A stretch of DNA of 64,000 nucleotides, from the NCBI RefSeq assembly GCF_918741295.1, contig NZ_CAKKNB010000002.1, positions 682,001-746,000 of the forward strand. Direction: 5' to 3'. The notes below the pieces were generated by a model. It saw only the letters and a program-made list of their open reading frames with translations. It was not told the DNA's origin and did no database searches. Position 1 is the first letter of the stretch. Each line of letters begins with the position of its first letter. Below are positions 1-64,000 of this stretch, piece after piece. A program made the translations under genes and the position numbers. The DNA comes from Aquabacterium sp. CECT 9606 (GTDB lineage: Bacteria; Pseudomonadota; Gammaproteobacteria; Burkholderiales; Burkholderiaceae_C).

Positions 1-1
1 G

Positions 2-955
2 CCCACCCCCACCATCGACGTCAAGTCGCTGGGCAAGGTCGCCGTGTTGTTCGGCGGCACCTCGGCCGAGCGCGACATCTCCATCATGTCCGGCTCGGGC
101 GTGCTCAAGGCCTTGCAATCGCAAGGTGTGGACGCGCACGCCTTTGACCCTGCCAAGCGGCCTTTGCAAGACCTGAAGGCCGAGGGCTTTGACCGTTGCT
201 TCATCGCCCTGCACGGGCGCGGTGGTGAAGATGGCACGGTGCAGGGCGCACTTGAGTTGCTCGGCATCCCTTACACCGGCTCCGGCGTGATGGCCTCCAG
301 CATCGCCATGGACAAGATCATGACCAAGCGCATCTGGCGCTTCGAAGGCTTGCCCACGCCCGACTGGCGCATGGTCTCCAGTGCCGAAGAATGTTCGCAA
401 GCACTGGCCGTGCTGGGCGCGCCCATGATCGTCAAACCTTCGCGGGAAGGTTCGTCCATCGGCTTGACCAAGGTGACCGACCCTGGGCAGTGCGCTGCCG
501 CCTACGCTGCCGCCGCTCAACACGACCCCGAAGTGCTGTGCGAGCAGTTCATCGAAGGCGAAGAAACCACCTGCCCGGTGCTGTTCGTGCAAGGCCAGGC
601 CCAGGCGCTGCCAGTGATCCGCATCGTGGCGCCGGGTGGCAATTACGACTACCAGAACAAGTATTTCACCGACGAAGTGAAATACCTTTGCCCCAGCCAG
701 CTTGGCGCGGACGAAGAAGTCGAGATCCGCCACCAGGTCTTGCGCGCCTTCAAGACCCTGGGTTGCCGGGGCTGGGCGCGCGCCGACGTGATGATCCGCC
801 ACACCGACCGCCAGCCCTTCCTGCTCGAGATCAACACCTCGCCCGGCATGACCAGCCACTCCCTCGTGCCGATGTCGGCCCAGGCGGCCGGCCTGAGCTA
901 CGAACAACTTTGCCTGACCCTGCTGGCCTCGGCCACGCTGGATTCCGCCCGCTGA
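2..955 (+). CDS. ddl: D-alanine--D-alanine ligase (5' end outside window)
   Basis: Cytoplasmic ATP-grasp ligase making the D-Ala-D-Ala dipeptide for peptidoglycan precursors. The frame is open from base 2 ([19 protein letters not shown]), so the true start lies upstream of the window. Visible family features are the N-terminal [10 protein letters not shown], the ATP-binding [10 protein letters not shown] and CEQFIEGEE, the [13 protein letters not shown] stretch containing the active-site-region tyrosine typical of D-Ala (not D-Lac) ligases, and the C-terminal catalytic [15 protein letters not shown]. It lies 16 bp ahead of ftsQ in the classic division/cell-wall order. Only a few N-terminal residues appear to be missing. 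Whether this is DdlA or DdlB cannot be read directly, but the position next to ftsQ favours DdlB. Confidence 0.96.
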
Positions 956-971
956 AGACCAAGACCTGACC

Positions 972-1862
972 ATGTTGGCCAACGCCGCCCTCAACCCCCA
1001 CACCAGCGAGATGCCGCAAGACATCCGCTGGATGAATGCCGCGACCGCCGCGCTGGCAGGGTTGGCGCTGGCCGTGGTGCTGGCTTCCGGCCTGGTCAAG
1101 CTGTCGCGCCTGCCCTTCTTCAACATCAACCAACTGCAGATCGATGGCGAGCTGCAGCGCAATAACCTGGCCACGGTGCGCGCCAACGCCTTGCCCCACC
1201 TCAGCGGCGGCTTCTTCAACCAAGACTTGTTCAAGGCCCGCGATGCCTTTGAAGCCGTGCCCTGGGTGCGCCGTGCGGTGGTGCGCCGGGTGTGGCCCAA
1301 CCAGTTGCGCGTGACCCTGGAAGAACACCGCCCTGCCGCTTATTGGCGTCACGAAGACCGCGATGATCAACTGGTCAACACCTTTGGCGAGGTCTTCGAC
1401 GCCAACCTGGGCGACGTGGAGGACGAGCCCTTGCCCACCTTGTCGGCCCCGGCCCACCCCGCGCCCGACCAGGCCCGTGTGATGCTGGACATGCTGCGCC
1501 GCCTGCAACCGCTGGTGGCGCCACTGCAAGGCGAGATCGAGACCCTGCGCCTGACCGACCGCGGCTCGTGGAGCCTGGAGCTGGACAGCGGCGCCGACAT
1601 CGAATTGGGCCGTGGCACCGAGGATGAAGTGGCCGAGCGCCTGGAGCGTTTCGTGCGCACGGTGCCCGAACTGCACCGCCAATACCCCGCCCCATTGCAG
1701 CAGGCCGACCTGCGTTATCCCGAAGGCTACGCCGTCAAGCTGCGCGGCGTGTCCACCCTGCAGGAGGCGGCCAGCAAGGCGGCGCTCAAGGCCAAGCTGG
1801 CGGCACAAAACGCGGCCTGGGCCGCGCGCCAACGCCAACAGCAGCAGCAACCACAACGTTAA
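972..1862 (+). CDS. ftsQ: Cell division protein FtsQ
   Basis: Bitopic inner-membrane divisome protein linking cytoplasmic and periplasmic parts of the division machine (FtsQBL). 296 residues: a short cytoplasmic N-terminus, one membrane segment around residues 24-45 (AALAGLALAVVLASGLV), then a POTRA domain starting near LPFFNINQLQIDGEL with the conserved VPWVRRAVVRRVWPNQL and EEHRPAAYWR motifs, and the beta domain. The C-terminus is an Ala/Lys/Gln-rich tail ending in a run of five glutamines, probably disordered. The ATG at 972 follows ddl by 16 bp, and ftsA follows 18 bp downstream, so these genes are almost certainly cotranscribed. Confidence 0.96.
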   Translation: MLANAALNPHTSEMPQDIRWMNAATAALAGLALAVVLASGLVKLSRLPFFNINQLQIDGELQRNNLATVRANALPHLSGGFFNQDLFKARDAFEAVPWVRRAVVRRVWPNQLRVTLEEHRPAAYWRHEDRDDQLVNTFGEVFDANLGDVEDEPLPTLSAPAHPAPDQARVMLDMLRRLQPLVAPLQGEIETLRLTDRGSWSLELDSGADIELGRGTEDEVAERLERFVRTVPELHRQYPAPLQQADLRYPEGYAVKLRGVSTLQEAASKAALKAKLAAQNAAWAARQRQQQQQPQR

Positions 1863-1880
1863 CCGAACACAGCACACACC

Positions 1881-3110
1881 ATGCCCAAGGAATACAAGGA
1901 TCTGGTTGTCGGACTCGACATCGGCACCGCCAAAGTGATGGCGGTGGTGGCCGAAGTCATGCCCGGTGGCGAGCTGCGTCTGGCCGGTCTGGGCGTGGCG
2001 CCCAGCCATGGCCTCAAGCGCGGCGTGGTCGTCAACATCGACGCCACGGTGCAGTCCATCCAGCAGGCTTTGAAAGAAGCCGAACTGATGGCCGACTGCA
2101 AGATCAGCCGCGTCTGGACCGGCATCACCGGCAGCCACATCCGTGGCCAGAACAGCACCGGCATGGTCATCGTGCGTGACAAGGAAGTGGCGCCCATCGA
2201 CGTGCAGCGCGTGGTGGAAACCGCCAAAGCCATCAACATCCCTAATGATCAGCGCTTGCTGCTGGTCGAGCCGCAAGAGTTCATCATCGATGGACACGAG
2301 GTGAAAGAGCCCATCGGCATGAGCGGTGGCCGCCTGGAAGTCAAGGTCCACATCGTGACCGGTGCGCAAAGCGCGGCCGAGAACATCGTCAAGTGCGTGC
2401 GCCGCTGCGGCCTGGAAGCCGAGCAACTGGTGCTCAATCCCAGCGCGTCCAGCGCCGCCGTGCTGACCGAAGACGAAAAATCACTGGGCGTGGCCCTGAT
2501 CGACATTGGCGCCGGCACCACCGACGTGTCCATCTTCACCGATGGCTCGGTGCGCCACACCGCCGTCATCCCCATCGCTGGCGACCTGATCACCAGCGAC
2601 ATCGCGATGGCCCTGCGCACGCCCACGAAAGACGCTGAAGACATCAAGGTCGACCACGGCGTGGCCAAGCAGATGCTGGCCGATCCGAACGAACAGGTCG
2701 AGGTGCCCGGCCTGGGCGACCGCGCCCCGCGCATGCTCTCGCGCCAGGCTTTGGCCGGCGTGATCGAGCCGCGGGTGGAGGAGATTTTCTCGCTGGTCCA
2801 CCAGGTGATCCGCGAGTCTGGATACGAGGAACTGCTGTCATCGGGCATCGTGCTCACCGGCGGCTCGGCGGTCATGCCGGGCATGGTGGAGCTGGCCGAA
2901 GACATCTTCTTGAAACCCGTGCGCAAGGGCATCCCCTTGTACTCGGGTGCACTGCACGACATGGTGGCCAGCCCGCGCTCGGCCACCGTCATGGGCTTGC
3001 TCGAAGAGGCAAGACTCGCGCGAACGCGCGGGATGAAAGCGGCGCAGAAGGCAGGGTCGGTCACGACCTTGTTCGGACGCGTGCGTGATTGGTTCATTGG
3101 TAATTTCTGA
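1881..3110 (+). CDS. ftsA: Cell division protein FtsA
   Basis: Actin-like ATPase that tethers FtsZ filaments to the inner membrane and recruits later division proteins. 409 residues, normal length. Actin-fold signatures are VGLDIGTAKVMAVV near the N-terminus (phosphate 1), LIDIGAGTTDVSIF mid-protein (phosphate 2) and IVLTGGSAVMPGM (adenosine site). The protein ends in a short amphipathic helix, VTTLFGRVRDWFIGNF, the expected membrane-targeting sequence. Gene order ftsQ-ftsA-ftsZ is canonical. The 64-bp gap to ftsZ is more AT-rich than its surroundings and could hold an additional ftsZ promoter, but none is clear enough to mark. Confidence 0.98.
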   Translation: MPKEYKDLVVGLDIGTAKVMAVVAEVMPGGELRLAGLGVAPSHGLKRGVVVNIDATVQSIQQALKEAELMADCKISRVWTGITGSHIRGQNSTGMVIVRDKEVAPIDVQRVVETAKAINIPNDQRLLLVEPQEFIIDGHEVKEPIGMSGGRLEVKVHIVTGAQSAAENIVKCVRRCGLEAEQLVLNPSASSAAVLTEDEKSLGVALIDIGAGTTDVSIFTDGSVRHTAVIPIAGDLITSDIAMALRTPTKDAEDIKVDHGVAKQMLADPNEQVEVPGLGDRAPRMLSRQALAGVIEPRVEEIFSLVHQVIRESGYEELLSSGIVLTGGSAVMPGMVELAEDIFLKPVRKGIPLYSGALHDMVASPRSATVMGLLEEARLARTRGMKAAQKAGSVTTLFGRVRDWFIGNF

Positions 3111-3174
3111 AGAGCTTCACTGGCTCGACTTTTCTTATTCACTGGCAACTGCTTGAAATATTTGGAGGTACGAC

Positions 3175-4419
3175 ATGGCAATCGAAATGATTGAAAACTT
3201 CGACCTGGGAACCCAGATCAAGGTGATCGGGGTGGGTGGTGGCGGCGGCAACGCGGTCGACCACATGATCGCCCAGGGTGTTCAGGGTGTGCAGTTCATC
3301 TGCGCCAACACGGATGCACAGGCATTGAACCGCTCCAGCGCGGACATGCAGATGCAGCTGGGCAACAGTGGCCTGGGCGCCGGCTCCAAGCCGGAAGCCG
3401 GACGCGTGGCGGCTGAAGAAGCCGTGGACCAGATCCGCACTGCCCTCGATGGCGCGCACATGGTCTTCATCACCGCCGGCATGGGCGGTGGCACGGGCAC
3501 GGGCGCGGCGCCTGTGATCGCGCGCGTGGCCAAGGAGATGGGCATCCTCACCGTTGGTGTGGTGACCAAGCCTTTCGAGTTCGAAGGTGGCCGCCGCATG
3601 AAGCAGGCCGACGCTGGCCTGGCCGAGCTGGAAGCCAACGTCGACTCGTTGATCGTGGTGCTGAACGAGAAGCTGCTGGAAGTCCTGGGCGATGACATCA
3701 CCCAGGAAGAAGCCTTCAAGCAGGCCAACGATGTGCTGAAGAACGCCGTCGGCGGCATCAGCGACATCATCCACATTCCCGGCCTGGTCAACGTCGACTT
3801 CGAAGACGTCAAGACGGTGATGAGCGAGCCTGGCAAGGCCATGATGGGCACGGCCACCGCGTCGGGTCCGGACCGCGCCACCAAGGCGGCTGAATCGGCC
3901 GTGGCCTGCCCACTGCTGGAAGGCATCGACCTGTCGGGCGCGCGTGGCGTGCTGGTGCTGATTGCCGCGGGCAAGAGCAACTTCAAGCTGAGTGAATCGC
4001 GCAATGCCATGAACACCATCCGCCGCTATGCCGCGGAAGAGGCCCATGTCATCTACGGCACCGCCTACGACGAAAGCCTGGGCGACCAACTGCGCGTGAC
4101 CGTGATCGCCACGGGCCTGAGCGCCGGCCGCCGCCAGCAGGCGCCGATGTCGGTGGTGCACAGCGCCGCGCAAGCGCATGGCCAGGTCTTTGCCCGCACG
4201 GGCACGGACAACCTGCCGGTGCTGAACCACCAGGTGCATGGTGGCTCGTCCGGCCTGGGCATGGGCGCCACCTCGGGCCACAACGACTTCAGCGGTCTGA
4301 ACACGCCCAGCGTGTGGCGCTCGGGTCGCACCCAGGCGGCTGCGAAGGTGGATGCCCTGGCCAGCAATGGCATGGACGAGATCGAGATCCCCGCTTTCCT
4401 GCGCAAGCAGGCGGACTGA
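3175..4419 (+). CDS. ftsZ: Cell division protein FtsZ (bacterial tubulin)
   Basis: GTPase that polymerises into the Z-ring at midcell. 414 residues. The tubulin signature GGGTGTGAAPV sits near residues 103-113, the T7 synergy loop NVDFEDVKTVM near residue 205, and the conserved C-terminal FtsA-binding peptide EIEIPAFLRKQAD ends the protein after a variable linker. The ATG is preceded by a strong Shine-Dalgarno (GGAGG, spacing 5-6), consistent with the high expression usual for FtsZ. It is the last gene of the cluster: the expected Burkholderiales neighbour lpxC is not downstream, and instead a perfect hairpin and the convergent cca gene follow. Confidence 0.99.
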   Translation: MAIEMIENFDLGTQIKVIGVGGGGGNAVDHMIAQGVQGVQFICANTDAQALNRSSADMQMQLGNSGLGAGSKPEAGRVAAEEAVDQIRTALDGAHMVFITAGMGGGTGTGAAPVIARVAKEMGILTVGVVTKPFEFEGGRRMKQADAGLAELEANVDSLIVVLNEKLLEVLGDDITQEEAFKQANDVLKNAVGGISDIIHIPGLVNVDFEDVKTVMSEPGKAMMGTATASGPDRATKAAESAVACPLLEGIDLSGARGVLVLIAAGKSNFKLSESRNAMNTIRRYAAEEAHVIYGTAYDESLGDQLRVTVIATGLSAGRRQQAPMSVVHSAAQAHGQVFARTGTDNLPVLNHQVHGGSSGLGMGATSGHNDFSGLNTPSVWRSGRTQAAAKVDALASNGMDEIEIPAFLRKQAD

Positions 4420-4466
4420 TCTCTACGTTGCTTAGATAGTCAGTCGTACCGAAGTCCAGTGAACTC

Positions 4467-4498
4467 CAAGGCGCCCTGCGAATGTGCAGGGCGCCTTG
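4467..4498. terminator. Bidirectional hairpin terminator between ftsZ and cca
   Basis: A perfect 13-bp inverted repeat (arms 4467-4479 and 4486-4498, core GGCGCCCTGC) with a 6-base loop lies between the convergent ftsZ and cca genes. It lacks a long U-tract on either strand, so it may work with Rho or as a 3'-end stabiliser, but position and symmetry fit a shared terminator. Confidence 0.7.
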
Positions 4499-4516
4499 AG
4501 TCCATGGCGCACCGAA

Positions 4517-5764
4517 TCATTGGTCGTTTTCAGCCCGGGATTTCGCCCACGCGATCTCGATGGCCGTGACGCGCGCATCCTGGATCGCCTTGCCAACGGC
4601 CGGTCCCTGCTTGCCCGCCTCCATGCATTTTTTGGCCACCTTGGCCGTGTCCACGCTCAGAGCGATGTCCAGTGCCGCCTGCAGGCGCACGGCCTGAGGG
4701 TAAGGCTGCTCGTCCATCCCCAAGCGGCCGCGTGCATCGCACTCGCAGGCCAGCAACACTTGCTTGAACCGCTGGGGCTTGCGGATGGCATCGCAGCGTT
4801 CCAGCAGCCGCACGGTGGGCGCCGCTTTCAGATCCCCGCTGCGGTGGATGTTGCCGTGCTCGCGCGCCACCACGTCGGCCAGCTCGCGGCAATCCACAGG
4901 GGCACGCAGGCGTTCGCTCATGCCTTTGAGCAGCCGGGCGCTGCGCTCCTCGTGCCCGATGTGGCGTGGCAGCACGTGTTCGGGCGTGGTGCCCTTGCCC
5001 AAGTCGTGGCACAGGCAGGCGTAGCGCACAGGCAGGTCGGCGTTCAGGCGGGCGCTCATGTCCAGCACCATCATCAGGTGCACGCCGGTGTCGACCTCGG
5101 GGTGGTGGTCGGCGCGCTGCGGCACGCCCCACAGGCGCTCCACTTCAGGCAGCAAGCGGGCCAATGCGCCACAGTCACGCAGCACCTCGAACATGCGCGA
5201 AGGCTTGCTTTCCATCAGCCCGCGCGACAATTCCTGCCACACGCGCTCGGGAACAAGGTGGTCCACCTCGCCCGCCTCAGCCATGTCCCGCATCAGGGCC
5301 AGGGTTTCGGGGGCCACGGTGAAGTCGTCAAAGCGAGCGGCAAAGCGGGCCAGGCGCAGGATGCGCACCGGGTCTTCGGAAAAGGCGGGCGAGACGTGGC
5401 GCAGCACCTTGTCATTCAGATCGCGTTGACCACCGTGAGGGTCCGTCAACTGCCCGGATTCGTCCTGGGCGATGGCGTTGATGGTCAGGTCTCGCCGGGC
5501 CAAGTCTTCTTCGAGCGTGACATCCGGGGCGGCGTGGACGACGAAGCCCCGGTAGCCTGGCGCGGTCTTGCGCTCGGTGCGGGCCAGCGCGCATTCTTCT
5601 TTGGTCTCAGGGTGCAGAAACACGGGGAAATCGCGGCCCACCGGGGTGTAGCCCAGCTTGACCAATTCATCGGGGCTGGCGCCCACCACCACCCAGTCCC
5701 GGTCGCCGGCAGGCCGGCCCAGGAGACGATCGCGAACGGCACCACCCACTAAAAAGCGCTTCAT
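4517..5764 (-). CDS. cca: Multifunctional CCA protein (tRNA nucleotidyltransferase with HD domain)
   Basis: Adds or repairs the 3'-CCA end of tRNAs, and the HD domain gives phosphohydrolase activity in the long proteobacterial form. The ATG at 5764 gives MKRFLVGGAVRDRLLG, where GGAVRD (residues 7-12) and DRD (21-23) are the class II nucleotidyltransferase motif and its metal-binding aspartates. RRDLTINAIA follows. The HD domain is seen in VRYACLCHDLGKGTTPEHV with downstream HIGHEERS. 415 residues matches E. coli Cca (about 412). A longer in-frame start exists upstream, but its extension resembles no Cca N-terminus. Convergent with ftsZ. Confidence 0.95.
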   Translation of the reverse strand: MKRFLVGGAVRDRLLGRPAGDRDWVVVGASPDELVKLGYTPVGRDFPVFLHPETKEECALARTERKTAPGYRGFVVHAAPDVTLEEDLARRDLTINAIAQDESGQLTDPHGGQRDLNDKVLRHVSPAFSEDPVRILRLARFAARFDDFTVAPETLALMRDMAEAGEVDHLVPERVWQELSRGLMESKPSRMFEVLRDCGALARLLPEVERLWGVPQRADHHPEVDTGVHLMMVLDMSARLNADLPVRYACLCHDLGKGTTPEHVLPRHIGHEERSARLLKGMSERLRAPVDCRELADVVAREHGNIHRSGDLKAAPTVRLLERCDAIRKPQRFKQVLLACECDARGRLGMDEQPYPQAVRLQAALDIALSVDTAKVAKKCMEAGKQGPAVGKAIQDARVTAIEIAWAKSRAENDQ

Positions 5765-5906
5765 GGGTGCAGTGTATCGGCGCGGACCGCACAGCTTTGG
5801 GCGAGCGCCTGAACGCAGGTGGTGCGGAGTGGGCGCCATTTGGGGAGCAGGTGTGCCATCGCAGTGCGCATCGGGCCCCTTTCAGGGCTCAAGGGCCCCC
5901 GGGCGC

Positions 5907-5922
5907 TTGGCACACTTCATGC
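5907..5922 (+). promoter_or_regulatory. Sigma-54-type (-24/-12) promoter candidate before PEP-CTERM gene
   Basis: TTGGCACACTTCATGC fits YTGGCAC-N5-TTGC closely: a perfect TTGGCAC -24 element, exact GG-N10-GC spacing and a 3-of-4 -12 element. It lies 49 bp upstream of the PEP-CTERM ATG at 5972. PEP-CTERM genes in related floc-forming bacteria depend on RpoN and the PrsK/PrsR system, which makes this site plausible. Confidence 0.6.
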
Positions 5923-5971
5923 CTAAGGGTTAGCACTGTAGTTTGGTCCGTCGTCTTCAAAGGGGTCTGTC

Positions 5972-6487
5972 ATGACAACAACTCTCAAAGTTCCAGTGCG
6001 AATCCGGTCAACGGTGGTGGGCGCGATGGCGGCCCTGGCAGTGTGTTCTTCCGCCCATGCCTTCACCACTTCGATTGGTGACCTGCAAGCGCAGGTGAGT
6101 CCAGGCAGTGCGATGTTTCTGGGCCAGTTCTCGTTCAACGACACCATCGGCTTCTCACTGTCGGCGCCCACCATGGCCGCATTTGCCGTGCAGGGTCAGA
6201 CGCTGAACCTGGGCTACATCATCCCGGCCGCGGGATCCTTGTCGCTGTCCATCTACAAAGGGGGCACTCTGTTGGCTGGGCCGGGCATCAGTTTCTCGGG
6301 CTTGAGCTTGGCGGCAGGCAACGACTACAGTTTCCAAGTGGCTGGCAGCGGCTCAGGCTTGTACTCTGTGAACTGGTACCTGTCGCCCGTGCCGGAGCCG
6401 CAAAGCTATGCCTTGGCGCTTGCCGGGCTGGGGGCGATTGGCACGTTGATGCGCCGTCGCCGCAGCGGTGACAACGACGAACGCTGA
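5972..6487 (+). CDS. PEP-CTERM sorting domain protein (FxDxF-like)
   Basis: Secreted exosortase substrate of 171 residues. It starts with a Sec signal peptide (hydrophobic core AMAALAVCSS, probable cleavage AHA-FTTS near residue 30), then a short beta-rich domain resembling FxDxF-type PEP-CTERM proteins (GQFSFNDTIGFSLS). It ends with the tripartite sorting signal: VPEP, a hydrophobic segment (SYALALAGLGAIGTLM) and an Arg cluster RRRRS. By family knowledge the tail is cut by an exosortase, and the body becomes a surface or matrix protein. No exosortase gene is in the window. The gene stands alone between a sigma-54-like promoter and a hairpin terminator, so it is probably a single-gene unit. 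Molecular function unknown. Confidence 0.88.
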   Translation: MTTTLKVPVRIRSTVVGAMAALAVCSSAHAFTTSIGDLQAQVSPGSAMFLGQFSFNDTIGFSLSAPTMAAFAVQGQTLNLGYIIPAAGSLSLSIYKGGTLLAGPGISFSGLSLAAGNDYSFQVAGSGSGLYSVNWYLSPVPEPQSYALALAGLGAIGTLMRRRRSGDNDER

Positions 6488-6519
6488 ACACTGTCAGGCC
6501 GTTCAGGCCTGACAGTGTT
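6487..6519. terminator. Bidirectional hairpin terminator overlapping two gene ends
   Basis: A perfect 14-bp stem (arms 6487-6500 and 6506-6519, core ACACTGTCAGGCC) with a 5-base loop. The loop contains the rsmA stop codon (6503-6505), and the left arm begins at the last base of the PEP-CTERM stop codon. It is well placed to terminate both convergent transcripts. Confidence 0.7.
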
Positions 6520-7294
6520 TGGCCAAGGCCAGGTACTCGGCCACGGGCACCTCTTCGGCGCGGCGGGTGACGTTGAAGTCAACGTCGACGCCGCGCGTGG
6601 TCAGCCAGGCGCCCAGCGTGTGGCGCAGCAGTTTGCGCCGCTGAGAAAACGCCACGGTCACGATCTCGCCCAACAGCTTCTGGTTGATGCCTTCCGGGGG
6701 CGGCAAGGGCACCATGCGCACCACCGCTGAATCCACGCGGGGCGGCGGGTCAAAGGCGGTGGGCGGCACGTCCACCACCGATTCCATGTGGTAACGCCAC
6801 TGCAGCATCACACTCAGTCGGCCGTAGTCCTTGCACCCTGGCCCGGCCACCATGCGGTCCACGACTTCCTTTTGCAGCATGAAGTGCTGGTCTTCCACGT
6901 GGTCGGCCCAGGGCAGCAGGTGGAACAGGATCGGCGTGGAGATGTTGTACGGCAGGTTGCCGATCACGCGCAGCTTTCGCGGCGCGCGTTCCAATGCCAG
7001 CGCCCCAAAATCGACCTTGAGCACGTCAGACTCGATGACGGTGAGCTCGGGGCGCTGTCGCAGGCGCTGCACCAGGTCACGGTCCAGTTCGATCACGGTG
7101 AGGTGTTCGCACTCGGCCACGACCGGGTCCGTCATGGCGCCCAGGCCGGGGCCGATTTCAACCAGGGCCTGGCCGGGCTTGGGCTTGATGGCGCGCACGA
7201 TGTCTTCGATCACGCCGACATCGGCCAGGAAGTGCTGGCCAAAGCGCTTGCGCGCGAAGTGGCCCTTGTGGCTGCTCTTGCGATCAGGGGGCAT
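6503..7294 (-). CDS. rsmA: 16S rRNA dimethyladenosine transferase RsmA (KsgA)
   Basis: SAM-dependent methyltransferase that dimethylates two adjacent adenosines in helix 45 of 16S rRNA during 30S maturation. 263 residues. Motifs are the N-terminal [13 protein letters not shown] motif [13 protein letters not shown] near residues 44-56, the acidic ELDRD and the catalytic NLPYN (about 114-118), plus the C-terminal [14 protein letters not shown]. It overlaps the 3' end of surA by 11 bp, pointing to translational coupling in an lptD-surA-rsmA operon, the common proteobacterial order though pdxA is missing here. Confidence 0.97.
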
Positions 7295-8711
7295 CGCGCA
7301 ATTCCACGTAAGCGGCCGCGCGCAGTTCCTTGGCCCACTCTTCGTAGGCGGCTTCGAACTGCTGTTCGCGCAGCACGCTGCGGGCTGCTTCCTTCTTTTG
7401 CTGTTCGCTCAACTCGACTTCCTTGCGCTCGATCAGCTGGATCAAGTGCACGCCAAAGCGGGTCACCACGGGCTCGGAGACCTGGCCGGGTTGCAGGGCC
7501 AGCAAGGCTTTCTCGAACTCGGGCACGAACTGGCCGGGCGCTGTCCAGCCCAGGTCGCCACCGCGCATGGCGCTGCCGTCTTCAGAGTACTGGCGGGCCA
7601 TCTGGGCGAAGCTGGCCTGTCCGCCCACGATCTGCTTGCGGATGTCGTCCATGCGCTTGGCAGCGGCCCGGGCGTCGAGCTGCGGCGTGGTGCGGATCAG
7701 GATGTGGCGGGCCCGTTGCTGGGTGTAGGTGGCCTTGCCCGAGTTTTCACGCTCGATCAGCTTGACCACGTGGAAGCCGGCGCCTGAGCGGACCAAGGGG
7801 GCCACTTTGCCCACTGGCAGGTTTTTGACGGCATCGACGAACAGGTCGGGCAGGCGGCTGGCCGGGCGCATGCCCACGGTGCCACCTTGGTCGCGCGTGT
7901 TGGTGTCGGCCGAATTGGCCTTGACCAGTTGCGCGAAGTTCTCGCCCTTGCTGGCGCGCTGTTGCAGCTCCAGGGCCTTGGCTTGAAGGGCCTGCACCTG
8001 GGTCGGGCTGCTGCCTTCGGGCACGGCGATCAGCAGGTGAGCGATGTTGTAGGAAGTCTCGCCCAGGCCCTCGGCGCCCTTGGCGTAGAACTCGGCCACA
8101 TCGGCATCGCTGACCTGGATGCGCGCGTTGACTTCGCGCTGACGCACCCGCTCCAGCAGGATCTGCTCGCGCAGGCTGTCGCGGTAACGCTGGTAATCCA
8201 GGCCGTCGGCGCGCATGCGGTCTTTCAGGTCGGCCACGGTGATCTTGTTCTGCGTGGCGATGTTTTCGATCGCCGCGTCCAGTTCGGCCTCGGGCACATC
8301 CATGCCGGAGGTTCTGGCGAACGACAACTGCACCTTCTCGTTGATGAGGGCATCCAGCACCTGTTGGCGCAGTGCCTCGCCCGATGGCAGACGGGCGCCA
8401 GCGGGGGCCGACTCCTGGATGCGGCTGACGCGTTTTTCCACTTCCAGGTGGGTGATGGGCTCCTGGTTGACCACGGCCACGATGTAGTCGGCGGTGCTTT
8501 GCACGCCAGCCAGCTTGAGCTCGGTACTCAGGCCCCGGTTGCCCAAGATGCGGGGCGACACCGAGGGGGCGTCGCTGCGCTTGAATCCCTGGGCCTGGGT
8601 TTGGGAGCCGGCCGTCAGCAGGGCCAAGGCCAGGCACAGCCCTGGAACAAGCCGGTGGCGACGGGGCTGGCGGGGGGCTGTGCGGAAGGGGTGCGTGGAG
8701 TGGTCAGTCAT
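7284..8711 (-). CDS. surA: Periplasmic chaperone/peptidyl-prolyl isomerase SurA
   Basis: Periplasmic chaperone delivering outer-membrane beta-barrel proteins, including LptD, to the Bam machine. 475 residues: an N-terminal signal peptide (hydrophobic [12 protein letters not shown], cleavage near TQAQG), the SurA N-domain ([12 protein letters not shown]...), then two parvulin-type rotamase domains, the first around [15 protein letters not shown] and the second around [13 protein letters not shown], and a C-terminal helix. The N-terminus is longer than in E. coli (428 residues in total). It overlaps lptD by 8 bp upstream and rsmA by 11 bp downstream, so the three are translated from one mRNA. 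Confidence 0.96.
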
Positions 8712-11205
8712 CAGAGGAGGTGGGCAAGGAGCTCGGGGCCGTCAGCACACTGTTGTCTTCGCGCAGCAGCCGGTAGCCAGGGATATTGTCCTTCAAGGCG
8801 CGCAGCGGGCTGGAACCCAGGCGAGACAGGCCGACCAATTCGAGTTGGAACATGAAACGGGTACTGGCCTGGTCGCGGCCCACCGACAGGCGTTCGGCCA
8901 CGATCCGGCCGATCCAGCAGCCAGCGTCGTATTCGAAACCGTACAGGGTGTCGGCGAAACGGCTGTCACGCAAGCTGTAGTTGAGTCGGCCCACGGAATA
9001 CCAGGTGCCTTTGCAGCTGGACCCGCCTGAGGTGGGCTTGTCGAAGTTGAGGGCGGTGGTCTGGGCGATGGCCTGGCGGGCCATGGAGTCGTCCATCGGT
9101 GGCTTCTTGCCAAAGATGGGCCATTGCCAGCCAATCGCGAGTTGTTCGCTGCTGTCGCGGGTGTAGCGGTAGTCGGCGCTGATGGTGCGCCAGGCACCGG
9201 GCGAATAGCGCACACCGATCACCGAGCGTTCGTTGCGGTGCCCTTGCGCGCTGAACTGCGCGGTGCCGCCCAAGGTCCAGTGGGGTGCCACGGTGGTGGA
9301 ACCCAGCACCAGCAGGTCCGACAGCTTTTGCCGGACGGGGGCCTCGTCATTGGGGGTGATGCGCTGGGTGGAGAACAGCACGCCTTGCACCACGCCCAGG
9401 CGCAGGGCTTCGGCGCCAGTCAGCGGGTTCACCAGCCTGGTGGTCAGGCCCAGGTTGACCTTGTTGGCGTCGGAGATCCGGTCCACGCCTGTGAAGGCGT
9501 TCTCGTCGAAGCTGGAGTATTGGTTGAAGTCACGCGGCGCGCTGTCGAACAAGGGCAGGTCCGACTGGTTGCGGTAGGGCGTGTAGACATACTCCACCCG
9601 CGGCTCGAGGGTCTGGATCAGGTCCTGCCCGAAATAGTTGGCCTGACGCTCCAGCGTGGCGCTGCTGTCGATGCTGAAGGTGGGGATGAAGCGGGACGCT
9701 TCTTTCTGGCCCGTCGCCAAGGTGCGGTCCAGCGAATAGCTGACCGCGTGCAGCGTGAGCCGGGGCGTGATGGCGATGCCGCTGTCGCCCATGGGGCGCT
9801 CCAGCTTGGCGATGGCGTGCACGCGGTCGCCGCTGATTCGGGTGCGGTCTTCATTGGTGAAGCGGTTGAACTCGCCGGTCATGCTCCAGGCCCAGCCGGT
9901 CTCGGAGGTGCTGCGGCTGTGCACACCCAGCTGCGGTTCGCGGCGGTAGGGCGAGATCACCTGGGTGGCGGCGTCGGCGGTGGACGACAGGTCGCGCAGC
10001 GTTTGCCAGGTCTGCACATTGGCGTACAGCGAGGTCTGACTGTTGCCCAGGCCCCAGTTGCGCGTGTTGAGCTGGCGTTCGATGCTGGCGTGGCTGTCGT
10101 ACAGGCGCGGGGTCAGCGAGGGCAGGTTGCGTGGGAAGTCTTTCCAGTAGTCGTCGTCCGAGACTCGGCGCCAGCGCAGTTCGTAGTTGGTCACCGTCGG
10201 GTTGCCGCTGGTGTTCAGGTCGCCCTGGTGCCTGAAATCGACCAGGCCGCGCGATCGGCCCGCCACGTCATCGTGGGGCAGCATGTAGGCGTGCAGGGTG
10301 CCCGAATCGCCGCGCAGCAGGTAGCGGTATTCGGTGTCCAGCCCCGCGCCCCGTCGCGTCGACAGGGTGGGTGTCAGGGTGGCGTCCTGGTTGGGCGCGA
10401 TGTTCCAGTAGTAAGGCTCGGCCAGCTCGAAGCCGCTCTTGTTGTCCACATCGAAACTGGGCGGCAGCCAGCCGGATTTGCGCGCGTCCGACAAGGGGAA
10501 AGTGAGCACGGGCGCCCCCAGGATGGGCACGCCCAGGAAACGGATGACGGCCCCTTCGGCGCGGCCCTCGTTGGCGTCGATGTCCATCGTCACCTTGCGC
10601 GTGCTCAGCACCCAATCGGGCTCGCCCGGGCTGCCATCGGCCGTGTTCTCGGGGGTGCAGCTGCTGTAAGTGGCGTTGGTGGCGCGCAGGCGGTTGTTGC
10701 CCAGGAACTCCACCAGATCGGCGTGCCCGCCGGCGTTGGTGCGGGCGAAACGGTAGTTGGGGTTGATGAACTCGCCTTCCAACGTGTCCAGCTTGAGCGT
10801 GAGCTCGGGGCCGCTGTAGAAATCGCCGCGCCGGGTGATGCGCACATTGCCCAGCGCCTTGGCCGTGTTGTCGGCGTAGGTGTGGGTGACTTCGTCCGCG
10901 CGCACGACCAGGTCGCCTTGCTTGAGCCGCACCGAGCCGGTGGCCCGCATGCGGTCGTCGGGCTGGCCCTCCAGGTGGTCGGCTTCGAAAAACAGCGGCA
11001 GGGCGGGGTTGCCCGGGCCGGCAATGGGCACGTCCAGGTTGAAGGAAAAGCGCAGCGGATCGGGCGCCGAAGCGGGGGGCGCGTTCGCCGGTGCCGCCTG
11101 CGCATGCGCGGTGGTTGAGAAACCCAGCGGGGCAGCCACCAGGGCGGCGGCCAGGGCAATCGGGGTCCAGCGGGCGGACAGGGGGCGGGCGGTGGATCGG
11201 GTCAC
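8704..11205 (-). CDS. lptD: LPS-assembly outer-membrane protein LptD
   Basis: Outer-membrane barrel that inserts lipopolysaccharide into the outer leaflet with LptE. 833 residues. Signal peptide ending near AHAQAAP, a Pro/Ala-rich linker, the LptA-like beta-jellyroll (FFEADHLEGQPDDRMRATG, then VVRADEVTHTYADNTAKALG) and a long C-terminal beta-barrel. Only three cysteines are visible: one in the N-terminal part (YSSCTPEN) and two in the C-terminal barrel (GSSCKGTW and DAGCWIGR), fewer than the four of E. coli LptD, so the disulfide pattern must differ. First gene of the lptD-surA-rsmA operon and divergent from the amgK-like gene. Confidence 0.95.
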   Translation of the reverse strand: MTRSTARPLSARWTPIALAAALVAAPLGFSTTAHAQAAPANAPPASAPDPLRFSFNLDVPIAGPGNPALPLFFEADHLEGQPDDRMRATGSVRLKQGDLVVRADEVTHTYADNTAKALGNVRITRRGDFYSGPELTLKLDTLEGEFINPNYRFARTNAGGHADLVEFLGNNRLRATNATYSSCTPENTADGSPGEPDWVLSTRKVTMDIDANEGRAEGAVIRFLGVPILGAPVLTFPLSDARKSGWLPPSFDVDNKSGFELAEPYYWNIAPNQDATLTPTLSTRRGAGLDTEYRYLLRGDSGTLHAYMLPHDDVAGRSRGLVDFRHQGDLNTSGNPTVTNYELRWRRVSDDDYWKDFPRNLPSLTPRLYDSHASIERQLNTRNWGLGNSQTSLYANVQTWQTLRDLSSTADAATQVISPYRREPQLGVHSRSTSETGWAWSMTGEFNRFTNEDRTRISGDRVHAIAKLERPMGDSGIAITPRLTLHAVSYSLDRTLATGQKEASRFIPTFSIDSSATLERQANYFGQDLIQTLEPRVEYVYTPYRNQSDLPLFDSAPRDFNQYSSFDENAFTGVDRISDANKVNLGLTTRLVNPLTGAEALRLGVVQGVLFSTQRITPNDEAPVRQKLSDLLVLGSTTVAPHWTLGGTAQFSAQGHRNERSVIGVRYSPGAWRTISADYRYTRDSSEQLAIGWQWPIFGKKPPMDDSMARQAIAQTTALNFDKPTSGGSSCKGTWYSVGRLNYSLRDSRFADTLYGFEYDAGCWIGRIVAERLSVGRDQASTRFMFQLELVGLSRLGSSPLRALKDNIPGYRLLREDNSVLTAPSSLPTSSDD

Positions 11206-11263
11206 GGTGTGGGGCGGGCGCTGTCCTGGGTGAAAGGGGCGCCGCTTTGGCAGCGGCCTTGCC

Positions 11264-11269
11264 TACAAT
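11264..11269 (+). promoter_or_regulatory. Possible sigma-70 -10 box of the amgK-like gene
   Basis: TACAAT lies 28 bp upstream of the ATG at 11298, preceded by TTGCC. No convincing -35 hexamer at 16-18 bp is seen, so the assignment rests on the -10 match and its position in the 92-bp divergent intergenic region. Confidence 0.4.
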
Positions 11270-11297
11270 CGGGGGATTATTTCACGCGCTCACACCC

Positions 11298-12389
11298 ATG
11301 CCTTCTTTTGACTCCATTGTCTGGCTTGAAGCCGATCGCCAAACGGCGTTTCACCAATGGTTGAACGGGCTGGTGCCCGCCCACGGCCTGTTGCCCGAGA
11401 CCTTGCGTTCGGCCAGCGCCGATGCCAGCTTTCGCCGCTATTTCCGGGTTGACGCGCAGGGTGCATCAGCGTCTTTCATCGTCATGGACGCGCCACCGGC
11501 CAAGGAAGATTGCCGCCCCTTCGTGTCGATCGCGCGCCTGCTGCATGCCGGTGGCGTGAACGTGCCCGAGGTGCTGGCTTGGGACGAAGCGCAAGGCTTC
11601 ATGCTGCTGACCGACCTGGGCGAGCACACCCTGCTGTCCACGCTGAACGCTGGCGTGGAAGTGGGCAACCTGGAGACCCCCGACAGCCGGGCGCGCTATG
11701 TGGCGGCCCTGGACGAGTTGCTGCTGCTGCAGGCGGTCAAGCCCGCAGAAGGCACGCCGCTTTACGACGACGCCCTGCTGCAACGCGAGATGGACCTGTT
11801 CCCCGACTGGTACCTCACGCAGTTGCGCGGCCAGAAGCTTGACGAAATCCAGCAGGCCATGCTGGCCAAGACGTTCGGCCTGATCAAGTCGCAAGTGCTG
11901 GGGCAAGCCACGGTGCTGGTCCACCGTGATTACCACAGCCGCAACCTCATGGTGAACGTTGACGACACCCAGGCCCGGCCTGGCGTCATCGATTTCCAGG
12001 ACGCCGTGGTTGGCCCCCTGACCTATGACCTGGTGTCCCTGCTGCGCGACGCCTACGTGTTCTGGGATGAAGAAACCCAGCTGGACCACGCTGTGCGCTA
12101 CTGGGAGCGGGCCCGCAAACAGGGCCTGCCTGTGCCCGCCGACTTCGGCGATTTCTGGCGTGATCTGGACTGGATGGGGTTGCAGCGCCACCTCAAAGTG
12201 CTGGGCATCTTTGCCCGCCTGGCCTTGCGCGACGGTAAACAGGGGTATTTGGCTGACATCCCCCGCGTCTGGACGCACGCCCACAAAGTGTGTACTCGCT
12301 ATCAAGGATTGGGTCCATTGGCCAAGCTTCTGGAAGCGGCTGAGGCCAGCACCATGGGCATCCAGAGAACCGTGGGTTACACCTTCTAG
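11298..12389 (+). CDS. amgK: Aminoglycoside phosphotransferase-family kinase, probably AmgK (MurNAc/GlcNAc anomeric kinase)
   Basis: Member of the APH/choline-kinase fold, 363 residues from the ATG at 11298. Motifs are the Brenner loop VLVHRDYHSRNLMV and the metal-binding PGVIDFQDAVVGPLTYDL. AmgK family members phosphorylate MurNAc and GlcNAc at the anomeric carbon in the cell-wall recycling bypass, and related genes lie next to lptD in many proteobacteria. The usual partner murU (nucleotidyltransferase) is not downstream; a DEAD-box helicase follows instead, so the exact substrate is inferred from family and position. The start was chosen because the upstream in-frame extension runs through the divergent promoter region. 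Confidence 0.75.
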   Translation: MPSFDSIVWLEADRQTAFHQWLNGLVPAHGLLPETLRSASADASFRRYFRVDAQGASASFIVMDAPPAKEDCRPFVSIARLLHAGGVNVPEVLAWDEAQGFMLLTDLGEHTLLSTLNAGVEVGNLETPDSRARYVAALDELLLLQAVKPAEGTPLYDDALLQREMDLFPDWYLTQLRGQKLDEIQQAMLAKTFGLIKSQVLGQATVLVHRDYHSRNLMVNVDDTQARPGVIDFQDAVVGPLTYDLVSLLRDAYVFWDEETQLDHAVRYWERARKQGLPVPADFGDFWRDLDWMGLQRHLKVLGIFARLALRDGKQGYLADIPRVWTHAHKVCTRYQGLGPLAKLLEAAEASTMGIQRTVGYTF

Positions 12390-12424
12390 CCGCTGGCTTG
12401 CGCTGGGGGTACGCAGAGGGGATA

Positions 12425-14047
12425 ATGTTCGACTTGATGAATCAAAACACCCCCCTTGCGGCTGAGTTGCCGCCCACGCCCTCGACCGTCCCAGAGACAG
12501 TTTCCGCAGAGGCCGCTTCCATCCCCAGCGCATTGCCCGCCGAGGTGGCACCCGAAGAGCCACAACGGTTCGACACGCTGCCCCTGGACCCGAAACTGCT
12601 GCGCGCCATCGTGACGCAGGGTTACCTGTCCATGACGCCCATCCAGGCCAAGGCGATTCCCCTGGTGCTGCAAGGCCGTGACGTGATGGGCGCTGCCCAG
12701 ACCGGCACCGGCAAGACGGCCGCGTTCTCGATCCCGCTGCTGCAGAAGATGCTCAAGCACGAGAACCCCAGCATGTCGCCCGCCCGCCACCCGGTGCGCG
12801 CCATCGTGCTGGCCCCCACGCGTGAGCTGGCCGTGCAGGTCGCCGCCAATGTCACCAACTACGCCAAGCAGACCAATCTGCGCGTGGCCGTGGTGTTCGG
12901 TGGCATGAACATGAAAGAACAAACGGTTGAGCTGAAAGCCGGCGTCGAGGTGCTGATCGCCACCCCGGGCCGCCTGCTGGACCACATCGAGGCCAAGAAC
13001 TGCAACCTCGGTCAGGTTGAATACGTGGTGCTGGACGAAGCCGACCGCATGCTGGACATCGGCTTCCTGCCCGATCTGCAGCGCATCCTGAGCTACCTGC
13101 CCAAGCAGCGCCAGACGCTGTTGTTCTCGGCGACCTTCTCGCCCGAGATCAAGAAGCTGGCGCAAAGCTACCTGCAAGACCCGATCCTGGTCGAGACGGC
13201 CCGCCCGAACGAAACCGCGACCAATGTCGAGCAGCGCTTTTACCGCACCACCGATGACGACAAGCGCAATGTGATCCGCCAGATCCTGCGCGAACGCAAC
13301 ATCACGCAGAGCATCGTCTTTGTGAACTCCAAGCTGGGCGCGTCCCGCCTGGCCCGTTCGTTCGAGCGCGATGGCCTGAAGACCTCGGCCCTGCACGGCG
13401 ACAAGTCGCAAGACGAACGCCTGAAAGCGCTGGCCGCCTTCAAGGCCGGTGAGATCGAACTGCTGGTGGCCACCGACGTGGCCGCGCGCGGCATCGACAT
13501 CGCGGCCCTGCCGGCGGTGTTCAACTTCGACATCCCGTTTGGCGCCGAAGACTACGTGCACCGCATCGGCCGCACCGGCCGCGCAGGCGCCTCTGGCCTG
13601 GCCGTGTCACTGGTGACGTCATCCGACACACGTCTGATGGCCGACATCGAGAAGCTGATCAAGAAGAAGATCGAGGTCGAGTCGTTCGAGCTGCAAGACG
13701 ATCGGCGTCCACGCCGCGAATCGCGTTACAGCGAAGACCGCGAAGAGCGTTCCGAGCCTTCTTCATCGGTCGCGTCGCCGGCATCGTCGTTTGGCGACCG
13801 TGATGTCTCGTCGCGTGACCGTGATGCGGGCCGTTCCGCCGCGCGTCCTGTGCGTCCGGCCTACCGCCGGTCCGAGCCCGTCGACCCATTCTTCAACAAG
13901 CCCTACGAGCCCGCCGCCAACGCCGATCCTGTCTGGGAAGACAAGAGCGCCACGCCGGCCGGCGGCACCAGCAGCGTGTCGCGTTTCATCAAGCCCAAGC
14001 GCAAGGTCGCGGCCTTGCTGGGCGGCCCCGGCTCACTCTGCCGCTGA
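12425..14047 (+). CDS. rhlE: RhlE-type DEAD-box ATP-dependent RNA helicase
   Basis: RNA helicase acting in ribosome assembly and RNA decay. About 540 residues: a short variable N-terminus, Q motif region (MTPIQAKAIP), Walker A AQTGTGKTAAFS, PTRELAVQV, the DEAD motif VLDEADRMLD, SAT motif LLFSATFS and motif VI HRIGRTGRAG. A basic, low-complexity C-terminal tail ends in KPKRKVAALLGG, as in betaproteobacterial RhlE proteins. The ATG at 12425 follows a GAGGGG element at short spacing; ATG 12437 is a possible alternative. The 3' end overlaps the convergent AraC gene by 15 bp. It starts 35 bp after the amgK-like gene and may be cotranscribed with it. Confidence 0.88.
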   Translation: MFDLMNQNTPLAAELPPTPSTVPETVSAEAASIPSALPAEVAPEEPQRFDTLPLDPKLLRAIVTQGYLSMTPIQAKAIPLVLQGRDVMGAAQTGTGKTAAFSIPLLQKMLKHENPSMSPARHPVRAIVLAPTRELAVQVAANVTNYAKQTNLRVAVVFGGMNMKEQTVELKAGVEVLIATPGRLLDHIEAKNCNLGQVEYVVLDEADRMLDIGFLPDLQRILSYLPKQRQTLLFSATFSPEIKKLAQSYLQDPILVETARPNETATNVEQRFYRTTDDDKRNVIRQILRERNITQSIVFVNSKLGASRLARSFERDGLKTSALHGDKSQDERLKALAAFKAGEIELLVATDVAARGIDIAALPAVFNFDIPFGAEDYVHRIGRTGRAGASGLAVSLVTSSDTRLMADIEKLIKKKIEVESFELQDDRRPRRESRYSEDREERSEPSSSVASPASSFGDRDVSSRDRDAGRSAARPVRPAYRRSEPVDPFFNKPYEPAANADPVWEDKSATPAGGTSSVSRFIKPKRKVAALLGGPGSLCR

Positions 14048-14989
14048 TGGCTCCTCGGGCGACAGGGCGCGGTTGCGCTGCTGTCGCCACACCGAGGGCG
14101 ACACCCCGTATTCGCGCTTGAAGGCCTGGCTGAATGCCGCCTCCGAGGCGTAGCCCACCTGGTCGGCCACGCGGCTGATCGACAAACCGCCGTGGTTGCC
14201 CAGTTGCCGCGCGGCCAGCCGCATGCGGTGGCGTGTCAGGTAGGTCAAGGGCGGCTCGCCCAGGGCCTGGCTGAAGCGATCGGCGAAGGCTGATCGGGAC
14301 AGGCAGGCATGCTGCGCCAGCTCAGGCACGGTCCAGTTGTGGCGCGGGTTCTGGTGCATCTGGGCCAGGGCCACCGACAAGGCCCGGTCCTTCAAGGCGG
14401 CCAGCCAGTTGCCCGAATCCTCGGGGATCGATTCCACGTAGTCCCGCAGGCATTCCATGAAGAGGATGTCGCCCAGGCGGTTGATGATGGCTTGTTGCGC
14501 GGGCCGGCGGGCCGACACTTCCTGCGCCAGGAACTGCAGCCCGATGCCCAGCCACAGCGGCGGTGCCTCGCCCAAGCCGCGCAGGTGCATCAAGGGGGGC
14601 AAAGCCGCGATCAAGGGGGCGGCCATGTCGATGTCAAAGCGCGCATGCCCACTGATCAGGCGGCACACGGGGCCACCGCCACCGAGCTTGAGCGCATCAA
14701 GGTCGGAGGTGCTCAGGTGGGGCAGGAGGTCTTCCGTCTGCGCCATGGTATGGGGTTTGTCCTGCACCTTGTGCGCACTGCCGGCCGGCAGCACCAGCAG
14801 ATCGCCGGTTTGCATCAGCAAAGGCTCTTCACCCTCGCGGATCAGCCAGCATTGGCCAGCGCCCACCGTGTGAAAGGCCGCCAGGCCTGGGGTGTGCATG
14901 TGCAGTGACCAGGGCGCGGTCAACTCGGTGTACGCGAACACGACACCGTTGAAATGCATGTCGTCGAGGATCAGGCTGAGTGGGTCCAT
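14033..14989 (-). CDS. AraC-family transcriptional regulator, likely regulator of alkB
   Basis: 318-residue activator-type regulator. The N-terminal half is a cupin-like effector domain (LHMHTPGLAAFHTVGAGQC, LLMQTGDLLVLPAGSAHKV). The C-terminal quarter has two helix-turn-helix motifs of the AraC/XylS fold (LAQHACLSRSAFADRF and ISRVADQVGYASEAAFSQAF, then YGVSPSVWR). It is transcribed divergently from alkB across a 186-bp region holding a two-turn-spaced direct repeat, the typical arrangement for an AraC protein controlling its neighbour. AraC-type control of alkB is known (AlkR in Acinetobacter), but regulation of this alkB is an inference. The inducer is unknown. Confidence 0.88.
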   Translation of the reverse strand: MDPLSLILDDMHFNGVVFAYTELTAPWSLHMHTPGLAAFHTVGAGQCWLIREGEEPLLMQTGDLLVLPAGSAHKVQDKPHTMAQTEDLLPHLSTSDLDALKLGGGGPVCRLISGHARFDIDMAAPLIAALPPLMHLRGLGEAPPLWLGIGLQFLAQEVSARRPAQQAIINRLGDILFMECLRDYVESIPEDSGNWLAALKDRALSVALAQMHQNPRHNWTVPELAQHACLSRSAFADRFSQALGEPPLTYLTRHRMRLAARQLGNHGGLSISRVADQVGYASEAAFSQAFKREYGVSPSVWRQQRNRALSPEEPSAAE

Positions 14990-15017
14990 GGCGTCAGCAT
15001 GCCATGTTCTGCAAGTG

Positions 15018-15045
15018 GTGATCCGCCGCCAAGTTGGTGTGATCC
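15018..15045. promoter_or_regulatory. Direct repeat in the AraC/alkB intergenic region (candidate AraC-type operator)
   Basis: GTGATCC occurs at 15018-15024 and again at 15039-15045, each followed by (G/A)CC, 21 bp apart, i.e. two helical turns on the same face. AraC-family proteins often bind such direct repeats next to the promoter they activate. The repeat is 131 bp upstream of the alkB start. Confidence 0.45.
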
Positions 15046-15175
15046 ACCTGCCTTGGTGAGGCTCAGGGTTAACGTGGGTTCGTGGGCGGCGTATCAGTGA
15101 AGTGACGCGGCTTTCTGGCGCTTCACGCCGAGGTCGCTTCGTTTGACACTGCGCTCATCCTCACAGGAGTTCACC

Positions 15176-16351
15176 GTGCAACAGCCCACCACCCTTGCGA
15201 CCCCCTGGGTCGATTCCAAACGCTACTTGTGGCTGCTCAGCCCGGCCGTCACCCTGATCGCGGGCGCGGGCCTGCTGGGCTTCTGGAAGTACGAGCAGAC
15301 CTGGTTGCTGTGGATTGGCTTTGCGGTCTTGTATGGCCTGATCCCGGCACTGGACTGGCTCATTGGCGAAGACCGCCACAACCCACCCGCCGAGGCTTTG
15401 GCCGCACTGGAGGCTGACCGCTATTACAGCTGGGTCACCTACGCTTTCGTGCCGATGCAGATGGCCACGCTTTGCCTGGGTGGCTGGCTGGCGGTGACCC
15501 ACGATCTGCCGTGGTACCACCTGCTGGGCCTGAGCCTGAGCGTGGGCATCATCAATGGCATCGGCATCAACACAGCCCATGAGCTCGGCCACAAAAAATC
15601 CAAGTTCGACCGCTGGCTGGCCCGCGTCGCGTTGGCACCCACCTTGTATGGGCACTTCTTTGTCGAGCACAACCGTGGACACCATAAGAACGTGGCCACG
15701 CCAGACGACCCCGCCAGCTCGCGCTTTGGCGAGTCGTTCTATGCCTTCCTGCCCCGCACCGTGATTGGCAGCTTCCGCTCGGCCTGGCAACTGGAGGCCG
15801 AGCGCCTGGGGCGCCTGGGCAAAAGTGTGTGGAGCTGGCAGAACGAGAACTTGCAGTCCTGGGCGATGTCGGTGGTGCTGTTCGGCGCGATGGTGGCCGT
15901 GCTGGGCTGGGCCGTGCTGCCTTTCCTGATCATCCAGGCGGTGTATGGTTTCTCATTGCTGGAGGTGGTGAACTACCTGGAGCATTACGGCCTGCTGCGC
16001 CAGAAGGGCAAGGATGGCCGCTTTGTGCGCTGCGAGCCCGAGCATTCCTGGAACAGCAACCACATCGTCACCAACCTGTTCCTGTACCACCTGCAGCGCC
16101 ACTCTGATCACCATGCCAATCCCACCCGGCATTACCAGTCCCTGCGTCACTTCGACAACAGCCCGCAACTGCCTTCAGGCTATGCCGGCATGATCGTGCT
16201 GGCCTACATCCCACCCCTGTGGTTTGCGGTGATGAACAAGCGTGTGCTGGCGCATTACAAAGGCGACATGAGCCTGATGAACCTGCAGCCCTCCAAGCGC
16301 GCCGAGTTGCTGGCGCGCTACCATGAGGCTGGCCAGCAGGCCGGTGCCTGA
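15176..16351 (+). CDS. alkB: Alkane 1-monooxygenase (AlkB)
   Basis: Integral-membrane non-haem di-iron hydroxylase oxidising the terminal carbon of medium-chain n-alkanes, with electrons from rubredoxin. The GTG at 15176 is chosen because AGGAG (15165-15169) lies six bases before it, giving 391 residues. Histidine motifs of the family are all present: HELGHKK (about residue 135), EHNRGHHKNVATPDDPA (about 163), and the diagnostic LQRHSDHHANPTRHYQ (about 305), with NYLEHYGLLR between. Several hydrophobic segments flank the active-site clusters. A rubredoxin gene follows 18 bp downstream and an AraC regulator diverges upstream. Confidence 0.97.
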   Translation: MQQPTTLATPWVDSKRYLWLLSPAVTLIAGAGLLGFWKYEQTWLLWIGFAVLYGLIPALDWLIGEDRHNPPAEALAALEADRYYSWVTYAFVPMQMATLCLGGWLAVTHDLPWYHLLGLSLSVGIINGIGINTAHELGHKKSKFDRWLARVALAPTLYGHFFVEHNRGHHKNVATPDDPASSRFGESFYAFLPRTVIGSFRSAWQLEAERLGRLGKSVWSWQNENLQSWAMSVVLFGAMVAVLGWAVLPFLIIQAVYGFSLLEVVNYLEHYGLLRQKGKDGRFVRCEPEHSWNSNHIVTNLFLYHLQRHSDHHANPTRHYQSLRHFDNSPQLPSGYAGMIVLAYIPPLWFAVMNKRVLAHYKGDMSLMNLQPSKRAELLARYHEAGQQAGA

Positions 16352-16369
16352 GCAGGCGTGAGTGAAACT

Positions 16370-16534
16370 ATGCGATACCGCTGCCCCAACTGCGACCATG
16401 TGTACGACGAAGACAAAGGCGAGCCCCACGAGGGGTTTCCGCCCGGCACAGCCTGGTCACTGATCCCGGACGACTGGTCTTGCCCTTCGTGCGCCGTGCG
16501 CGACAAGGTTGACTTCGAGGTGCTGGAAAACTGA
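16370..16534 (+). CDS. rubA: Rubredoxin (AlkG-type electron carrier)
   Basis: Small one-iron redox protein passing electrons to AlkB. The 54-residue product reads MRYRCPNCDHVYDEDKG near the start and DDWSCPSCAVRDKVDF near the end, with two CPxC knuckles forming the Fe(Cys)4 site and the conserved aromatic/Pro residues in between. An in-frame GTG at 16358 would add four residues (MSET); neither start has a strong Shine-Dalgarno. It lies 18 bp after alkB, so the two are surely cotranscribed. Its last 28 bases are nearly duplicated at 17403-17430, part of a rearrangement scar. Confidence 0.95.
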   Translation: MRYRCPNCDHVYDEDKGEPHEGFPPGTAWSLIPDDWSCPSCAVRDKVDFEVLEN

Positions 16535-16668
16535 GCCGAGCTCTGGCGTGCAGGCTTGGGCAGGGATTTACGCTTACACACAATGCCATCGATTTCTCGC
16601 AGAATGAAATGGCCTGGAAGTTGGCAGGCGCCGCATGCCGTGGGCATGCACACCGAGAGGCAGCGAGC

Positions 16669-17367
16669 ATGTCAGCGTTCAAGAACACACTGGTGGTCCT
16701 GGCCATGGGCCTGGGTGGTTTGGCTCACGCGGGTCATCCCGCCGTCTGGAAGATCGAGGGGCACATCACCAGCATCGACGTCTCGGCGGACCCCAGTTTC
16801 GCCGATCTGTGGGAGAAGTTCGCGGTTGGACAGGACTACGTGGCCACCTTCAAGGTCGACCTGGATGCCGTGTCGGATGAGGGGTCTCAATTCGCGTACG
16901 CCCGGGACAGCAGCATCCAGTTCAAGCAGGCCGGATTGACCTACCAACTCGGCTTCATCGGCAATGGCATCACGGTCGGGCTGGGAGGGCTGGATCTGGG
17001 TTATGGCTACGGCGCCTTGCAGGGCGGCGATGCGCAAACCCCGGGCGTGGCCCATGCGTGGCATTTCGCCGGAAACATCCCCAGCTCTCCTCGCGGTGAA
17101 CCGCCGCTGTGGTCCGCCAACGCCGCCATCAAGGCAGGTGCTTTGTCGTTCAGCCCTGTCCAATTCGGCTTCGTGGGCAGTGGCCTGGACAACCTGGGTA
17201 CCTATATCCATGCCAGCGTGGACCGCATGACGACCAATGTGGGTGGTGGTTCGATCAGCAGTGCGGTGCCCGAGGCCAACATCCTGCTCATGGAACTGGC
17301 CGGTGGCCTGCCCTGCTTGGTGGCGGCAGCGCTGGTGCGGCGCCGAAGGTCCAGTCGCAAGGCCTGA
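16669..17367 (+). CDS. PEP-CTERM-like secreted protein with variant VPEA signal
   Basis: 232 residues from the ATG at 16669. N-terminal Sec signal (NTLVVLAMGLGGLAHA, cleavage near residue 22), then a body with no recognised domain. The C-terminus resembles a PEP-CTERM signal (hydrophobic LLMELAGGLPCLVAAALV followed by RRRRSSRK), but the motif reads VPEA rather than VPEP and the hydrophobic segment contains a cysteine. It could be a variant exosortase substrate or one losing the signal. It stands alone after rubredoxin, and its stop codon abuts the rearrangement scar. In-frame starts further upstream exist, but only this one places the signal peptide correctly. Confidence 0.7.
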   Translation: MSAFKNTLVVLAMGLGGLAHAGHPAVWKIEGHITSIDVSADPSFADLWEKFAVGQDYVATFKVDLDAVSDEGSQFAYARDSSIQFKQAGLTYQLGFIGNGITVGLGGLDLGYGYGALQGGDAQTPGVAHAWHFAGNIPSSPRGEPPLWSANAAIKAGALSFSPVQFGFVGSGLDNLGTYIHASVDRMTTNVGGGSISSAVPEANILLMELAGGLPCLVAAALVRRRRSSRKA

Positions 17368-17430
17368 TAGGCCGAATGGGGGTTCTTCTTGAAGCGCTTG
17401 GGGGTTGACTTCGAGGTGCTGGACACCTGA
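17368..17430. repeat. Chimeric scar: mtgA fragment joined to rubredoxin 3' end
   Basis: Bases 17368-17404 match 18891-18927, inside mtgA, at 36 of 37 positions. Bases 17403-17430 match 16507-16534, the end of the rubredoxin gene, at 26 of 28, including the stop codon. The two blocks abut at a short G-run. Read on the minus strand, the first block still encodes the MtgA peptide KRFKKNPHSAY. This looks like the breakpoint of a tandem duplication or insertion event that was later reshaped. Confidence 0.75.
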
Positions 17431-17488
17431 TCTGCTTGTAAAGTGGTGGTTTGACGCCACCCCTCGGGTTTTCAGACCTGCGCCCACC

Positions 17489-18109
17489 ATGACTTCCGCC
17501 GCCGCAGTCCCGGATGACGACCTGCTCGATTCGGGCTACCTGAGCGTGCTGCGGCAGCAGATGGTGAAGTTCGCCCACCTGCACCTGGGCGATGCGCACC
17601 TGGCCGAAGATGCCGTGCAGGAAGCCCTGGCCGGTGCCTTGGTGGGCGCCGAGCGCTTCGCGGGCCGTGCCGCCCTCAAGACCTGGGTGTTCGCCATCCT
17701 CAAAAACAAAGTAGCCGATGTCTTGCGCCACAAGCAGCGCATGGTGGACGCCAGCAGCCTGTGCAAGGAAAACGAAGAAGACGCGACCCATGAATTGTTC
17801 GACCAGCGTGGTCACTGGTTGGCAGACAGCCGTCCCACCGCCTGGGACGATCCGCAGGCCTGCCTGGCGCAACAGCAGTTCTGGTTGGTGTTCGAGGCCT
17901 GCCTGGATGGCGTGCCGGCCCAGCATTCGCGCGTGTTCATGATGCGCGAGTTCATGGGCTTTGAAACCGACGAGATCTGCGTGACGGTGGGAATCACCTC
18001 GGCCAACCTGTTCGTGATGCTGCACCGGGCGCGCCTGCGCTTGCAAGAGTGCCTGGGCCAGCGTTGGTTCGACGCCGCCGATGCGCCAAAGAAGAAGGGA
18101 CGTCGATGA
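17489..18109 (+). CDS. ECF-type RNA polymerase sigma factor
   Basis: 206-residue sigma-70 family factor. Region 2 is visible in LRQQMVKFAHLHLGDAHLAEDAVQEAL with the helix GRAALKTWVFAILKNKVADVLR, and region 4 in PAQHSRVFMMREFMGFETDEICVTVGITSANLFVMLHRARLRL, the recognition helix-turn-helix. The start at 17489 (MTSAAAVPDDDLL) lacks a clear Shine-Dalgarno, but the extension upstream would run into the scar sequence. Its stop overlaps the next gene's ATG (ATGA), so the factor and the small HxxxCxxC protein are translationally coupled, the usual sigma/anti-sigma arrangement. The inducing signal is unknown. Confidence 0.88.
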   Translation: MTSAAAVPDDDLLDSGYLSVLRQQMVKFAHLHLGDAHLAEDAVQEALAGALVGAERFAGRAALKTWVFAILKNKVADVLRHKQRMVDASSLCKENEEDATHELFDQRGHWLADSRPTAWDDPQACLAQQQFWLVFEACLDGVPAQHSRVFMMREFMGFETDEICVTVGITSANLFVMLHRARLRLQECLGQRWFDAADAPKKKGRR

Positions 18110-18312
18110 ATTGCGATCGAGCCACCCGACTGATCTCCGAGTCGCAGGACCGCCTGCTGACGGCCGGTGAGCGCACCGTCCTGGAGGTCCACACCTGGAC
18201 CTGCGTGGGTTGCCGCAACTTCAAAAGGCAGGTGGGATTTTTGCGCCAGGCCATGGCCGCCTTCGCGCAGCGCCACGACGATGACGAGGATCCCCCGATG
18301 GGCCGAGTGTAA
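18106..18312 (+). CDS. Small zinc-finger-like anti-sigma factor candidate
   Basis: 68 residues, starting MNCDRATRLISESQDRLL, a typical opening of zf-HC2/ZAS anti-sigma domains, with the HxxxCxxC pattern in EVHTWTCVGC and the first Cys at residue 3. It overlaps the sigma gene by four bases. There is no membrane segment, so it would be a soluble sensor or regulator. By family knowledge such proteins sequester their cognate ECF factor and can respond to redox or metal through the Cys/His site. The activity here is inferred. Confidence 0.75.
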   Translation: MNCDRATRLISESQDRLLTAGERTVLEVHTWTCVGCRNFKRQVGFLRQAMAAFAQRHDDDEDPPMGRV

Positions 18313-18361
18313 GAACTCGCCGGTCCGGGCGACTCATGAACAAGATCATCAGGAGCTTGCC

Positions 18362-18832
18362 ATGACCTCTCTCATCGAACGCTGGATCGAACCAGCCGCG
18401 CAACAGGCCCAGCGGGCCGAGCCTTGGGCGCAATCCCTGGCCCTGCTGGCTGCGCGCTTGTACCTGCTGGACGTGTTTTTCAAATCGGGCCTGACCAAGC
18501 TGCAGGATTGGGACGCGACGCTCTTCCTGTTCGCCGAGGAATACCACGTGCCGGTTTTGCCACCCGAGTTGGCCGCCTGGTTGGGCACGGGGGGCGAACT
18601 GGCCTTCTCGGTGTTGCTGGCCGTGGGATTGTTCAGCCGCCCTGCTGCCTTGGGCGTGTTCTTCCTGAATGCCGTGGCGGCCTGCAGCTACCCGGACATC
18701 AGCGTCGCGGGCTTGAAGGACCACGTGCTGTGGGCCGTGCTGAGCTTGGCCTTGGTGCTGTTCGGGCCGGGCCGGCTGGCGCTGGACGCCTGGCTGATGC
18801 CGCGTTGGCTGCCATTCTTGCGGCGGCGCTGA
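18362..18832 (+). CDS. DoxX family membrane protein
   Basis: 156 residues with four predicted membrane segments. The DoxX pattern is seen in AARLYLLDVFFKSGLTKLQDW, followed by ELAFSVLLAVGLFSRPAALGVFFLNAVAA and HVLWAVLSLALVLFGPG. AGGAG precedes the ATG at 18362. DoxX-like proteins often sit in ECF-sigma operons linked to oxidative or metal stress, and here the gene follows the anti-sigma gene by 49 bp, so it is the likely target or effector of the sigma factor. The biochemical role of the family is poorly defined. Convergent and adjacent to mtgA, with no space for a terminator. Confidence 0.85.
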   Translation: MTSLIERWIEPAAQQAQRAEPWAQSLALLAARLYLLDVFFKSGLTKLQDWDATLFLFAEEYHVPVLPPELAAWLGTGGELAFSVLLAVGLFSRPAALGVFFLNAVAACSYPDISVAGLKDHVLWAVLSLALVLFGPGRLALDAWLMPRWLPFLRRR

Positions 18833-19633
18833 TCAGGGCAACTCGACGCCCTGCAAGCGCGCGGCGATGGTGGCGCCCCGGCCCGACACATAGGCCGAAT
18901 GGGGGTTCTTCTCGAAGCGCTTGGGGGCCGGCAGCATCACCGCCAACCTGCCCGCGGGCGTGGCACTGAGCTGGCTGGCATCAACCCGGAAATAATGGCG
19001 CGCGGCCGCCTGTGCACCAAAGATGCCTTCGCCCCATTCCACATTGTTGAGGTAGATGCACAGGATGCGCTCCTTGCTCAGCAGGCCTTCCAGCATGAAG
19101 GTGATCACAAACTCCTGGCCTTTGCGCAGGAAGTTGCGCTCGCCACTCAAGAACAGGTTCTTGGCCAGTTGCTGGGTGATGGTCGAGCCGCCGATGACCT
19201 TGGGCGTGGCGCTCAGGGCACGCGCTGGCGCCTCAGGCGGTTTGCGTCCGCGTGATTGGGCCCGAGCCACCGCGCGTTCATAGCGGGCCTGGGCTTGCGC
19301 GCGGGCCTTGTCCATCTTGGCCTGGGCCTGGTTGTTGCGTTTCCAGGCGTTTTCCAGGGCATCCCATTCGACGCCGCTGTGGTCCGCGAAGTTGGCATCC
19401 TCTGAGGCGATCACGGCGCGCTTGAGGTTGTCGGAGATCTCGGCATAGGGCCGCCACTCCTGGCTCCACAGCACCTCGTGCTTGTCTCGGGCCAACCGGA
19501 ACACCTCGCTGCGCTGGAAGGTGGTGGACTGCGGATCGACCACGGCCATCAGGGCGATGCGCGCCGCGAAGTAGAGTTGCAGGGACAGACCGCCCAGCAC
19601 GGTCAAAACGATGATCCGCCAAAAGTGTCGCAT
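18833..19633 (-). CDS. mtgA: Monofunctional biosynthetic peptidoglycan transglycosylase
   Basis: Inner-membrane GT51 glycosyltransferase polymerising lipid II into glycan strands. 266 residues: an N-terminal membrane anchor (IIVLTVLGGLSLQLYFA), the catalytic EDANFADHSGVEWD (Glu near residue 78), GGSTITQQLAKNLFL, and KGQEFVITFMLEGLLSKERILCIYLN. Residues about 100-145 form an Ala/Gln/Arg-rich, probably coiled-coil insertion between the first two motifs, longer than in E. coli MtgA. The stop abuts doxX. The start shares a base with the end of aroE, so it is expressed from the operon above. A copy of part of its 3' region lies in the scar at 17368-17404. Confidence 0.94.
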   Translation of the reverse strand: MRHFWRIIVLTVLGGLSLQLYFAARIALMAVVDPQSTTFQRSEVFRLARDKHEVLWSQEWRPYAEISDNLKRAVIASEDANFADHSGVEWDALENAWKRNNQAQAKMDKARAQAQARYERAVARAQSRGRKPPEAPARALSATPKVIGGSTITQQLAKNLFLSGERNFLRKGQEFVITFMLEGLLSKERILCIYLNNVEWGEGIFGAQAAARHYFRVDASQLSATPAGRLAVMLPAPKRFEKNPHSAYVSGRGATIAARLQGVELP

Positions 19634-20499
19634 CAGGGGGAAGGTGTGCGGTTGAGGGGTGCGTCAAGCTGAGCACGCAAGGACGCCAGCACCGGGGCCG
19701 TGTCAGGCCGGATGCCACGCCACACGGCGAAGCTTTCGGCGGCTTGCTCCACCAGCATGCCCAGGCCATCGCGGGCCAGGGCGTGGTGGTCGCGCGCCCA
19801 TTGCAGGAAGGGCTGCGCGGCGGGGCCATACATCATGTCCAGGGCCAGGGTGCCGGGGCGCAGCACGCCGGGGCCCACGGGCACGCCACCGCCTGACAAG
19901 CTGGCCGCCGTGCCGTTGATGAAGACGTCGTAGGCCTGGCCGGCGTTGTCCAGCGATCGGGCGGTGAGGCGCACCTGGTGTTCTGCGGCCCAATCGGCGT
20001 GCCGGTCAACCAGGGCCTGGGCCTTGTCAAAGCTGCGGTTGGCCAGCACGATCTCTGCGGGGCGCGCCTCGATCAAGGGCCCGAGCACGCCCGCGCTGGC
20101 ACCGCCGGCGCCCAGCAACAGCACGCGCTGGCCGCTCAGGGCCACGCCGGCGTTGACGGTGATGTCGCGCACCAGGCCCACGCCATCGGTGTTGTCGGCC
20201 AGCCAGCCGCCTTCCGAGGGGGCGTCAAAGCGCAGGGTGTTGGCCGCTTGCGCCAGTTCTGCCCGAGGCGTGCGGCGCGCGGCCATCTCGAAAGCTTCGA
20301 ACTTGAAAGGCACGGTGACGTTGCAGCCGCGTGCGCCATGGTCGGCAAAGGCTTGCAAGGTGGCCTTGAAACCATCCAGGGGGCACAGCAGGCGCCCGTA
20401 GTCCAGGTGCTGCCCCGTCTGTTGGGCGAACTGCTGGTGGATGGTGGGTGAGCGGCTGTGCTCCACCGGGTTGCCGGCCACGGCGTAGCGGTCAATCAT
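19633..20499 (-). CDS. aroE: Shikimate dehydrogenase
   Basis: NADPH-dependent reduction of 3-dehydroshikimate to shikimate in aromatic amino-acid synthesis. 288 residues from the ATG at 20499: [21 protein letters not shown] contains the substrate-binding SRSP loop, [13 protein letters not shown] carries the catalytic Lys, NTDGVG follows, and [17 protein letters not shown] is the nucleotide-binding Rossmann loop. The C-terminal part has LALDMMYGP. The ATG overlaps the stop of the TonB-like gene (ATGA), so it is translationally coupled. A much longer open frame upstream lies inside the preceding gene and was rejected. Confidence 0.96.
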
Positions 20500-21392
20500 G
20501 GGGCGCTTTCTCCGTTGGGCATGACGGCCTGGGTCGAGGCTTCGAGGGAGGCGTCGCGGGTGAAACGGAATCGGGACGACACCAGCAGCAAATCGCGGCC
20601 CTGGCTCACTTCCAAAGGCACGGCGCCAAAGGGGCCGGCCTTCTTGACGATGGACTGTGCACGCTTGTCCAGCTGCTTGTTGCCCGAGCTTTGGGTCACG
20701 ATGGCTTCGATGACCTGGCCTTTGCGGTCGATCCACACCTCCATGACCAGCTCGCCATACAGTTTCTTGCCATTGTTGCCGGTGGGGAAGTGCTCGGTGC
20801 CAGCCCGCTCGATGATGGTGCGGAAGTGGCTGTAGTACATCGCATCGCTCGACCTCAGCGTGGCGGGGCTGAGGTAGCGCTTCTTGGGCCGCGAGTTCTC
20901 GGCCCGGATGCGCTTGTCGATCTCGGCCAGCAGTTCGGTGAGCTGACGGCGGCGCTCTTCGTCGGCGCGGTTCTGGGCGCTTTCCAGCTTTTGGCGCGGT
21001 TGGGGTGGCGGCAGGCTCGACAACTCGTTCTGGATCTGGGTGAGCAGTTGCTGCTGCTCGACCTGCATCATCTCGACCATGCGCTGCGATTCGTCGAGCG
21101 CCTCGCCCACCTCGGTTTGAAAGGCGGGTGGCAGGGGCGAGGTGGCCCGGCCTTCGCCTTCGCCACCGCCTTGCAGGTTGTGCTGCGCCAGCGCCTGCGC
21201 CTTCTCAGGCCGCTGCTCGCTGCCGGCGTTGACGAGGATCACCTCCAGCGGCGTGTCCTTGAAGACGCGGTTGAAGCCTTCGGGGTCGACGAAGCGCACG
21301 GTGATCAGCACCGCGTGGACCGCCACGGAGACGATCAGCGTTTTGTGCAGCAGGGTGAGGTGGCTCAGGGCCGCGCGCAGGCGTTGCAGCAT
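20496..21392 (-). CDS. TonB-like energy transducer protein
   Basis: 298 residues from the ATG at 21392. One N-terminal membrane segment ([18 protein letters not shown]), a Gln/Glu-rich probably coiled periplasmic linker with PPPQP, and a C-terminal TonB-like domain ([35 protein letters not shown]). Such proteins span the periplasm and use an ExbB/ExbD motor to energise an outer-membrane partner. No ExbBD is adjacent here; the gene sits between an RNase and aroE, the common order in Burkholderiales. The start further upstream would overlap the RNase gene and adds Pro/Arg-rich sequence unlike a leader. Confidence 0.8.
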
Positions 21393-21414
21393 GGGGATGG
21401 GTTGAAGGAAGTGA

Positions 21415-23484
21415 TCAGGCCTCGGGGCTGGCCGGGGGCGGCGCATCGGCATCGGTCACGTCGATGGCCAGGGTCAGCGGTCCCGCATTGTCCAGTGCTT
21501 CGTCGGCCTCATCACCCTCGGCATCACCCTGATCCGTGGCCGCGCTGGCGGTTTCATCAATGCGGGCGACGACGCTGGCGTGCACGTCCAGGGTCAGCTC
21601 ATCGACGCCTGTCACGCGCACGCGCACGCGGGCGTTGCGCGGCAGGCTGTCGGCGCCGATGGCTCGGAACACCAAAGGCAGGTTGTCGGCGCGGACCAGG
21701 CCGTTGATCATCACGGCGCAATCGAGTTCGGTGATGTTCTGCTGGCCCAGGTAGCGCAGCGTCCAATAGCGTTCCAGGCTGGACTGGAAGCCGTTGTAGG
21801 TGCTGTAGGCGGCATCAAAATTGGAGATGATCGAGAACAGGTCGGCATCCTTCGGCTTGAAGGGTGCGACCAGGGCGGCCGTGCGGCCATGCTTGGCCAC
21901 GGCGATGATCTGCCACTGGTTGACCAGGTCGACATAGCGGCGCAGCGGCGAGGTGGCCCAGGTGTACTGCGCCACGCCCATGCCGGCGTGCGGCAGGGCC
22001 TTGGTGCCCATGCGCACCTTGATGCCGGGTTGCAGGCTGGCCTGGCTGCGGTAGATGCCGGGCAGGCCGAAGTCGTTCAGCCAGCCGCCCCAGGTACTGT
22101 TGGCCAAAATCATGGCCTCGGCGACGATCAGGTCGAGCGGCGAGCCGCGCTGGCGTGTGCCGATGACGACCTGCTCGGTGCCGCTGGGTTCCTGGCGGTC
22201 TTCCGTGGTGTTCTCGCTGCCGTCGGGTTCGACCAGCTTGAAGGTGTAGTCGGGGCGGTTGAAGTTCTCGGGCTTGCCGCGCACGACTTCGCGCTGGGCC
22301 TTCAAATGCTTGGCCAGGCGGAAGGCGAAGGTCAGCTCGGGGCCGAAAGCGTACGTTGCTTCGGCCTCGCCATTGAGCGTGGCTTCGGTGACGATGCCGT
22401 CGAGCTTGTCGTGGCGCAGGTTGGCGGCGATGGGCACGGTTTCCAGGCGCGTCTCGCTGCCTTTGACTTCCAGCGTGGCCTCGTCGTACGTGACGTAGAG
22501 CGACACGGCGGGGCAGTGGCGGCCTTCTTGCAAGGTGTAGCGCTGCACCACCTCGTCGGGCAGCATGGTCAGCTTGTGGCCGGGCATGTAGACGGTGGAC
22601 ATGCGGTTGCGCGCCACCACATCGACCGGCGTGCCGGGCGCGATCGCCAGGCCCGGCGCGGCGATGTGGATGCCGTAGATGACGGTGCCGCTGCCCAGGC
22701 CTTGCACCGACAGGGCATCGTCGATCTCGGTGGTGCTGGAATCGTCGATCGAGAAGGCCTGCACGGGCGCCAGAGGCAGCTCGTCCTTGATGGGCGGCGC
22801 GTCGAGCGCAGGGAAGCCGGTGCCCTTGGGGAAGTTCTCGAACAAAAAGCGCCGCCAGTGGAACTGGTAGGGGCTGTCGATGGCGCCGGCGTCTTTCAGC
22901 AGGTCGAGCGGTGCGCGTTGCGAGCGCTTGGAGGCTTCGACCACGGCCTTGTATTCGGCACCATTTTTGTCGGGCTTGAAGAGGATCTTGTAGAGCTGTT
23001 CGCGGATGGGCGCGGGGCAGCTGCCTTTGACCAGGTCTTCGGTCCACGATTCGATCTGGGCGGCGACTTGCTTCTTGCGCTCGATGGCGAGCAAGGCTTG
23101 CTTGAGGATGTCTTCCGGCGCCTTGCGAAAGCGCCCCTTGCCACGGCGGTGGAAATAGTGCGGCGCGTCGTACAGGCGGAACAGCATGGCTGCCTGCTGG
23201 ATGGCGTCGGCCTTGTCGCTGAAGTATTCCTTGGCCAGGTCTTCGAAGCCGAACTCGTCTTCCGGCGCGACCTCCCAGACCAGGTCCAGGTCGATCTCAA
23301 GCGCCTGGGCCGCGCCCTGCGTCAGCACCTCGGCCGGGTTGGGCTTGGCGAACTTGATCAGCACGTTGGCGGTTTTCGCCTTCACGCGCTTGCCCGAATC
23401 AAGCTCGATTTGCATCGAGCTGTCGGCTTCGGACATCACACGGCCAGCCTGGAATTTTCCGGCGTCGTCAAAAAGGGCAAACAT
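21415..23484 (-). CDS. Ribonuclease II/R family exoribonuclease
   Basis: 3'-5' exoribonuclease of the RNB superfamily, 689 residues. The catalytic block is AFSIDDSSTTEIDDALSV with its metal-binding aspartates, followed by VVARNRMSTVYMPGHKLTMLP and the second conserved block YTWATSPLRRYVDLVNQWQI, typical of the active-site Arg/Tyr region. The C-terminal S1-like part (ARVRVRVTGVDEL) is short and followed by an acidic Ala-rich tail. The N-terminal domain does not look like the E. coli RNase II cold-shock pair, so I leave open whether this is rnb or a shorter vacB-like enzyme. ATG 23484 is preferred over a TTG one codon upstream. Confidence 0.9.
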   Translation of the reverse strand: MFALFDDAGKFQAGRVMSEADSSMQIELDSGKRVKAKTANVLIKFAKPNPAEVLTQGAAQALEIDLDLVWEVAPEDEFGFEDLAKEYFSDKADAIQQAAMLFRLYDAPHYFHRRGKGRFRKAPEDILKQALLAIERKKQVAAQIESWTEDLVKGSCPAPIREQLYKILFKPDKNGAEYKAVVEASKRSQRAPLDLLKDAGAIDSPYQFHWRRFLFENFPKGTGFPALDAPPIKDELPLAPVQAFSIDDSSTTEIDDALSVQGLGSGTVIYGIHIAAPGLAIAPGTPVDVVARNRMSTVYMPGHKLTMLPDEVVQRYTLQEGRHCPAVSLYVTYDEATLEVKGSETRLETVPIAANLRHDKLDGIVTEATLNGEAEATYAFGPELTFAFRLAKHLKAQREVVRGKPENFNRPDYTFKLVEPDGSENTTEDRQEPSGTEQVVIGTRQRGSPLDLIVAEAMILANSTWGGWLNDFGLPGIYRSQASLQPGIKVRMGTKALPHAGMGVAQYTWATSPLRRYVDLVNQWQIIAVAKHGRTAALVAPFKPKDADLFSIISNFDAAYSTYNGFQSSLERYWTLRYLGQQNITELDCAVMINGLVRADNLPLVFRAIGADSLPRNARVRVRVTGVDELTLDVHASVVARIDETASAATDQGDAEGDEADEALDNAGPLTLAIDVTDADAPPPASPEA

Positions 23485-23524
23485 CAATGAGGGTTCGGTA
23501 GGAAGAAGGGCAGCGCGTATTGTC

Positions 23525-24127
23525 CTACGGCTGCTGGCTCAGGCCCAGAAACCACAAAACCTGAGGCAATTGGGGCGCGAAATCAGTCAAGGCGTGGTCG
23601 CCGCCTTCCAGGAGCGTCAGCCGCGTGCCGGGGTAGTGCGCCACCATTTCGCGCCAGTCCAGCACTTCGTCGCCTTTGGCGATGACGGGCAGATAGCGTT
23701 CGGGCCGGGTGATGGGGTAGGGCGAGATGGCCTTGAATTCGTCGATGAACTCAGGGCGGAAGAAGAACTTGGCGTCCGGGTCGTGGAAATTGCTCAACTC
23801 GCCAATGTAGCGGGCCAGATCACGGGCGGGCGCCACGGCGGGGTTGATGAGCACCGCGCGGCAGCCCAACTGCTCGGCCAGCACCGTGGCGTAGAAGCCG
23901 CCGAGGGACGAGCCCATCACGGCCATGCTGTCTCGGGGCCAGTCGGCCACCTGCGTCTGGATGTCGGCCCAGGCCTGCGCCGGGGATGGTGGCAACTGAG
24001 GGCAGGCCCAGGTGACGCTCTGGCCTGGGGCGTTCAAGGCATCAACGATGGCGGCCATCTGTTGCGCCTTGGTGGAGCGCGGAGAGGAGCGAAAGCCGTG
24101 CAGGTAGAGCAGGTGCGTGGTGGTCAT
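23525..24127 (-). CDS. YqiA-like esterase/alpha-beta hydrolase
   Basis: 200-residue alpha/beta hydrolase of the UPF0227/YqiA type. It begins LLYLHGFRSSPRSTKAQQM, the oxyanion-loop region of this family. The nucleophile elbow is MGSSLGGFYA (Ser), the acid is in AKGDEVLDWREM, and the histidine in EGGDHALTDF. YqiA of E. coli hydrolyses short acyl esters and has no assigned pathway. It lies 40 bp upstream of the ribonuclease gene in the same direction and may be the first gene of the rnb-tonB-aroE-mtgA transcript. Confidence 0.85.
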   Translation of the reverse strand: MTTTHLLYLHGFRSSPRSTKAQQMAAIVDALNAPGQSVTWACPQLPPSPAQAWADIQTQVADWPRDSMAVMGSSLGGFYATVLAEQLGCRAVLINPAVAPARDLARYIGELSNFHDPDAKFFFRPEFIDEFKAISPYPITRPERYLPVIAKGDEVLDWREMVAHYPGTRLTLLEGGDHALTDFAPQLPQVLWFLGLSQQP

Positions 24128-24165
24128 GGGCCTGCACTATGACAGCTGCGGCCGCGCCTGGGTGC

Positions 24166-24273
24166 TCAGTGGCGCCGCTGCCTTGACAGCCGGGCCATGC
24201 GCTGCCGGTTGCGCGCAGCCAGGTGGCTGACGGCGGTGATCATGGCGAAAGACATCAGTGCAATGGTCAACAT
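24166..24273 (-). CDS. Putative 35-residue membrane-associated small protein
   Basis: A small open frame with an unusually strong Shine-Dalgarno (AGGAGG six bases before the ATG). The product begins MLTIALMSFAMITAVSHL, a hydrophobic helix, and ends in a strongly basic Arg/Gln tail (RNRQRMARLSRQRRH). This is the layout of small bitopic membrane proteins. It lies between the esterase and a PEP-CTERM gene in the same orientation, 83 bp after the latter. No family is recognised, and the call rests on the ribosome-binding site and amino-acid pattern only. Confidence 0.45.
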   Translation of the reverse strand: MLTIALMSFAMITAVSHLAARNRQRMARLSRQRRH

Positions 24274-24356
24274 GGGGCCTCCTGTTCGTGAGCACCCCAG
24301 CATGCGCCGATTCGCAACCCCGCGAATGAGGGGTTTACCTTAGTTGAATCGTCATT

Positions 24357-25169
24357 TCACGTGAATGAAGTTTGGGCCGGGCCGCCTTGGCGGCGGCGCA
24401 TGAACACGCCGCCAGCGGCCAAGCCCAGCAGGGCAAACACCGCGGTGCTGGGCTCGGGCACGGCCGCTGTCAGCGCCACGTCGTTCACCGTCAGCAGCGA
24501 GGTCTGGTCGGCCGCGTCCAGGTCGGCCACCGCCAGCGACAGGGTCACCGTGCCGGCGCTCGTGAAGGTGTGGCTGAAGCTGTTCGATCCGGTCTGCAGC
24601 AATTGGCCGTTGCCGTTGACCGACTGAGTGGCCTGGGCCGCATCGCCCAGGGCCAGCACCTGCAGGCCATTGACTGTGTGGGTGTCGATGACCACGAAAG
24701 CGCGGTCGGCGAAATCGCGGTCGGCGCTCAGCAGGTTCCAGGTGAAGCTCAGTGTGTCGCCGGCCTGCACGGTGAAGCTCTGACGGGCGCCCGAGCCTTC
24801 CGCCAGGATGCTGGTGAAGTTGACCGGGTCCGGGTGCAGCGAGCCGATGGTCACGCCCACGAAGTCTTCCAGGCCGCCAGCGCTGCCGATGGCGCCAGCT
24901 TCCTGGCCAGACACGTTGTAGTGGCCGCTGGTCAGCGGGTAGTCGTCAAAGCCCAGGGTGGCGGTGCTCAACACCAAGGTGCTGCTGCTGATGGGCAGTG
25001 CCAGGCCGGCAGGGCTGCTGCTCAGCGCGGCCACGTCGCCGAAGGTCTGCCAGCCGGCGAGGCCGGCCGAGAAGTTGCCGTTGGCAATGTTGGCGTGGGC
25101 CAGGGAGCCCGCCATCAAGCCGGCCACCAGAACGGCGGTGCGGGCGAGGCGTGTGTAGCTTGCGTGCAT
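24357..25169 (-). CDS. PEP-CTERM protein with carbohydrate-binding-like jellyroll body
   Basis: 270 residues. Sec signal at the N-terminus (TAVLVAGLMAGSLAHA, cleavage near residue 26), immediately followed by NIANGNFSAGLAGWQTFGDV, an opening typical of beta-jellyroll modules seen in many PEP-CTERM and carbohydrate-binding proteins. The C-terminus is a full sorting signal: AVPEPSTAVFALLGLAAGGVFMRRRQ. AAGGAA precedes the ATG. The gap to the upstream nuclease gene is only 28 bp, so it is likely cotranscribed with it. The mature protein would be delivered to the surface or extracellular matrix by an exosortase encoded elsewhere. Function unknown. Confidence 0.88.
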   Translation of the reverse strand: MHASYTRLARTAVLVAGLMAGSLAHANIANGNFSAGLAGWQTFGDVAALSSSPAGLALPISSSTLVLSTATLGFDDYPLTSGHYNVSGQEAGAIGSAGGLEDFVGVTIGSLHPDPVNFTSILAEGSGARQSFTVQAGDTLSFTWNLLSADRDFADRAFVVIDTHTVNGLQVLALGDAAQATQSVNGNGQLLQTGSNSFSHTFTSAGTVTLSLAVADLDAADQTSLLTVNDVALTAAVPEPSTAVFALLGLAAGGVFMRRRQGGPAQTSFT

Positions 25170-25197
25170 GAATGGTTTCCTTGGGTACTTCGGTGAA

Positions 25198-28068
25198 TCA
25201 CAGGGCCAGGTCGCGGGCCGCCTGCAACTGGCTGGCGCTCACGCCACGCAGCACGACCAGGGCCTTGGAGGTGGTGGTGCCGGCGCTGCCATCCGTGTCG
25301 ATCTGCACTTGCACGCCAGTGCCGCTGTCGACGATGCGCACGAAGCCGCCGCTGATGGCTTGAGCGGATGAGATGCCCAGCGAGGCCAGCAGGCTGCTCA
25401 GGTCGATGCGGTCGCTGCCCGGCGTGAAGTCGGTGACGGTGTCCAGGCCATCACGCAGGCTGGTGTAGACCAGCACGTCGCGGCCCGCGCCGGTGGTGAT
25501 GGTGTCGCTGCCTTCGCCGCCGGTGATGACGTCGTCGCCGGCCGTGCCGGTGATGGTGTCGCGGCCCGGTGTGCCGTTGACTGATTTGAGCAGGTTCAGG
25601 CCCACGATGACCGGGTCATGGTCGGACGAGCGATAGGGCGAGGCGCTGTAGTAGTCGGGGCCGCAGGCGGCGCAGGCGGGTTGCTTGAACTCGGTGTTGT
25701 AGTCGATCACCGAAGGCTCGTCCGCATTGATGTGCCATTCGATGGCGCGGGTCACCTTGGTGGACAGCGAGGGCGTGGTGATGGCGTGGTCCAGGCGGCC
25801 GGCCGCGCCGTCGAACACGTAGGAGTAGCCGAAGGTGTTGAAGCGGCCGATCTGGTCCACGTAGCCGTGGCTGGTCAGCTCTTCGATCGGGTCTTCCTGG
25901 GCGTAGGCGTTGAAGTCGCCGATCAGGAGAGCGTCGTCGCTGCCGCTGGCGGTCTGCACGGTGGTCACGAAGCTGCGCAGACGGGCGGCTTGCTGCACGC
26001 GCGTGTCGTTCCAGCAGCCTTGCAGGTCGCCCTGGTCGGCATCAGGATCAGCAGCGCTGCTGGGGCAGCTGCCCTTGGACTTCAGGTGGTTGACCACGAC
26101 CGAGAACTTCTCGCCATTGGGTGCGGCAAAGGTCTGGGCCAGCGGGGGGCGGTTGTTGATGGCGTGGGTGTCGGACAGCGCGGTGCCCGACAAGCTCAGC
26201 TTCGCAGGCTTGTAGATCAGGGCCACGCGGATCGCATCGGTGCCCGTGCCGGCTGCGGGAGCGGGCACGACGGCGTAGGTGCCGGCGCCCAGCTTGGCGT
26301 TGAGGGCGGTGACCAGGTTCTGGACGGCCGCATCGGGGTTGACGCCCGAACCACCAGGGTTGGGCACGTTGTTCTGGATCTCCATCAGGCCGACCACGTC
26401 GCCGCCGGTGCCAGCGATGGCTTCGACGATCTTGACGCGCTGGCGGTTGAACTCGGCCAGGTTGTTGGCACCCCGGCAGTTCGAAGCCGAGACCGCGCCA
26501 CCCAGGGTGCAGCCTTGTCCGCTCTGGCCGGCGGCGGTGTTGCCATCCAGGAAGGTGGTGAAGAAGTTCAGCACGTTCGCGCTGGCCACCTTGATGTTGC
26601 CGCCCACGGCTTCCGGCACGGTGGTGCGTTCATTGACGCGGGTGAAGGTGACCGGTTGCGTTGGGTGGATCTTGTAGTCGGCGATGCCGGTGTTGCTGGC
26701 CGTGGCCAAGCCGTAGTCGATCACACCGGTGATGGCATCGACCGTGTCGCCTGCGCGCAGGGTGTTGTCGGCGGCGAAGTAAGGCGTGGGGCTGGGGTTC
26801 TGTACTGAGGTGCCATCGTCCAGCAAGATGCTGCGCAGTGCATTTTGCTCAGCCAGGGCCTGTGCGCCAGAGCCGGGTCGGACGCGGTTCGTGGGGATCT
26901 CAAGGCGGCCGTTGGCCGACAAGGTGACCTGGCCGTAGCGGCCCTGGAAGTAGTTCTGCGAGGCGGTGAGCTGGCTGTTGATGGTGACCAGCATGCCTTC
27001 CAGGCTTTCCAGCTCGGCATCGCTGGCCACGGGCAGGGTGATGGGCGTGGGGAGGATGCTCTGGCCGCTGCCCAGCACGGTGATGGTGGGCGCGGTGATC
27101 TCGGTCACGGTGTGGGCCACCGTCTCGGCATTGCCGGCCGCGCCCACGTTGAATTCGACGACCTTGCCACTGACTTGCACCGATTGGCCTGCGCTGACCG
27201 TGGGTGCCGTGCTGGTGAACACCAGGATGCCGTCCGAGGTCAGCGGGTTGTTGTCGCCCACCGGGTCTTGCAAGTAGAAGCCGTTGTTGATGACCTTGGT
27301 GACCACGCCGGTGGTGACCACGTCGGCATTGACCAATGGGCTGGTGTGGCCCGTGCCCTGGATGTCGTGGATCTTGACGGTGCCGCCGTTGCTGCCGCCA
27401 CCTGGGTTGCCACCACCGTTGCCGTTGCAGGCGTTCAGGGTGCTGGCGGTGTTGCGGGGTGTGGGCGCGCCCGTGCTGAAGTCGGCGCTGTTGCTGTTGG
27501 TGTCGGTGCAACCGGCGTTGATGCGGATCGCCGCGGTGGCATTCGTCAGGGTGGCGGTGGGGCCGGCGCCTTCGAAGGCGCTGGCGGCGGTGCCGAAGCC
27601 CACGTAGTCGACGACGCCAGCGCTGGTGGGCGTGGCGCTGCTGCTCAAGGCGGTGTTGTTACTGACCAGCGCGACCTTGCCGGCCGTGCCGCTCAGGGCG
27701 ATCCAGTTGGGGCTGACGGTCGTCACGTCAGGCGCGGGCAAGGGCGTGCTGCCGCCCGCGCCCTGGGCTTCCTGCACCAGGTAGTACTGGCCGGGGTTCA
27801 AGGTCACGTTGCCCAGGGTCGTCTTCTGCCAGGAGGTGCCGCCAGACGAGGCGTACTGCACCGACCAGCCATTGAGGCTGACCGGCGCCGAGCCGGCATT
27901 GAACAGCTCGATGAAGTCGTGCGTGTAGGTGGCACCATTGTTGCCGCCCCCGCCGTAGACCTGGCTGATCACCACGCCACTGGTGGAAGCCTGCGCCATG
28001 AGGGTGGAGGTGGCGAGCGCGACGGCGCTCAGCAGGTGCACGGCGCGCGAGGAGGCAGCAACTGACAT
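25198..28068 (-). CDS. Secreted ExeM/NucH-type nuclease with lamin-tail and RTX domains
   Basis: 956 residues in five parts: a Sec-type signal peptide (to about residue 27, ALATSTLMAQA), a lamin-tail domain (VVISQVYGGGGNNG...FIELFN), a central OB-fold-like region (about 232-340), an endonuclease/exonuclease/phosphatase domain (about 487-815) and a C-terminal calcium-binding repeat module. Catalytic motifs are KVASANVLNFF, LMEIQNN, VVNHLKSKG, LLIGDFNAY and SDHDPVIVGL. The tail has GTPGRDTITGTAGDDVITGG and the type I secretion target pattern DGLDTVTDFTPGSDRIDLSSLL. Extracellular nucleases of this class degrade DNA, for example in biofilms or for phosphate. Having both a Sec signal and an RTX/T1SS tail is odd. 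Confidence 0.9.
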   Translation of the reverse strand: MSVAASSRAVHLLSAVALATSTLMAQASTSGVVISQVYGGGGNNGATYTHDFIELFNAGSAPVSLNGWSVQYASSGGTSWQKTTLGNVTLNPGQYYLVQEAQGAGGSTPLPAPDVTTVSPNWIALSGTAGKVALVSNNTALSSSATPTSAGVVDYVGFGTAASAFEGAGPTATLTNATAAIRINAGCTDTNSNSADFSTGAPTPRNTASTLNACNGNGGGNPGGGSNGGTVKIHDIQGTGHTSPLVNADVVTTGVVTKVINNGFYLQDPVGDNNPLTSDGILVFTSTAPTVSAGQSVQVSGKVVEFNVGAAGNAETVAHTVTEITAPTITVLGSGQSILPTPITLPVASDAELESLEGMLVTINSQLTASQNYFQGRYGQVTLSANGRLEIPTNRVRPGSGAQALAEQNALRSILLDDGTSVQNPSPTPYFAADNTLRAGDTVDAITGVIDYGLATASNTGIADYKIHPTQPVTFTRVNERTTVPEAVGGNIKVASANVLNFFTTFLDGNTAAGQSGQGCTLGGAVSASNCRGANNLAEFNRQRVKIVEAIAGTGGDVVGLMEIQNNVPNPGGSGVNPDAAVQNLVTALNAKLGAGTYAVVPAPAAGTGTDAIRVALIYKPAKLSLSGTALSDTHAINNRPPLAQTFAAPNGEKFSVVVNHLKSKGSCPSSAADPDADQGDLQGCWNDTRVQQAARLRSFVTTVQTASGSDDALLIGDFNAYAQEDPIEELTSHGYVDQIGRFNTFGYSYVFDGAAGRLDHAITTPSLSTKVTRAIEWHINADEPSVIDYNTEFKQPACAACGPDYYSASPYRSSDHDPVIVGLNLLKSVNGTPGRDTITGTAGDDVITGGEGSDTITTGAGRDVLVYTSLRDGLDTVTDFTPGSDRIDLSSLLASLGISSAQAISGGFVRIVDSGTGVQVQIDTDGSAGTTTSKALVVLRGVSASQLQAARDLAL

Positions 28069-28262
28069 GTGAGGGATCTCGGGTGGTTGACGACAAGCAG
28101 CAGTGTTGCGGGTGCTTGTGTCAGGCGCTGACGCGCTTCGTTCAAAGGACGTGGGTTGAACGGATCAAGGCTCAGCCGAGCTGGACACCCAACGCCACGC
28201 CGAAAAGCACTGCAGCGGGAGAACACGACGAAGACGTTGAAAGCCTTCGGGCGTTGATCCCT

Positions 28263-28871
28263 TCAGCGGCGTCGGCGCGACAACGACATCGCGCTCAAGC
28301 CGGCCAAGATCAGCGCGGCGCTGGCTGGCTCGGGGACGGTGGCTGCCGTGTCCACGTTCGCCAGGTTCAGGCGCCAGAACGTGCCTTTCTGGTCATTGGC
28401 GTTGATGTTGTAACTGGGCTGGTTCCATTGCGTGATCAAGGTGGGTGTGCTGCCGTCAAAGGCGAAGCCTTGGGACAACTGTGGGCCGTTGGCGTAGTTG
28501 GGTGCCGCACCCAAGGTGATCAGGTACTGGCCCGCAGTCAGGTTGGACAGCGACAAGCCGGCATCGTAAAAGCCTTGAGCTGGGTCGATGGTGTGGTCAT
28601 CGTCGTTGTCGCCGACCCAGCTGTAGCTGCCGCCCTCTTTGACCCACAAGGTCAGGGTCGGGTCGAAGTTCAGTCCGTCGGTCCACGAGTCGGTCCAAAG
28701 GCGGACCTGGCTGCTGTCGGCCTGCAGGCTGAAGGCCACATGGACCACGTCGGTGTTGTAGGACAGGTCGCCAGCGAAGCTGAAGTTGGCGGCCTGGGCA
28801 TGCAGGCTGCCGAAGGTCAGCGCGGCGGCGATGGTCGCAGAGCGAATGAATGGTGACAGGGCTTGCATCAT
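28263..28871 (-). CDS. PEP-CTERM protein (DVUA0089-like)
   Basis: 202 residues from the ATG at 28871, preceded by AAGGA. Signal peptide ending LHAQAANFS (about residue 26), then a beta-rich body resembling DVUA0089-family PEP-CTERM proteins (VHVAFSLQADSSQVRLWTD, LWVKEGGSYSWVGDNDDD, GFAFDGSTP). It ends in VPEPASAALILAGLSAMSLSRRRR, a short sorting signal with the Arg cluster at the very end. It starts 38 bp after phoD and is probably cotranscribed with it, so expression may be linked to phosphate limitation. Function unknown. Confidence 0.87.
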   Translation of the reverse strand: MMQALSPFIRSATIAAALTFGSLHAQAANFSFAGDLSYNTDVVHVAFSLQADSSQVRLWTDSWTDGLNFDPTLTLWVKEGGSYSWVGDNDDDHTIDPAQGFYDAGLSLSNLTAGQYLITLGAAPNYANGPQLSQGFAFDGSTPTLITQWNQPSYNINANDQKGTFWRLNLANVDTAATVPEPASAALILAGLSAMSLSRRRR

Positions 28872-28909
28872 CTTGTCCTTGGGTCGGTTGGGCTGGTGGC
28901 CGATGTGGG

Positions 28910-30595
28910 TCAAGGCGCCAGGGCCGGCGCGTTGGTGCTTGGCGTGGTCTGCGTCGATGGCGCCAGGCGGTTGCTGCCGTTCTGCACTTCGAATGCAGTG
29001 CCAAAAGTCTGCACATGGCTGATGCTGGCCACCGTGTCCACGTACCACCACTCGGCCACCACGCGGTTGGGGTTGGCGTCGATGAGCATGTAGCCTCGCT
29101 GGTTCAAGTCGATGTATTTGAAGTGCGGATTGACGCCACGCAGGAAGGCGGCCGTGCTGCCCGTGGGGTCGGGGATGCCGGGTGAGGTGATGGAGGTGCC
29201 GACGAACTCGACCGCGTGCGAGCCTTCGCCCGTCAAGGGGTTGTAGCCCCCGGCGGCCACGATGGGGTTGTTGGGGTCCTGGCTCAGGTCGGCAGCCCAG
29301 GAGCTGTGGATGTCGCCTGTGAGCACGACCACGTTATTGACGGGGGCCAGCCCGTTGGCACCCTTGAGGATGTCGTAGACGCGGTTGCGGGCGGGCTGGT
29401 AGCCATCCCATTGGTCGGCGTTCAGGAACAGGCCGCCACCCGCAGCATTGGCCGCCGCGACGCCTTTGAGCTGGGCGAACATCACGCCCTGGCCCAGGAA
29501 GCGCCAGCGGGTGGCTGCACCGCGCAGGCGCTGGGCCAGCCAGGCTTCCTGTGTGGTGCCAAGCAAAGTTCGGGCGGGGTCGGTAAAGCCGCCGGTCTGT
29601 GTGAAAAGGTTGCCCAGGCCGGGCACGGGGATCGTGGCCTGAAGTTGTTGCGAACGGGCGCTCAGGCGCTCTTCCAACATCACCAGGTCGACCAGGTCGC
29701 CGTATTGGAACGCGCGGTTGTTGCGGGTCAGGTCCGAGGTGTCCACCGGCCGCACGGGCATCCATTCGTAGTAGGCCTGCAAGGCGGCGTTGCGGCGGCC
29801 AATCCAGGTGCCCTCGGCGCCTTCGGTGTGGTTCTGCGCGCCGTCCTTGTAGGCGTCGTTGGCGGTTTCGTGGTCGTCCCAGATGATGACCCAGGGGTGC
29901 TGCCGGTGGGCTTCCTGCAGGTCGGCATCGCGCTTGTATTGGGCGTGCCGTGCACGGTAGTCGCTCAGGGTGATGATCTCGGTGGCGGGCTCGGTGGGGC
30001 GCACGTTGCCGTACTGGCCGTTGCCATATTCGTAGAGGTAGTCGCCCAGGTGCATGACCAGGTCCAGGTCGGCGCGTTCGGCGATGTGGCGGTAGGCATT
30101 GAAGTAGCCGTAGGCATGGTTGGAGCAACTGGCCACGGCCATGCGCAGACGGTGGGTAGTGCCCACGGGCAAGGTCTTGGTGCGGCCAATGGGCGAGCTG
30201 CTGCCTTCGGCGCTGAAGCGGTAGTAGTAGGTGGTGTTGGGCTTGAGCGGGCCGGCGTCGACCTTGACGGTGAAGTCGCGGGTCGGATTGGTTTTGGTGC
30301 TGCCGCGCAGCACGACCTGTGTCAAGGCCGGGTCGGTGGCCACGGTGTAGTTCACGGTGATCGCCGCGTTGCGAGGGGATGACACCCGGGTCCACAAGAT
30401 CACGCGGTCGGCCAGTGGGTCACCGCTGGCCACACCATGCTGAAACAGCGGTCCGGCGTTGGTGGCAGCCAGGGCTTGGCTGATGGGCAGCGCTGGCGCC
30501 GTGGCCAGGATCATGGCGGCCGATCCGGAACGCTTGAAAAACTCGCGGCGATTGGTGCCTTGGGGGCGTGGCGTTTGGCGTTGTGGGCGGCCCAT
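28910..30595 (-). CDS. phoD: PhoD-family alkaline phosphatase/phosphodiesterase (Tat-exported)
   Basis: Ca/Fe-dependent secreted phosphatase releasing phosphate from mono- and diesters. 561 residues. The N-terminus has a twin-arginine signal (NRREFFKRSGSAAMILA, arginines at 16-17), so the enzyme is exported folded with metals bound. Family motifs are HGVASGDPLADRVILWTRV (N-terminal fibronectin-like domain), DLVMHLGDYLYEYG, VIIWDDHETANDAY and VLTGDIHSSWAADL. A strong AGGAAGGAA precedes the ATG. Upstream lie a PHO box and a -10 at ideal spacing, then a hairpin in the 5' leader. It is followed closely by a PEP-CTERM gene. Confidence 0.94.
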   Translation of the reverse strand: MGRPQRQTPRPQGTNRREFFKRSGSAAMILATAPALPISQALAATNAGPLFQHGVASGDPLADRVILWTRVSSPRNAAITVNYTVATDPALTQVVLRGSTKTNPTRDFTVKVDAGPLKPNTTYYYRFSAEGSSSPIGRTKTLPVGTTHRLRMAVASCSNHAYGYFNAYRHIAERADLDLVMHLGDYLYEYGNGQYGNVRPTEPATEIITLSDYRARHAQYKRDADLQEAHRQHPWVIIWDDHETANDAYKDGAQNHTEGAEGTWIGRRNAALQAYYEWMPVRPVDTSDLTRNNRAFQYGDLVDLVMLEERLSARSQQLQATIPVPGLGNLFTQTGGFTDPARTLLGTTQEAWLAQRLRGAATRWRFLGQGVMFAQLKGVAAANAAGGGLFLNADQWDGYQPARNRVYDILKGANGLAPVNNVVVLTGDIHSSWAADLSQDPNNPIVAAGGYNPLTGEGSHAVEFVGTSITSPGIPDPTGSTAAFLRGVNPHFKYIDLNQRGYMLIDANPNRVVAEWWYVDTVASISHVQTFGTAFEVQNGSNRLAPSTQTTPSTNAPALAP

Positions 30596-30623
30596 GTCGT
30601 TTCCTTCCTTGCTGGCTGACAGT

Positions 30624-30650
30624 GCGCCAAAGCGGGCATCGCTTTGGCGC
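30624..30650 (-). other. Stem-loop in the phoD 5' leader
   Basis: A perfect 11-bp stem (arms 30624-30634 and 30640-30650, core GCGCCAAAGCG) with a 5-base loop. It falls at the predicted 5' end of the phoD mRNA, about 8 bases after the -10 element and 29 bp before the start codon. Such 5' hairpins can protect mRNA from decay. An operator role is also possible. Confidence 0.5.
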
Positions 30651-30656
30651 CAGGCA

Positions 30657-30690
30657 AGTATGGGAACCTTGTTTGACAGGGCGGCGACAG
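30657..30690 (-). promoter_or_regulatory. PHO box and -10 element of phoD
   Basis: On the minus strand 30690-30673 reads CTGTCGC-CGCC-CTGTCAA, two direct CTGTC repeats 11 bp apart as in the PhoB-binding PHO box. CATACT (30662-30657) follows after exactly 10 bp, the spacing expected for a -10 element when PhoB replaces the -35 contact. Orientation is toward phoD. Confidence 0.7.
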
Positions 30691-30729
30691 TGGCCAGCCG
30701 GAGGGATCATGGGCCGCTGAAGCGGGCCC

Positions 30730-31026
30730 TCACTGAGGCTGTTCGGTGGTTAGCCACGGCGCCCGCATGCCGTCTTCGTGTCGTCGCTCTCGGGCTTCTT
30801 CGATCAGGCCAGACGATTGCAGGGTGTCCGCCATGTCCTGCGGGCCTTGCTGGAACTTGCAGACGCGGGCCAGGGCGTCCAGCGGCGTGAAGCCATTGAC
30901 GAGCAGCAACAGGCGGCGGTGCTCGTCGTTCATGGTGGGCGTCACCGATGGCATGGCCGCCGCTTGCCCTTTTTGGGTGCGGCGGTAGACAACATTGGTG
31001 CGTGAAGAAGAGACTTGCAGGGTCAT
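30730..31026 (-). CDS. Small hypothetical cytoplasmic protein
   Basis: About 98 residues from the ATG at 31026, which has GGAG at 8-base spacing; an ATG two codons upstream is too close to it. The core RTQKGQAAAM...DEHRRLLLLVNGFTPLDALARV, then DMADTLQSSGLIEEA, has the look of the small helical proteins common in Burkholderiales in which a short 'L-VNG/DG' helix pair is followed by a winged-helix-like end. I cannot name a family with confidence. No signal peptide or membrane segment. It lies between a PEP-CTERM gene and phoD in the same orientation, so it may be carried along in the phosphate-linked transcript. Confidence 0.65.
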   Translation of the reverse strand: MTLQVSSSRTNVVYRRTQKGQAAAMPSVTPTMNDEHRRLLLLVNGFTPLDALARVCKFQQGPQDMADTLQSSGLIEEARERRHEDGMRAPWLTTEQPQ

Positions 31027-31166
31027 GTTCATTACTCCAGTGCATTGGGTGAATGAAGAAGCATGGTGGCGCATTCCCAGCAGGTGTCCGGGAACACCTG
31101 CCGGGTTAAGCAAGACGCATGCTTGCAAGTCCGCCAAGCCGCGCGTGGGTCAACACGCGGGTCGGG

Positions 31167-31853
31167 TCATGCCTGGCGACGGCGGCGCAGCAAGGCAGTG
31201 GTGCCCAGGCCCAGGGCTGCCAGCAGGATGCTTTCGGGTTCGGGCACGGCCTGCGTGTAGGCGAAGTTGTCTATCACCACGCCGTCACCTTGCACGGTGA
31301 TGTAGGCGATGTCGGCATGGGCCAGGCGGATGCCTTGCGTCACCGAGAAGTTGGTGGAATAGATCAACTGGCTGTCATCCAGGTCCACGCCATCCAGCGA
31401 GGTCGCGAACGATCCCAGGGTGAAGGTTTCCGAGCTGCCGTCGATACCATAGGCCGTGACCGTGGTCAGGCGGTCGTCACCGGCTTCTTCGTACATGCTC
31501 CAGTCGGCCAGGAAGGCGCGGGTCTTCAAGCCATTGAAGTCGATGCGCAGGGTCATGTCGCCAATCTTGTCGAACGACAGGAAGGACTTGCCTGCACCCC
31601 AGCTGCCATTGATGCCCAGATCGGTGGCAATGCGCTGCCCGACGGTGAAGTCGCCGTCCAGCGAACTGAGCGTGACGGGCGGAAGGTTGGTGCTGTAAGA
31701 CGAGCCGATGCCGATGAACAGGCCATCTTCCGCATTGAAGTCGATGATTTGCGCGGGGGCGGGCAGCTGGCTGGTCTGGTTGATGAGCGCGGCTTGGGCC
31801 TGGAAGGCCACCGAGGCCAACCCCAGGGCGGCGATGGTGAAAATATGACGCAT
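31167..31853 (-). CDS. PEP-CTERM sorting domain protein
   Basis: 228 residues with AAGGAG before the ATG. Signal peptide MRHIFTIAALGLASVAFQAQA (cleavage near 21), a beta-rich body (IIDFNAEDGLFIGIGSS, GDMTLRIDFNGLKTRAF, VQGDGVVIDNFAY) and a full sorting signal VPEPESILLAALGLGTTALLRRRRQA. It lies 32 bp downstream of phoX with no obvious promoter between, so it is likely in the phoX transcript and expressed under phosphate starvation. No enzyme motif is recognised. An anchoring, matrix or ligand-binding role is possible but not shown. Confidence 0.87.
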   Translation of the reverse strand: MRHIFTIAALGLASVAFQAQAALINQTSQLPAPAQIIDFNAEDGLFIGIGSSYSTNLPPVTLSSLDGDFTVGQRIATDLGINGSWGAGKSFLSFDKIGDMTLRIDFNGLKTRAFLADWSMYEEAGDDRLTTVTAYGIDGSSETFTLGSFATSLDGVDLDDSQLIYSTNFSVTQGIRLAHADIAYITVQGDGVVIDNFAYTQAVPEPESILLAALGLGTTALLRRRRQA

Positions 31854-31885
31854 GTGGTGGATACTCCTTGAAGGGTGCGGATCAA

Positions 31886-34054
31886 TCAGCTGCCGACGAT
31901 GCCGCCGTTGGCCTTGGTGATGACCACCACGCCTGAGCGGGGGCGGCCGCCAACCACGGTCTGGCCCGCTGAATTGGTGGCGAACTGGCTGGCGGGCCAG
32001 CTCGAGAACTGCGTGGGGTTGGCGGGGTTGGCGGCTTCTTCGCCGGGGTGTTGCAGGCCCACGAACATGCTCTTGCCGTCCGGGGTCATGGCGATTCCGG
32101 TGACTTCAGACTGCACCGGGCCGGTCAGGAAGCGCTTGATGGCGCCCGTGGCCGGATCGGCGCAGACCATGCTGTTGGCGCCGATGTTGACCCAATCGCC
32201 GGTGGCCGTGCCAACCTGGTCGGTCTGCACCCACAAGCGGCCGAACTGGTCGAACCACAGGCCATCGGGGGCGCCGAAATCGGCGGTGCCATTCGGTGTG
32301 TCGTTGATGTTACCGACGTAGCGCGTGGCCGGTGTCTTGGCCGTGGCCGTGTCGCCGCATTGCACGAACAAGTCCCACGCGAAGGTGGTGGCGGTGACGT
32401 TCTTGCCGGTTTCGCGCCAGCGGATGATGTGGCCGTAGATGTTGTCGGCGCGGGGGTTGGCAGCGTCCACGGCGGGGCGGGCGCTGGCCGCGGTGGTCGA
32501 GCCATCGGGGTTGTTGCTGCTGGGCGTGGCCGACGAACCGCGGCGGTTGTTGTTGGTCAGCGTGCAGTACACCTCGATCTCGTCGAAGCCACACACCTTG
32601 GGGCGGGCGCCGGTCCATTCGGGGCGGTCCATCATGGTGGCGCCCAGGGCGTCGGCGGCCATGCGGGTCTTGATCAGGATCTTGGCCAAGACCTCGACGT
32701 CATTGGCGCCGGCAAAGTTGGGGTTGTCGCGCAGGGCCACGCCACCCACGCCGATGGAGCCCGGCAGCAAAGGCAGCCACTGGCCCATGCCCGTGTCCAG
32801 GAACTTGGCCACGTACAGCACGCCGCTGTCCAGCAGGTTGCGGTTGGCGCCGCGGTTGGTGGGGTTGTAGCGGCCTTGGGCCACGAACTTGTAGATGTAC
32901 TCGTTGCGCTCGTCGTCGCCCATGTACACGGCCAACTCGTTGTTGGGGCCCAGCACGTATTGGGCACTCTCGTGTTTGATGCGGCCAAGCGCCGTGCGTT
33001 TGACGGGCACGCTGTAGGGGTCAAAGGGATCGACCTCGACCACCCAGCCAAACAGGTTGGGTTCCAGCGGGTTGCTGGCGGCATCGAAGCGTGGGTCGAC
33101 CTTGTGCCAGAAGTAGCTGAAGCCAGCGGCGACCACCCCATAGCGGTTGTGCAGCTTGCCGATCTCGGTGCTGGTGGCGGGCAAGGGGGTGTCGCTGCCA
33201 AAGTTGCCGTTCCAGTTTTCTTCGCAGGTCAGGTAGGTGCCCCAGGGCGTGTAGCCGTTGGCGCAGTTGTTGATGGTGCCGTTGGCTTCGAAGCCGTTGT
33301 TCAGGCCGATCTCGGTGGAAGCGTTGGCGGAGATGTCGAACTTCTTGGACTTGAGCAGGGCATGGCCGGCGGCTGGGCCCGAGATGCGCATGGGTGTGTT
33401 GGCGGACAGGCGGCGGCCATAGACCGAGTTGGCCACCACGGACCAGCGTCCAGAGGCTTTGCTCACTTCAACGATCGAGACGCCGTGCGCGGCCTGTGAC
33501 TTGCGAGCCTTGGCGACGGTCTGGTTGCTGGCGTTCAAGCCATCGCTGTGCAGAACGGCTTCGTGCGTGTATTCATTGTTCACGCACAGCAGGCCGCGCT
33601 CGCTTGATTCGACACCACGCGAGTTGAAGCCGAAGTAGTGCATCCCGTCGTTGTGCGCGCCAAACTGCTTGAGCTGTTCTGCGGCGGTCTCGGAGGCGTC
33701 GCCACGGAACGCGTTGCCGCCGGGCATGATCGGGTCGCCCCAGGCCACCAGCAAGGCGGCCTGGTGGCCGGTGGCCACGCGCACGGCATCCACCACGGGG
33801 GCCAGGGCTGGCGAGAGGTTGTCAAAGCCGATGCCCACGGTGGTGCTGGCCACGCCGCATGTGCCCGCGGCTTGAACGGTGCCAGCCAGGCCCGACAAAG
33901 TCAGGCCACCGGCGGCGCTCAGCATGGAGGCCGAGGCAGCCCCCTTGATGAAGGTGCGGCGGCTGGCGTGGGCACGTTGGGCCACGTCCAGGATCGACTC
34001 GTTGCCTGACGGGTTGAGTGTCAGGTCATTGGTCGGGTGGTTGATGCCTTTCAT
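31886..34054 (-). CDS. phoX: PhoX-family alkaline phosphatase (Tat-exported)
   Basis: Ca/Fe-dependent alkaline phosphatase, the main phosphate-scavenging enzyme in many bacteria. 722 residues with a Tat signal SRRTFIKGAASASML (arginines at 32-33) and cleavage after VQAAG. Internal family patterns include VGIGFDNLSP, RGLLCVNNEYTHE, TPWGTYLTCEENWNGNF, KHESAQYVLGPNNELAVYMGDDER and the C-terminal PDGLWFDQFGRLWVQTD with DGKSMFVGLQHPGEE. GGAG lies 9 bases before the ATG. It is divergent from the type II secretion operon, with a degenerate PHO box and -10 element upstream. Confidence 0.94.
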   Translation of the reverse strand: MKGINHPTNDLTLNPSGNESILDVAQRAHASRRTFIKGAASASMLSAAGGLTLSGLAGTVQAAGTCGVASTTVGIGFDNLSPALAPVVDAVRVATGHQAALLVAWGDPIMPGGNAFRGDASETAAEQLKQFGAHNDGMHYFGFNSRGVESSERGLLCVNNEYTHEAVLHSDGLNASNQTVAKARKSQAAHGVSIVEVSKASGRWSVVANSVYGRRLSANTPMRISGPAAGHALLKSKKFDISANASTEIGLNNGFEANGTINNCANGYTPWGTYLTCEENWNGNFGSDTPLPATSTEIGKLHNRYGVVAAGFSYFWHKVDPRFDAASNPLEPNLFGWVVEVDPFDPYSVPVKRTALGRIKHESAQYVLGPNNELAVYMGDDERNEYIYKFVAQGRYNPTNRGANRNLLDSGVLYVAKFLDTGMGQWLPLLPGSIGVGGVALRDNPNFAGANDVEVLAKILIKTRMAADALGATMMDRPEWTGARPKVCGFDEIEVYCTLTNNNRRGSSATPSSNNPDGSTTAASARPAVDAANPRADNIYGHIIRWRETGKNVTATTFAWDLFVQCGDTATAKTPATRYVGNINDTPNGTADFGAPDGLWFDQFGRLWVQTDQVGTATGDWVNIGANSMVCADPATGAIKRFLTGPVQSEVTGIAMTPDGKSMFVGLQHPGEEAANPANPTQFSSWPASQFATNSAGQTVVGGRPRSGVVVITKANGGIVGS

Positions 34055-34093
34055 GCTGCGTCTCCGGCTGTTCAGGGGATGTGAGTGGAGCGC

Positions 34094-34127
34094 AGGATAA
34101 GGAGGGCACGTGTCAGCATGAAGACAA
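34094..34127 (-). promoter_or_regulatory. Degenerate PHO box and -10 element of phoX
   Basis: On the minus strand 34127-34110 reads TTGTCTT-CATG-CTGACAC, two half-sites with 7+4+7 geometry, matching CTGTCAT/Y at 5 and 6 of 7. TATCCT (34099-34094) follows after exactly 10 bp. Orientation is toward phoX, 40-73 bp before its start. The geometry is stronger evidence than the sequence match. Confidence 0.55.
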
Positions 34128-34145
34128 TCGGCTCGCTGAAAGGGC

Positions 34146-34180
34146 TTGTCACAAAGCTGTCAGCAATGGCCCGATAGGAT
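34146..34180 (+). promoter_or_regulatory. PHO box and -10 element of the type II secretion operon
   Basis: 34146-34163 reads TTGTCAC-AAAG-CTGTCAG, a close match to the PHO box (two CTGTCAT-like repeats around an A-rich tetramer). TAGGAT (34175-34180) follows after 11 bp. Orientation is toward gspG at 34230. This points to PhoB control of the secretion genes. Confidence 0.65.
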
Positions 34181-34229
34181 CATGGCTCTCCCCGTCGCGA
34201 GGTCTGGCGGGGCATGAAGGATCCCCCCG

Positions 34230-34688
34230 ATGAACAAGTGCCAAACGCCCCGAAGCAGGGTGTTGATCGAGCTCGTCCCCACGCATCGCCACTCGGGCTT
34301 CACCTTGCTCGAGTTGCTGGTGGTGCTGGTCATCATTGGCTTGCTGGCCGGCTACGTCGGCCCCAAGTTTTTTGCCCAGATCGGCAAGTCTGAAGTGAAG
34401 ACGGCGGCTGCGCAGCTGGATGCGCTGGGCAAGGCCCTGGACCAATACCGCCTGGACACCGGCCATTACCCTGCGACCGAACAGGGCCTGGGCGCCTTGT
34501 GGGTCAAACCCGGTGACGAAACACGTTGGTGGGGGCCCTACCTGCGCAAGGCCCCGCCCAAGGATCCCTGGGGGCGTGAGTACCAATACCGAGCACCCGG
34601 CGAGCATGGCGACTACGACGTGTTCTCGCTGGGCAAGGACGGCCGCGAAGGCGGTGAGGGCGAAGACCAGGACATCACCAATTGGTGA
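34230..34688 (+). CDS. gspG: Type II secretion-like major pseudopilin GspG
   Basis: 152 residues. The class III prepilin signal is HSG-FTLLELLVVLVIIGLLAGYVGPKFF with cleavage after the Gly and the conserved Glu at +5; the leader is long (about 22 residues). The body has the GspG hallmarks ALDQYRLDTGHYPATEQGLGAL and DPWGREYQY, and ends GEDQDITNW, the calcium-site region of GspG. AAGGA precedes the ATG by 8 bases, and an in-frame GTG at 34260 would give a shorter leader. First gene of the operon, downstream of a PHO box. After cleavage by a prepilin peptidase (not in the window) it would build the pseudopilus. Confidence 0.94.
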   Translation: MNKCQTPRSRVLIELVPTHRHSGFTLLELLVVLVIIGLLAGYVGPKFFAQIGKSEVKTAAAQLDALGKALDQYRLDTGHYPATEQGLGALWVKPGDETRWWGPYLRKAPPKDPWGREYQYRAPGEHGDYDVFSLGKDGREGGEGEDQDITNW

Positions 34689-34703
34689 TGCAGGGCCCCC
34701 ACG

Positions 34704-35786
34704 ATGAGCCGCCTTTCACTCAATGCCTTGTTCGCCCCGCGCACGCCTGCCCTGCGGGCCAAGGACTTCCCGCGTCGTCTGTTCTGCCAGGAGCTGGCCG
34801 TGCTGCTGGATGCGGGCATCCCTTTGTTGGAATCCTTGATCACGCTGCGCGAGAAAGAGGCCGCCAAGCCGGTGGTCCAGGTGCTCAGTTCTCTCATCGA
34901 AGCCTTGTCCGAGGGCAAGACCTTGTCGCAGGCCATGCGCCTGACCCCGGTGGCGTTCAGTTCGTTGCTGATCGCCTCCATTGAAGCCAGCCAACGCACC
35001 GGCCAGACACCCGAGGCTTTGCGCCAGCACGCGGTCTACCTGGCCTGGTTGAGTGGCTTGCGCGACAAGCTGGTGGGCGCGGCCATCTACCCGGCCATTC
35101 TGATCAGTGCCAGCTTTCTGGTGATCACATTCCTGACCGTGTTCGTGGTGCCGCGCTTTGCCGACATCTACGAAGGCATGGGCGGCGAGCTGCCGTGGTT
35201 GTCGGGCGTGTTGCTCAGCACCGGAAAGGCCGTGGGTGAGCACCCCTGGTTGGTGCTGATGGGCTTGGGTGCCTTGGTGGCTACCGCGGCGGCTGCGTGG
35301 CGCGCGCCCGCAGTGCGTGCAGCGGTGGCTGATTACTTGTGGCAGGTGCCCTATGTGGGCGAGCGCCTGCGCCTGGTCGAGCTGGCCGCGCTGTACCGCA
35401 CCCTGGGCTTGCTGCTGCAAGCCGGTGTGGCGGTGGTCGCGGCCCTGGAGGTCTCTGCCGAACTGGTCAGCCCCTCATTGCGCCCAGCGTTGGCCTTGGC
35501 CACGCAGCGGGTGCGCGAGGGCGCGCGTTTGTCCGACTGCCTGCACCAGCACCAACTGACCACGCCGGTGTCATTGCGCATGATGCGCGTGGGCGAGCAC
35601 ACCGGCGAGTTGGGGCCCATGCTGGACCGGGCCGCCACCTTCTACGACGAAGAGCTGGCCCGTTTCACCGACTGGGTTGGGCGCGTGGTCAGCCCGGTGC
35701 TGATGCTGATCATGGGTGTGTTGATTGGCGGCATCGTGGTGCTGATGTACCTGCCCATCTTCCAGGTGGCGGAGCAGATTCAATGA
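34704..35786 (+). CDS. gspF: Type II secretion inner-membrane platform protein GspF
   Basis: 360 residues, shorter than classical GspF (about 400). Two copies of the T2SSF helical domain are visible, the first with FCQELAVLLDAGIPLLESL and FSSLLIASIEASQRTGQTPEAL, the second with LAALYRTLGLLLQAGVAVVAAL and MMRVGEHTGELGPMLDRAA. Membrane segments are near ILISASFLVITFLTVFVVP, WLVLMGLGALVATAAA and LMLIMGVLIGGIVVLMYLPIF. It is the platform that couples the GspE ATPase to pseudopilus assembly. The stop overlaps the gspE ATG (ATGA), and gspG lies 15 bp upstream. Confidence 0.94.
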   Translation: MSRLSLNALFAPRTPALRAKDFPRRLFCQELAVLLDAGIPLLESLITLREKEAAKPVVQVLSSLIEALSEGKTLSQAMRLTPVAFSSLLIASIEASQRTGQTPEALRQHAVYLAWLSGLRDKLVGAAIYPAILISASFLVITFLTVFVVPRFADIYEGMGGELPWLSGVLLSTGKAVGEHPWLVLMGLGALVATAAAAWRAPAVRAAVADYLWQVPYVGERLRLVELAALYRTLGLLLQAGVAVVAALEVSAELVSPSLRPALALATQRVREGARLSDCLHQHQLTTPVSLRMMRVGEHTGELGPMLDRAATFYDEELARFTDWVGRVVSPVLMLIMGVLIGGIVVLMYLPIFQVAEQIQ

Positions 35787-37348
35787 GTGCGGTCTTGCAG
35801 TCGGTGCCCCATCAAGCGCCTGAGCCCGTGCCTGCGCAGGATCACCAGCCGGATTGGTCCCGCTGGTCCTTGGCGCAGGCCATGCGCTTGCGCGTGGTGG
35901 TGGCCCGCGATGCGAACCAGGTCCTGTGGGCCTTGAGTCCCACGCCCGATGATGTGATGCTGCGCGATACCGTTGGCCGCCAAGTGGCCCAATCATTGCG
36001 ATGGCGGCAGGTCAGCAACGAGGTCTTGTCGGGCTTGCTGGCCCTGGGTGAAGCGGGCTTCGAAGCCCGTGGCACCTTTGCCCATGTGGGCCACGATGAG
36101 CCGGGGGCGGAAGACGCCGGCCATGCGCTGTCGGTGGACACCATCAGCCGCCAGAGCAGCCCGGTGGTGCGCTTGCTAGACGCCACCTTGTTCGACGCGC
36201 TCAAGGCCCAGGCCAGCGACCTGCACCTCGAATCAACCGCCACTGGCATGGTGATCCGCCACCGCCTGGACGGCGTGATGGTGAAGGTGGGCGACGTGGG
36301 CTCGCGCGAGGTGGCCGAGCAACTGGTGTCGCGCTTGAAGGTGATGGCAGAGCTGGACATTGGCGAACGCCGTTTGCCCCAGGATGGTCGCTTCAAGCTG
36401 CGCGTGCAGCAAAGCACCGACAGCGGCTTGCGCGACGTCGACTTCCGCGTGTCCATCATGCCCTCCAGCTTTGGCGAAGACGCGGTGCTGCGCATTCTGG
36501 ACCGATCGCGCCTGTCGACCGAGGCCGAGGCCTTGAGCCTGGAAGGCCTGGGCTTCGACGCCGACGACAGCGCGGTGGTGCGCCGCCTGGCGGGCAAGCC
36601 TTACGGCATGCTGCTGGTCACCGGCCCCACCGGCAGCGGCAAGACCACCACCCTGTACGCCGTGGTGCAAGAGATCAACGATGGCCGCGACAAGATCATC
36701 ACCATCGAAGACCCGGTGGAATACCAACTGGGCGGTGTGGTGCAGATCCCCGTCAATGAGAAAAAAGGCTTGACCTTCGCGCGTGGCCTGCGCTCCATCT
36801 TGCGCCACGATCCGGACCGCGTCATGGTGGGCGAGATCCGCGATGCCGAGACCGCGCAGATCGCCTCGCAAGCCGCGCTGACGGGCCACCTGGTGCTGTC
36901 CACCATCCACGCCAACAATGTGTTCGATGTGGTGGGCCGCTTCATGCACATGGGGCTGGATTTGTACAACGTGGTGTCGGCCCTGAACGGCGTGGTGGCC
37001 CAGCGCCTGATGCGCAAGCTGTGCACCCATTGCGCGCGGCCGTGGCAACCGCAGGCCACTGACCTGAAGGCCGCCATGCTGCCGCTGGATACGCATGGGC
37101 ACTTTCGCCAAGCCGTGGGCTGCCCGCAATGCCGGGGCACCGGCTACCGCGGCCGCAAAGCCATCTCCGAGATCCTGCTGATGGACGACACCCTGCGAGA
37201 CCTGATCGTGAGCCGGGCCTCGCTCATCAAGATCAAGGCGCATGCCCGCTCCAGCGGCACACGCCTCTTGCGCGAATCGGCCCTGGCCTGTGTGCTGCGC
37301 GGCGAGTCCACGCTGGACGAACTCAACCGCGTGACCTTGGCGGAATGA
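35783..37348 (+). CDS. gspE: Type II secretion ATPase GspE
   Basis: 521 residues from the ATG that overlaps the gspF stop. The N-terminal 150 residues are poorly conserved. The catalytic core has LKAQASDLHLES, Walker A LLVTGPTGSGKTTTLYA (about 281-289), IITIEDPVEYQL, the Asp box ILRHDPDRVMVGEIRDAET and the His box TGHLVLSTIHAN. A tetracysteine zinc module is present (CTHC and CPQC). By family knowledge it is the hexameric cytoplasmic ATPase that drives pseudopilus extension. The ATG of the next gene overlaps its stop. Confidence 0.95.
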   Translation: MSAVLQSVPHQAPEPVPAQDHQPDWSRWSLAQAMRLRVVVARDANQVLWALSPTPDDVMLRDTVGRQVAQSLRWRQVSNEVLSGLLALGEAGFEARGTFAHVGHDEPGAEDAGHALSVDTISRQSSPVVRLLDATLFDALKAQASDLHLESTATGMVIRHRLDGVMVKVGDVGSREVAEQLVSRLKVMAELDIGERRLPQDGRFKLRVQQSTDSGLRDVDFRVSIMPSSFGEDAVLRILDRSRLSTEAEALSLEGLGFDADDSAVVRRLAGKPYGMLLVTGPTGSGKTTTLYAVVQEINDGRDKIITIEDPVEYQLGGVVQIPVNEKKGLTFARGLRSILRHDPDRVMVGEIRDAETAQIASQAALTGHLVLSTIHANNVFDVVGRFMHMGLDLYNVVSALNGVVAQRLMRKLCTHCARPWQPQATDLKAAMLPLDTHGHFRQAVGCPQCRGTGYRGRKAISEILLMDDTLRDLIVSRASLIKIKAHARSSGTRLLRESALACVLRGESTLDELNRVTLAE

Positions 37349-38568
37349 TGCGCTTGACGACGAGCTGGCGTCCCCACCAGGTTTTTCTACGCCCCATGAG
37401 CGCGCAAGAAGGGCATGAGGCCGCGCTGAAAGCCTGGGCGCAATGGTGCGAGCACAACACGGGCAGCCATTGTGAGCTGGCTTTGTCAGGCCACTGGTTG
37501 ATCACCTGTGCCGGTGAGCCGGAGCAGGCCTTGGCGCAATGGGATCACTACCTGGGTTTGAGTGCGGCGGCGCTGGACCAGGCCTGGGTGCTGCGATCAG
37601 TGCCGGCCAAGGCTTTGCACCTCAGTTGCGCCGCGCCCCGCGCGCTGGTGGATGGCCTGCAGAAGACGGCCCGTGAGCACTCGGTGAAACTGCGGTGGGT
37701 GGGACCTTGGTGGGCACGCGATGCGCAGCGGTGGCTGGCAGCACTGGCCAAGGCGTCAGACTCGTCCGTGGATGACCAAACCCTGCAGGCCATGGAGCCG
37801 GGCTTGTGCATCTACCTCACGGCGGGGCATGACGAGCAAGGCCAGCTTTGCCTGCGCCAGGTTTGGTCCGAAGTTTCAGAGGCCAGCGGCCCCACGGATG
37901 CCAAGGTATCCACGATCGAGATTTCGGCTGAGACGTTGCTGGCCAATTGGCCCAACCCGGGTTCAAAAACCTGGCAACCCGGTTGGGCGGATGCCTTGGA
38001 TTTCGTCGGGCCGCGTGTCCGCACTGCGCTGTGGTCCTGGGTGCTGTTGATCATCGGCGTGGCGGCCAGCATGGCCGTGGCCGAGCGCGCGCAGCAGGGG
38101 GTGGTGGCCCAGGCCGAGGCCCAGGCCACGCTGCACCGGCTTGAACGTGCCAGGCACCAGCTGACCATGGCGCGCGCCGCACCGCGCTCTGCCTCGGCGC
38201 CCAGCCAGCCCACAAGCCAGAAGCTGGACGAAGCATCCACGCGCCAAGCCGTCCAGGTGGCGCAATGGCTGGCCTACCCGTGGTCAGAGGTCATCGCCAA
38301 AGTGGAGCAATCGGCGCAGCAGGAGCAAGCGGTGTTGACCGGCTTCAGTCTGGACATCGGCAGCCTTGGCGCCAAGCTTGATGCGCCTCCGCCCGTCCGC
38401 TTGCAGGCCGCGCTGCGCGACGATGCCTCGGCATTGCGGTGGGTGGCCGCGCATGGTGAAGGCGCGCAGATGCTGGGACGCAGCGCCTTGAGCGCGCCCT
38501 TCGAGACCATGACGGGCCACTATGCCCTGCGTGCAGAGGCCGTCTGGCCCGCCGGGGCGGCGCCATGA
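37345..38568 (+). CDS. Type II secretion-associated membrane protein (GspL-like position)
   Basis: 407 residues with one membrane segment near residues 228-248 (LWSWVLLIIGVAASMAVA), a long cytoplasmic N-terminal half and a periplasmic C-terminal half rich in Ala/Gln that resembles PilN/GspL-type periplasmic domains. The N-terminal half lacks the clear actin-like motifs of classical GspL or PilM. It overlaps gspE by four bases and the PilO/GspM-like gene by four bases, so its place in the operon (E-L-M) is the main evidence. It probably bridges the ATPase to the periplasmic parts. Confidence 0.65.
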   Translation: MMRLTTSWRPHQVFLRPMSAQEGHEAALKAWAQWCEHNTGSHCELALSGHWLITCAGEPEQALAQWDHYLGLSAAALDQAWVLRSVPAKALHLSCAAPRALVDGLQKTAREHSVKLRWVGPWWARDAQRWLAALAKASDSSVDDQTLQAMEPGLCIYLTAGHDEQGQLCLRQVWSEVSEASGPTDAKVSTIEISAETLLANWPNPGSKTWQPGWADALDFVGPRVRTALWSWVLLIIGVAASMAVAERAQQGVVAQAEAQATLHRLERARHQLTMARAAPRSASAPSQPTSQKLDEASTRQAVQVAQWLAYPWSEVIAKVEQSAQQEQAVLTGFSLDIGSLGAKLDAPPPVRLQAALRDDASALRWVAAHGEGAQMLGRSALSAPFETMTGHYALRAEAVWPAGAAP

Positions 38569-39125
38569 CCGCAAGCACTTTGTTGAAACGCCTGGGCCTG
38601 CCCGGACTGCTCGGCACCTTATTGCTGGCTGGTGCGGCCTGGTGCCAGTGGGACTGGTTGCCCCGCCAGCGCGAGCAGGCCGAGGCGCAAGCCTCGAAAG
38701 CGCGCCAGCTTCGGCACGAGCTGCTGAAGGCCGGCCAGGCGGCTGAGGGCGCAGCCAGCGCACTGACGCCTGCCCAGGCCTGGCAGACCTTGTGGCAAAG
38801 CCTGCCCGATGCGGCGCAGCGCACACCCTTGCAAGCCAGCGTGATGGCCTCGGCCCGCGAGCGTGGCTTGGTCCTGACGACGGCGCAGTTCAATGGCGCC
38901 GCACAAGGCACCACGGGCTTGTGGCGCCAGCGCTTGATCCTGCCTGTTGAGGGCCGCTACGCCGATGTGCGGTCGTGGCTGGGTCAGTTGCTGGGCGAAC
39001 CCGCCTTGAGCCTGGATGCCCTGGACATCCAGCGCACCGATGTGATGAGCGACACCGTCAAAGCCAAGGTGAGTGTGTCGCTGTGGTGGCATCAGGCCCC
39101 TTTGCCTGCAAAGGCGGTGCGCTGA
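38565..39125 (+). CDS. PilO/GspM-like inner-membrane protein
   Basis: 186 residues: one N-terminal membrane segment (GLLGTLLLAGAAWCQW), a coiled-coil stretch (RQREQAEAQASKARQLRHELLKAG) and a ferredoxin-like periplasmic domain (LILPVEGRYADVRSWLGQLLGEPALSLDALDIQR), the layout of PilO and GspM. Such proteins dimerise with the GspL-like protein to form the inner-membrane platform. Four-base overlap with the upstream gene, and its stop codon overlaps the next ATG by one base. Confidence 0.75.
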   Translation: MTASTLLKRLGLPGLLGTLLLAGAAWCQWDWLPRQREQAEAQASKARQLRHELLKAGQAAEGAASALTPAQAWQTLWQSLPDAAQRTPLQASVMASARERGLVLTTAQFNGAAQGTTGLWRQRLILPVEGRYADVRSWLGQLLGEPALSLDALDIQRTDVMSDTVKAKVSVSLWWHQAPLPAKAVR

Positions 39126-39649
39126 TGCGTCCACCCATGTTGATCGGCTTGATCCTGGCCCTGGCATTGACCGCCTGGGTGGCCTTGCAAGGCGACGATG
39201 GCACTGTGGAGCCCGCGCGCCAGGGCGCCGGCCCTGATCGCCGAGGCGGTGCACCTGCCGCCAAGCGCTCCATGAAAGTGGATGATGACCAGGCGCAGAG
39301 GCTGGTGAGGAGCGTGGCGCAATGGCAGTCTCGCCAACCTCTGCCGCCCTTGACGACGGACACCGCCGGGCCGTGGGCCTCGCAACGGCCGCCGCCACCG
39401 CCGCCTGTCGACACCGTGTCGGCCGCCCCGCCTCCTCCCATGGCGCCACCATTCCCCCACGCGTGGGTTGGCCGTTTCAATGATTCGGCCAACCGGGCCA
39501 TCGTCGCCGGCATGGATGCAACCTGGGTGGTGGCCGTGGGCGACGTCATCGATGGCCAGTGGCGCGTCGACCAGATCCAAGAACGACAGATGAGCCTGAC
39601 ATATCTGCCCCTGCAGCAGCACCAGACCGTTGCCATGAAAGCACCATGA
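39125..39649 (+). CDS. GspC/PilP-like protein ('secretion system X' type)
   Basis: 174 residues: an N-terminal membrane segment (MLIGLILALALTAWVALQG), a Pro-rich linker with a run of prolines, and a small C-terminal domain (AWVGRFNDSANRAIVAG, WVVAVGDVIDGQWRVDQIQ) like the homology region of GspC/PilP that docks onto the secretin. In related genomes this position is labelled 'secretion system X translation initiation factor', a name I treat as historical. Start at 39125, sharing one base with the upstream stop; four-base overlap with the secretin gene. Confidence 0.7.
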   Translation: MRPPMLIGLILALALTAWVALQGDDGTVEPARQGAGPDRRGGAPAAKRSMKVDDDQAQRLVRSVAQWQSRQPLPPLTTDTAGPWASQRPPPPPPVDTVSAAPPPPMAPPFPHAWVGRFNDSANRAIVAGMDATWVVAVGDVIDGQWRVDQIQERQMSLTYLPLQQHQTVAMKAP

Positions 39650-41829
39650 AGTACTTCCTACCAACGCTGGCTTGCGTGGCAGCCTTGCTGCTGAGCGCCT
39701 GCGCCAACCCGGCTTTGCGCGATGCCCAGGCCTTGAGCCAGGCCGGGCAACACGAGGCAGCCCTGGCGCAGTTGCAGTCCGCCCTCAAGCTGAAGCAGGA
39801 CGATCGCGAGTTGCGCATTGCCGTGCTCAAGCAGATCGACACCACCGTGGCCTACCTGATCTACCAGGCCGATGGGGCCCGCGCTGCAGGGCGCCTGGAC
39901 GAGGTCGAGGCCGTGCTCAAGCGGCTGGAGGCTGCCGCGCCGGAACACCCGCGCACCGTGTGGCTGCGCAGCGAGGTGGACCGGCTCAAGCGGCACCAAC
40001 GGCTCTTGAGCGAAGCCCAGCAATCCTTTGATGCGGGCGCTTACGAGCGCGCCGAGGTCGCCTTGCGAGCCATCCTGAGTGAAGACCTGGGCAACACATC
40101 CGCCCGCAGCATGCTCACACGCGTGGAAGAACTGCGGGCCAACCAGACGCGCCAGGTCAGCACGGTGCAACTGGCCACGGCGGGCAAGCCGATCACGCTG
40201 GAATTCCGCGAGGCCAGCCTGCGCACCGTTTTTGAATCATTGGCCAGGGCCGCCAACGTCAACTTCGTGTTCGACAAGGATGTGCGCGGTGATGCCAAGG
40301 TCACCCTCTTCTTGCGCAACACCACGGTGGACGAGGCCATGCGCGTGATCCTGAGCACGCAGCAACTGGGCTCCAAACTGCTCAATGACAACACCATGCT
40401 GGTGTTCCCCAACACCTCGCAAAAGCAGCGCGATCTGCTGGACACGGTCACGCGCAGTTTCTACCTGGTCAACGCTGACCCCAAGCAGGTCCAGACCCTG
40501 ATCCGCTCGGTGGCCAAGTCCCGCGATGTCTATGTGGACGATCGGCTCAACCTGGTGATCGTGCGCGACACGCCCGAGGTCATCCGACTGGTCGAGCGGC
40601 TGGTGCAAAGCGTGGACCTGGCCGACCCCGAGGTCATGCTCGAGGTCGAGGTGATGGAGGTCTCCAGCAAGAAGCTCACCGAGATCGGCATCACCCCGGT
40701 CGACAAGGCCAGCTATGGCGCGCTGCCCAGCACCATCAACACGCTGACCTCGCTCAAAGGCTTGCAGTGGAGCACGACCAACCCACTGGCCATCGCGACC
40801 TTGCGGGGCACCAGCGGCAGCACCAACATGCTGGCCAACCCCAAGATCCGTGCCCGAAACCGCGAGAAGGCCAAGATCATGCTGGGCGAGAAGCTGCCGG
40901 TGTTCACCTCCAACCTGGTGGCGGGCACGGGTGGCGGCGCATCCACCACCATCACTTACCTGGACGTGGGCCTGAAGCTGGACATCGAACCCCAGGTGCA
41001 ACTGGACAATGACGTCACGATCAAGATCGCGCTGGAGGTGAGCACCGTCACCGGCCGGGTCGAGGGCCCCGCTGGCTCGGGCTCGTCGGCTTACCAGGTG
41101 GGCACGCGCCAGGCCACCACCACCTTGCGACTAAAGGATGGCGAGACCCAGATCCTGGCCGGCCTGATCAACGACGATGAAACCCGCAACTCCGCCGGCA
41201 TCCCAGGGCTGCACGACTTGCCCATCGCAGGGCGCCTGTTCGGCACCACCAAGGACGAGCACAACAAGACCGAGATCGTGCTGCTGGTCACGCCGCACAT
41301 CGTGCGCAACCTGCCGCAGCCCGACACCGCCGGGTCGGCCATGCCGTCGGGCACCGAGGCCCAGCCGGGGGCGGCGCGCTTGCTGATCAAGGAGGGCACG
41401 GCAGGCACGGGTGCTGGCCAGGGCTCGTCGGCCGGCTCGCGCCCTGTGGTGCCGAACCGCTTTCGGCCTGGAGCGTCGGCCGCCAAGGCCCAACCCCAGC
41501 CCGAGATCACGGGGCCTGAAGAGGTCATGCCTGGTGCGAGCTTCCAGGTCACGGTGCGCAACCCCACGGACCAGGCTTTGCAGACGACCGTGCTGTTTGA
41601 CGCGCAGTGGCTCGTCGGGCCCGGCGGCGCCGAGGGCGGTGTCCCGATCGAGGTCCCGCCGCAGGGCAGCCAGGTGCTCACCTTGTCGGCCAAACCTTCC
41701 CGCACCCCGGGCGAGGCATCGCTGAGCCTGGCCAGCGGCGGTGGGGCCTTGTCGCTGCGCATCCGCCCTGCTGGTGCCGAGGCCATGCCTGAAGCCGAGG
41801 CCCCGGCTGCCCCCACCCCGGACCGCTGA
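39646..41829 (+). CDS. gspD: Type II secretion secretin GspD (lipoprotein form)
   Basis: 727 residues. Lipoprotein signal LLLSACANP with lipidated Cys near 19, then TPR-like helices (about 25-160), an STN/N0-like domain (KPITLEFREASLRTVFESLARAANVNFVFDKDV), an N1-type domain and the secretin core (KIMLGEKLPVFTSN, ITYLDVGLKLDIEPQV, RLKDGETQILAGL, GIPGLHDLPIAGRLFG, VLLVTPHIVR). The last ~130 residues form an additional Ig/cohesin-like module (EEVMPGASFQVTVRNPTDQAL), unusual for GspD. It forms the outer-membrane channel. No pilotin gene is adjacent, fitting self-lipidation. Confidence 0.92.
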   Translation: MKYFLPTLACVAALLLSACANPALRDAQALSQAGQHEAALAQLQSALKLKQDDRELRIAVLKQIDTTVAYLIYQADGARAAGRLDEVEAVLKRLEAAAPEHPRTVWLRSEVDRLKRHQRLLSEAQQSFDAGAYERAEVALRAILSEDLGNTSARSMLTRVEELRANQTRQVSTVQLATAGKPITLEFREASLRTVFESLARAANVNFVFDKDVRGDAKVTLFLRNTTVDEAMRVILSTQQLGSKLLNDNTMLVFPNTSQKQRDLLDTVTRSFYLVNADPKQVQTLIRSVAKSRDVYVDDRLNLVIVRDTPEVIRLVERLVQSVDLADPEVMLEVEVMEVSSKKLTEIGITPVDKASYGALPSTINTLTSLKGLQWSTTNPLAIATLRGTSGSTNMLANPKIRARNREKAKIMLGEKLPVFTSNLVAGTGGGASTTITYLDVGLKLDIEPQVQLDNDVTIKIALEVSTVTGRVEGPAGSGSSAYQVGTRQATTTLRLKDGETQILAGLINDDETRNSAGIPGLHDLPIAGRLFGTTKDEHNKTEIVLLVTPHIVRNLPQPDTAGSAMPSGTEAQPGAARLLIKEGTAGTGAGQGSSAGSRPVVPNRFRPGASAAKAQPQPEITGPEEVMPGASFQVTVRNPTDQALQTTVLFDAQWLVGPGGAEGGVPIEVPPQGSQVLTLSAKPSRTPGEASLSLASGGGALSLRIRPAGAEAMPEAEAPAAPTPDR

Positions 41830-41830
41830 C

Positions 41831-42319
41831 ATGGGCACGCGGCAATCCCATCGGCAACGTGGCTTCACCCTGATCGAGATGGTCGTGGTGGTGATGATGG
41901 TGGGCATCCTGGCCAGCGCAGCCATGCCCCTGGCGGCCTTGCACAAACGCCGCACCCAGGAGGCCGAACTCCACCTGGCCCTGCGCACCGTGCGCACCGC
42001 CATTGACGATTACAAGCGCGCTTGGGACCAAGGGCGCATCGAGAAGAAAGCCGATGAAACCGGCTACCCGCCCAACCTGGAGGTGCTGGTGCAGGGCGTT
42101 CCAGATGCCACCGCCCCCAATGGTGAGCGCATTTACTTTTTGCGCCGCCTGCCCCGCGATCCATTCTCCGACGACCCCAGCCTGCCGGCAGCCGCCACAT
42201 GGGGACTGCGCAGCTACGCCAGTCCGCCCGATGCGCCAGCACCCGGCAAGGACGTGTTCGATGTCTATCCCTTGCGCGACGGGACGGCCATGGATGGCAC
42301 GTCCTACCGCGATTGGTGA
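41831..42319 (+). CDS. Type II secretion-like pseudopilin (GspG/H type)
   Basis: 162 residues. Prepilin signal QRG-FTLIEMVVVVMMVGILASAAMPLAALH with Glu at +5. The body is longer than GspG and contains GYPPNLEVLVQGV and FLRRLPRDPFSDDP, with the C-terminal GTAMDGTSYRDW repeating the 'DGT-Y-DW' ending of the next pseudopilin. Its ATG is one base after the gspD stop, so it is tightly coupled. It probably forms part of the pseudopilus together with the following two genes. Confidence 0.85.
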   Translation: MGTRQSHRQRGFTLIEMVVVVMMVGILASAAMPLAALHKRRTQEAELHLALRTVRTAIDDYKRAWDQGRIEKKADETGYPPNLEVLVQGVPDATAPNGERIYFLRRLPRDPFSDDPSLPAAATWGLRSYASPPDAPAPGKDVFDVYPLRDGTAMDGTSYRDW

Positions 42320-42329
42320 GCGAGATGCC

Positions 42330-42710
42330 ATGAAGCCAGCACGCGGATTCACCTTGATCGAACTGATCGTGGTGCTGGCCATCATCGCACTGTTGGCCAG
42401 CATCACGGCCCCACGCTACTTCAGGTCGGTGGAGAACGCCCGCGAGGCCAGCTTGAGAACTTCCCTCAACGTGATGCGCGATGCCATCGACAAATACCTG
42501 GGTGACCGCGGCACCTACCCCGCCTCATTGGACGACCTGGTGCAACGCGGCTACATCCGCCAGATTCCGCAAGACCCCGTCACGGGGCGGCCCGACAGCT
42601 GGCAAATGCTGCCACCACCGGTCGACAGCACCTTGCAAGGCGGCATGGCCGATGTGCGCAGCGGCGCCACGGGCAAAGGCCAGGATGGCACGCCTTACAG
42701 CGATTGGTGA
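42330..42710 (+). CDS. Type II secretion-like pseudopilin (GspG type)
   Basis: 126 residues. Prepilin signal ARG-FTLIELIVVLAIIALLASITAPRYF with Glu at +5, then the GspG-like pattern AIDKYLGDRGTYPASLDDLVQRGYIRQIPQDPVTGRP and an ending GQDGTPYSDW. It lies 10 bp after the previous pseudopilin and 5 bp before the next. With gspG at the operon front this gives two GspG-type subunits, so one is probably the major and the other a minor pseudopilin, or they serve different conditions. Confidence 0.88.
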   Translation: MKPARGFTLIELIVVLAIIALLASITAPRYFRSVENAREASLRTSLNVMRDAIDKYLGDRGTYPASLDDLVQRGYIRQIPQDPVTGRPDSWQMLPPPVDSTLQGGMADVRSGATGKGQDGTPYSDW

Positions 42711-42715
42711 GCACC

Positions 42716-43204
42716 ATGCCCGTGCCCCGGCAAGCCCGTTCCATCGCAGGGTTCACCTACTTGATGTTGCTGTGGTGGGTGGCCGTCAGCAGCGTGTTGC
42801 TGGCGGCTTTGGGCCAGAGCTGGGCCATTGAGGCGCGTCGCCAGCGTGAAATGGAACTGGTGTTTCGCGGCGAGCAGATCAAGGCGGCCTTGTTGTCCTA
42901 CCAGGAGGCCTCGCCCACGCTGCCCAAGACTTTTCCCACACGCCTGGAGGATTTGATTGAGGACCAGCGGGGCCCGGACATCAAGCGCCATTTGCGGCAC
43001 CTGTGGCCCGACCCCATCACGGGTTCCACGACCTGGGGTTTGGTGCGCGAGGGCGGGTTCATCCGAGGTGTGTACAGCACATCAGACAGGCAGCCCTTGC
43101 GTGCACCTCAGGGCATCAGCAGTTACCGGGAGTGGCGATTTGAAGCAGATGAATCAACCGTCAACAAACCGTCACCGGATGTGCCTAGCATCGCCACCCC
43201 ATGA
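42716..43204 (+). CDS. Minor pseudopilin lacking Glu5 (GspK-like tip candidate)
   Basis: 162 residues from the ATG at 42716. The N-terminus reads RSIAG-FTYLMLLWWVAVSSVLLAALG, a prepilin-like segment without the Glu at +5 (Met instead) and with a Trp pair. Missing Glu5 is known for GspK, the pseudopilus tip subunit, but GspK is usually about 300 residues, so this is at best a short analogue. The body has RQREMELVFRGEQIKAALLSYQEAS, typical of minor pseudopilins of this cluster type. Its stop overlaps the epsA start by four bases. Confidence 0.7.
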   Translation: MPVPRQARSIAGFTYLMLLWWVAVSSVLLAALGQSWAIEARRQREMELVFRGEQIKAALLSYQEASPTLPKTFPTRLEDLIEDQRGPDIKRHLRHLWPDPITGSTTWGLVREGGFIRGVYSTSDRQPLRAPQGISSYREWRFEADESTVNKPSPDVPSIATP

Positions 43205-44046
43205 GCCTCCAATCCCTTGCGCCTGAACAATCCGAATCTTTGCTGCGCCTGATCGAGGCATCGGTGCAGGTTTCGCGACGCTATCAGTTCTACTTGTGGA
43301 CGCAAGGCGATCTGCAGCGCTTGATGCAGCACAAGCTGTCCAGTTGCGGTGCCTATGACATTGGCATGCGCGAACTGGCCTTTGACGTGCTCAACAGCGT
43401 GGTGCTGCCCCCCGAGCTGATCGCGGCCTTGGCCGATGGGCATTCCCCTGTCATGACCTATTTGTTGACCGAGTGGGGAAAGTCACGCCAGCAAGCATGC
43501 TGGATCGACCTGACCGACTTCGCGGCGCTGGACGCCGTGGCCGCGGGTTTGTGTGACATCGGCTACCGTTGCTTGCTGACCCACGGCGCCAGCCGGCCCG
43601 GGCGTCCCAACGACATGGAAAGCTTTTTTGTGTTTGGTCTGCCGGGTGCCAAGCCCGATGAGCAATCGGCCTACGCGCTGAACATCATGATGCCCTACCT
43701 GCACGCCACTTACCTGCGCGTGCACACCACTGAGCGTGAGATGGCCGTGCCAGGCCGGGCCGGGCGTGGGGGGTTCTCCGAACCCGGCCGTGCCCGCTCG
43801 GCGGTCTCCATCACGGAGCGCGAACGCGAGATTTTGCGTTGGGTGCGAGATGGCAAAAGCAACCAGGCCATTGCTGAAGAACTCAACATCAGCGCGCTCA
43901 CGGTCAAGAACCACATTCAAAAGATCTTGCGCAAGCTCACGGCCGCCAACCGCGCGCAGGCGGTGGCCAAGGCCATGTCCATGAACTTGTTCGGGTCGGG
44001 CCAAGAGGCGGCATCTTCAACCCCCGTGGTGCAGTGGACGACGTGA
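43201..44046 (+). CDS. epsA: EpsA-type LuxR-family transcriptional regulator
   Basis: 281 residues. The N-terminal ~200 residues form a sensor-like domain (SRRYQFYLWTQGDLQRLM, CWIDLTDFAALDAVAAGL, ESFFVFGLPG), and the C-terminal end is a LuxR/FixJ helix-turn-helix: ITEREREILRWVRDGKSNQAIAEELNISALTVKNHIQKILRKL. This matches the 'XrtB/PEP-CTERM-associated regulator EpsA' type. It overlaps the last pseudopilin gene (ATGA), so it is made from the secretion operon mRNA. It lies directly upstream of two PEP-CTERM genes. Control of PEP-CTERM or exopolysaccharide genes is inferred from the family name and position. Confidence 0.88.
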   Translation: MSLQSLAPEQSESLLRLIEASVQVSRRYQFYLWTQGDLQRLMQHKLSSCGAYDIGMRELAFDVLNSVVLPPELIAALADGHSPVMTYLLTEWGKSRQQACWIDLTDFAALDAVAAGLCDIGYRCLLTHGASRPGRPNDMESFFVFGLPGAKPDEQSAYALNIMMPYLHATYLRVHTTEREMAVPGRAGRGGFSEPGRARSAVSITEREREILRWVRDGKSNQAIAEELNISALTVKNHIQKILRKLTAANRAQAVAKAMSMNLFGSGQEAASSTPVVQWTT

Positions 44047-44054
44047 TCGTCAAC

Positions 44055-44064
44055 TCCGATCGGA
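44055..44064. promoter_or_regulatory. Palindrome upstream of the first paralogous PEP-CTERM gene
   Basis: TCCGATCGGA, a perfect 10-bp palindrome 28 bp before the PEP-CTERM ATG at 44093. Its CCG-N2-CGG core recurs in the palindromes at 44942 and 48746, making it a candidate operator. Confidence 0.35.
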
Positions 44065-44092
44065 TCAGAAAAAATTCTGGGAGGAATTGAAC

Positions 44093-44911
44093 ATGAAATC
44101 GATCGCTTTCTTGGCCACGGCCACCATCGCCATGGCCGGCACGGCATTTGCAAAAATTGGCACGCCCGTTGAAACACATGACGGCGGCGAGATGTTTTTC
44201 AGCCTGTTCAGCCAAAGTGCCGGAACCACCTACCAGTTGGACACCGGTGTTCTGGTCATGGACTTCCCCGCCCTGGCCAACAACTCGTTTGGGACTTTAT
44301 GGCGATTCAGCCTTGACGCGACCAATGATGCTGCTTTCGCAGCCTTTCTGGTAGCCACGGGCCCGGCCAGTGACATCAGTTTCTCGCTGATGGGGGGCGA
44401 CAACAGTGGTGTCACAGCTGCTTCGCGGTCATTGATCACCACGGTGCGACATGGCGGTGATGTTGATTCCATCACCAATGGCAACTTGGTGAATGGCATG
44501 TCGGCCATGACGACCAACTACCTGGATGGCATCAGCGGAGTGAACAGCAAGCACCCGGCGGGCATGCTTTCCAACGGGTCCAGCTTCTTCACCCAGGCCG
44601 AAGGCAATGGCCACTACTACACAGCGCAAACCGATACGCTGAGCGGCAATCTCGCCATTGGCAATGACAACCGACTTGGCACCCTGACGGCGGTTTACCA
44701 GTTCACCCGGTCCAGCACGGGTTCGTTGGGTGACGCCAATGAAGCGCTGTTGGGTTTCCTGGATGTTCGACAAGTCAGCCGCGATCAGTACGACGTTGAT
44801 TTTGGCTTCCGCCCCCTCACTTCGGAGGCACCGGAGCCTTCCAGCATGGTGCTGGCCCTGATCGGCCTGGTGGCCTTTGGTGCGTTGGCGGACCGCCGAC
44901 GTGCCGACTGA
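44093..44911 (+). CDS. PEP-CTERM protein, paralogue A of a tandem pair
   Basis: 272 residues from the ATG at 44093, with GGGAGG 7-8 bases upstream. Signal peptide ending GTAFAKIG (about residue 22), a body of unassigned fold, and the sorting signal APEPSSMVLALIGLVAFGALADRRRAD with the slightly unusual APEP. It is a clear paralogue of the next gene: DGGEM, LFSQSA, TYQLDTGVL, GGDNSGVTAA, ITNGN, NGSSFFTQAEG and GHYY recur in the same order. It follows epsA by 46 bp. Function unknown. Confidence 0.88.
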   Translation: MKSIAFLATATIAMAGTAFAKIGTPVETHDGGEMFFSLFSQSAGTTYQLDTGVLVMDFPALANNSFGTLWRFSLDATNDAAFAAFLVATGPASDISFSLMGGDNSGVTAASRSLITTVRHGGDVDSITNGNLVNGMSAMTTNYLDGISGVNSKHPAGMLSNGSSFFTQAEGNGHYYTAQTDTLSGNLAIGNDNRLGTLTAVYQFTRSSTGSLGDANEALLGFLDVRQVSRDQYDVDFGFRPLTSEAPEPSSMVLALIGLVAFGALADRRRAD

Positions 44912-44941
44912 GTGCGATCTTGTTGTCCGCTGCTTGAAAAA

Positions 44942-44957
44942 TAGTCCGAACGGACTA
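44942..44957. promoter_or_regulatory. 16-bp palindrome upstream of PEP-CTERM paralogue B
   Basis: TAGTCCG-AA-CGGACTA: 7-bp arms around AA, in the AT-richer leader 23 bp upstream of the sigma-54-like site. It may be an activator (UAS) or EpsA operator. Confidence 0.45.
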
Positions 44958-44980
44958 CGAACCAACCCCCGAAATCGGCA

Positions 44981-44995
44981 TGGCGTGTCACTTGC
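44981..44995 (+). promoter_or_regulatory. Sigma-54-type promoter candidate before PEP-CTERM paralogue B
   Basis: TGGCGTGTCACTTGC has exact GG-N10-GC spacing, a TGGC -24 core and a perfect TTGC -12, but lacks the AC of the full TGGCAC. It would give a leader of roughly 185 bases before the ATG at 45194. Confidence 0.4.
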
Positions 44996-45193
44996 GTATC
45001 GAACAATCCGAGTTGTTGAGAAATTAACAAGAAGTTGAATTTCACGCGTTCTTTGATGAGTTTGCCCTGGCGGGCAAGCCGCCCAACGACATCACCGCAC
45101 AAGACCTCACACGGGGGGGCTTCGCTTGCCAGTGGTCGCGACCAGGCGGTTGTTCACAACCTTTCCTATCCCTACCCTTTTGGAGAAACAAGC

Positions 45194-46006
45194 ATGATGA
45201 AGATCAAGACCCTGGTGGCTGCTGCTGCCTTTGCCGTCACTGGTTCCGCCTTCGCCAGCATCGGCAGCCCCACCGCCACCACCGACGGCGGCGAAATGTC
45301 CTTGCACCTGTTCAGCCAATCCGCTGAAGTCACCTACCAGCTCGACTCTGGCGTTCTGTTCAAGGACTTCAACTTGGCCGCGCTGGCCAAGGCAGCTCCT
45401 TCCACCACGCCTTACACCTGGAACACCACACTCGACACCGCGACGGACACGGCTTTTGCCTCGTTCCTGGCTGTGGCTGGTTCTGCTTCCGACCTGAGCT
45501 TCGCCTTCTGGGGCGGCGACAACAGTGGCGTGACTGCAGCTGCTCGCAGCATGGTCTCCACCGTGCGCGCTGGTGGCGATGCTTCCGTCATCACCAATGG
45601 CAACATGGTGGACAGCATGAATCAGATGGGCAACTACATCGCCATCGTGAACGGCAAGCAAGGCCTGGTCACCAACGGTTCCAGCTACTTCACCCAGTCT
45701 GAAGGCGCCGGCCACTACTATGTGAATGACAAGCCCACGATGCTCACCAAGTTCCCCATCGGCAACGACGGTCTCGTGGGCACCAGCCTGGACGTGTACA
45801 GCTTTGTTCGTTCCAGCACTTCGCTGGGCGGTGATGCCATCGAAACCAAGATTGGCACGTTCACGGTCAGCCAGCTGAACGACACCCAGTACAGCGTTGC
45901 TTTCAGCACCCCAGCGGCTGCTGTCCCCGAGCCCACCAGCATGGCCTTGGCCCTGGTTGGTCTGGGTGGCCTGGGCCTGATCGCTCGTCGTCGCCGCGCC
46001 AAGTAA
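45194..46006 (+). CDS. PEP-CTERM protein, paralogue B of a tandem pair
   Basis: 270 residues from the ATG at 45194, with GGAG 8 bases upstream. Signal peptide MMKIKTLVAAAAFAVTGSAFA, the same body as the preceding gene (DGGEMSLHLFSQSAEVTYQLD, GGDNSGVTAAARSM, NGSSYFTQSEGAGHYY), and the canonical sorting signal AVPEPTSMALALVGLGGLGLIARRRRAK. Codon use is biased towards few preferred codons with more GCT/TTC than neighbours, suggesting strong expression. It has its own long upstream region (282 bp) with a palindrome and a sigma-54-like site, and a short hairpin behind it. Function unknown; no catalytic motif seen. Confidence 0.9.
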   Translation: MMKIKTLVAAAAFAVTGSAFASIGSPTATTDGGEMSLHLFSQSAEVTYQLDSGVLFKDFNLAALAKAAPSTTPYTWNTTLDTATDTAFASFLAVAGSASDLSFAFWGGDNSGVTAAARSMVSTVRAGGDASVITNGNMVDSMNQMGNYIAIVNGKQGLVTNGSSYFTQSEGAGHYYVNDKPTMLTKFPIGNDGLVGTSLDVYSFVRSSTSLGGDAIETKIGTFTVSQLNDTQYSVAFSTPAAAVPEPTSMALALVGLGGLGLIARRRRAK

Positions 46007-46011
46007 TCCTG

Positions 46012-46031
46012 ACAGGCCGTTTCAGGCCTGT
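46012..46031 (+). terminator. Short hairpin after PEP-CTERM paralogue B
   Basis: A 7-bp stem ACAGGCC/GGCCTGT with a 6-base loop five bases after the stop codon. It lacks a U-tract and may be a weak terminator or 3' stabiliser. Its GGCC-GTTTCA-GGCC core resembles the hairpin after the PEP-CTERM gene at 6487. Confidence 0.45.
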
Positions 46032-46127
46032 TGCTCCACTCGCATCCGTGACTCAACCTCCTGGGCCTTTTTGGCTCGGGGGGTTGCTTGAACACGCCCC
46101 CTCGCTGAAATTTTCAAGGATTCCACC

Positions 46128-47555
46128 ATGAAACTGCGCATCGTTACCCTGGCCGCTCTGGCCGTCATCGCTGGCCAAGCCCAAGCCCTGACCATTGCAG
46201 ACATCGCCACCAAGCGTGCCTTGCCAACCACCAATCCTGACAAGCTGATCGAAATCGACTTCGCTGGTGCTTCGGCCCTGTCTGCCGTCATCGGTGGCCT
46301 GTTCACGCAAAACTGCGTGGCTGGCACACTCGACACCTATGTGAGCGACTTCACCGACGCAGCATTCGCTGGCGACACCGCCAACGGCCAATCCGTCAAG
46401 GCCTACAGCTGCCGCATCATCGTTGACACCGCCACAGTCAAGAATGACTTTGGTGCTGCTTTCAGCGGCAAATACGTGGTTTTCCAGAAGTCTGACCAGG
46501 GTGGTTCGGGCAATGGCGTGTTCCCCGTCGCCTACAACAAGGCACTGCCATTTTTGAACCTGACGGCCGCCAACTGCGTCGGTCTGGTTTGCAAGAGCAA
46601 TGGTTTCTCCAAGGCGCCAGATGGCGGCGTGTCTGACGTGGCACCCTCGTCTTTCAACCCCGAGAAGAACCGTCCTGCCGTGCCCGTGGACTTCACGAAC
46701 ACCAGCCTGTTCCCCAACGTGTCCAACACCAACTTCGCCCGCGTTGATGGCGTGGTGAACACCGTGTTCGGTCTGGCTGTCAGTGCCCCTTTGTACGCCG
46801 CACTGCAAGCTGACCAAGGTCTGGCTTCTACCGTTCGTCCCACCGTGCCCAAGGCCGTCATCGCTTCGATGCTGTCCAACGCGTTTGACCCCAGCATCAG
46901 CTGGAAGGCATTGCTGCCCAACAGCCCAGCGGTCAATGTGCAGCAGATCAACATCTGCCGCCGCGTGAACGGCTCTGGTACGCAAACCTCGGCCAACGCC
47001 TTCTTCCTTGAGTATCCACGCAGCGCCTACGCCCTGATCCCCGCCACCAACGCCGACAACTCCGAGTTCCCCAACGACTTGGCCAACATCGGCTCCGCCG
47101 GCACCATCATGGTGTACGAAGGTTCGTCGTCGGGCAACGTGCGTTCCTGCCTGGACAAGGCCAACGACACCTCGTCGTTCGCCATTGGCCACATCTCGCT
47201 GGAAAATGCTGAAACCGCCAAGTGGAAGTTCGCAGCCGTTGACGGCGCCGTTCCAAGCCGGGACAACGCCAAGAAGGGCCACTACCACTACGCGTTTGAA
47301 TCGACCATGCAAATCAACAATGCCGCTGCCGCCACGCAGAAGAGCTTTCTGAACGCCATGATCGATGCTTCCAAGAAGTCGGTCAACCTGAGCTCGCTGT
47401 CTGTTGCTGCACAAAATGGCGTGATGGCACTGCCCACCGCGACCGATTGCGCCGCCGCTGACTTTGGCAGCTACGCTCCTGGCTCCACCGCCGAGAAGTT
47501 CTGCTCACGCGTCAGCCGCCCTGGCGTCGACGACGTGCTGGTCATCTTCCGTTAA
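46128..47555 (+). CDS. Secreted protein of unknown function
   Basis: 475 residues with a Sec signal MKLRIVTLAALAVIAGQAQALT (cleavage near 20) and no sorting tail. The body starts LIEIDFAGASALSAVIGGLFTQNC, a pattern I have seen in large secreted proteins annotated only as hypothetical and loosely like the phosphate-binding PBP fold, and contains several cysteines (CVAG, YSCR, ANCVGLVC, NICRR, RSCLD, ATDCAA, KFCSR), suggesting disulfides. Codon use resembles the highly biased PEP-CTERM paralogue B just upstream. It ends at a clear Rho-independent terminator. I cannot assign a function; the phosphate-binding idea is weak. Confidence 0.75.
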   Translation: MKLRIVTLAALAVIAGQAQALTIADIATKRALPTTNPDKLIEIDFAGASALSAVIGGLFTQNCVAGTLDTYVSDFTDAAFAGDTANGQSVKAYSCRIIVDTATVKNDFGAAFSGKYVVFQKSDQGGSGNGVFPVAYNKALPFLNLTAANCVGLVCKSNGFSKAPDGGVSDVAPSSFNPEKNRPAVPVDFTNTSLFPNVSNTNFARVDGVVNTVFGLAVSAPLYAALQADQGLASTVRPTVPKAVIASMLSNAFDPSISWKALLPNSPAVNVQQINICRRVNGSGTQTSANAFFLEYPRSAYALIPATNADNSEFPNDLANIGSAGTIMVYEGSSSGNVRSCLDKANDTSSFAIGHISLENAETAKWKFAAVDGAVPSRDNAKKGHYHYAFESTMQINNAAAATQKSFLNAMIDASKKSVNLSSLSVAAQNGVMALPTATDCAAADFGSYAPGSTAEKFCSRVSRPGVDDVLVIFR

Positions 47556-47599
47556 TGACTGATTGGCCCTGTATGGGGGCCAATGCAAGCTTGAAGCCA

Positions 47600-47636
47600 A
47601 GCCCCGCAGTGCCTCACGGTCCTGCGGGGCTTTTTC
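47600..47636 (+). terminator. Rho-independent terminator
   Basis: A 10-bp stem (AGCCCCGCAG / CTGCGGGGCT) with a 12-base loop followed by TTTTC. It is a clear intrinsic terminator for the secreted-protein gene, and on the minus strand it can also help end the arsC transcript. A second inverted repeat (ATTGGCCC / GGGCCAAT) lies just upstream. Confidence 0.85.
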
Positions 47637-47643
47637 TTGGTGC

Positions 47644-48138
47644 TCAGTTCTGGCTGATGTCGGTCAGCGCGCGTTGCAACTCGTCATGGCTCATCGTGCC
47701 CAGTGGCAGCTGAAGCAGTTGCAGCATGCGGTAGCCAATGGCTTGTCGTGTCAGCTCAAAGGCCAGGCGCTTGCCCTCGTCGCCACCTGGCGCATTGGAT
47801 GGATCGGCGTAGCCCCAATGCACCTTGACCGGACTGCCTGGCCAGTAGGGGCAGGTTTCTGCCGCAGCGCTGTCGCACACGGTGATGACCACGTGCACCT
47901 CGGGGGCGCCATCGGCCACGAACTCGTCCCAGCTTTTGCTGCGGTAGCCGGTGGTGTCGATCCCGGCGTTGGTGAGCGCCTCTAGCGCAAAGGGATTGAG
48001 GTGGCCGCTGGGCGCGCTGCCCGCGCTGTAGGCGCGCACATCGCACCCCAGCTTTCGGGCCCAGTGGTTGAGCATGCCCTCGCTCAGCACGCTGCGGGCG
48101 GAGTTGTGGGTGCACAGGATCAGGACGTTGGTGGTCAT
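47644..48138 (-). CDS. arsC: ArsC-type arsenate reductase / low-molecular-weight phosphatase, copy 2
   Basis: 164 residues of the LMW-PTPase fold. P-loop CTHNSARS at residues 9-16 (CX5R), then AYSAGSAPSGHLNPFALEAL, the conserved SKSWDEF and the downstream redox/WPG region VITVCDSAAAETCPYWPGSP. Thioredoxin-coupled arsenate reductases of this class use the P-loop Cys plus later cysteines. It follows the other copy by seven bases in the same transcript and shares its whole architecture. Arsenate is the probable substrate, but low-molecular-weight tyrosine phosphatase activity is an alternative. Confidence 0.88.
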   Translation of the reverse strand: MTTNVLILCTHNSARSVLSEGMLNHWARKLGCDVRAYSAGSAPSGHLNPFALEALTNAGIDTTGYRSKSWDEFVADGAPEVHVVITVCDSAAAETCPYWPGSPVKVHWGYADPSNAPGGDEGKRLAFELTRQAIGYRMLQLLQLPLGTMSHDELQRALTDISQN

Positions 48139-48145
48139 GGTGGCC

Positions 48146-48640
48146 TCAGGCTTTGCCGATGGTGTTGAGGTCGCTTTGAATCGACAGTGAGTTCAAGCTC
48201 TTGTCGGGCAGCGACAGCATCAGCTCGATACGGCGCTTCAGGATGATGGCGACATCCATGAAGGCCGCGCGTTGCTTGTCCTCGGGGCCTTCCACGGCGG
48301 CGGGGTCGTAGACGCCCCAATGGGCCGTCATGGGTTGGCCGGGCCAGACGGGGCAGGCTTCTCCCGCTGCGTTGTCGCAGACCGTGAACACGAAGTCCAG
48401 CAAAGGTGCCCCAGCCAGGGCAAATTCATCCCAGTTTTTGCTTCGGTAGCCATCGGTGGGCAGCTTCCAGTGCTGCAGGGTTTGAAGTGCCAAAGGATGG
48501 ACTTCACCCTTGGGGTGGCTGCCGGCCGAGTAAGCCTTGAAGCGGCCCTGCCGCATGTCGTTGAGCAGGCCTTCTGCCAGGATGGACCGGGCAGAATTGC
48601 CCGTGCAGATGAAAAGAACGTTGTATGGCTTGTCGTTCAT
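48146..48640 (-). CDS. arsC: ArsC-type arsenate reductase / low-molecular-weight phosphatase, copy 1
   Basis: 164 residues, a paralogue of the gene downstream. P-loop CTGNSARSILAEGLL, AYSAGSHPKGEVHPLALQTL, SKNWDEF and FVFTVCDNAAGEACPVWPGQP. The His-to-Gly change in the P-loop (CTGNS against CTHNS) separates the two copies and could alter substrate preference or rate. It is the first gene of the pair, after an ArsR-like operator. No arsR, arsB or acr3 gene is in the window, so this is a fragment of an arsenic operon or a stand-alone pair. Confidence 0.88.
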   Translation of the reverse strand: MNDKPYNVLFICTGNSARSILAEGLLNDMRQGRFKAYSAGSHPKGEVHPLALQTLQHWKLPTDGYRSKNWDEFALAGAPLLDFVFTVCDNAAGEACPVWPGQPMTAHWGVYDPAAVEGPEDKQRAAFMDVAIILKRRIELMLSLPDKSLNSLSIQSDLNTIGKA

Positions 48641-48662
48641 GACGCACTCCGTGTTGGATACT

Positions 48663-48680
48663 ATTCAATAATAATTGAAT
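48663..48680 (-). promoter_or_regulatory. ArsR-like operator upstream of the arsC pair
   Basis: ATTCAAT-AATA-ATTGAAT is an 18-bp palindrome in an AT-rich patch, 23 bp before the arsC start. The TTCAA...TTGAA arrangement is typical of ArsR/SmtB-family sites, but no arsR is adjacent. Confidence 0.6.
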
Positions 48681-48745
48681 GGTTGAATGCAATCATGACA
48701 TTTTCGTGACACCCATTCGCGGGGCGCCTGCCGCATTGCGACACG

Positions 48746-48765
48746 CATGAGCCGTACGGCTCATG
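48746..48765. promoter_or_regulatory. Perfect 20-bp palindrome upstream of the two-partner secretion operon
   Basis: CATGAGCCGT and its exact complement: 10-bp arms without a spacer, 46 bp before the transporter ATG. The core TGAGCC-N4-GGCTCA recurs at 60853-60868 before the ExbB-fusion gene. It could be an operator or an mRNA hairpin. Confidence 0.6.
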
Positions 48766-48811
48766 TTGGCGCGTGGAAGTTTCATCGCCGTTGGTCAGAC
48801 TCGCGGCCACC

Positions 48812-50452
48812 ATGAAGTCCATTTTCCCTAACGTGCTCTTTCGTCTAAAGCCGCTTTGCGCTGCCTTGGCCTTGTGCTGTGTGCCTTTGGTTCAGGCCGC
48901 AGAGCCCGACGTTATCCAGGCCAGTCGTTTCGACATCCAGGAGTTCGAGATCGAGGGCAACAGCGTCTTGCCCGTCACCTTGGTTGAAAAGGCCGTTCAG
49001 CCATTTTTGGGGCCCGACAAAGCCCTGGCAGACATGGAAGGCGCCCGTGCTGCGCTGGAAAAGCTGTACCAGGACACCGGCTACATCTCCGTCTATGTGG
49101 AGGAGGCCAGTGGCCGCATCCCGGAAGACGGCATCGTGCGCTTGAGGGTGGTGGAAGGCACGATTGGCCGCGTCAAGGTCAGCGGATCGCGCTATCACAG
49201 CCAGGCTTACATCCGCGACAAGGTGCCTGAGATGGAGCCCGGCAAGGTGCCCAACTTCACGCTGGCCCAGGCGCAATTGGCTGATCTGAACCGCACTGAA
49301 GAGCGGCGTGTTCAACCCGTGGTCAAGCCGGGCCAGGTGCCCGAAACGGTGGACATCGAGTTGCAGGTGATCGACCAGTTGCCCATGCAGTTCAATGTGG
49401 AGTTGAACAACCGCCAAGTGCAGTTCACCGAGCCCTGGCGCTTGCAGGCCACGGCACGCTACAACAACCTGTGGCAGGCCGACCATTCGCTGTCGATCAC
49501 GGCCATCACCACCCCTCAGAACCTTGACCAAAGCAAGGTGTTGGCAACGTCGTACACCATCCCTTTGCAAGGCAGCGACGCCTGGCTGGGTTACGCCGTG
49601 CTGTCCGACAGCCTGGTCGAGCCGCTGGGCTCGGCCAATGTGGTGGGCAAGGGCTTTGTGCTGGGCGTGAAACGCATCTGGGGCTTGCCGGGCAGCAGCA
49701 CCTTGCAACACACACTGGCCTTCGGGGTCGATTACAAAGACTCGCAAGAGCGCATCAAGGCTGATGGCAGCGAGTTGTCCAGCCCATTGCGCTATGTGCC
49801 AATCAAGCTGGATTACAACGCCAACGTGCAAACCGAGGACACCAGCTCGACCTTGTCCTTGGGCGGGGTGTTTGCCTTGCGCGGTGTGGTGCGGCAGTCC
49901 CTGGATTGCGCCGACACGGGCGCGGTGGACCAGTTCGCCTGCAAGCGCGAAGGTGGGGATGGCAGCTTTGCGGCCATGACGATTGATGCGACCCACACTC
50001 GCCCCTTGTGGCGTGGGGCGCTGGAAGGCTGGCAGACCCGGTGGCGACTGGGTGCCCAGATCACCAGCCAGCCGCTGGTGGGTGGCGAGCAGTTCTCGAT
50101 TGGTGGCACGGACTCGGTGCGCGGCTACTACGAGGCCGAGGCCATTGGCGACGTGGGGGTGCACACGGGTGTTGAGTTGCGCACGCCCAATGTGGCCAAG
50201 CGAGAGGGGTATGGGCTCAGCGACCTGGACGAGTTGCAGGGCCTGGCTTTTGTGGAAGGGGGCTTGGTGCGCACCTTCAACCCGGGGTTTGCCAGGGCGC
50301 GAACCGGCTTGGCCTCGGCCGGGGTGGGCTTCAAGTTCAGGGCCCGCAAGGTTTTCAACGCCCAGGTGGACGTGGCCTGGCCGCTGCGCGCCACCGACGC
50401 CACGCAGAAGAACGATCCCCGTGTTCATGCCCGTTTGGGCCTCGATTTCTAA
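48812..50452 (+). CDS. ShlB/FhaC-type two-partner secretion transporter (TpsB)
   Basis: Outer-membrane Omp85-superfamily barrel that exports the adjacent exoprotein. 546 residues from the ATG at 48812: signal peptide (LCAALALCCVPLVQAAEP, cleavage near residue 32), POTRA domains (FDIQEFEIEGNSVLPVTLVEKAV, then YIRDKVPEMEPGKVPNFTLAQAQ) and a 16-strand-type barrel. The conserved loop-6 motif is GTDSVRGYYEAEAIGD. A Cys pair (SLDCADTG...QFACKREG) sits in a predicted loop. A GTG start 13 codons upstream is possible but lacks a better ribosome site. The exoprotein gene starts 47 bp downstream. Confidence 0.93.
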   Translation: MKSIFPNVLFRLKPLCAALALCCVPLVQAAEPDVIQASRFDIQEFEIEGNSVLPVTLVEKAVQPFLGPDKALADMEGARAALEKLYQDTGYISVYVEEASGRIPEDGIVRLRVVEGTIGRVKVSGSRYHSQAYIRDKVPEMEPGKVPNFTLAQAQLADLNRTEERRVQPVVKPGQVPETVDIELQVIDQLPMQFNVELNNRQVQFTEPWRLQATARYNNLWQADHSLSITAITTPQNLDQSKVLATSYTIPLQGSDAWLGYAVLSDSLVEPLGSANVVGKGFVLGVKRIWGLPGSSTLQHTLAFGVDYKDSQERIKADGSELSSPLRYVPIKLDYNANVQTEDTSSTLSLGGVFALRGVVRQSLDCADTGAVDQFACKREGGDGSFAAMTIDATHTRPLWRGALEGWQTRWRLGAQITSQPLVGGEQFSIGGTDSVRGYYEAEAIGDVGVHTGVELRTPNVAKREGYGLSDLDELQGLAFVEGGLVRTFNPGFARARTGLASAGVGFKFRARKVFNAQVDVAWPLRATDATQKNDPRVHARLGLDF

Positions 50453-50499
50453 GCCTCTCCGCAGTTTGCCCGTTGTTTGCCGTTGACCAGAGATTTGCC

Positions 50500-53400
50500 A
50501 TGACCACCTCACGCCGCCTTCGCCCTGGTACCCAGCCCGCCACCTTGCCTCGCCTGCGTCCGTTGGCCTGGGCCGCAGCGGTCTTGATGGGTTCGGCGTG
50601 GGGGGCTGCGCCCGGCGCACTGGACATCCCAGTGAAGTCCGATGTCTGGATCAAGCCTGGGCAAGGTGCCGGCAGCTATGTGGTGAACCAGGGCCTCAAT
50701 TCGGTGACGGCCACGGTACAGCAAACGAGCAGACGCGCCATCTACAACTGGAAGTCGTTCAACATCGGCGCCAATGCCACCGTCAACTTCGACATGCAGG
50801 GCGGGGCCGGCTCCAGCGCCTTGAACCGCATCCACGATCAGAACCCCAGCCAGATCTTCGGCAAGCTCAATGCCAATGGCGAGGTGCTGCTGATCAACCG
50901 CAACGGGATCATCTTTGGCAAGACGGCGCAGGTCAATGTGCAGGGCTTGATCGCATCGACGCTGGACATCAATGACGACGTGTTCCTGGGAGGACTGACG
51001 ACCATCGACACCACCAGCCCGACCTTTGAGTGGAAGGATGCCGAGGGCGTGGCCACCTATGCGCCAGAGGACAACTTTGTGAGGGTAGAAGCGGGTGCGG
51101 AGATCACCACGGCGTCCGGGGGGCGGGTGTTCCTGATGGCGCCCAAGGTTGAGAACGAGGGAGAGATCACCACGCCGGGTGGGCAGACCGTGCTGGCGGG
51201 GGGGGAGAAGGTCTGGCTGAAGTCGCCCGACCGTGACGCCATTTACGCATCGGAGGCTAATCCCAAGTTCACGGCCACGCGCGGCTTGTTGGTGGAAGTG
51301 TCTGGCGCGGGCAGTGCCAGCAACCTGGGCAAGATCCTGGCCGAGAAAGGCAACATCACTTTGGTGGGCTATGCCGTGCGCAATGCGGGCAAGTTGCAGG
51401 CCACTACCTCGGCCACGTCCAACGGGTCGGTGTTTCTGCAAGCACGTCGGGTGACCGAAACGCCCGCGGCCAACAAGCCGGTGATGGCAAACCAGGGTGG
51501 GCAATTGACCTTGGCGGAAGGCAGCCGCATCGAGATCACCCCCGACAACAGTGAGGCCTACGACAGCAACAGCACCTTCACCAAATCGCGCGTTCACCTG
51601 TCTGGCCAGACCATCTCTCTGGAGCAAGGGAGCGCCATCGTGGCCCAGGGAGGCATCGTCGACGTGCGTGCTGAGGACAGGCCAAGCTATTCCAACAGAT
51701 CCATCGCGTTCCAAGGCGCGTTGGGAGATGACGGGGCTGATCCGTTCATCGGCGCGGGGGCCGCTCCTTCAACCACCGCCCGCATCGTGTTGGGCAAGGA
51801 CGTGTTGATCGACGTGTCCGGCACCAAGGGTACCACCGTGGGCGTGGACCGCAACTTCGTGACCACCGAGTTGCTCGGTGCCACGGACCTGAAGGATGCA
51901 CCTCTGCAAAAGGGCGGAGCGCTCTACCCCGGACAGGCGCAAACCAAACTCACCTTCGACATTCGCGAATCGGCCGCTGTGATCGGCCACACCAAGGACG
52001 ATGTCGGCAGCAGTTACCTGCTTGGTGTGAAGAAGACGGCGGGCGAACGCCTGGCGGATGCGGGCAGCGTCATCCTGGCTTCGACGGGGGCTGTGGTCAC
52101 GCACCAGGACAGCTTGGTCAACGTGTCAGGTGGCCAGGTCAACTACACCAGTGCCGTGGTCAAGCCCACGCAGTTGCTGGGTGCTGATGGCAAGGTCTAC
52201 ACCGCCAACACGGCTTCCAAGGATGTGCTGATCACCAAGGTGCTCAGCAAGGCCGACGCCGACGATACGCGCTTTGGCACGGTCGTGGCCCCGGGCACCA
52301 GCTTGCAGGGGCGGCTTGAGGCTGGCTATGTCGAGGGTCGCGCCGGTGGTGAATTTGCCGTCTATGCGCCCACGGTCGTGGCCCTCGGGCACGTCAAGGC
52401 GGACACTGTGGCTGGTGAGCGCCAAATCCGTGGTCAGGACAAGCTGGCTACAGCATCGGCGATCAGGCTGGGCTCTCTCAAGATGGCGACCCTGGGTGTT
52501 GGCGATGCCATCTTGCGGGGCATGACCATCAGCAAGGATGCGCAGGCCTTGTCTCCTGACTTCTGGAAGGACGCGATAGAGGGCAGCATCACCGGTGGTA
52601 ATCGCGTGTCGGCCTCGGCGCTCAATGCCAGTGCCGCGGGTCTCATCGAAGTGGCCTCGGAGGGGAGCATCACCGTTGCCGATGGCACCGATTTGCATCT
52701 GGCCGATGCGGCCCAGTTGACCTTGCGTTCCAGGGCGGTGGACCTCGGCGATGGCATCGTCCTGGGGGGGCACATCACGGGGCATGGTGCCAATGTTCAC
52801 GTCAGCACGGCCGCCGCGGTGTCCGCGCTGGAGGGGGGCGTGATGCCCTTGGGCGGTATCACGCTCAAGGCGGGCAAAGCCATCGACGTTTCCGGCAACT
52901 TCGTCAACCGCCAGGTCGGTGGTGCGAGCCAGCAGGCCGCCTGGGCGGGCGGGAATGTCACGCTGGCCTCGTCGGGCGGTTTGAACCTCCAGGATGGCAG
53001 TGCCATCAACGTGTCGGGGGGGGCCACGGTGTCGTCCGCAGGTGCGATGACCGGCACCCGCGCGGGTGCCATCGTGCTGGAATCGCAGAATTCCGTTGGC
53101 CCGCAGCAGGGCGTGTTCAGTGATGTCCATCTTGGGGCTACCCTGCAGGGCCAGCAAATGGTCAACACGGCCAAGTCCTTGAACGATGCTGGCCGCAGCG
53201 ATGCGGGCAGCGGCAAGCTGCGCATCAAGGTGGGCGACATTCGGGTGATTGCGGCCGATGGTGGTCCTGCCACCATCCGTGGAGGTGTGAGCAAGGATGG
53301 CGTGACCGTCACCACGGACCTGTTCTCGCAGGGCGGCTTCCGGAACTTCGACCTGGAAGGTGTGAAGAATCTGGATGTGGCGGGCAACGCCGTCATTGAG

Positions 53401-56400
53401 CCGCGGGTCAGACAGTGGACGCCCAAGGCCAGCGCCGCTTGGGCCGCCACCGGCAGCTCCATGAACAACGTGGCGAGCTCGGTGGTAGATCCACAGGGTC
53501 AAATTCCGTCCGTCAACCTCAATTTGATGTCCAGGGGCTACCTGAACAACAATGCGACCGGCATGCAGAACAATGGCAGCTTGAGGTTGAACGCTGGCAG
53601 CCAGATCAAGCTTGGGCCCAAGAGCGTGGTCATGCTGACAGGGGGCAACGAGTTGCTCGTCAATGGCAGCGTGCATTCGGCGGGTGGAAAGATCGCCTTG
53701 GATCTGGCTGGACTGCCCAATGAGACCCTCACCAGACCCGTGGAATATGTCGGGCGGTATCAGGTCGGCAGCAAAGCCAGCCTTGATGTCTCGGGTGCGA
53801 CGGTGCTCAAGCCCTCCAGCAGCGGGTTGCGCCAAGGGGAGGTCCTGAACGGAGGCAGCATCGGCTTGGGCCTCACCACCGGCACGGGCAGTGTCGTGAT
53901 TGTGGCCGAGGGTGCGAAGCTCAAGGCCAATGGAGCGGTAGACGGCCTGGACGTGACATTGCCTTCGATGAGCGGGGGCACTGTCACCCAGCGGCAGATT
54001 GTGGCCAGCGATGGTGGCGCCATCAGCGTGACCGCCGGCATCGGCGGAGGCGTGTTGGCTGGCGATCTGCAAGCCAAGGCGGGTGGCGCCACTGCCATGG
54101 GCGGCGCCCTGTCGGTGAGCAGCACGGAGACCGTGCGCCTTCAAACCGGTCTGGTTGATGGCCAACAGTCGCCAGATTTGGGCGTCATCGCGGTGTCGGC
54201 CGACATGGTTAGGGAGGGTGGTTTTGCCGACCTCAAGCTTCAGGCGAAGGATCACATCGAACTGAAGGGCCGCGTTGATCTGACGATGCGCCGCAACCTG
54301 GTGCTTGATGCGCCAGTGCTGATGGCCAAGGATGCCGGTCAATCCTTGTTGAAGGCGGCCTCGGTGCTGTCCTGGACCAACACCAACGTCAGTAGCGGGC
54401 AGCCAGCGGCCGGTGAAGGATCGGGGGCCCAACTGGCGTTGCAGGGCTCCCTGCTGGACTTGTCGGGTCACGTGGCGACGGATGGTGTCAGTCAGCTAAT
54501 CTTGATAGGCGACGAAGAGGTCCGCTTGCGGCCATCGGGAGCTGGGTTGACGAATGGTGGACTGAGCACGGCTGCTGATGTGACGATCCTGACCCAGCAA
54601 GTGGCAGGCAGCACCGGCGTCAACTACACCTTGGATGCATCGGGCCATGACCTGACCATCGACGGTGGCCGTTCGACGGCCGCGGCGCCCTTGTCCGTGG
54701 GGGCGAGCCTGACGTTCAAGGCCGCCACCATCGATCAGAAAGGCACCATCCAGGCGCCCTTCGGCCAGATCACCTTGAGCGCCACTGAGCGTGTGACCTT
54801 GCACGAAGGCAGCGTGACCTCGGTGTCGGGCGATGGGATCACCGCACCCTACGGCAGCACCACGGGCGGCCAGGACACCTGGCAGGTCAACGGTCAGACC
54901 ATTGACCGCTTGCCCGAGAAAACCATCACCGTGGAGGCGCCCGGTCAGCTGGTGGAGTTGAAGGCGGGGTCCACGCTGGACCTCTCCGCCGGCGGCAAAG
55001 TTGTCGCGTGGGAGTTCGTGGCCGGGCCCAACGGCTCCAAGGATGTCTTCACGGGCAGCTTCGACACCACCGGCACCTTTGCCGTGGTGCCGACGGTCAA
55101 GGGCTACGCCCCGGTCGACGCCCAACTGCTGAGCGACACCGCCGGGGTCAACGATTTGCTGGGCTTCAACACCGCGCGCCAGATCACTTTTGGGGCTGGT
55201 GGGCCTTTGCCGGCGGGCACTTACACCGTCCTGCCCGCTCGCTACGCCTTGCTGCCGGGGGCCTTCCTGATCAAGCCGAGCAGCAAAGCCAACCTGGCCG
55301 TGGGGCAGAGCGTGGCGCAGCCCATCGGCTCGACCTTGGTGGGCGCGACACTGAGCACCCTGGGCGTCGGGGCCTCTTCAGCCCCGGCCACCACCTACGA
55401 GGTCATGTCCCAAGCCGTGGCCAGACGTTCCAGCGAGGTGCGCGAAGCCAGTGCCGACACCTTCTTCGCGGGCAAGGCGGCGGCCGCTGACCAGGCCGCA
55501 CCGCGGGGCACGGCCCAAGGCGGCACGCTCAACCTGGCAGCCACGCGCTTGAGCCTGGAGGGCCGCGCGCTCTTCAAGAGCGGTGGGGAGTTGAACATTG
55601 CCTCGGACAAGATTCGCGTGGTGAGCGATGGCGCAGCGGCCAGCGCGGCCACCGCCGATCACCCCGATGCGCTGATCCTGACTGCGGATCAACTCAATGC
55701 CACCGGTGTCGGTTCGCTGATGCTGGGCGGCACGCGCCAAGGGCAGAGCACCACGGTGGCCAGCGGCGATGCCTCGGGCGGGGCGCGCCAGACCTTGGTG
55801 TCCGCCTCGGACGTGGTCATTGACCAGAACGTGAGTTTGCATGCGGGCGCGGACATCATCCTGGCCGCCAACGGCAGGGTTTTGGTGGCGGATGGCGCCC
55901 AGATCGAAGCCAAGGGTGCTGGGACTTCGGAAGCCCTGGCCTTTGATGGCGACGGTGCCTTGGTTCGCGTCAGCGCGGACAGTTCCGCCATCAGCGCACG
56001 CACCAACACCCTCCGCGAAAAAGGCGAGGTGGTGCTGGGTGAGGGCGCCGTCCTGACAGGTGGGGCCGTGACCGTGGAGGCGACCCAACGCACAGAGGTG
56101 GCCGGTACCGCCAAGCTCGCGGGTGACAGCGTGACCTTGGGGGCCGGCCGCATGGCGGTGGGCGGTGGCGCGGCGCAGTCGCTGGCCGATGCTGGCGATA
56201 CCAGCACATTGCTGTTGAACCCGACTTTGGCCGCACAGTTGGCCCAGGCCAAAGCGTTGACCTTGCGCAGCTTCGATGGCATCGACTTCATCGGGCAGGC
56301 TCAGTTGGGAAGTGCGAATCAAAGCCGTCTGACCCTGGATTCGGCCGCCTTGCGCGTGCTGGATGGCCCCAGTGGTCAGCCTTCGGTGGCACATGTCCAG

Positions 56401-59400
56401 GCCGGCAGTGTCAGTTGGACCAATACCAGCGGCAGCAACGCAGTCGCGGCAGATGCGGCCACCGGGGGCAGCCGCTTGACACTGTCAGCCACTGGCGCCG
56501 GTGGTGCCGATGGCCATGTGCGTTTGGGCAGCGGTACGCTGGCCATGTCGGGCGCTGAAACCAACCGCATTGAAGCGGCAGGCAGCGTCGTGCTGCAAAG
56601 CCGGCGCCAGGCGGTGACCAACGCGCAAGATCAGGTGGTCTCCACCACGCCGGTGGTCACGCAGCTCAGCAGCACGGGTAACCTCACCTTGCAGGCGAAG
56701 TCCATCACCACGCGCACGGGTGACAACGGTGAGATCGCGGCCCAGGGGGCTTTGCGGATTGAGCGACCTGGTGATGCCGCGGGCAAGCTGGCGGCCACTG
56801 CTGGCTCGGGAGGGCGACTGACCCTCAAAGGCCAAAGCATTGAGCAAGCGGGCACGGTCGAGCTGTCATCAGGGGCCTTGCGTTTGCAAGCCGGTGGCGC
56901 CGACGGCCAAGATGCCATCACCTTTGGAGCTGGATCCATCACCAACCTGGCGGGGCGCAGCAAGGTGATGGACGGCATCACGGTGGCCACGCCCGGCGGG
57001 GACTTGAGCGCCACGGCGGCCGCGGGGCACATCCGCTTGAACGAAGGCAGCGTGATCGATGTCTCTGCAGGGGGTGGTGCTGCAGGCATCAGCGCCGGCA
57101 GCGTTAACCTGAGCGCGCCCACAGGACAGGTCAGCCTGGACGGAACCATCAAGGCCTTGGCAGGGGTGGGGCAAACCGGTGGCAGCTTGTCGATTGACAG
57201 CCTGGAGGCCGTGGACCTGGCCAAACTGGCCAGTAGCATCGCGGCGCAGCAAACAGCCCAGCAGCGCAATTTCAGCCAGGCCTTGAGCGTGCGGCAGCGC
57301 GCTGGCGACATGACGGTGGGCTCGGGCACCACCCTCCAGGCGGCGGACATCAAACTGGTCAGCGATGGCGGTGCCTTGACCATCAACGGGCAATTGGACG
57401 CCAGTGGCGCCCAGGCCGGATCGATCAAGCTGGCGGCCAAGGGCGACGTGATCCTGGCCGGCAGCGAGGGCCAACTGGCTGCCATCAAGGCGAACGCCAC
57501 GCAGGCTGGCGCCAAAGGTGGCCAGCTGACCATTCACAGCGATGGTGGGTCGATTGGCCTTCGTGAGGACGCCGGGGTGAACCTGAGCGGCGGTGCAGCG
57601 GGCCAGGGTGGTCAGTTGGATTTGCGGGCCGTGCGCACAGCGGGCAACGAGGTGCCCATCGAAGCCATCGCGAGCCAGATGACGGGTGTTGACCGCATCA
57701 CGGTGGAAGGCGTCAAGGTCTACCAGCAAAGCACGATCAACCAGACCTTCATCGACAAGGTCAAAGCCGACAACACCTTGTTCATCGGTGCCACGGGCCA
57801 GAACGCCAGCAAGATCGTGGACCGTCTGGCTTCGGTCAACCATGACCTGGCCAGCAAGCTCGCGGTGCGATCAGGCGCCGAGGTGCGCAGCACGGGCGAC
57901 ATGACCGTTTCGGCCGATTGGAATCTGCTGAGCTTCAATGCCAATGGCACCGTCAAGCCCACTGGCAACGGCCAACCCATGAACCTGACCTTGCGGGCGC
58001 AGGGTGATCTGAAGGTTCAGGCCAGCTTGAGCGATGGCTTCCGCTCATCGGGCACCAGTGCCACGGCGGCGGCCAAGGTGGCCCCTTTGGGGTTGATCAC
58101 CCCTGGCGATGGCGCCGACCTGACCTTGGTGGCTGGTGCGGACTTGGGTTCATCCGACGTCACCGCCACCCAGCCTGTTTTGACGGGGGACGATGCCACC
58201 AATGCCAAGGGCAACGTCATCATCGGTGCGACCAACAAGGACGTGCTGGTTCGCACCACCACCGGGGACATCGTGGTGGCCGCGAGCCAGAAGGTGCAAC
58301 TGCTCAACGACCGGGCGGTGGTCTACACCACGGGCCGTGTGGCTACGGACGCCGAAGTGGGCAGCCCGGTCGCGCCGCCGGTGAGTTCGCTCAACAATGG
58401 CTTGTTCATCGGTGAAGGCTCAGGCTTCAACCTGGTGCGCCAGGGCCTGTACCTGACGGATGCCGGCAGCGTGCAGCTCACGGCGGGCAGCGATGTTGAA
58501 TCGTTGGCGACGGGCGCGGCCCAATACGGCACCGAATGGTGGTGGCGCGCCGGTGGCACTGTGGACGAGAAATTCGACTTGACCTGGTTCAGCCGCTACG
58601 ACAAGTTCCAGCAAGGCATCGCCAGCTTCGGCGGCGGTGATGTTCGTGTGCAGGCGGGTGGCAGTGTCAGGAACATCGGGGTGTCGTCGGCCAGCAGCGG
58701 CTACGTGAGCGCTGCAACTGGCACCACCACGCAGTTTGCAGGTGGCGCGGTGGCGATCAAGGCCGCCGACGACGTCGAAGGCGTGTTCATCCACGCCGGT
58801 GGGGCCAGCCTGAACGTGGCCGCAGGTCGGGACATCAAAGCCAGCCCGACGCGGGCGGCACCACAAATCCACTATCAGGACACCTCGGCCAGCATCTGGT
58901 CTCGTCAGATGTTGAAGCTGGGCGCGATCACCGAGGTGGGCTCCGTGAACGCGGCCAGGCAGAACAAGTCCAAGGCGAGCTCTCAAGTGGTGGGCCTGGC
59001 GCCGAATGCCAGCATGGCCGTGCTGTCTTCTGGCGGAGATGTCTTGTTGAGTGCTGAACTGCCGGCCAACGACGAGGTAATGCAGAGCACGGACCTTGGC
59101 GTGGCGCACCTGTTCCCCAAGGTCACTCAGGTGGCCGCGCCCGAGGGCGCCTTGCAAGTGGCCACGTTGAACCAGGCCAGCGGCACGGGCGCCGACTTGA
59201 GTCTGTTGGCGCAGGGGGCGCTTCAGGTAGACAAGCTGCGGGTCAAGGTCCTTGATTCTGGCGCTGCGCCGATCGTCCTCCTTGTGCGAAACGTAAAAGA
59301 TGGCAATGGCCCTTCCGATCTGACCTCGGTGTTCCTGCAGAAGGCATTCGAGCTCGGGTCGAGAGAGCCGGTAAGGATCCTGTCCGAGACCGGGTCCGTG

Positions 59401-60855
59401 TCCTTGAACGAGGCGCTGGTGAGCAACCCGGTCCGGGTGGTGGCCGCCAAAGACATCACCGCAGGGTCGGTGGTCTTGCAGCATCAATCGGATCTGGAGC
59501 TGTCATTGATCCAGGCCGGACGTGATGTCAACCTCATCACCAGCGTGACGGGCTTGAAGACGCATGGCCCAGGTGACGTGGTCGTGGCCGCAGGCCGGAA
59601 CCTGAACGTGCTCACGGTGCCGGGCATCACCGCCCTGGGCAACCGCGAGAACGATTTGCTGCCCGAAGGCAGTGCCAACCTCACCTTGCTCGCCGGGGTG
59701 GACTTGGCCTCCGCGCAGAACTACGGCAAGGCCGCGCAAGACCACTACGAATTGCTGGGCGTGGCCGGCATCGGCAAGCTGTCGGGAACGGCTGAAGAGC
59801 GGCGAACGCAGGCCTTGGCCATGGCAGCGGAGAAGGGCCTGGACGGTGCCGAACTGCGGGCCTTTGTCCAACACCGGCTGACGCTGGCAGGGGCACCGAC
59901 ACTGGCCGAGGCCTTGGTGGCTTTCGATGCCATGCCAGTGGAGCAGAAGCTGCTGTTCATCAACCGCAAGCTGACAACCGACGTGCGCCAAGCGGGGCGC
60001 ACCGCTGCGGTGGCGGCCACGGCATCGGCCAAGGAATTGGCCTATGCGCCGGCCTACCAGGCCATCGAGGCCGTGTTCCCGGGGTTGACCGATGGCAAGG
60101 CCACGGCCAATCTGATGATGGGCGCCAGTCAGGTCAAGACCTTGCAGAACAGCACGGTCACGGTGATGACGCCCGGCGGCGGCGTCAACGTCGGGCAATT
60201 GAGCGGCAGCGACTTGAGCGCAGCGGCTGAACTGGGCATCGTCACCACCTCGGGCGGCAACATCACGACCTTGGCGCGTGACAACATCGACATCAATCAA
60301 TCCCGCATCTTCACGGTGGCCAAGGGCGATTTGTTGCTGTGGTCTTCCAAGGGCAACATTGACGCGGGTCGTGGTGCCAAGACCGTGACGGGGGCACCGC
60401 CGCCGGTCTTCCGGCTGGAAGGCGGGAACTTCGTGGTGGACACCTCTGGATCGTTCTCGGGCAGTGGCATTGCCGCATTGGACAAAGACAGCGCGCTTGA
60501 TCTGTTTGCACCGCGCGGTGAGATCAACGCGGGCGATGCCGGCATCAAGGCCAATGGCGCTTTGACCCTCGGCGCCATCCGCGTTGTCGGTGCCGACAAC
60601 ATTGCCGCAGGCGGCCCGTCCATCGGCGTGCCTGCAGCCCCTCCCGTCGGCAACGCCGCCACCAACGTTGGCTCCCTGGGTCAATCCGCCACCGCGGCTG
60701 GCAACGACGCTGGCGAAAACAGCGCCTCCAAACGACGCAACCGACGCCAGGTTCTGCTGGAGTTGTTGGGTTTCGGTGGCGAACTACCCGATCCAGCGGC
60801 CGGTTGTCGTGATGGTGTCACGCAAAAGGGCGATTGTGCTGACTCTGCGAAGTGA
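50500..60855 (+). CDS. Giant filamentous-haemagglutinin-like exoprotein (TpsA)
   Basis: 3451 residues, exported by the TpsB protein just upstream and probably forming a long beta-helix on the cell surface. The N-terminus has a signal peptide (RLRPLAWAAAVLMGSAWGAAP) and a TPS domain at about 45-165: NWKSFNIGANATVNFDMQ, SSALNRIHDQNPSQIFGKL, and LLINRNGIIFGKTAQVNVQG. The body is repetitive, rich in Gly/Ala/Ser/Thr, with no Cys. Around residues 2650-2790 a different, Trp-rich section (QYGTEWWWRAGGTVDEKFDL) resembles DUF3739 haemagglutinin modules, and about 3074-3205 is predicted helical. The only two cysteines are 3436 and 3446 at the extreme C-terminus. Adhesin or biofilm role inferred. Confidence 0.92.
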   Translation: MTTSRRLRPGTQPATLPRLRPLAWAAAVLMGSAWGAAPGALDIPVKSDVWIKPGQGAGSYVVNQGLNSVTATVQQTSRRAIYNWKSFNIGANATVNFDMQGGAGSSALNRIHDQNPSQIFGKLNANGEVLLINRNGIIFGKTAQVNVQGLIASTLDINDDVFLGGLTTIDTTSPTFEWKDAEGVATYAPEDNFVRVEAGAEITTASGGRVFLMAPKVENEGEITTPGGQTVLAGGEKVWLKSPDRDAIYASEANPKFTATRGLLVEVSGAGSASNLGKILAEKGNITLVGYAVRNAGKLQATTSATSNGSVFLQARRVTETPAANKPVMANQGGQLTLAEGSRIEITPDNSEAYDSNSTFTKSRVHLSGQTISLEQGSAIVAQGGIVDVRAEDRPSYSNRSIAFQGALGDDGADPFIGAGAAPSTTARIVLGKDVLIDVSGTKGTTVGVDRNFVTTELLGATDLKDAPLQKGGALYPGQAQTKLTFDIRESAAVIGHTKDDVGSSYLLGVKKTAGERLADAGSVILASTGAVVTHQDSLVNVSGGQVNYTSAVVKPTQLLGADGKVYTANTASKDVLITKVLSKADADDTRFGTVVAPGTSLQGRLEAGYVEGRAGGEFAVYAPTVVALGHVKADTVAGERQIRGQDKLATASAIRLGSLKMATLGVGDAILRGMTISKDAQALSPDFWKDAIEGSITGGNRVSASALNASAAGLIEVASEGSITVADGTDLHLADAAQLTLRSRAVDLGDGIVLGGHITGHGANVHVSTAAAVSALEGGVMPLGGITLKAGKAIDVSGNFVNRQVGGASQQAAWAGGNVTLASSGGLNLQDGSAINVSGGATVSSAGAMTGTRAGAIVLESQNSVGPQQGVFSDVHLGATLQGQQMVNTAKSLNDAGRSDAGSGKLRIKVGDIRVIAADGGPATIRGGVSKDGVTVTTDLFSQGGFRNFDLEGVKNLDVAGNAVIEPRVRQWTPKASAAWAATGSSMNNVASSVVDPQGQIPSVNLNLMSRGYLNNNATGMQNNGSLRLNAGSQIKLGPKSVVMLTGGNELLVNGSVHSAGGKIALDLAGLPNETLTRPVEYVGRYQVGSKASLDVSGATVLKPSSSGLRQGEVLNGGSIGLGLTTGTGSVVIVAEGAKLKANGAVDGLDVTLPSMSGGTVTQRQIVASDGGAISVTAGIGGGVLAGDLQAKAGGATAMGGALSVSSTETVRLQTGLVDGQQSPDLGVIAVSADMVREGGFADLKLQAKDHIELKGRVDLTMRRNLVLDAPVLMAKDAGQSLLKAASVLSWTNTNVSSGQPAAGEGSGAQLALQGSLLDLSGHVATDGVSQLILIGDEEVRLRPSGAGLTNGGLSTAADVTILTQQVAGSTGVNYTLDASGHDLTIDGGRSTAAAPLSVGASLTFKAATIDQKGTIQAPFGQITLSATERVTLHEGSVTSVSGDGITAPYGSTTGGQDTWQVNGQTIDRLPEKTITVEAPGQLVELKAGSTLDLSAGGKVVAWEFVAGPNGSKDVFTGSFDTTGTFAVVPTVKGYAPVDAQLLSDTAGVNDLLGFNTARQITFGAGGPLPAGTYTVLPARYALLPGAFLIKPSSKANLAVGQSVAQPIGSTLVGATLSTLGVGASSAPATTYEVMSQAVARRSSEVREASADTFFAGKAAAADQAAPRGTAQGGTLNLAATRLSLEGRALFKSGGELNIASDKIRVVSDGAAASAATADHPDALILTADQLNATGVGSLMLGGTRQGQSTTVASGDASGGARQTLVSASDVVIDQNVSLHAGADIILAANGRVLVADGAQIEAKGAGTSEALAFDGDGALVRVSADSSAISARTNTLREKGEVVLGEGAVLTGGAVTVEATQRTEVAGTAKLAGDSVTLGAGRMAVGGGAAQSLADAGDTSTLLLNPTLAAQLAQAKALTLRSFDGIDFIGQAQLGSANQSRLTLDSAALRVLDGPSGQPSVAHVQAGSVSWTNTSGSNAVAADAATGGSRLTLSATGAGGADGHVRLGSGTLAMSGAETNRIEAAGSVVLQSRRQAVTNAQDQVVSTTPVVTQLSSTGNLTLQAKSITTRTGDNGEIAAQGALRIERPGDAAGKLAATAGSGGRLTLKGQSIEQAGTVELSSGALRLQAGGADGQDAITFGAGSITNLAGRSKVMDGITVATPGGDLSATAAAGHIRLNEGSVIDVSAGGGAAGISAGSVNLSAPTGQVSLDGTIKALAGVGQTGGSLSIDSLEAVDLAKLASSIAAQQTAQQRNFSQALSVRQRAGDMTVGSGTTLQAADIKLVSDGGALTINGQLDASGAQAGSIKLAAKGDVILAGSEGQLAAIKANATQAGAKGGQLTIHSDGGSIGLREDAGVNLSGGAAGQGGQLDLRAVRTAGNEVPIEAIASQMTGVDRITVEGVKVYQQSTINQTFIDKVKADNTLFIGATGQNASKIVDRLASVNHDLASKLAVRSGAEVRSTGDMTVSADWNLLSFNANGTVKPTGNGQPMNLTLRAQGDLKVQASLSDGFRSSGTSATAAAKVAPLGLITPGDGADLTLVAGADLGSSDVTATQPVLTGDDATNAKGNVIIGATNKDVLVRTTTGDIVVAASQKVQLLNDRAVVYTTGRVATDAEVGSPVAPPVSSLNNGLFIGEGSGFNLVRQGLYLTDAGSVQLTAGSDVESLATGAAQYGTEWWWRAGGTVDEKFDLTWFSRYDKFQQGIASFGGGDVRVQAGGSVRNIGVSSASSGYVSAATGTTTQFAGGAVAIKAADDVEGVFIHAGGASLNVAAGRDIKASPTRAAPQIHYQDTSASIWSRQMLKLGAITEVGSVNAARQNKSKASSQVVGLAPNASMAVLSSGGDVLLSAELPANDEVMQSTDLGVAHLFPKVTQVAAPEGALQVATLNQASGTGADLSLLAQGALQVDKLRVKVLDSGAAPIVLLVRNVKDGNGPSDLTSVFLQKAFELGSREPVRILSETGSVSLNEALVSNPVRVVAAKDITAGSVVLQHQSDLELSLIQAGRDVNLITSVTGLKTHGPGDVVVAAGRNLNVLTVPGITALGNRENDLLPEGSANLTLLAGVDLASAQNYGKAAQDHYELLGVAGIGKLSGTAEERRTQALAMAAEKGLDGAELRAFVQHRLTLAGAPTLAEALVAFDAMPVEQKLLFINRKLTTDVRQAGRTAAVAATASAKELAYAPAYQAIEAVFPGLTDGKATANLMMGASQVKTLQNSTVTVMTPGGGVNVGQLSGSDLSAAAELGIVTTSGGNITTLARDNIDINQSRIFTVAKGDLLLWSSKGNIDAGRGAKTVTGAPPPVFRLEGGNFVVDTSGSFSGSGIAALDKDSALDLFAPRGEINAGDAGIKANGALTLGAIRVVGADNIAAGGPSIGVPAAPPVGNAATNVGSLGQSATAAGNDAGENSASKRRNRRQVLLELLGFGGELPDPAAGCRDGVTQKGDCADSAK

Positions 60856-60868
60856 GCCAATCGGCTCA
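60853..60868. promoter_or_regulatory. Second TGAGCC-N4-GGCTCA element
   Basis: TGAGCC-AATC-GGCTCA overlaps the exoprotein stop codon and lies 39 bp before the ExbB-fusion ATG. Same arms and 4-bp spacing as the palindrome at 48746. Candidate operator, or an RNA hairpin separating the two genes. Confidence 0.5.
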
Positions 60869-60907
60869 TCGCCGACTTCTCTCCTTTTGATTTGATGATT
60901 GATTGAA

Positions 60908-62584
60908 ATGACCATGCGCAAATTGACGATGGCCCTGGCTTGGGCGGCCCTGGCGCCAGCCTTGTTACCGCAAACTGCCCACGCCTGGTGGAACCCTGAC
61001 TGGACCCAACGCACGCGCGTCACCCTCAACACCACTGCGCAGGGCGTGGAGACCAAGGAGGCCGTGACGGCCACGGTGGTGCCGGTGCGCCTGCATTCTG
61101 GCAACTTCGACTTCCTGGCGGCCAAGCCCGATGGCAGCGACCTGCGCGTGGTGGCGGGCGACGACAAGACACCTTTGAAGTTCTGGGTGGAGCGCTTCGA
61201 CGGCACCAACGAGCTGGCCTTGGTCTGGGTGCAAGTGCCCTCCATCCTGCCGGGCACCGACAAGAACGAGATTCACGTCTATGCGGGCAACGAGAAAGCC
61301 GCCGCCGAATCCAGTGGTGCCGATTTGCTGGACGCATCGACCGCCCTGGCGGTGCACTTCTCTGAGAAAGATGGTCCCGCCGCTTCCGCTGACCGCGATC
61401 CCAATGGCTTGATGGCTTCGGCGGCTCGCCTGAGCGGCAAGGCCCTGCTGTGGCCCGCCTCAGACAAGACCCGCGCGCCAGCGGCCGGTCCCTGGAGCGT
61501 GAGCCTGTGGGTCAAGGCCTCCAATGCCAATGGTGTGCTGTTCCAGCAGGGCCCCGTCAAGGTGGCGCTGGCCAATGGGCAGGTGCAGGCCTCGGTCGGC
61601 AATGTGCAGGCATCCGGCGGCCAAGTGCCGGTGGACGCCTGGGCCCACATTGCCGCCACCTTGGGCGGTGGCAAGTGGACCTTGTACGTCAATGGCGCCC
61701 AGGCGGCCCAAGTTGATGCCGCAGCAAGCATGGCCGCCATCGAAGGCGATGTGGCTGTGGGCGCTGGTTTGCAGGGCTTGGTGGACGAGGTACAGGTGCA
61801 CACCACCGTGCGCAGCGCTGAATGGGTCAAGCTGGCCCATGCCGCCCAAAGCGCCGATGCAAAGTTGGTCGCCACCAAAACTGAGACCGCCGAAACCGCG
61901 GAATCTGGAGAGGGTGGAGAGCCCAGCCACATGGGCATCCTGGTGAGCAACCTCACCGTCGATGCCTGGGTGGTGATTGCCATCCTGGGCATCATGATGG
62001 TGTTGGCGTTCTGGGTGATGATCAGCAAATCCATGTTGGTGGGACGCACCGACAAAGGCAACCGCGCCTTCTTGCTGAAGTTCCGCGAAGCCAAGGATGT
62101 GATGGCAGTGCACGGCGCCTACCAGCACTCGTCGCTGGCCCGCTTGTACGCTGCTGGCTTGCATGAGTTGAAGAAGCGCGATGTGGGCCAGGCCGAGGCC
62201 AAGCCCTTGTCTGGTGCCTCGATCGATGCGGTGAAGGCCGCCATCGATGCCGACCTGGTCCGCGAAAGCCAGGAGTTGAACTCGGGCATCGTGCTGCTGA
62301 CCATCGCCATCGCCGGTGGGCCCTTCCTGGGTCTGCTGGGCACCGTGGTGGGCGTGATGATCACCTTCGCGGCCATCGCGGCGGCGGGCGATGTGAACGT
62401 CAACGCGATTGCCCCAGGCATCGCGTCGGCCTTGCTGGCCACCGTGGCGGGCCTGGCCGTGGCCATCCCGGCCTTGTTCGGCTACAACTACCTGGCCTCG
62501 CGCATCAAGAACATCTCATCCGACATGCAGATCTTCATCGATGAGTTCGTGACCCGCGTGGCCGAAGTGCACGGAGCGCGCTGA
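60908..62584 (+). CDS. DUF2341/LamG-like/ExbB fusion proton-channel protein
   Basis: 558 residues. Signal peptide ending LLPQTAHAWW (about 26), then a periplasmic DUF2341-like domain (WWNPDWTQRTRVTLNT, HVYAGNEKA), a concanavalin/LamG-like domain (about 195-310: WSVSLWVKASNANGVLFQQG, WAHIAATLGGGKWTLYVNGAQ, GLVDEVQVHTTVRSA), and a C-terminal MotA/TolQ/ExbB channel. Membrane segments: about 347-372, 458-487 (VLLTIAIAGGPFLGLLGTVVGVMITF) and 502-530. It forms a proton channel with the two ExbD proteins downstream. It starts 52 bp after the exoprotein gene, and its stop overlaps the next ATG. The sugar-binding-like ectodomain on an ExbB protein is unusual. Confidence 0.9.
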   Translation: MTMRKLTMALAWAALAPALLPQTAHAWWNPDWTQRTRVTLNTTAQGVETKEAVTATVVPVRLHSGNFDFLAAKPDGSDLRVVAGDDKTPLKFWVERFDGTNELALVWVQVPSILPGTDKNEIHVYAGNEKAAAESSGADLLDASTALAVHFSEKDGPAASADRDPNGLMASAARLSGKALLWPASDKTRAPAAGPWSVSLWVKASNANGVLFQQGPVKVALANGQVQASVGNVQASGGQVPVDAWAHIAATLGGGKWTLYVNGAQAAQVDAAASMAAIEGDVAVGAGLQGLVDEVQVHTTVRSAEWVKLAHAAQSADAKLVATKTETAETAESGEGGEPSHMGILVSNLTVDAWVVIAILGIMMVLAFWVMISKSMLVGRTDKGNRAFLLKFREAKDVMAVHGAYQHSSLARLYAAGLHELKKRDVGQAEAKPLSGASIDAVKAAIDADLVRESQELNSGIVLLTIAIAGGPFLGLLGTVVGVMITFAAIAAAGDVNVNAIAPGIASALLATVAGLAVAIPALFGYNYLASRIKNISSDMQIFIDEFVTRVAEVHGAR

Positions 62585-62991
62585 TGTCTGCTGACATCAA
62601 GGGCGATCTGCAGGCCTACGACGACATCAACATCACACCGATGTTGGACTTGGCGTATGTGCTGTTGGTCACCTTCATCATCATGACCACGGCCTCGGTG
62701 CAAGGCGTGAAGGTGAAGTCGCCCGTCACGCAGGCCGCCAACAACCTGGCCAAGCCGCAAACACGCGGGATCACCATCACCACCGATGGGCAGGTCTACC
62801 TGGACGCGTATCCCGTGACCATGGACCAGCTGCGCAGCAGTCTGGCCCAGTACAAGGCAGCCAATCCCAACCTGCCCGTCGTGTTGAAGGCCGACGCCTC
62901 GGCCCAGTACGAGAAGGTGATGGACGTGTTGAACGTGGCCAAAAGCCTGGACATCACCGAAATCGGCTTGGTCACCAAGCGCGCGCAGTAA
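62584..62991 (+). CDS. exbD: ExbD/TolR-like protein, copy 1
   Basis: 135 residues: a short cytoplasmic N-terminus, the signature DDINITPMLDLAYVLLVTFIIMTTASVQ with the conserved membrane Asp that carries protons, and a periplasmic domain (ITITTDGQVYLDAYPVTMDQLRS, VVLKADASAQYEKVMDVLNVAKS). It pairs with the ExbB-like channel to form a motor. It starts in the stop codon of the preceding gene. Close paralogue of the next gene, so the motor may be a heteromer. Confidence 0.94.
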   Translation: MSADIKGDLQAYDDINITPMLDLAYVLLVTFIIMTTASVQGVKVKSPVTQAANNLAKPQTRGITITTDGQVYLDAYPVTMDQLRSSLAQYKAANPNLPVVLKADASAQYEKVMDVLNVAKSLDITEIGLVTKRAQ

Positions 62992-63003
62992 GGAGCGCAG
63001 GCG

Positions 63004-63405
63004 ATGAAAGTTCAAGACGAAACCAAACCTTACGACACGATCAACGTCACGCCCATGCTGGACCTGGCGTATGTGCTGCTGGTGGTGTTCATCCTGATGA
63101 CCACGGCGTCCGTGCAAGGTTTGAACGTGAGCATGCCCAAGCCCAGCAACAAGCCCGTCACTGAACAGCACGACCTGCGGATCGTGCAAGTGCTGGCGGA
63201 TGGTGGCGTCACGGTCAATGGCGTGGGCGTGAGCCTGTCCGAGCTGGAAGGCCAGTTGGGCCAGGCCAAGGCGGCCGACCCCAAGATGACGGTGGCCATC
63301 AAAGGTGACGCCAAGGCGCACTACGACAAGGTGGTGGCGGTGATCGACCTGTGCAACAAGCTGGAGGTCAACATGGCGTTGGTGACCACCCGCATCGGCA
63401 CGTGA
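63004..63405 (+). CDS. exbD: ExbD/TolR-like protein, copy 2
   Basis: 133 residues. TINVTPMLDLAYVLLVVFILMTTASVQ with the same conserved Asp, then a periplasmic domain (IVQVLADGGVTVNGVGVSLSELEGQ, AIKGDAKAHYDKVVAVIDLCNKLEV). It lies 12 bp after copy 1. One ExbB-like plus two ExbD-like subunits recalls the Myxococcus gliding motor AglR/AglQ/AglS, an analogy from known systems and not evidence of the same function. Confidence 0.94.
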   Translation: MKVQDETKPYDTINVTPMLDLAYVLLVVFILMTTASVQGLNVSMPKPSNKPVTEQHDLRIVQVLADGGVTVNGVGVSLSELEGQLGQAKAADPKMTVAIKGDAKAHYDKVVAVIDLCNKLEVNMALVTTRIGT

Positions 63406-63416
63406 GTGAGGCCAGC

Positions 63417-64000
63417 ATGAACGAGTCCACACTCAAAAGTCCGCATTTCGAGGCGGCCGCCACGGTGTCGTCCACCCGAGACTGGCGAACCATCGTCATC
63501 GGGCTGGCAGTGCTGTTGGCCTTGGCCGCCTTGGTGTGGTGGGGCATGGGCCAGGCGGGGTCTGGCCATGGAGCCCCCAAGCGGCAGACCGCCAAAGTGG
63601 CCCTGATGCCCGACACCCCACCACCGCCCCCCAAGGAAGAGCCCAAGAAAGAGCCACCCAAAGAAGAGCCCAAGGAGACCGTGCAGCTCAACCGGCCACA
63701 GCCCACGCCCACCCCGGCGCCACCTGGGCAGCAGCTCAAGGCCGAAGGTGCGGCAGGCGAGGGCGGCAGTCCGTTCGCGGCCGGCAGTGTGAGCAAAGAC
63801 TACACGGAGGGCAAACCGGGTGGCGGCGGCGCCAGCGCGCCCTCGGCACCAGTGGACCGCCAGAAGTTCCGCTTGTTTGCCGATGGCTTGACACGCCGGC
63901 TGCAGTCGGAGTTGGAGCGGCATCTGGGCGGCTCGGAGTTGCCAAGAATGAAGCTCTCCCTCCAGCTCTGGCTGGACGCTTCTGGCGAGATTTCCCGCTA
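63417..64000 (+). CDS. TonB-like protein (3' end outside window)
   Basis: Starts ATG at 63417, 11 bp after the second exbD, and runs open to the window end (194 codons visible). One N-terminal membrane segment (TIVIGLAVLLALAALVWWGMG), then a Pro/Lys/Glu-rich linker (PDTPPPPPKEEPKKEPPK) as in TonB, a Gly-rich stretch and the start of a C-terminal domain (LFADGLTRRLQSELERHLG, LSLQLWLDASGEIS) typical of TonB-like energy transducers. It completes an ExbB-ExbD-ExbD-TonB motor behind the two-partner secretion pair. Whether the C-terminal domain is complete cannot be seen. Confidence 0.88.
   Translation, partial: MNESTLKSPHFEAAATVSSTRDWRTIVIGLAVLLALAALVWWGMGQAGSGHGAPKRQTAKVALMPDTPPPPPKEEPKKEPPKEEPKETVQLNRPQPTPTPAPPGQQLKAEGAAGEGGSPFAAGSVSKDYTEGKPGGGGASAPSAPVDRQKFRLFADGLTRRLQSELERHLGGSELPRMKLSLQLWLDASGEISR

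Follow-up and report, generated by a model that had tools for sequence, protein, structure and literature searches.

The closest described counterpart of the locus considered here is the PUMA3 (sigma-VreI) locus of Pseudomonas aeruginosa, which comprises the two-partner secretion (TPS) pair PdtA-PdtB, the ExbB2-ExbD2-TonB4 system, the PA0696 porin, PA0697, the YbjN protein PA0698 and the PpiC protein PA0699 (PMC2729926, PMC7035377). It was mapped by Llamas et al. in 2009, and an association of TPS, ExbBD and PA0696 was already seen at that time in six other genomes or species (PMC2729926). The existence of such loci is thus already in print (PMC2729926, PMC7035377), and the original prediction of an undescribed machine has to give way to the 2009 map (PMC2729926) as far as the genes are concerned; as to the motor, it holds in so far as the gene list of 2020 still calls the Ton system of this locus uncharacterised (PMC7035377). 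The type V translocation, to which TPS belongs, is presented in a review as powered by no energy source, and the same review asks what pulls the exoprotein (PMC5422565). The need for a TonB-linked protein in secretion across the outer membrane has a precedent in the Oar-dependent secretion of PopC in Myxococcus; however, Oar, as described there, is a TonB-dependent transporter acting with no TPS proteins, unlike the locus discussed here (PMC6434023). DUF2341, one of the domains of its motor, was listed in 2025 among the unknown-function appendages of MotA/ExbB homologues, with no TPS link drawn in the passages concerned (PMC12505986). For DUF3739, a domain of its exoprotein, no paper was found in the literature searched.

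The locus lies at the end of a stretch of 64,000 nucleotides from Aquabacterium sp. CECT 9606, hereafter the window. It contains the same kinds of genes as PUMA3, that is, TPS, ExbBD and TonB genes, a PA0696-type porin and a PA0697-type protein, named by synteny, while the presence of DUF3739 and DUF2341 in the P. aeruginosa proteins is likewise deduced from synteny. In contrast to PUMA3, in the window copy tpsA is located between tpsB and exbB and there are two exbD genes; no vreA, vreI, vreR, YbjN or PpiC gene was seen beside it, the regulators being sought among the ORFs at 37129-48640. With the classical TPS systems (FhaB/FhaC, HMW1) the locus shares the TPS domain, the POTRA_2 and ShlB transporter, a large exoprotein and its predicted beta-solenoid end; it differs from them in the dedicated motor, the porin, the DUF3739 end domain and, for the class as a whole, a mostly short TpsB N-terminus (judged by eye, with exceptions). 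With the Ton/Tol motors (ExbBD-TonB, TolQRA) it has in common the ExbB/TolQ core fold, the transmembrane Asp of ExbD/TolR and the Pro-rich linker of the TonB-like protein, but ExbB bears a large DUF2341-LamG domain and the partners are Porin_5 and a TPS pair. Unlike TonB-dependent receptor systems, it has an outer-membrane partner that matches Porin_5 only, and no plugged receptor was seen with the motor. Within the literature searched, the near-obligate, class-specific linkage of motor and TpsA seems to be new, and so, as far as that literature goes, are the full-length Porin_5 as a fixed part of the module and the conserved motif on the flexible exoprotein tail.

Gene order and proteins of the locus

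Re-reading of the starts, stops and gaps bore out the gene order, the gaps and the 3451-residue TpsA of the original prediction: six genes on the forward strand follow each other with gaps of 47, 52, -1, 12 and 11 bp. These are tpsB (48812-50452), tpsA (50500-60855), the exbB fusion gene (60908-62584), exbD1 (62584-62991), exbD2 (63004-63405), which is present in some relatives only, and a tonB-like gene (63417-64148, L008:417-1148). The motor, claimed to be complete in the window, is represented there by the fusion and both exbD genes, whereas the tonB-like gene is truncated by the window end at 64000. Beyond the window, on the same contig and strand, follow a Porin_5 gene (64188-65876; PF16930, E 1.8e-143) and a co-directional gene of a coiled-coil protein (65904-66545). 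Two LMW-phosphatase genes upstream of tpsB and a gene 3' of the coiled-coil gene, glycosyltransferase-like by eye, are on the opposite strand and thus bound the group on both sides. Since a consensus scan detected no terminator-like sites in the gaps between its genes, the run from tpsB to the coiled-coil gene is likely to be one transcript. The Rfam scan of the window gave no match at gathering scores. Besides a secretin with an STN domain, the upstream region 37129-48640 encodes a LuxR-type helix-turn-helix that also matches sigma region 4.

Both hallmarks of two-partner secretion were found. TpsA carries an N-terminal TPS domain (PF05860, 84.3 bits; NCBIfam TIGR01901, 75.6 bits; residues 71-329 of the 3460-aa frame), and the adjacent TpsB, a predicted outer-membrane transporter of 546 aa with its gene 47 bp away from tpsA, consists of a POTRA_2 domain and a ShlB barrel, PF08479 and PF03865 both scoring above cut-off. 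DUF3739 occupies residues 3285-3388 of the same 3460-aa frame (Pfam) and is a predicted beta-solenoid; its fold matches (HpmA, other beta-helices) mean a shared fold only. It is followed by a tail, predicted to be disordered, with a conserved C-terminal motif, which is typically VxVLGFG across relatives (7 of the 103 tails, having no anchor used for cutting, were left out) and LLELLGFG in the window copy (60754-60777, forward strand).

In HMW1, a Cys pair at the C-terminus of TpsA serves as a disulphide anchor. Such a pair is present at the C-terminus of the window TpsA, but in the last 70 residues of its relatives it is a minority trait (4 of 25 and 16 of 78), so that an HMW1-type anchor is unsupported as a common feature, although it may matter in copies like this one. 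In TpsB, about ten residues separate the likely signal peptide from the first POTRA strand (by eye). The short N-terminus, without an H1-like stretch, was considered as a signature of motor-linked transporters and dropped, because the motor-linked TpsB of genome G380 has a long N-terminus; among the 20 non-motor TpsBs fetched, the N-terminus is short in two, both of G396, and longer in the other 18 (by eye).

The ExbB fusion (558 aa) comprises a signal peptide, DUF2341, LamG and a TolQ/ExbB-type core (Pfam DUF2341, Laminin_G_3 and MotA_ExbB), and its frame, 561 aa, is the longest among the six MotA_ExbB matches of the genome, the others being 217-297 aa. The DUF2341 and LamG jelly-roll domains should be periplasmic. 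Fold matches of LamG to carbohydrate-binding and other jelly-roll domains represent shared folds only. The core retains the pore-lining Thr residues of Ton/Tol motors. Both ExbDs belong to the TolR/ExbD family (PF02472) and carry TPMLD with the transmembrane Asp of ExbD/TolR proteins, a pattern present in 90 of 90 cases. For the ExbB core and both ExbDs, TolQ/TolR models outscore those of ExbB/ExbD, all below curated cut-offs, and the top VIA matches of the core are TolQ chains. At E 0.05, Pfam does not match the TonB-like protein of the window; its identification as TonB relies on one transmembrane segment together with a Pro-rich stretch, the gene position and orthologues, 7 of 10 of which pass the TonB_2 cut-off. 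It also matches GltJ weakly (22.8 bits versus a cut-off of 450). Porin_5 is the sole Pfam match of the outer-membrane partner protein, with no receptor plug, and a sequence search against solved structures gave none at E 1; its N-terminal extension, with the sequence VRVPYVP, contains a conserved strand-like motif as a potential site of a TonB box.

Co-occurrence of the motor and DUF3739 exoproteins

Among 397 genomes of the phylum, DUF3739 was found in 19 and the DUF2341-LamG-ExbB fusion in the identical 19 and no other. A twentieth fusion match, in G132, was left out as a plain 259-aa ExbB aligned at 335-555 only. Because presence data share ancestry, the Fisher values overstate the independent evidence, and the 17 genera spanned by these 19 genomes are the fairer count. 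A TPS domain occurs in 159 of the 397 genomes, the 19 included; the remaining 140 have neither DUF3739 nor the fusion, and many of their TPS frames also exceed 3000 aa. In 300 genomes of the order, DUF3739 was found in 32 and the fusion in 32 among the matches listed, 31 being shared; at least 173 genomes matched at E 1e-20, of which the 32 with an alignment reaching the N-terminal part were counted, the rest being plain ExbB/TolQ. The two unpaired genomes are G506, where DUF3739 lies 398 bp from the contig end on the side expected for exbB and no fusion turned up elsewhere by profile search, and G632, an assembly of about 410 contigs, where the fusion occurs alone with a stop or frame break. 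The genome of the window is part of both samples.

The original prediction had been open to refutation if the fusion proved to occur mostly without a TPS neighbour, and the opposite was found: in the 19 genomes, 18 of 22 fusion genes have a TpsB gene within 15 kb, as compared with 0 of 113 other MotA/ExbB/TolQ genes. One of the 18 belongs to the second set of G380 and is near the TpsB of the first set; the four rows of G132 and eight weak POTRA_2 rows (frames of at least 777 aa) do not enter this count. The linkage extends to named loci found with the TpsA C-terminus, the best 80 of at least 419 relatives, a choice leaning towards the window. After leaving out eight loci with less than 2.2 kb following tpsA, the fusion is in the locus in 54 of 72 and, full-length, elsewhere in the genome in 17 of the 18 remaining, which makes 71 of 72. 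The exception among these 72 is Bradyrhizobium sp. Ai1a-2 (G670), which possesses a DUF3739 TpsA and, on profile recheck, only plain ExbBs. The labels Verrucomicrobia and Methylacidiphilales on contigs L125, L143 and L168 may reflect misbinning. The coupling of motor and TpsA is stronger than first claimed and is specific to the DUF3739 exoprotein class: the co-occurrence is near-perfect at the genome level, but it does not extend to TPS generally.

Full-length Porin_5 follows the same pattern, being present in 19 of 19 DUF3739 genomes versus 0 of 40 TPS-only genomes hand-picked from the 140; five of these 40 harbor Porin_5 relatives with frames of 465-483 aa, which miss profile positions 1-153, i.e., the N-terminal extension. 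Clustering of 1118 ORFs from 27 stitched regions and the best 80 of at least 419 relatives, frames of 2000 aa and more excluded, gave nine neighbour families recurring in at least six loci: the fusion (74), exbD (70), tonB (69), porin (61), the coiled-coil protein (51), tpsB (33), short tpsA frames (17), an ankyrin protein (12) and a FecR-type anti-sigma protein (6). None of the families recurring in six or more of these loci was a transporter, TonB-dependent receptor or Glt-like one. Type II secretion genes, which lie beside the module at 34-41 kb of the window and in G380, were not among the recurrent families either. We describe the locus as one representative of a near-obligate module of TpsA with DUF3739, TpsB, the ExbB fusion, ExbD, TonB and Porin_5, usually with the coiled-coil protein, which was not seen beside the module in G094, G248 and G339 or on the truncated contig of G230. 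The comparison shows that these parts stay linked in different genera and classes, plasmids included, and that they do not go with TPS as a whole. The DUF2341-LamG-ExbB fusion and full-length Porin_5 thereby gain a common setting, and the neighbour genes of PdtAB are assigned to one module.

Possible role of the motor

The comparison itself shows only the co-occurrence of the parts, from which we infer, with a probability of roughly 55%, that the motor provides the energy for an outer-membrane step in TpsA export or display. The locus would then encode a two-partner secretion system with a dedicated Ton/Tol-type motor, in which proton flow via ExbB/ExbD would move TonB, spanning the periplasm and engaging the outer-membrane side. 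The target of TonB could be the N-terminal extension of Porin_5, the flexible TpsA tail, TpsB or their complex, and the step driven may be late export, anchoring or display of TpsA, for which other TpsA classes would need no energy. A glycan (peptidoglycan) or the passing exoprotein might be the ligand of the LamG domain of ExbB. A role in export gains support from the PPIase and YbjN genes that belong to the run in P. aeruginosa and on Klebsiella and Methylosinus plasmids. Counting against energised export or display are the second motor sets without tpsB in G378 and G380, the TpsA of G670 without a fusion, the exceptions to a short N-terminus of motor-linked TpsB and the modules of G094, G248 and G339 with no coiled-coil gene seen. 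The same applies to the standard TPS model, which invokes no energy source (PMC5422565), and to the unchanged zebrafish killing by P. aeruginosa with forced VreI expression after single insertions in tpsA, tpsB, tonB or PA0696 (PMC2729926). The earlier argument placed the action of the motor necessarily after export; this is not established, the rule of energy-free TPS being derived from other TpsA classes. Mirror-tree partial correlations of TonB were about equal with several partners and picked out no single client; for the control pair, ExbB core and ExbD, the values were 0.43 and 0.50 once column numbers had been equalised and 0.56 before.

A more specific and rather doubtful version of energised export is a proton-powered type V secretion, in which the C-terminal domain of TonB would catch the TpsA tail (the VxVLGFG strand) by beta-strand pairing and the motor would pull. 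The tail would be caught in the periplasm when TpsA is almost out of the cell, the Porin_5 extension would serve as a second grip, and the pull would complete, tension or release the fibre. The almost constant pairing of motor and DUF3739 exoprotein in the genomes surveyed suggests that TPS, regarded as independent of energy, includes a version with an engine of its own. As the TPS class in question almost never occurs without the motor, the question of what pulls the exoprotein becomes testable by gene deletion.

The motor could alternatively serve capture and uptake, TpsA binding a nutrient or polymer and TonB energising its import through Porin_5 in the manner of HxuA/HxuC, where HxuC is TonB-dependent. 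The fixed presence of full-length Porin_5, the possible TonB box in its extension and a TonB-porin partial correlation of 0.32 in 58 regions fit this explanation, as do the published occurrence of the haem receptor HxuC alongside the TPS pair HxuB/HxuA (PMC4873976) and the induction of the P. aeruginosa locus by phosphate starvation (PMC7035377). However, Pfam finds Porin_5 alone, with no receptor plug, transporter families do not recur in six or more loci of the 27 regions and the best 80 of at least 419 relatives, and the PPIase genes in PUMA3-type plasmid loci point to export, so that we regard uptake as possible but not probable. Somewhat less likely still is a Tol-like support of the envelope, in which the motor would tether the outer membrane and pull it inward via Porin_5 so that it withstands the load imposed by a giant adhesin, leaving TpsA itself untouched. 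The higher scores with TolQ/TolR models (below curated cut-offs), the TolQ chains at the top of the VIA matches and the coiled-coil partner in 51 loci of the same set are consistent with it; yet the 140 TPS genomes do without such a motor despite many frames above 3000 aa, and the genomes of the module already have several other MotA/ExbB/TolQ genes.

The STN + TonB_2 proteins encoded near extra tpsA genes, together with FecR-type proteins (eight ORFs of the neighbour clusters from the 27 regions and the best 80 of at least 419 relatives, and also plasmid loci), could indicate surface sensing, in which TonB and the TonB-like VreA would read the engagement of TpsA and signal to a sigma/anti-sigma pair. 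We consider this improbable: no FecR, VreA or ECF sigma factor is encoded among the upstream ORFs scanned (37129-48640), and VreA is reported to be dispensable for VreI activation (PMC7035377). As for a gliding motor of the AglRQS type dragging the adhesin along the cell, to which the original prediction had likened the locus, AglRQS has one TolQ-like and two TolR-like proteins, and so has the window copy, whose TonB-like protein in addition matches GltJ weakly. The analogy fails at the level of the family, most members having a single ExbD: a tandem exbD pair occurs in 2 of the 19 genomes and in 12 of 46 scorable named loci from the best 80 of at least 419 relatives. The motor is moreover found on Klebsiella plasmids, and Glt-like families do not recur in six or more loci of the 27 regions and these best 80, which makes gliding the least credible of the explanations considered.

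Variants and plasmid copies

The order of genes within the module varies. Twelve of the 19 genomes have tpsB immediately ahead of exbB, tpsA being found on either side of this pair or elsewhere; the four with tpsA between tpsB and exbB, as in the window, are G000, G019, G306 and G380. In the best 80 of at least 419 relatives, exbB usually follows tpsA, with a same-strand gap of at most 300 bp in 34 of 53 cases. One motor can be accompanied by several tpsA genes, three in G174 and G325 and two in G230, the fusion of which is cut by the contig start. The second sets of fusion ExbB, ExbD and TonB have no adjacent tpsB or porin of their own, being located next to V-ATPase-type genes in G378 and inside a type II secretion operon in G380.

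Plasmid records with a match numbered 11, of which four were inspected. A plasmid of the non-pathogenic Aquabacterium olei NBRC 110486 has its module genes arranged as in the window. Neither YbjN nor PPIase genes were found in the run of the Aquabacterium plasmid or beside the window copy. The Klebsiella plasmid bearing the module is predicted to be conjugative, and its gene order comes close to the one published for P. aeruginosa.

Secretion, sorting and phosphatase genes around the module

Upstream of the module, the window contains type II secretion-like genes (34704-44046) of the T2SSF, T2SSE, T2SSM_b (a weak match), secretin and N_methyl families, together with a gene for a LuxR-type regulator. 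In having type II secretion genes nearby, the window copy is similar to the Pdt locus, the P. aeruginosa counterpart of the module, which is adjoined by the type II secretion system Hxc. None of the type II secretion families recurred near the module in six or more loci. The secretion-like genes are followed by the genes of two PEP-CTERM proteins (44087-46006). In the host contig region running past the window end, genes resembling, by eye, those for exosortase and exopolysaccharide synthesis are located downstream of the module on the opposite strand (L008:17036-19794), and these match the upstream PEP-CTERM genes. Immediately upstream of tpsB lie two adjacent low-molecular-weight phosphatase-family genes (47644-48138 and 48146-48640, minus strand).

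TpsA proteins and nearby VreA-like genes

A pair of cysteines shortly before the stop was found in 4 of 25 TpsAs from loci L036-L075 and in 16 of 78 from L096-L175; the window TpsA is one of these. In the copies inspected, the pair is located C-terminal to the conserved LGFG-type tail motif. A TPS-domain open frame of the 1.9-Mb genome G390 (G390:C1:290030-290788) comprises 29,206 residues, far exceeding the other frames listed in the TPS-domain survey.

Proteins with STN and TonB_2 domains, resembling the TonB-like regulator VreA, are encoded near tpsA genes (L061:11581-12294, L039:18103-18837 and L042:3511-4209), which suggests that some tpsA genes possess their own surface-signalling set.

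Additional motor sets and plasmid-borne copies

Genome G380 harbors a second DUF2341-ExbB/ExbD/TonB set within a type II secretion operon (gspC-D-E-F, dsbC; L052:7819-16894), adjoined by a partial TPS-domain ORF on the opposite strand. The second motor set of G378 (L050:2467-11142), located directly 3' of V-type ATPase genes, is accompanied by neither tpsB nor the porin gene.

In Klebsiella quasipneumoniae, an IncFIB plasmid predicted to be conjugative (L177) carries the module accompanied by genes for sigma/anti-sigma factors, YbjN and a PPIase, and arsenic-resistance genes are located nearby. On a K. pneumoniae plasmid (L176), a module copy lies at most 5.4 kb from the record start.
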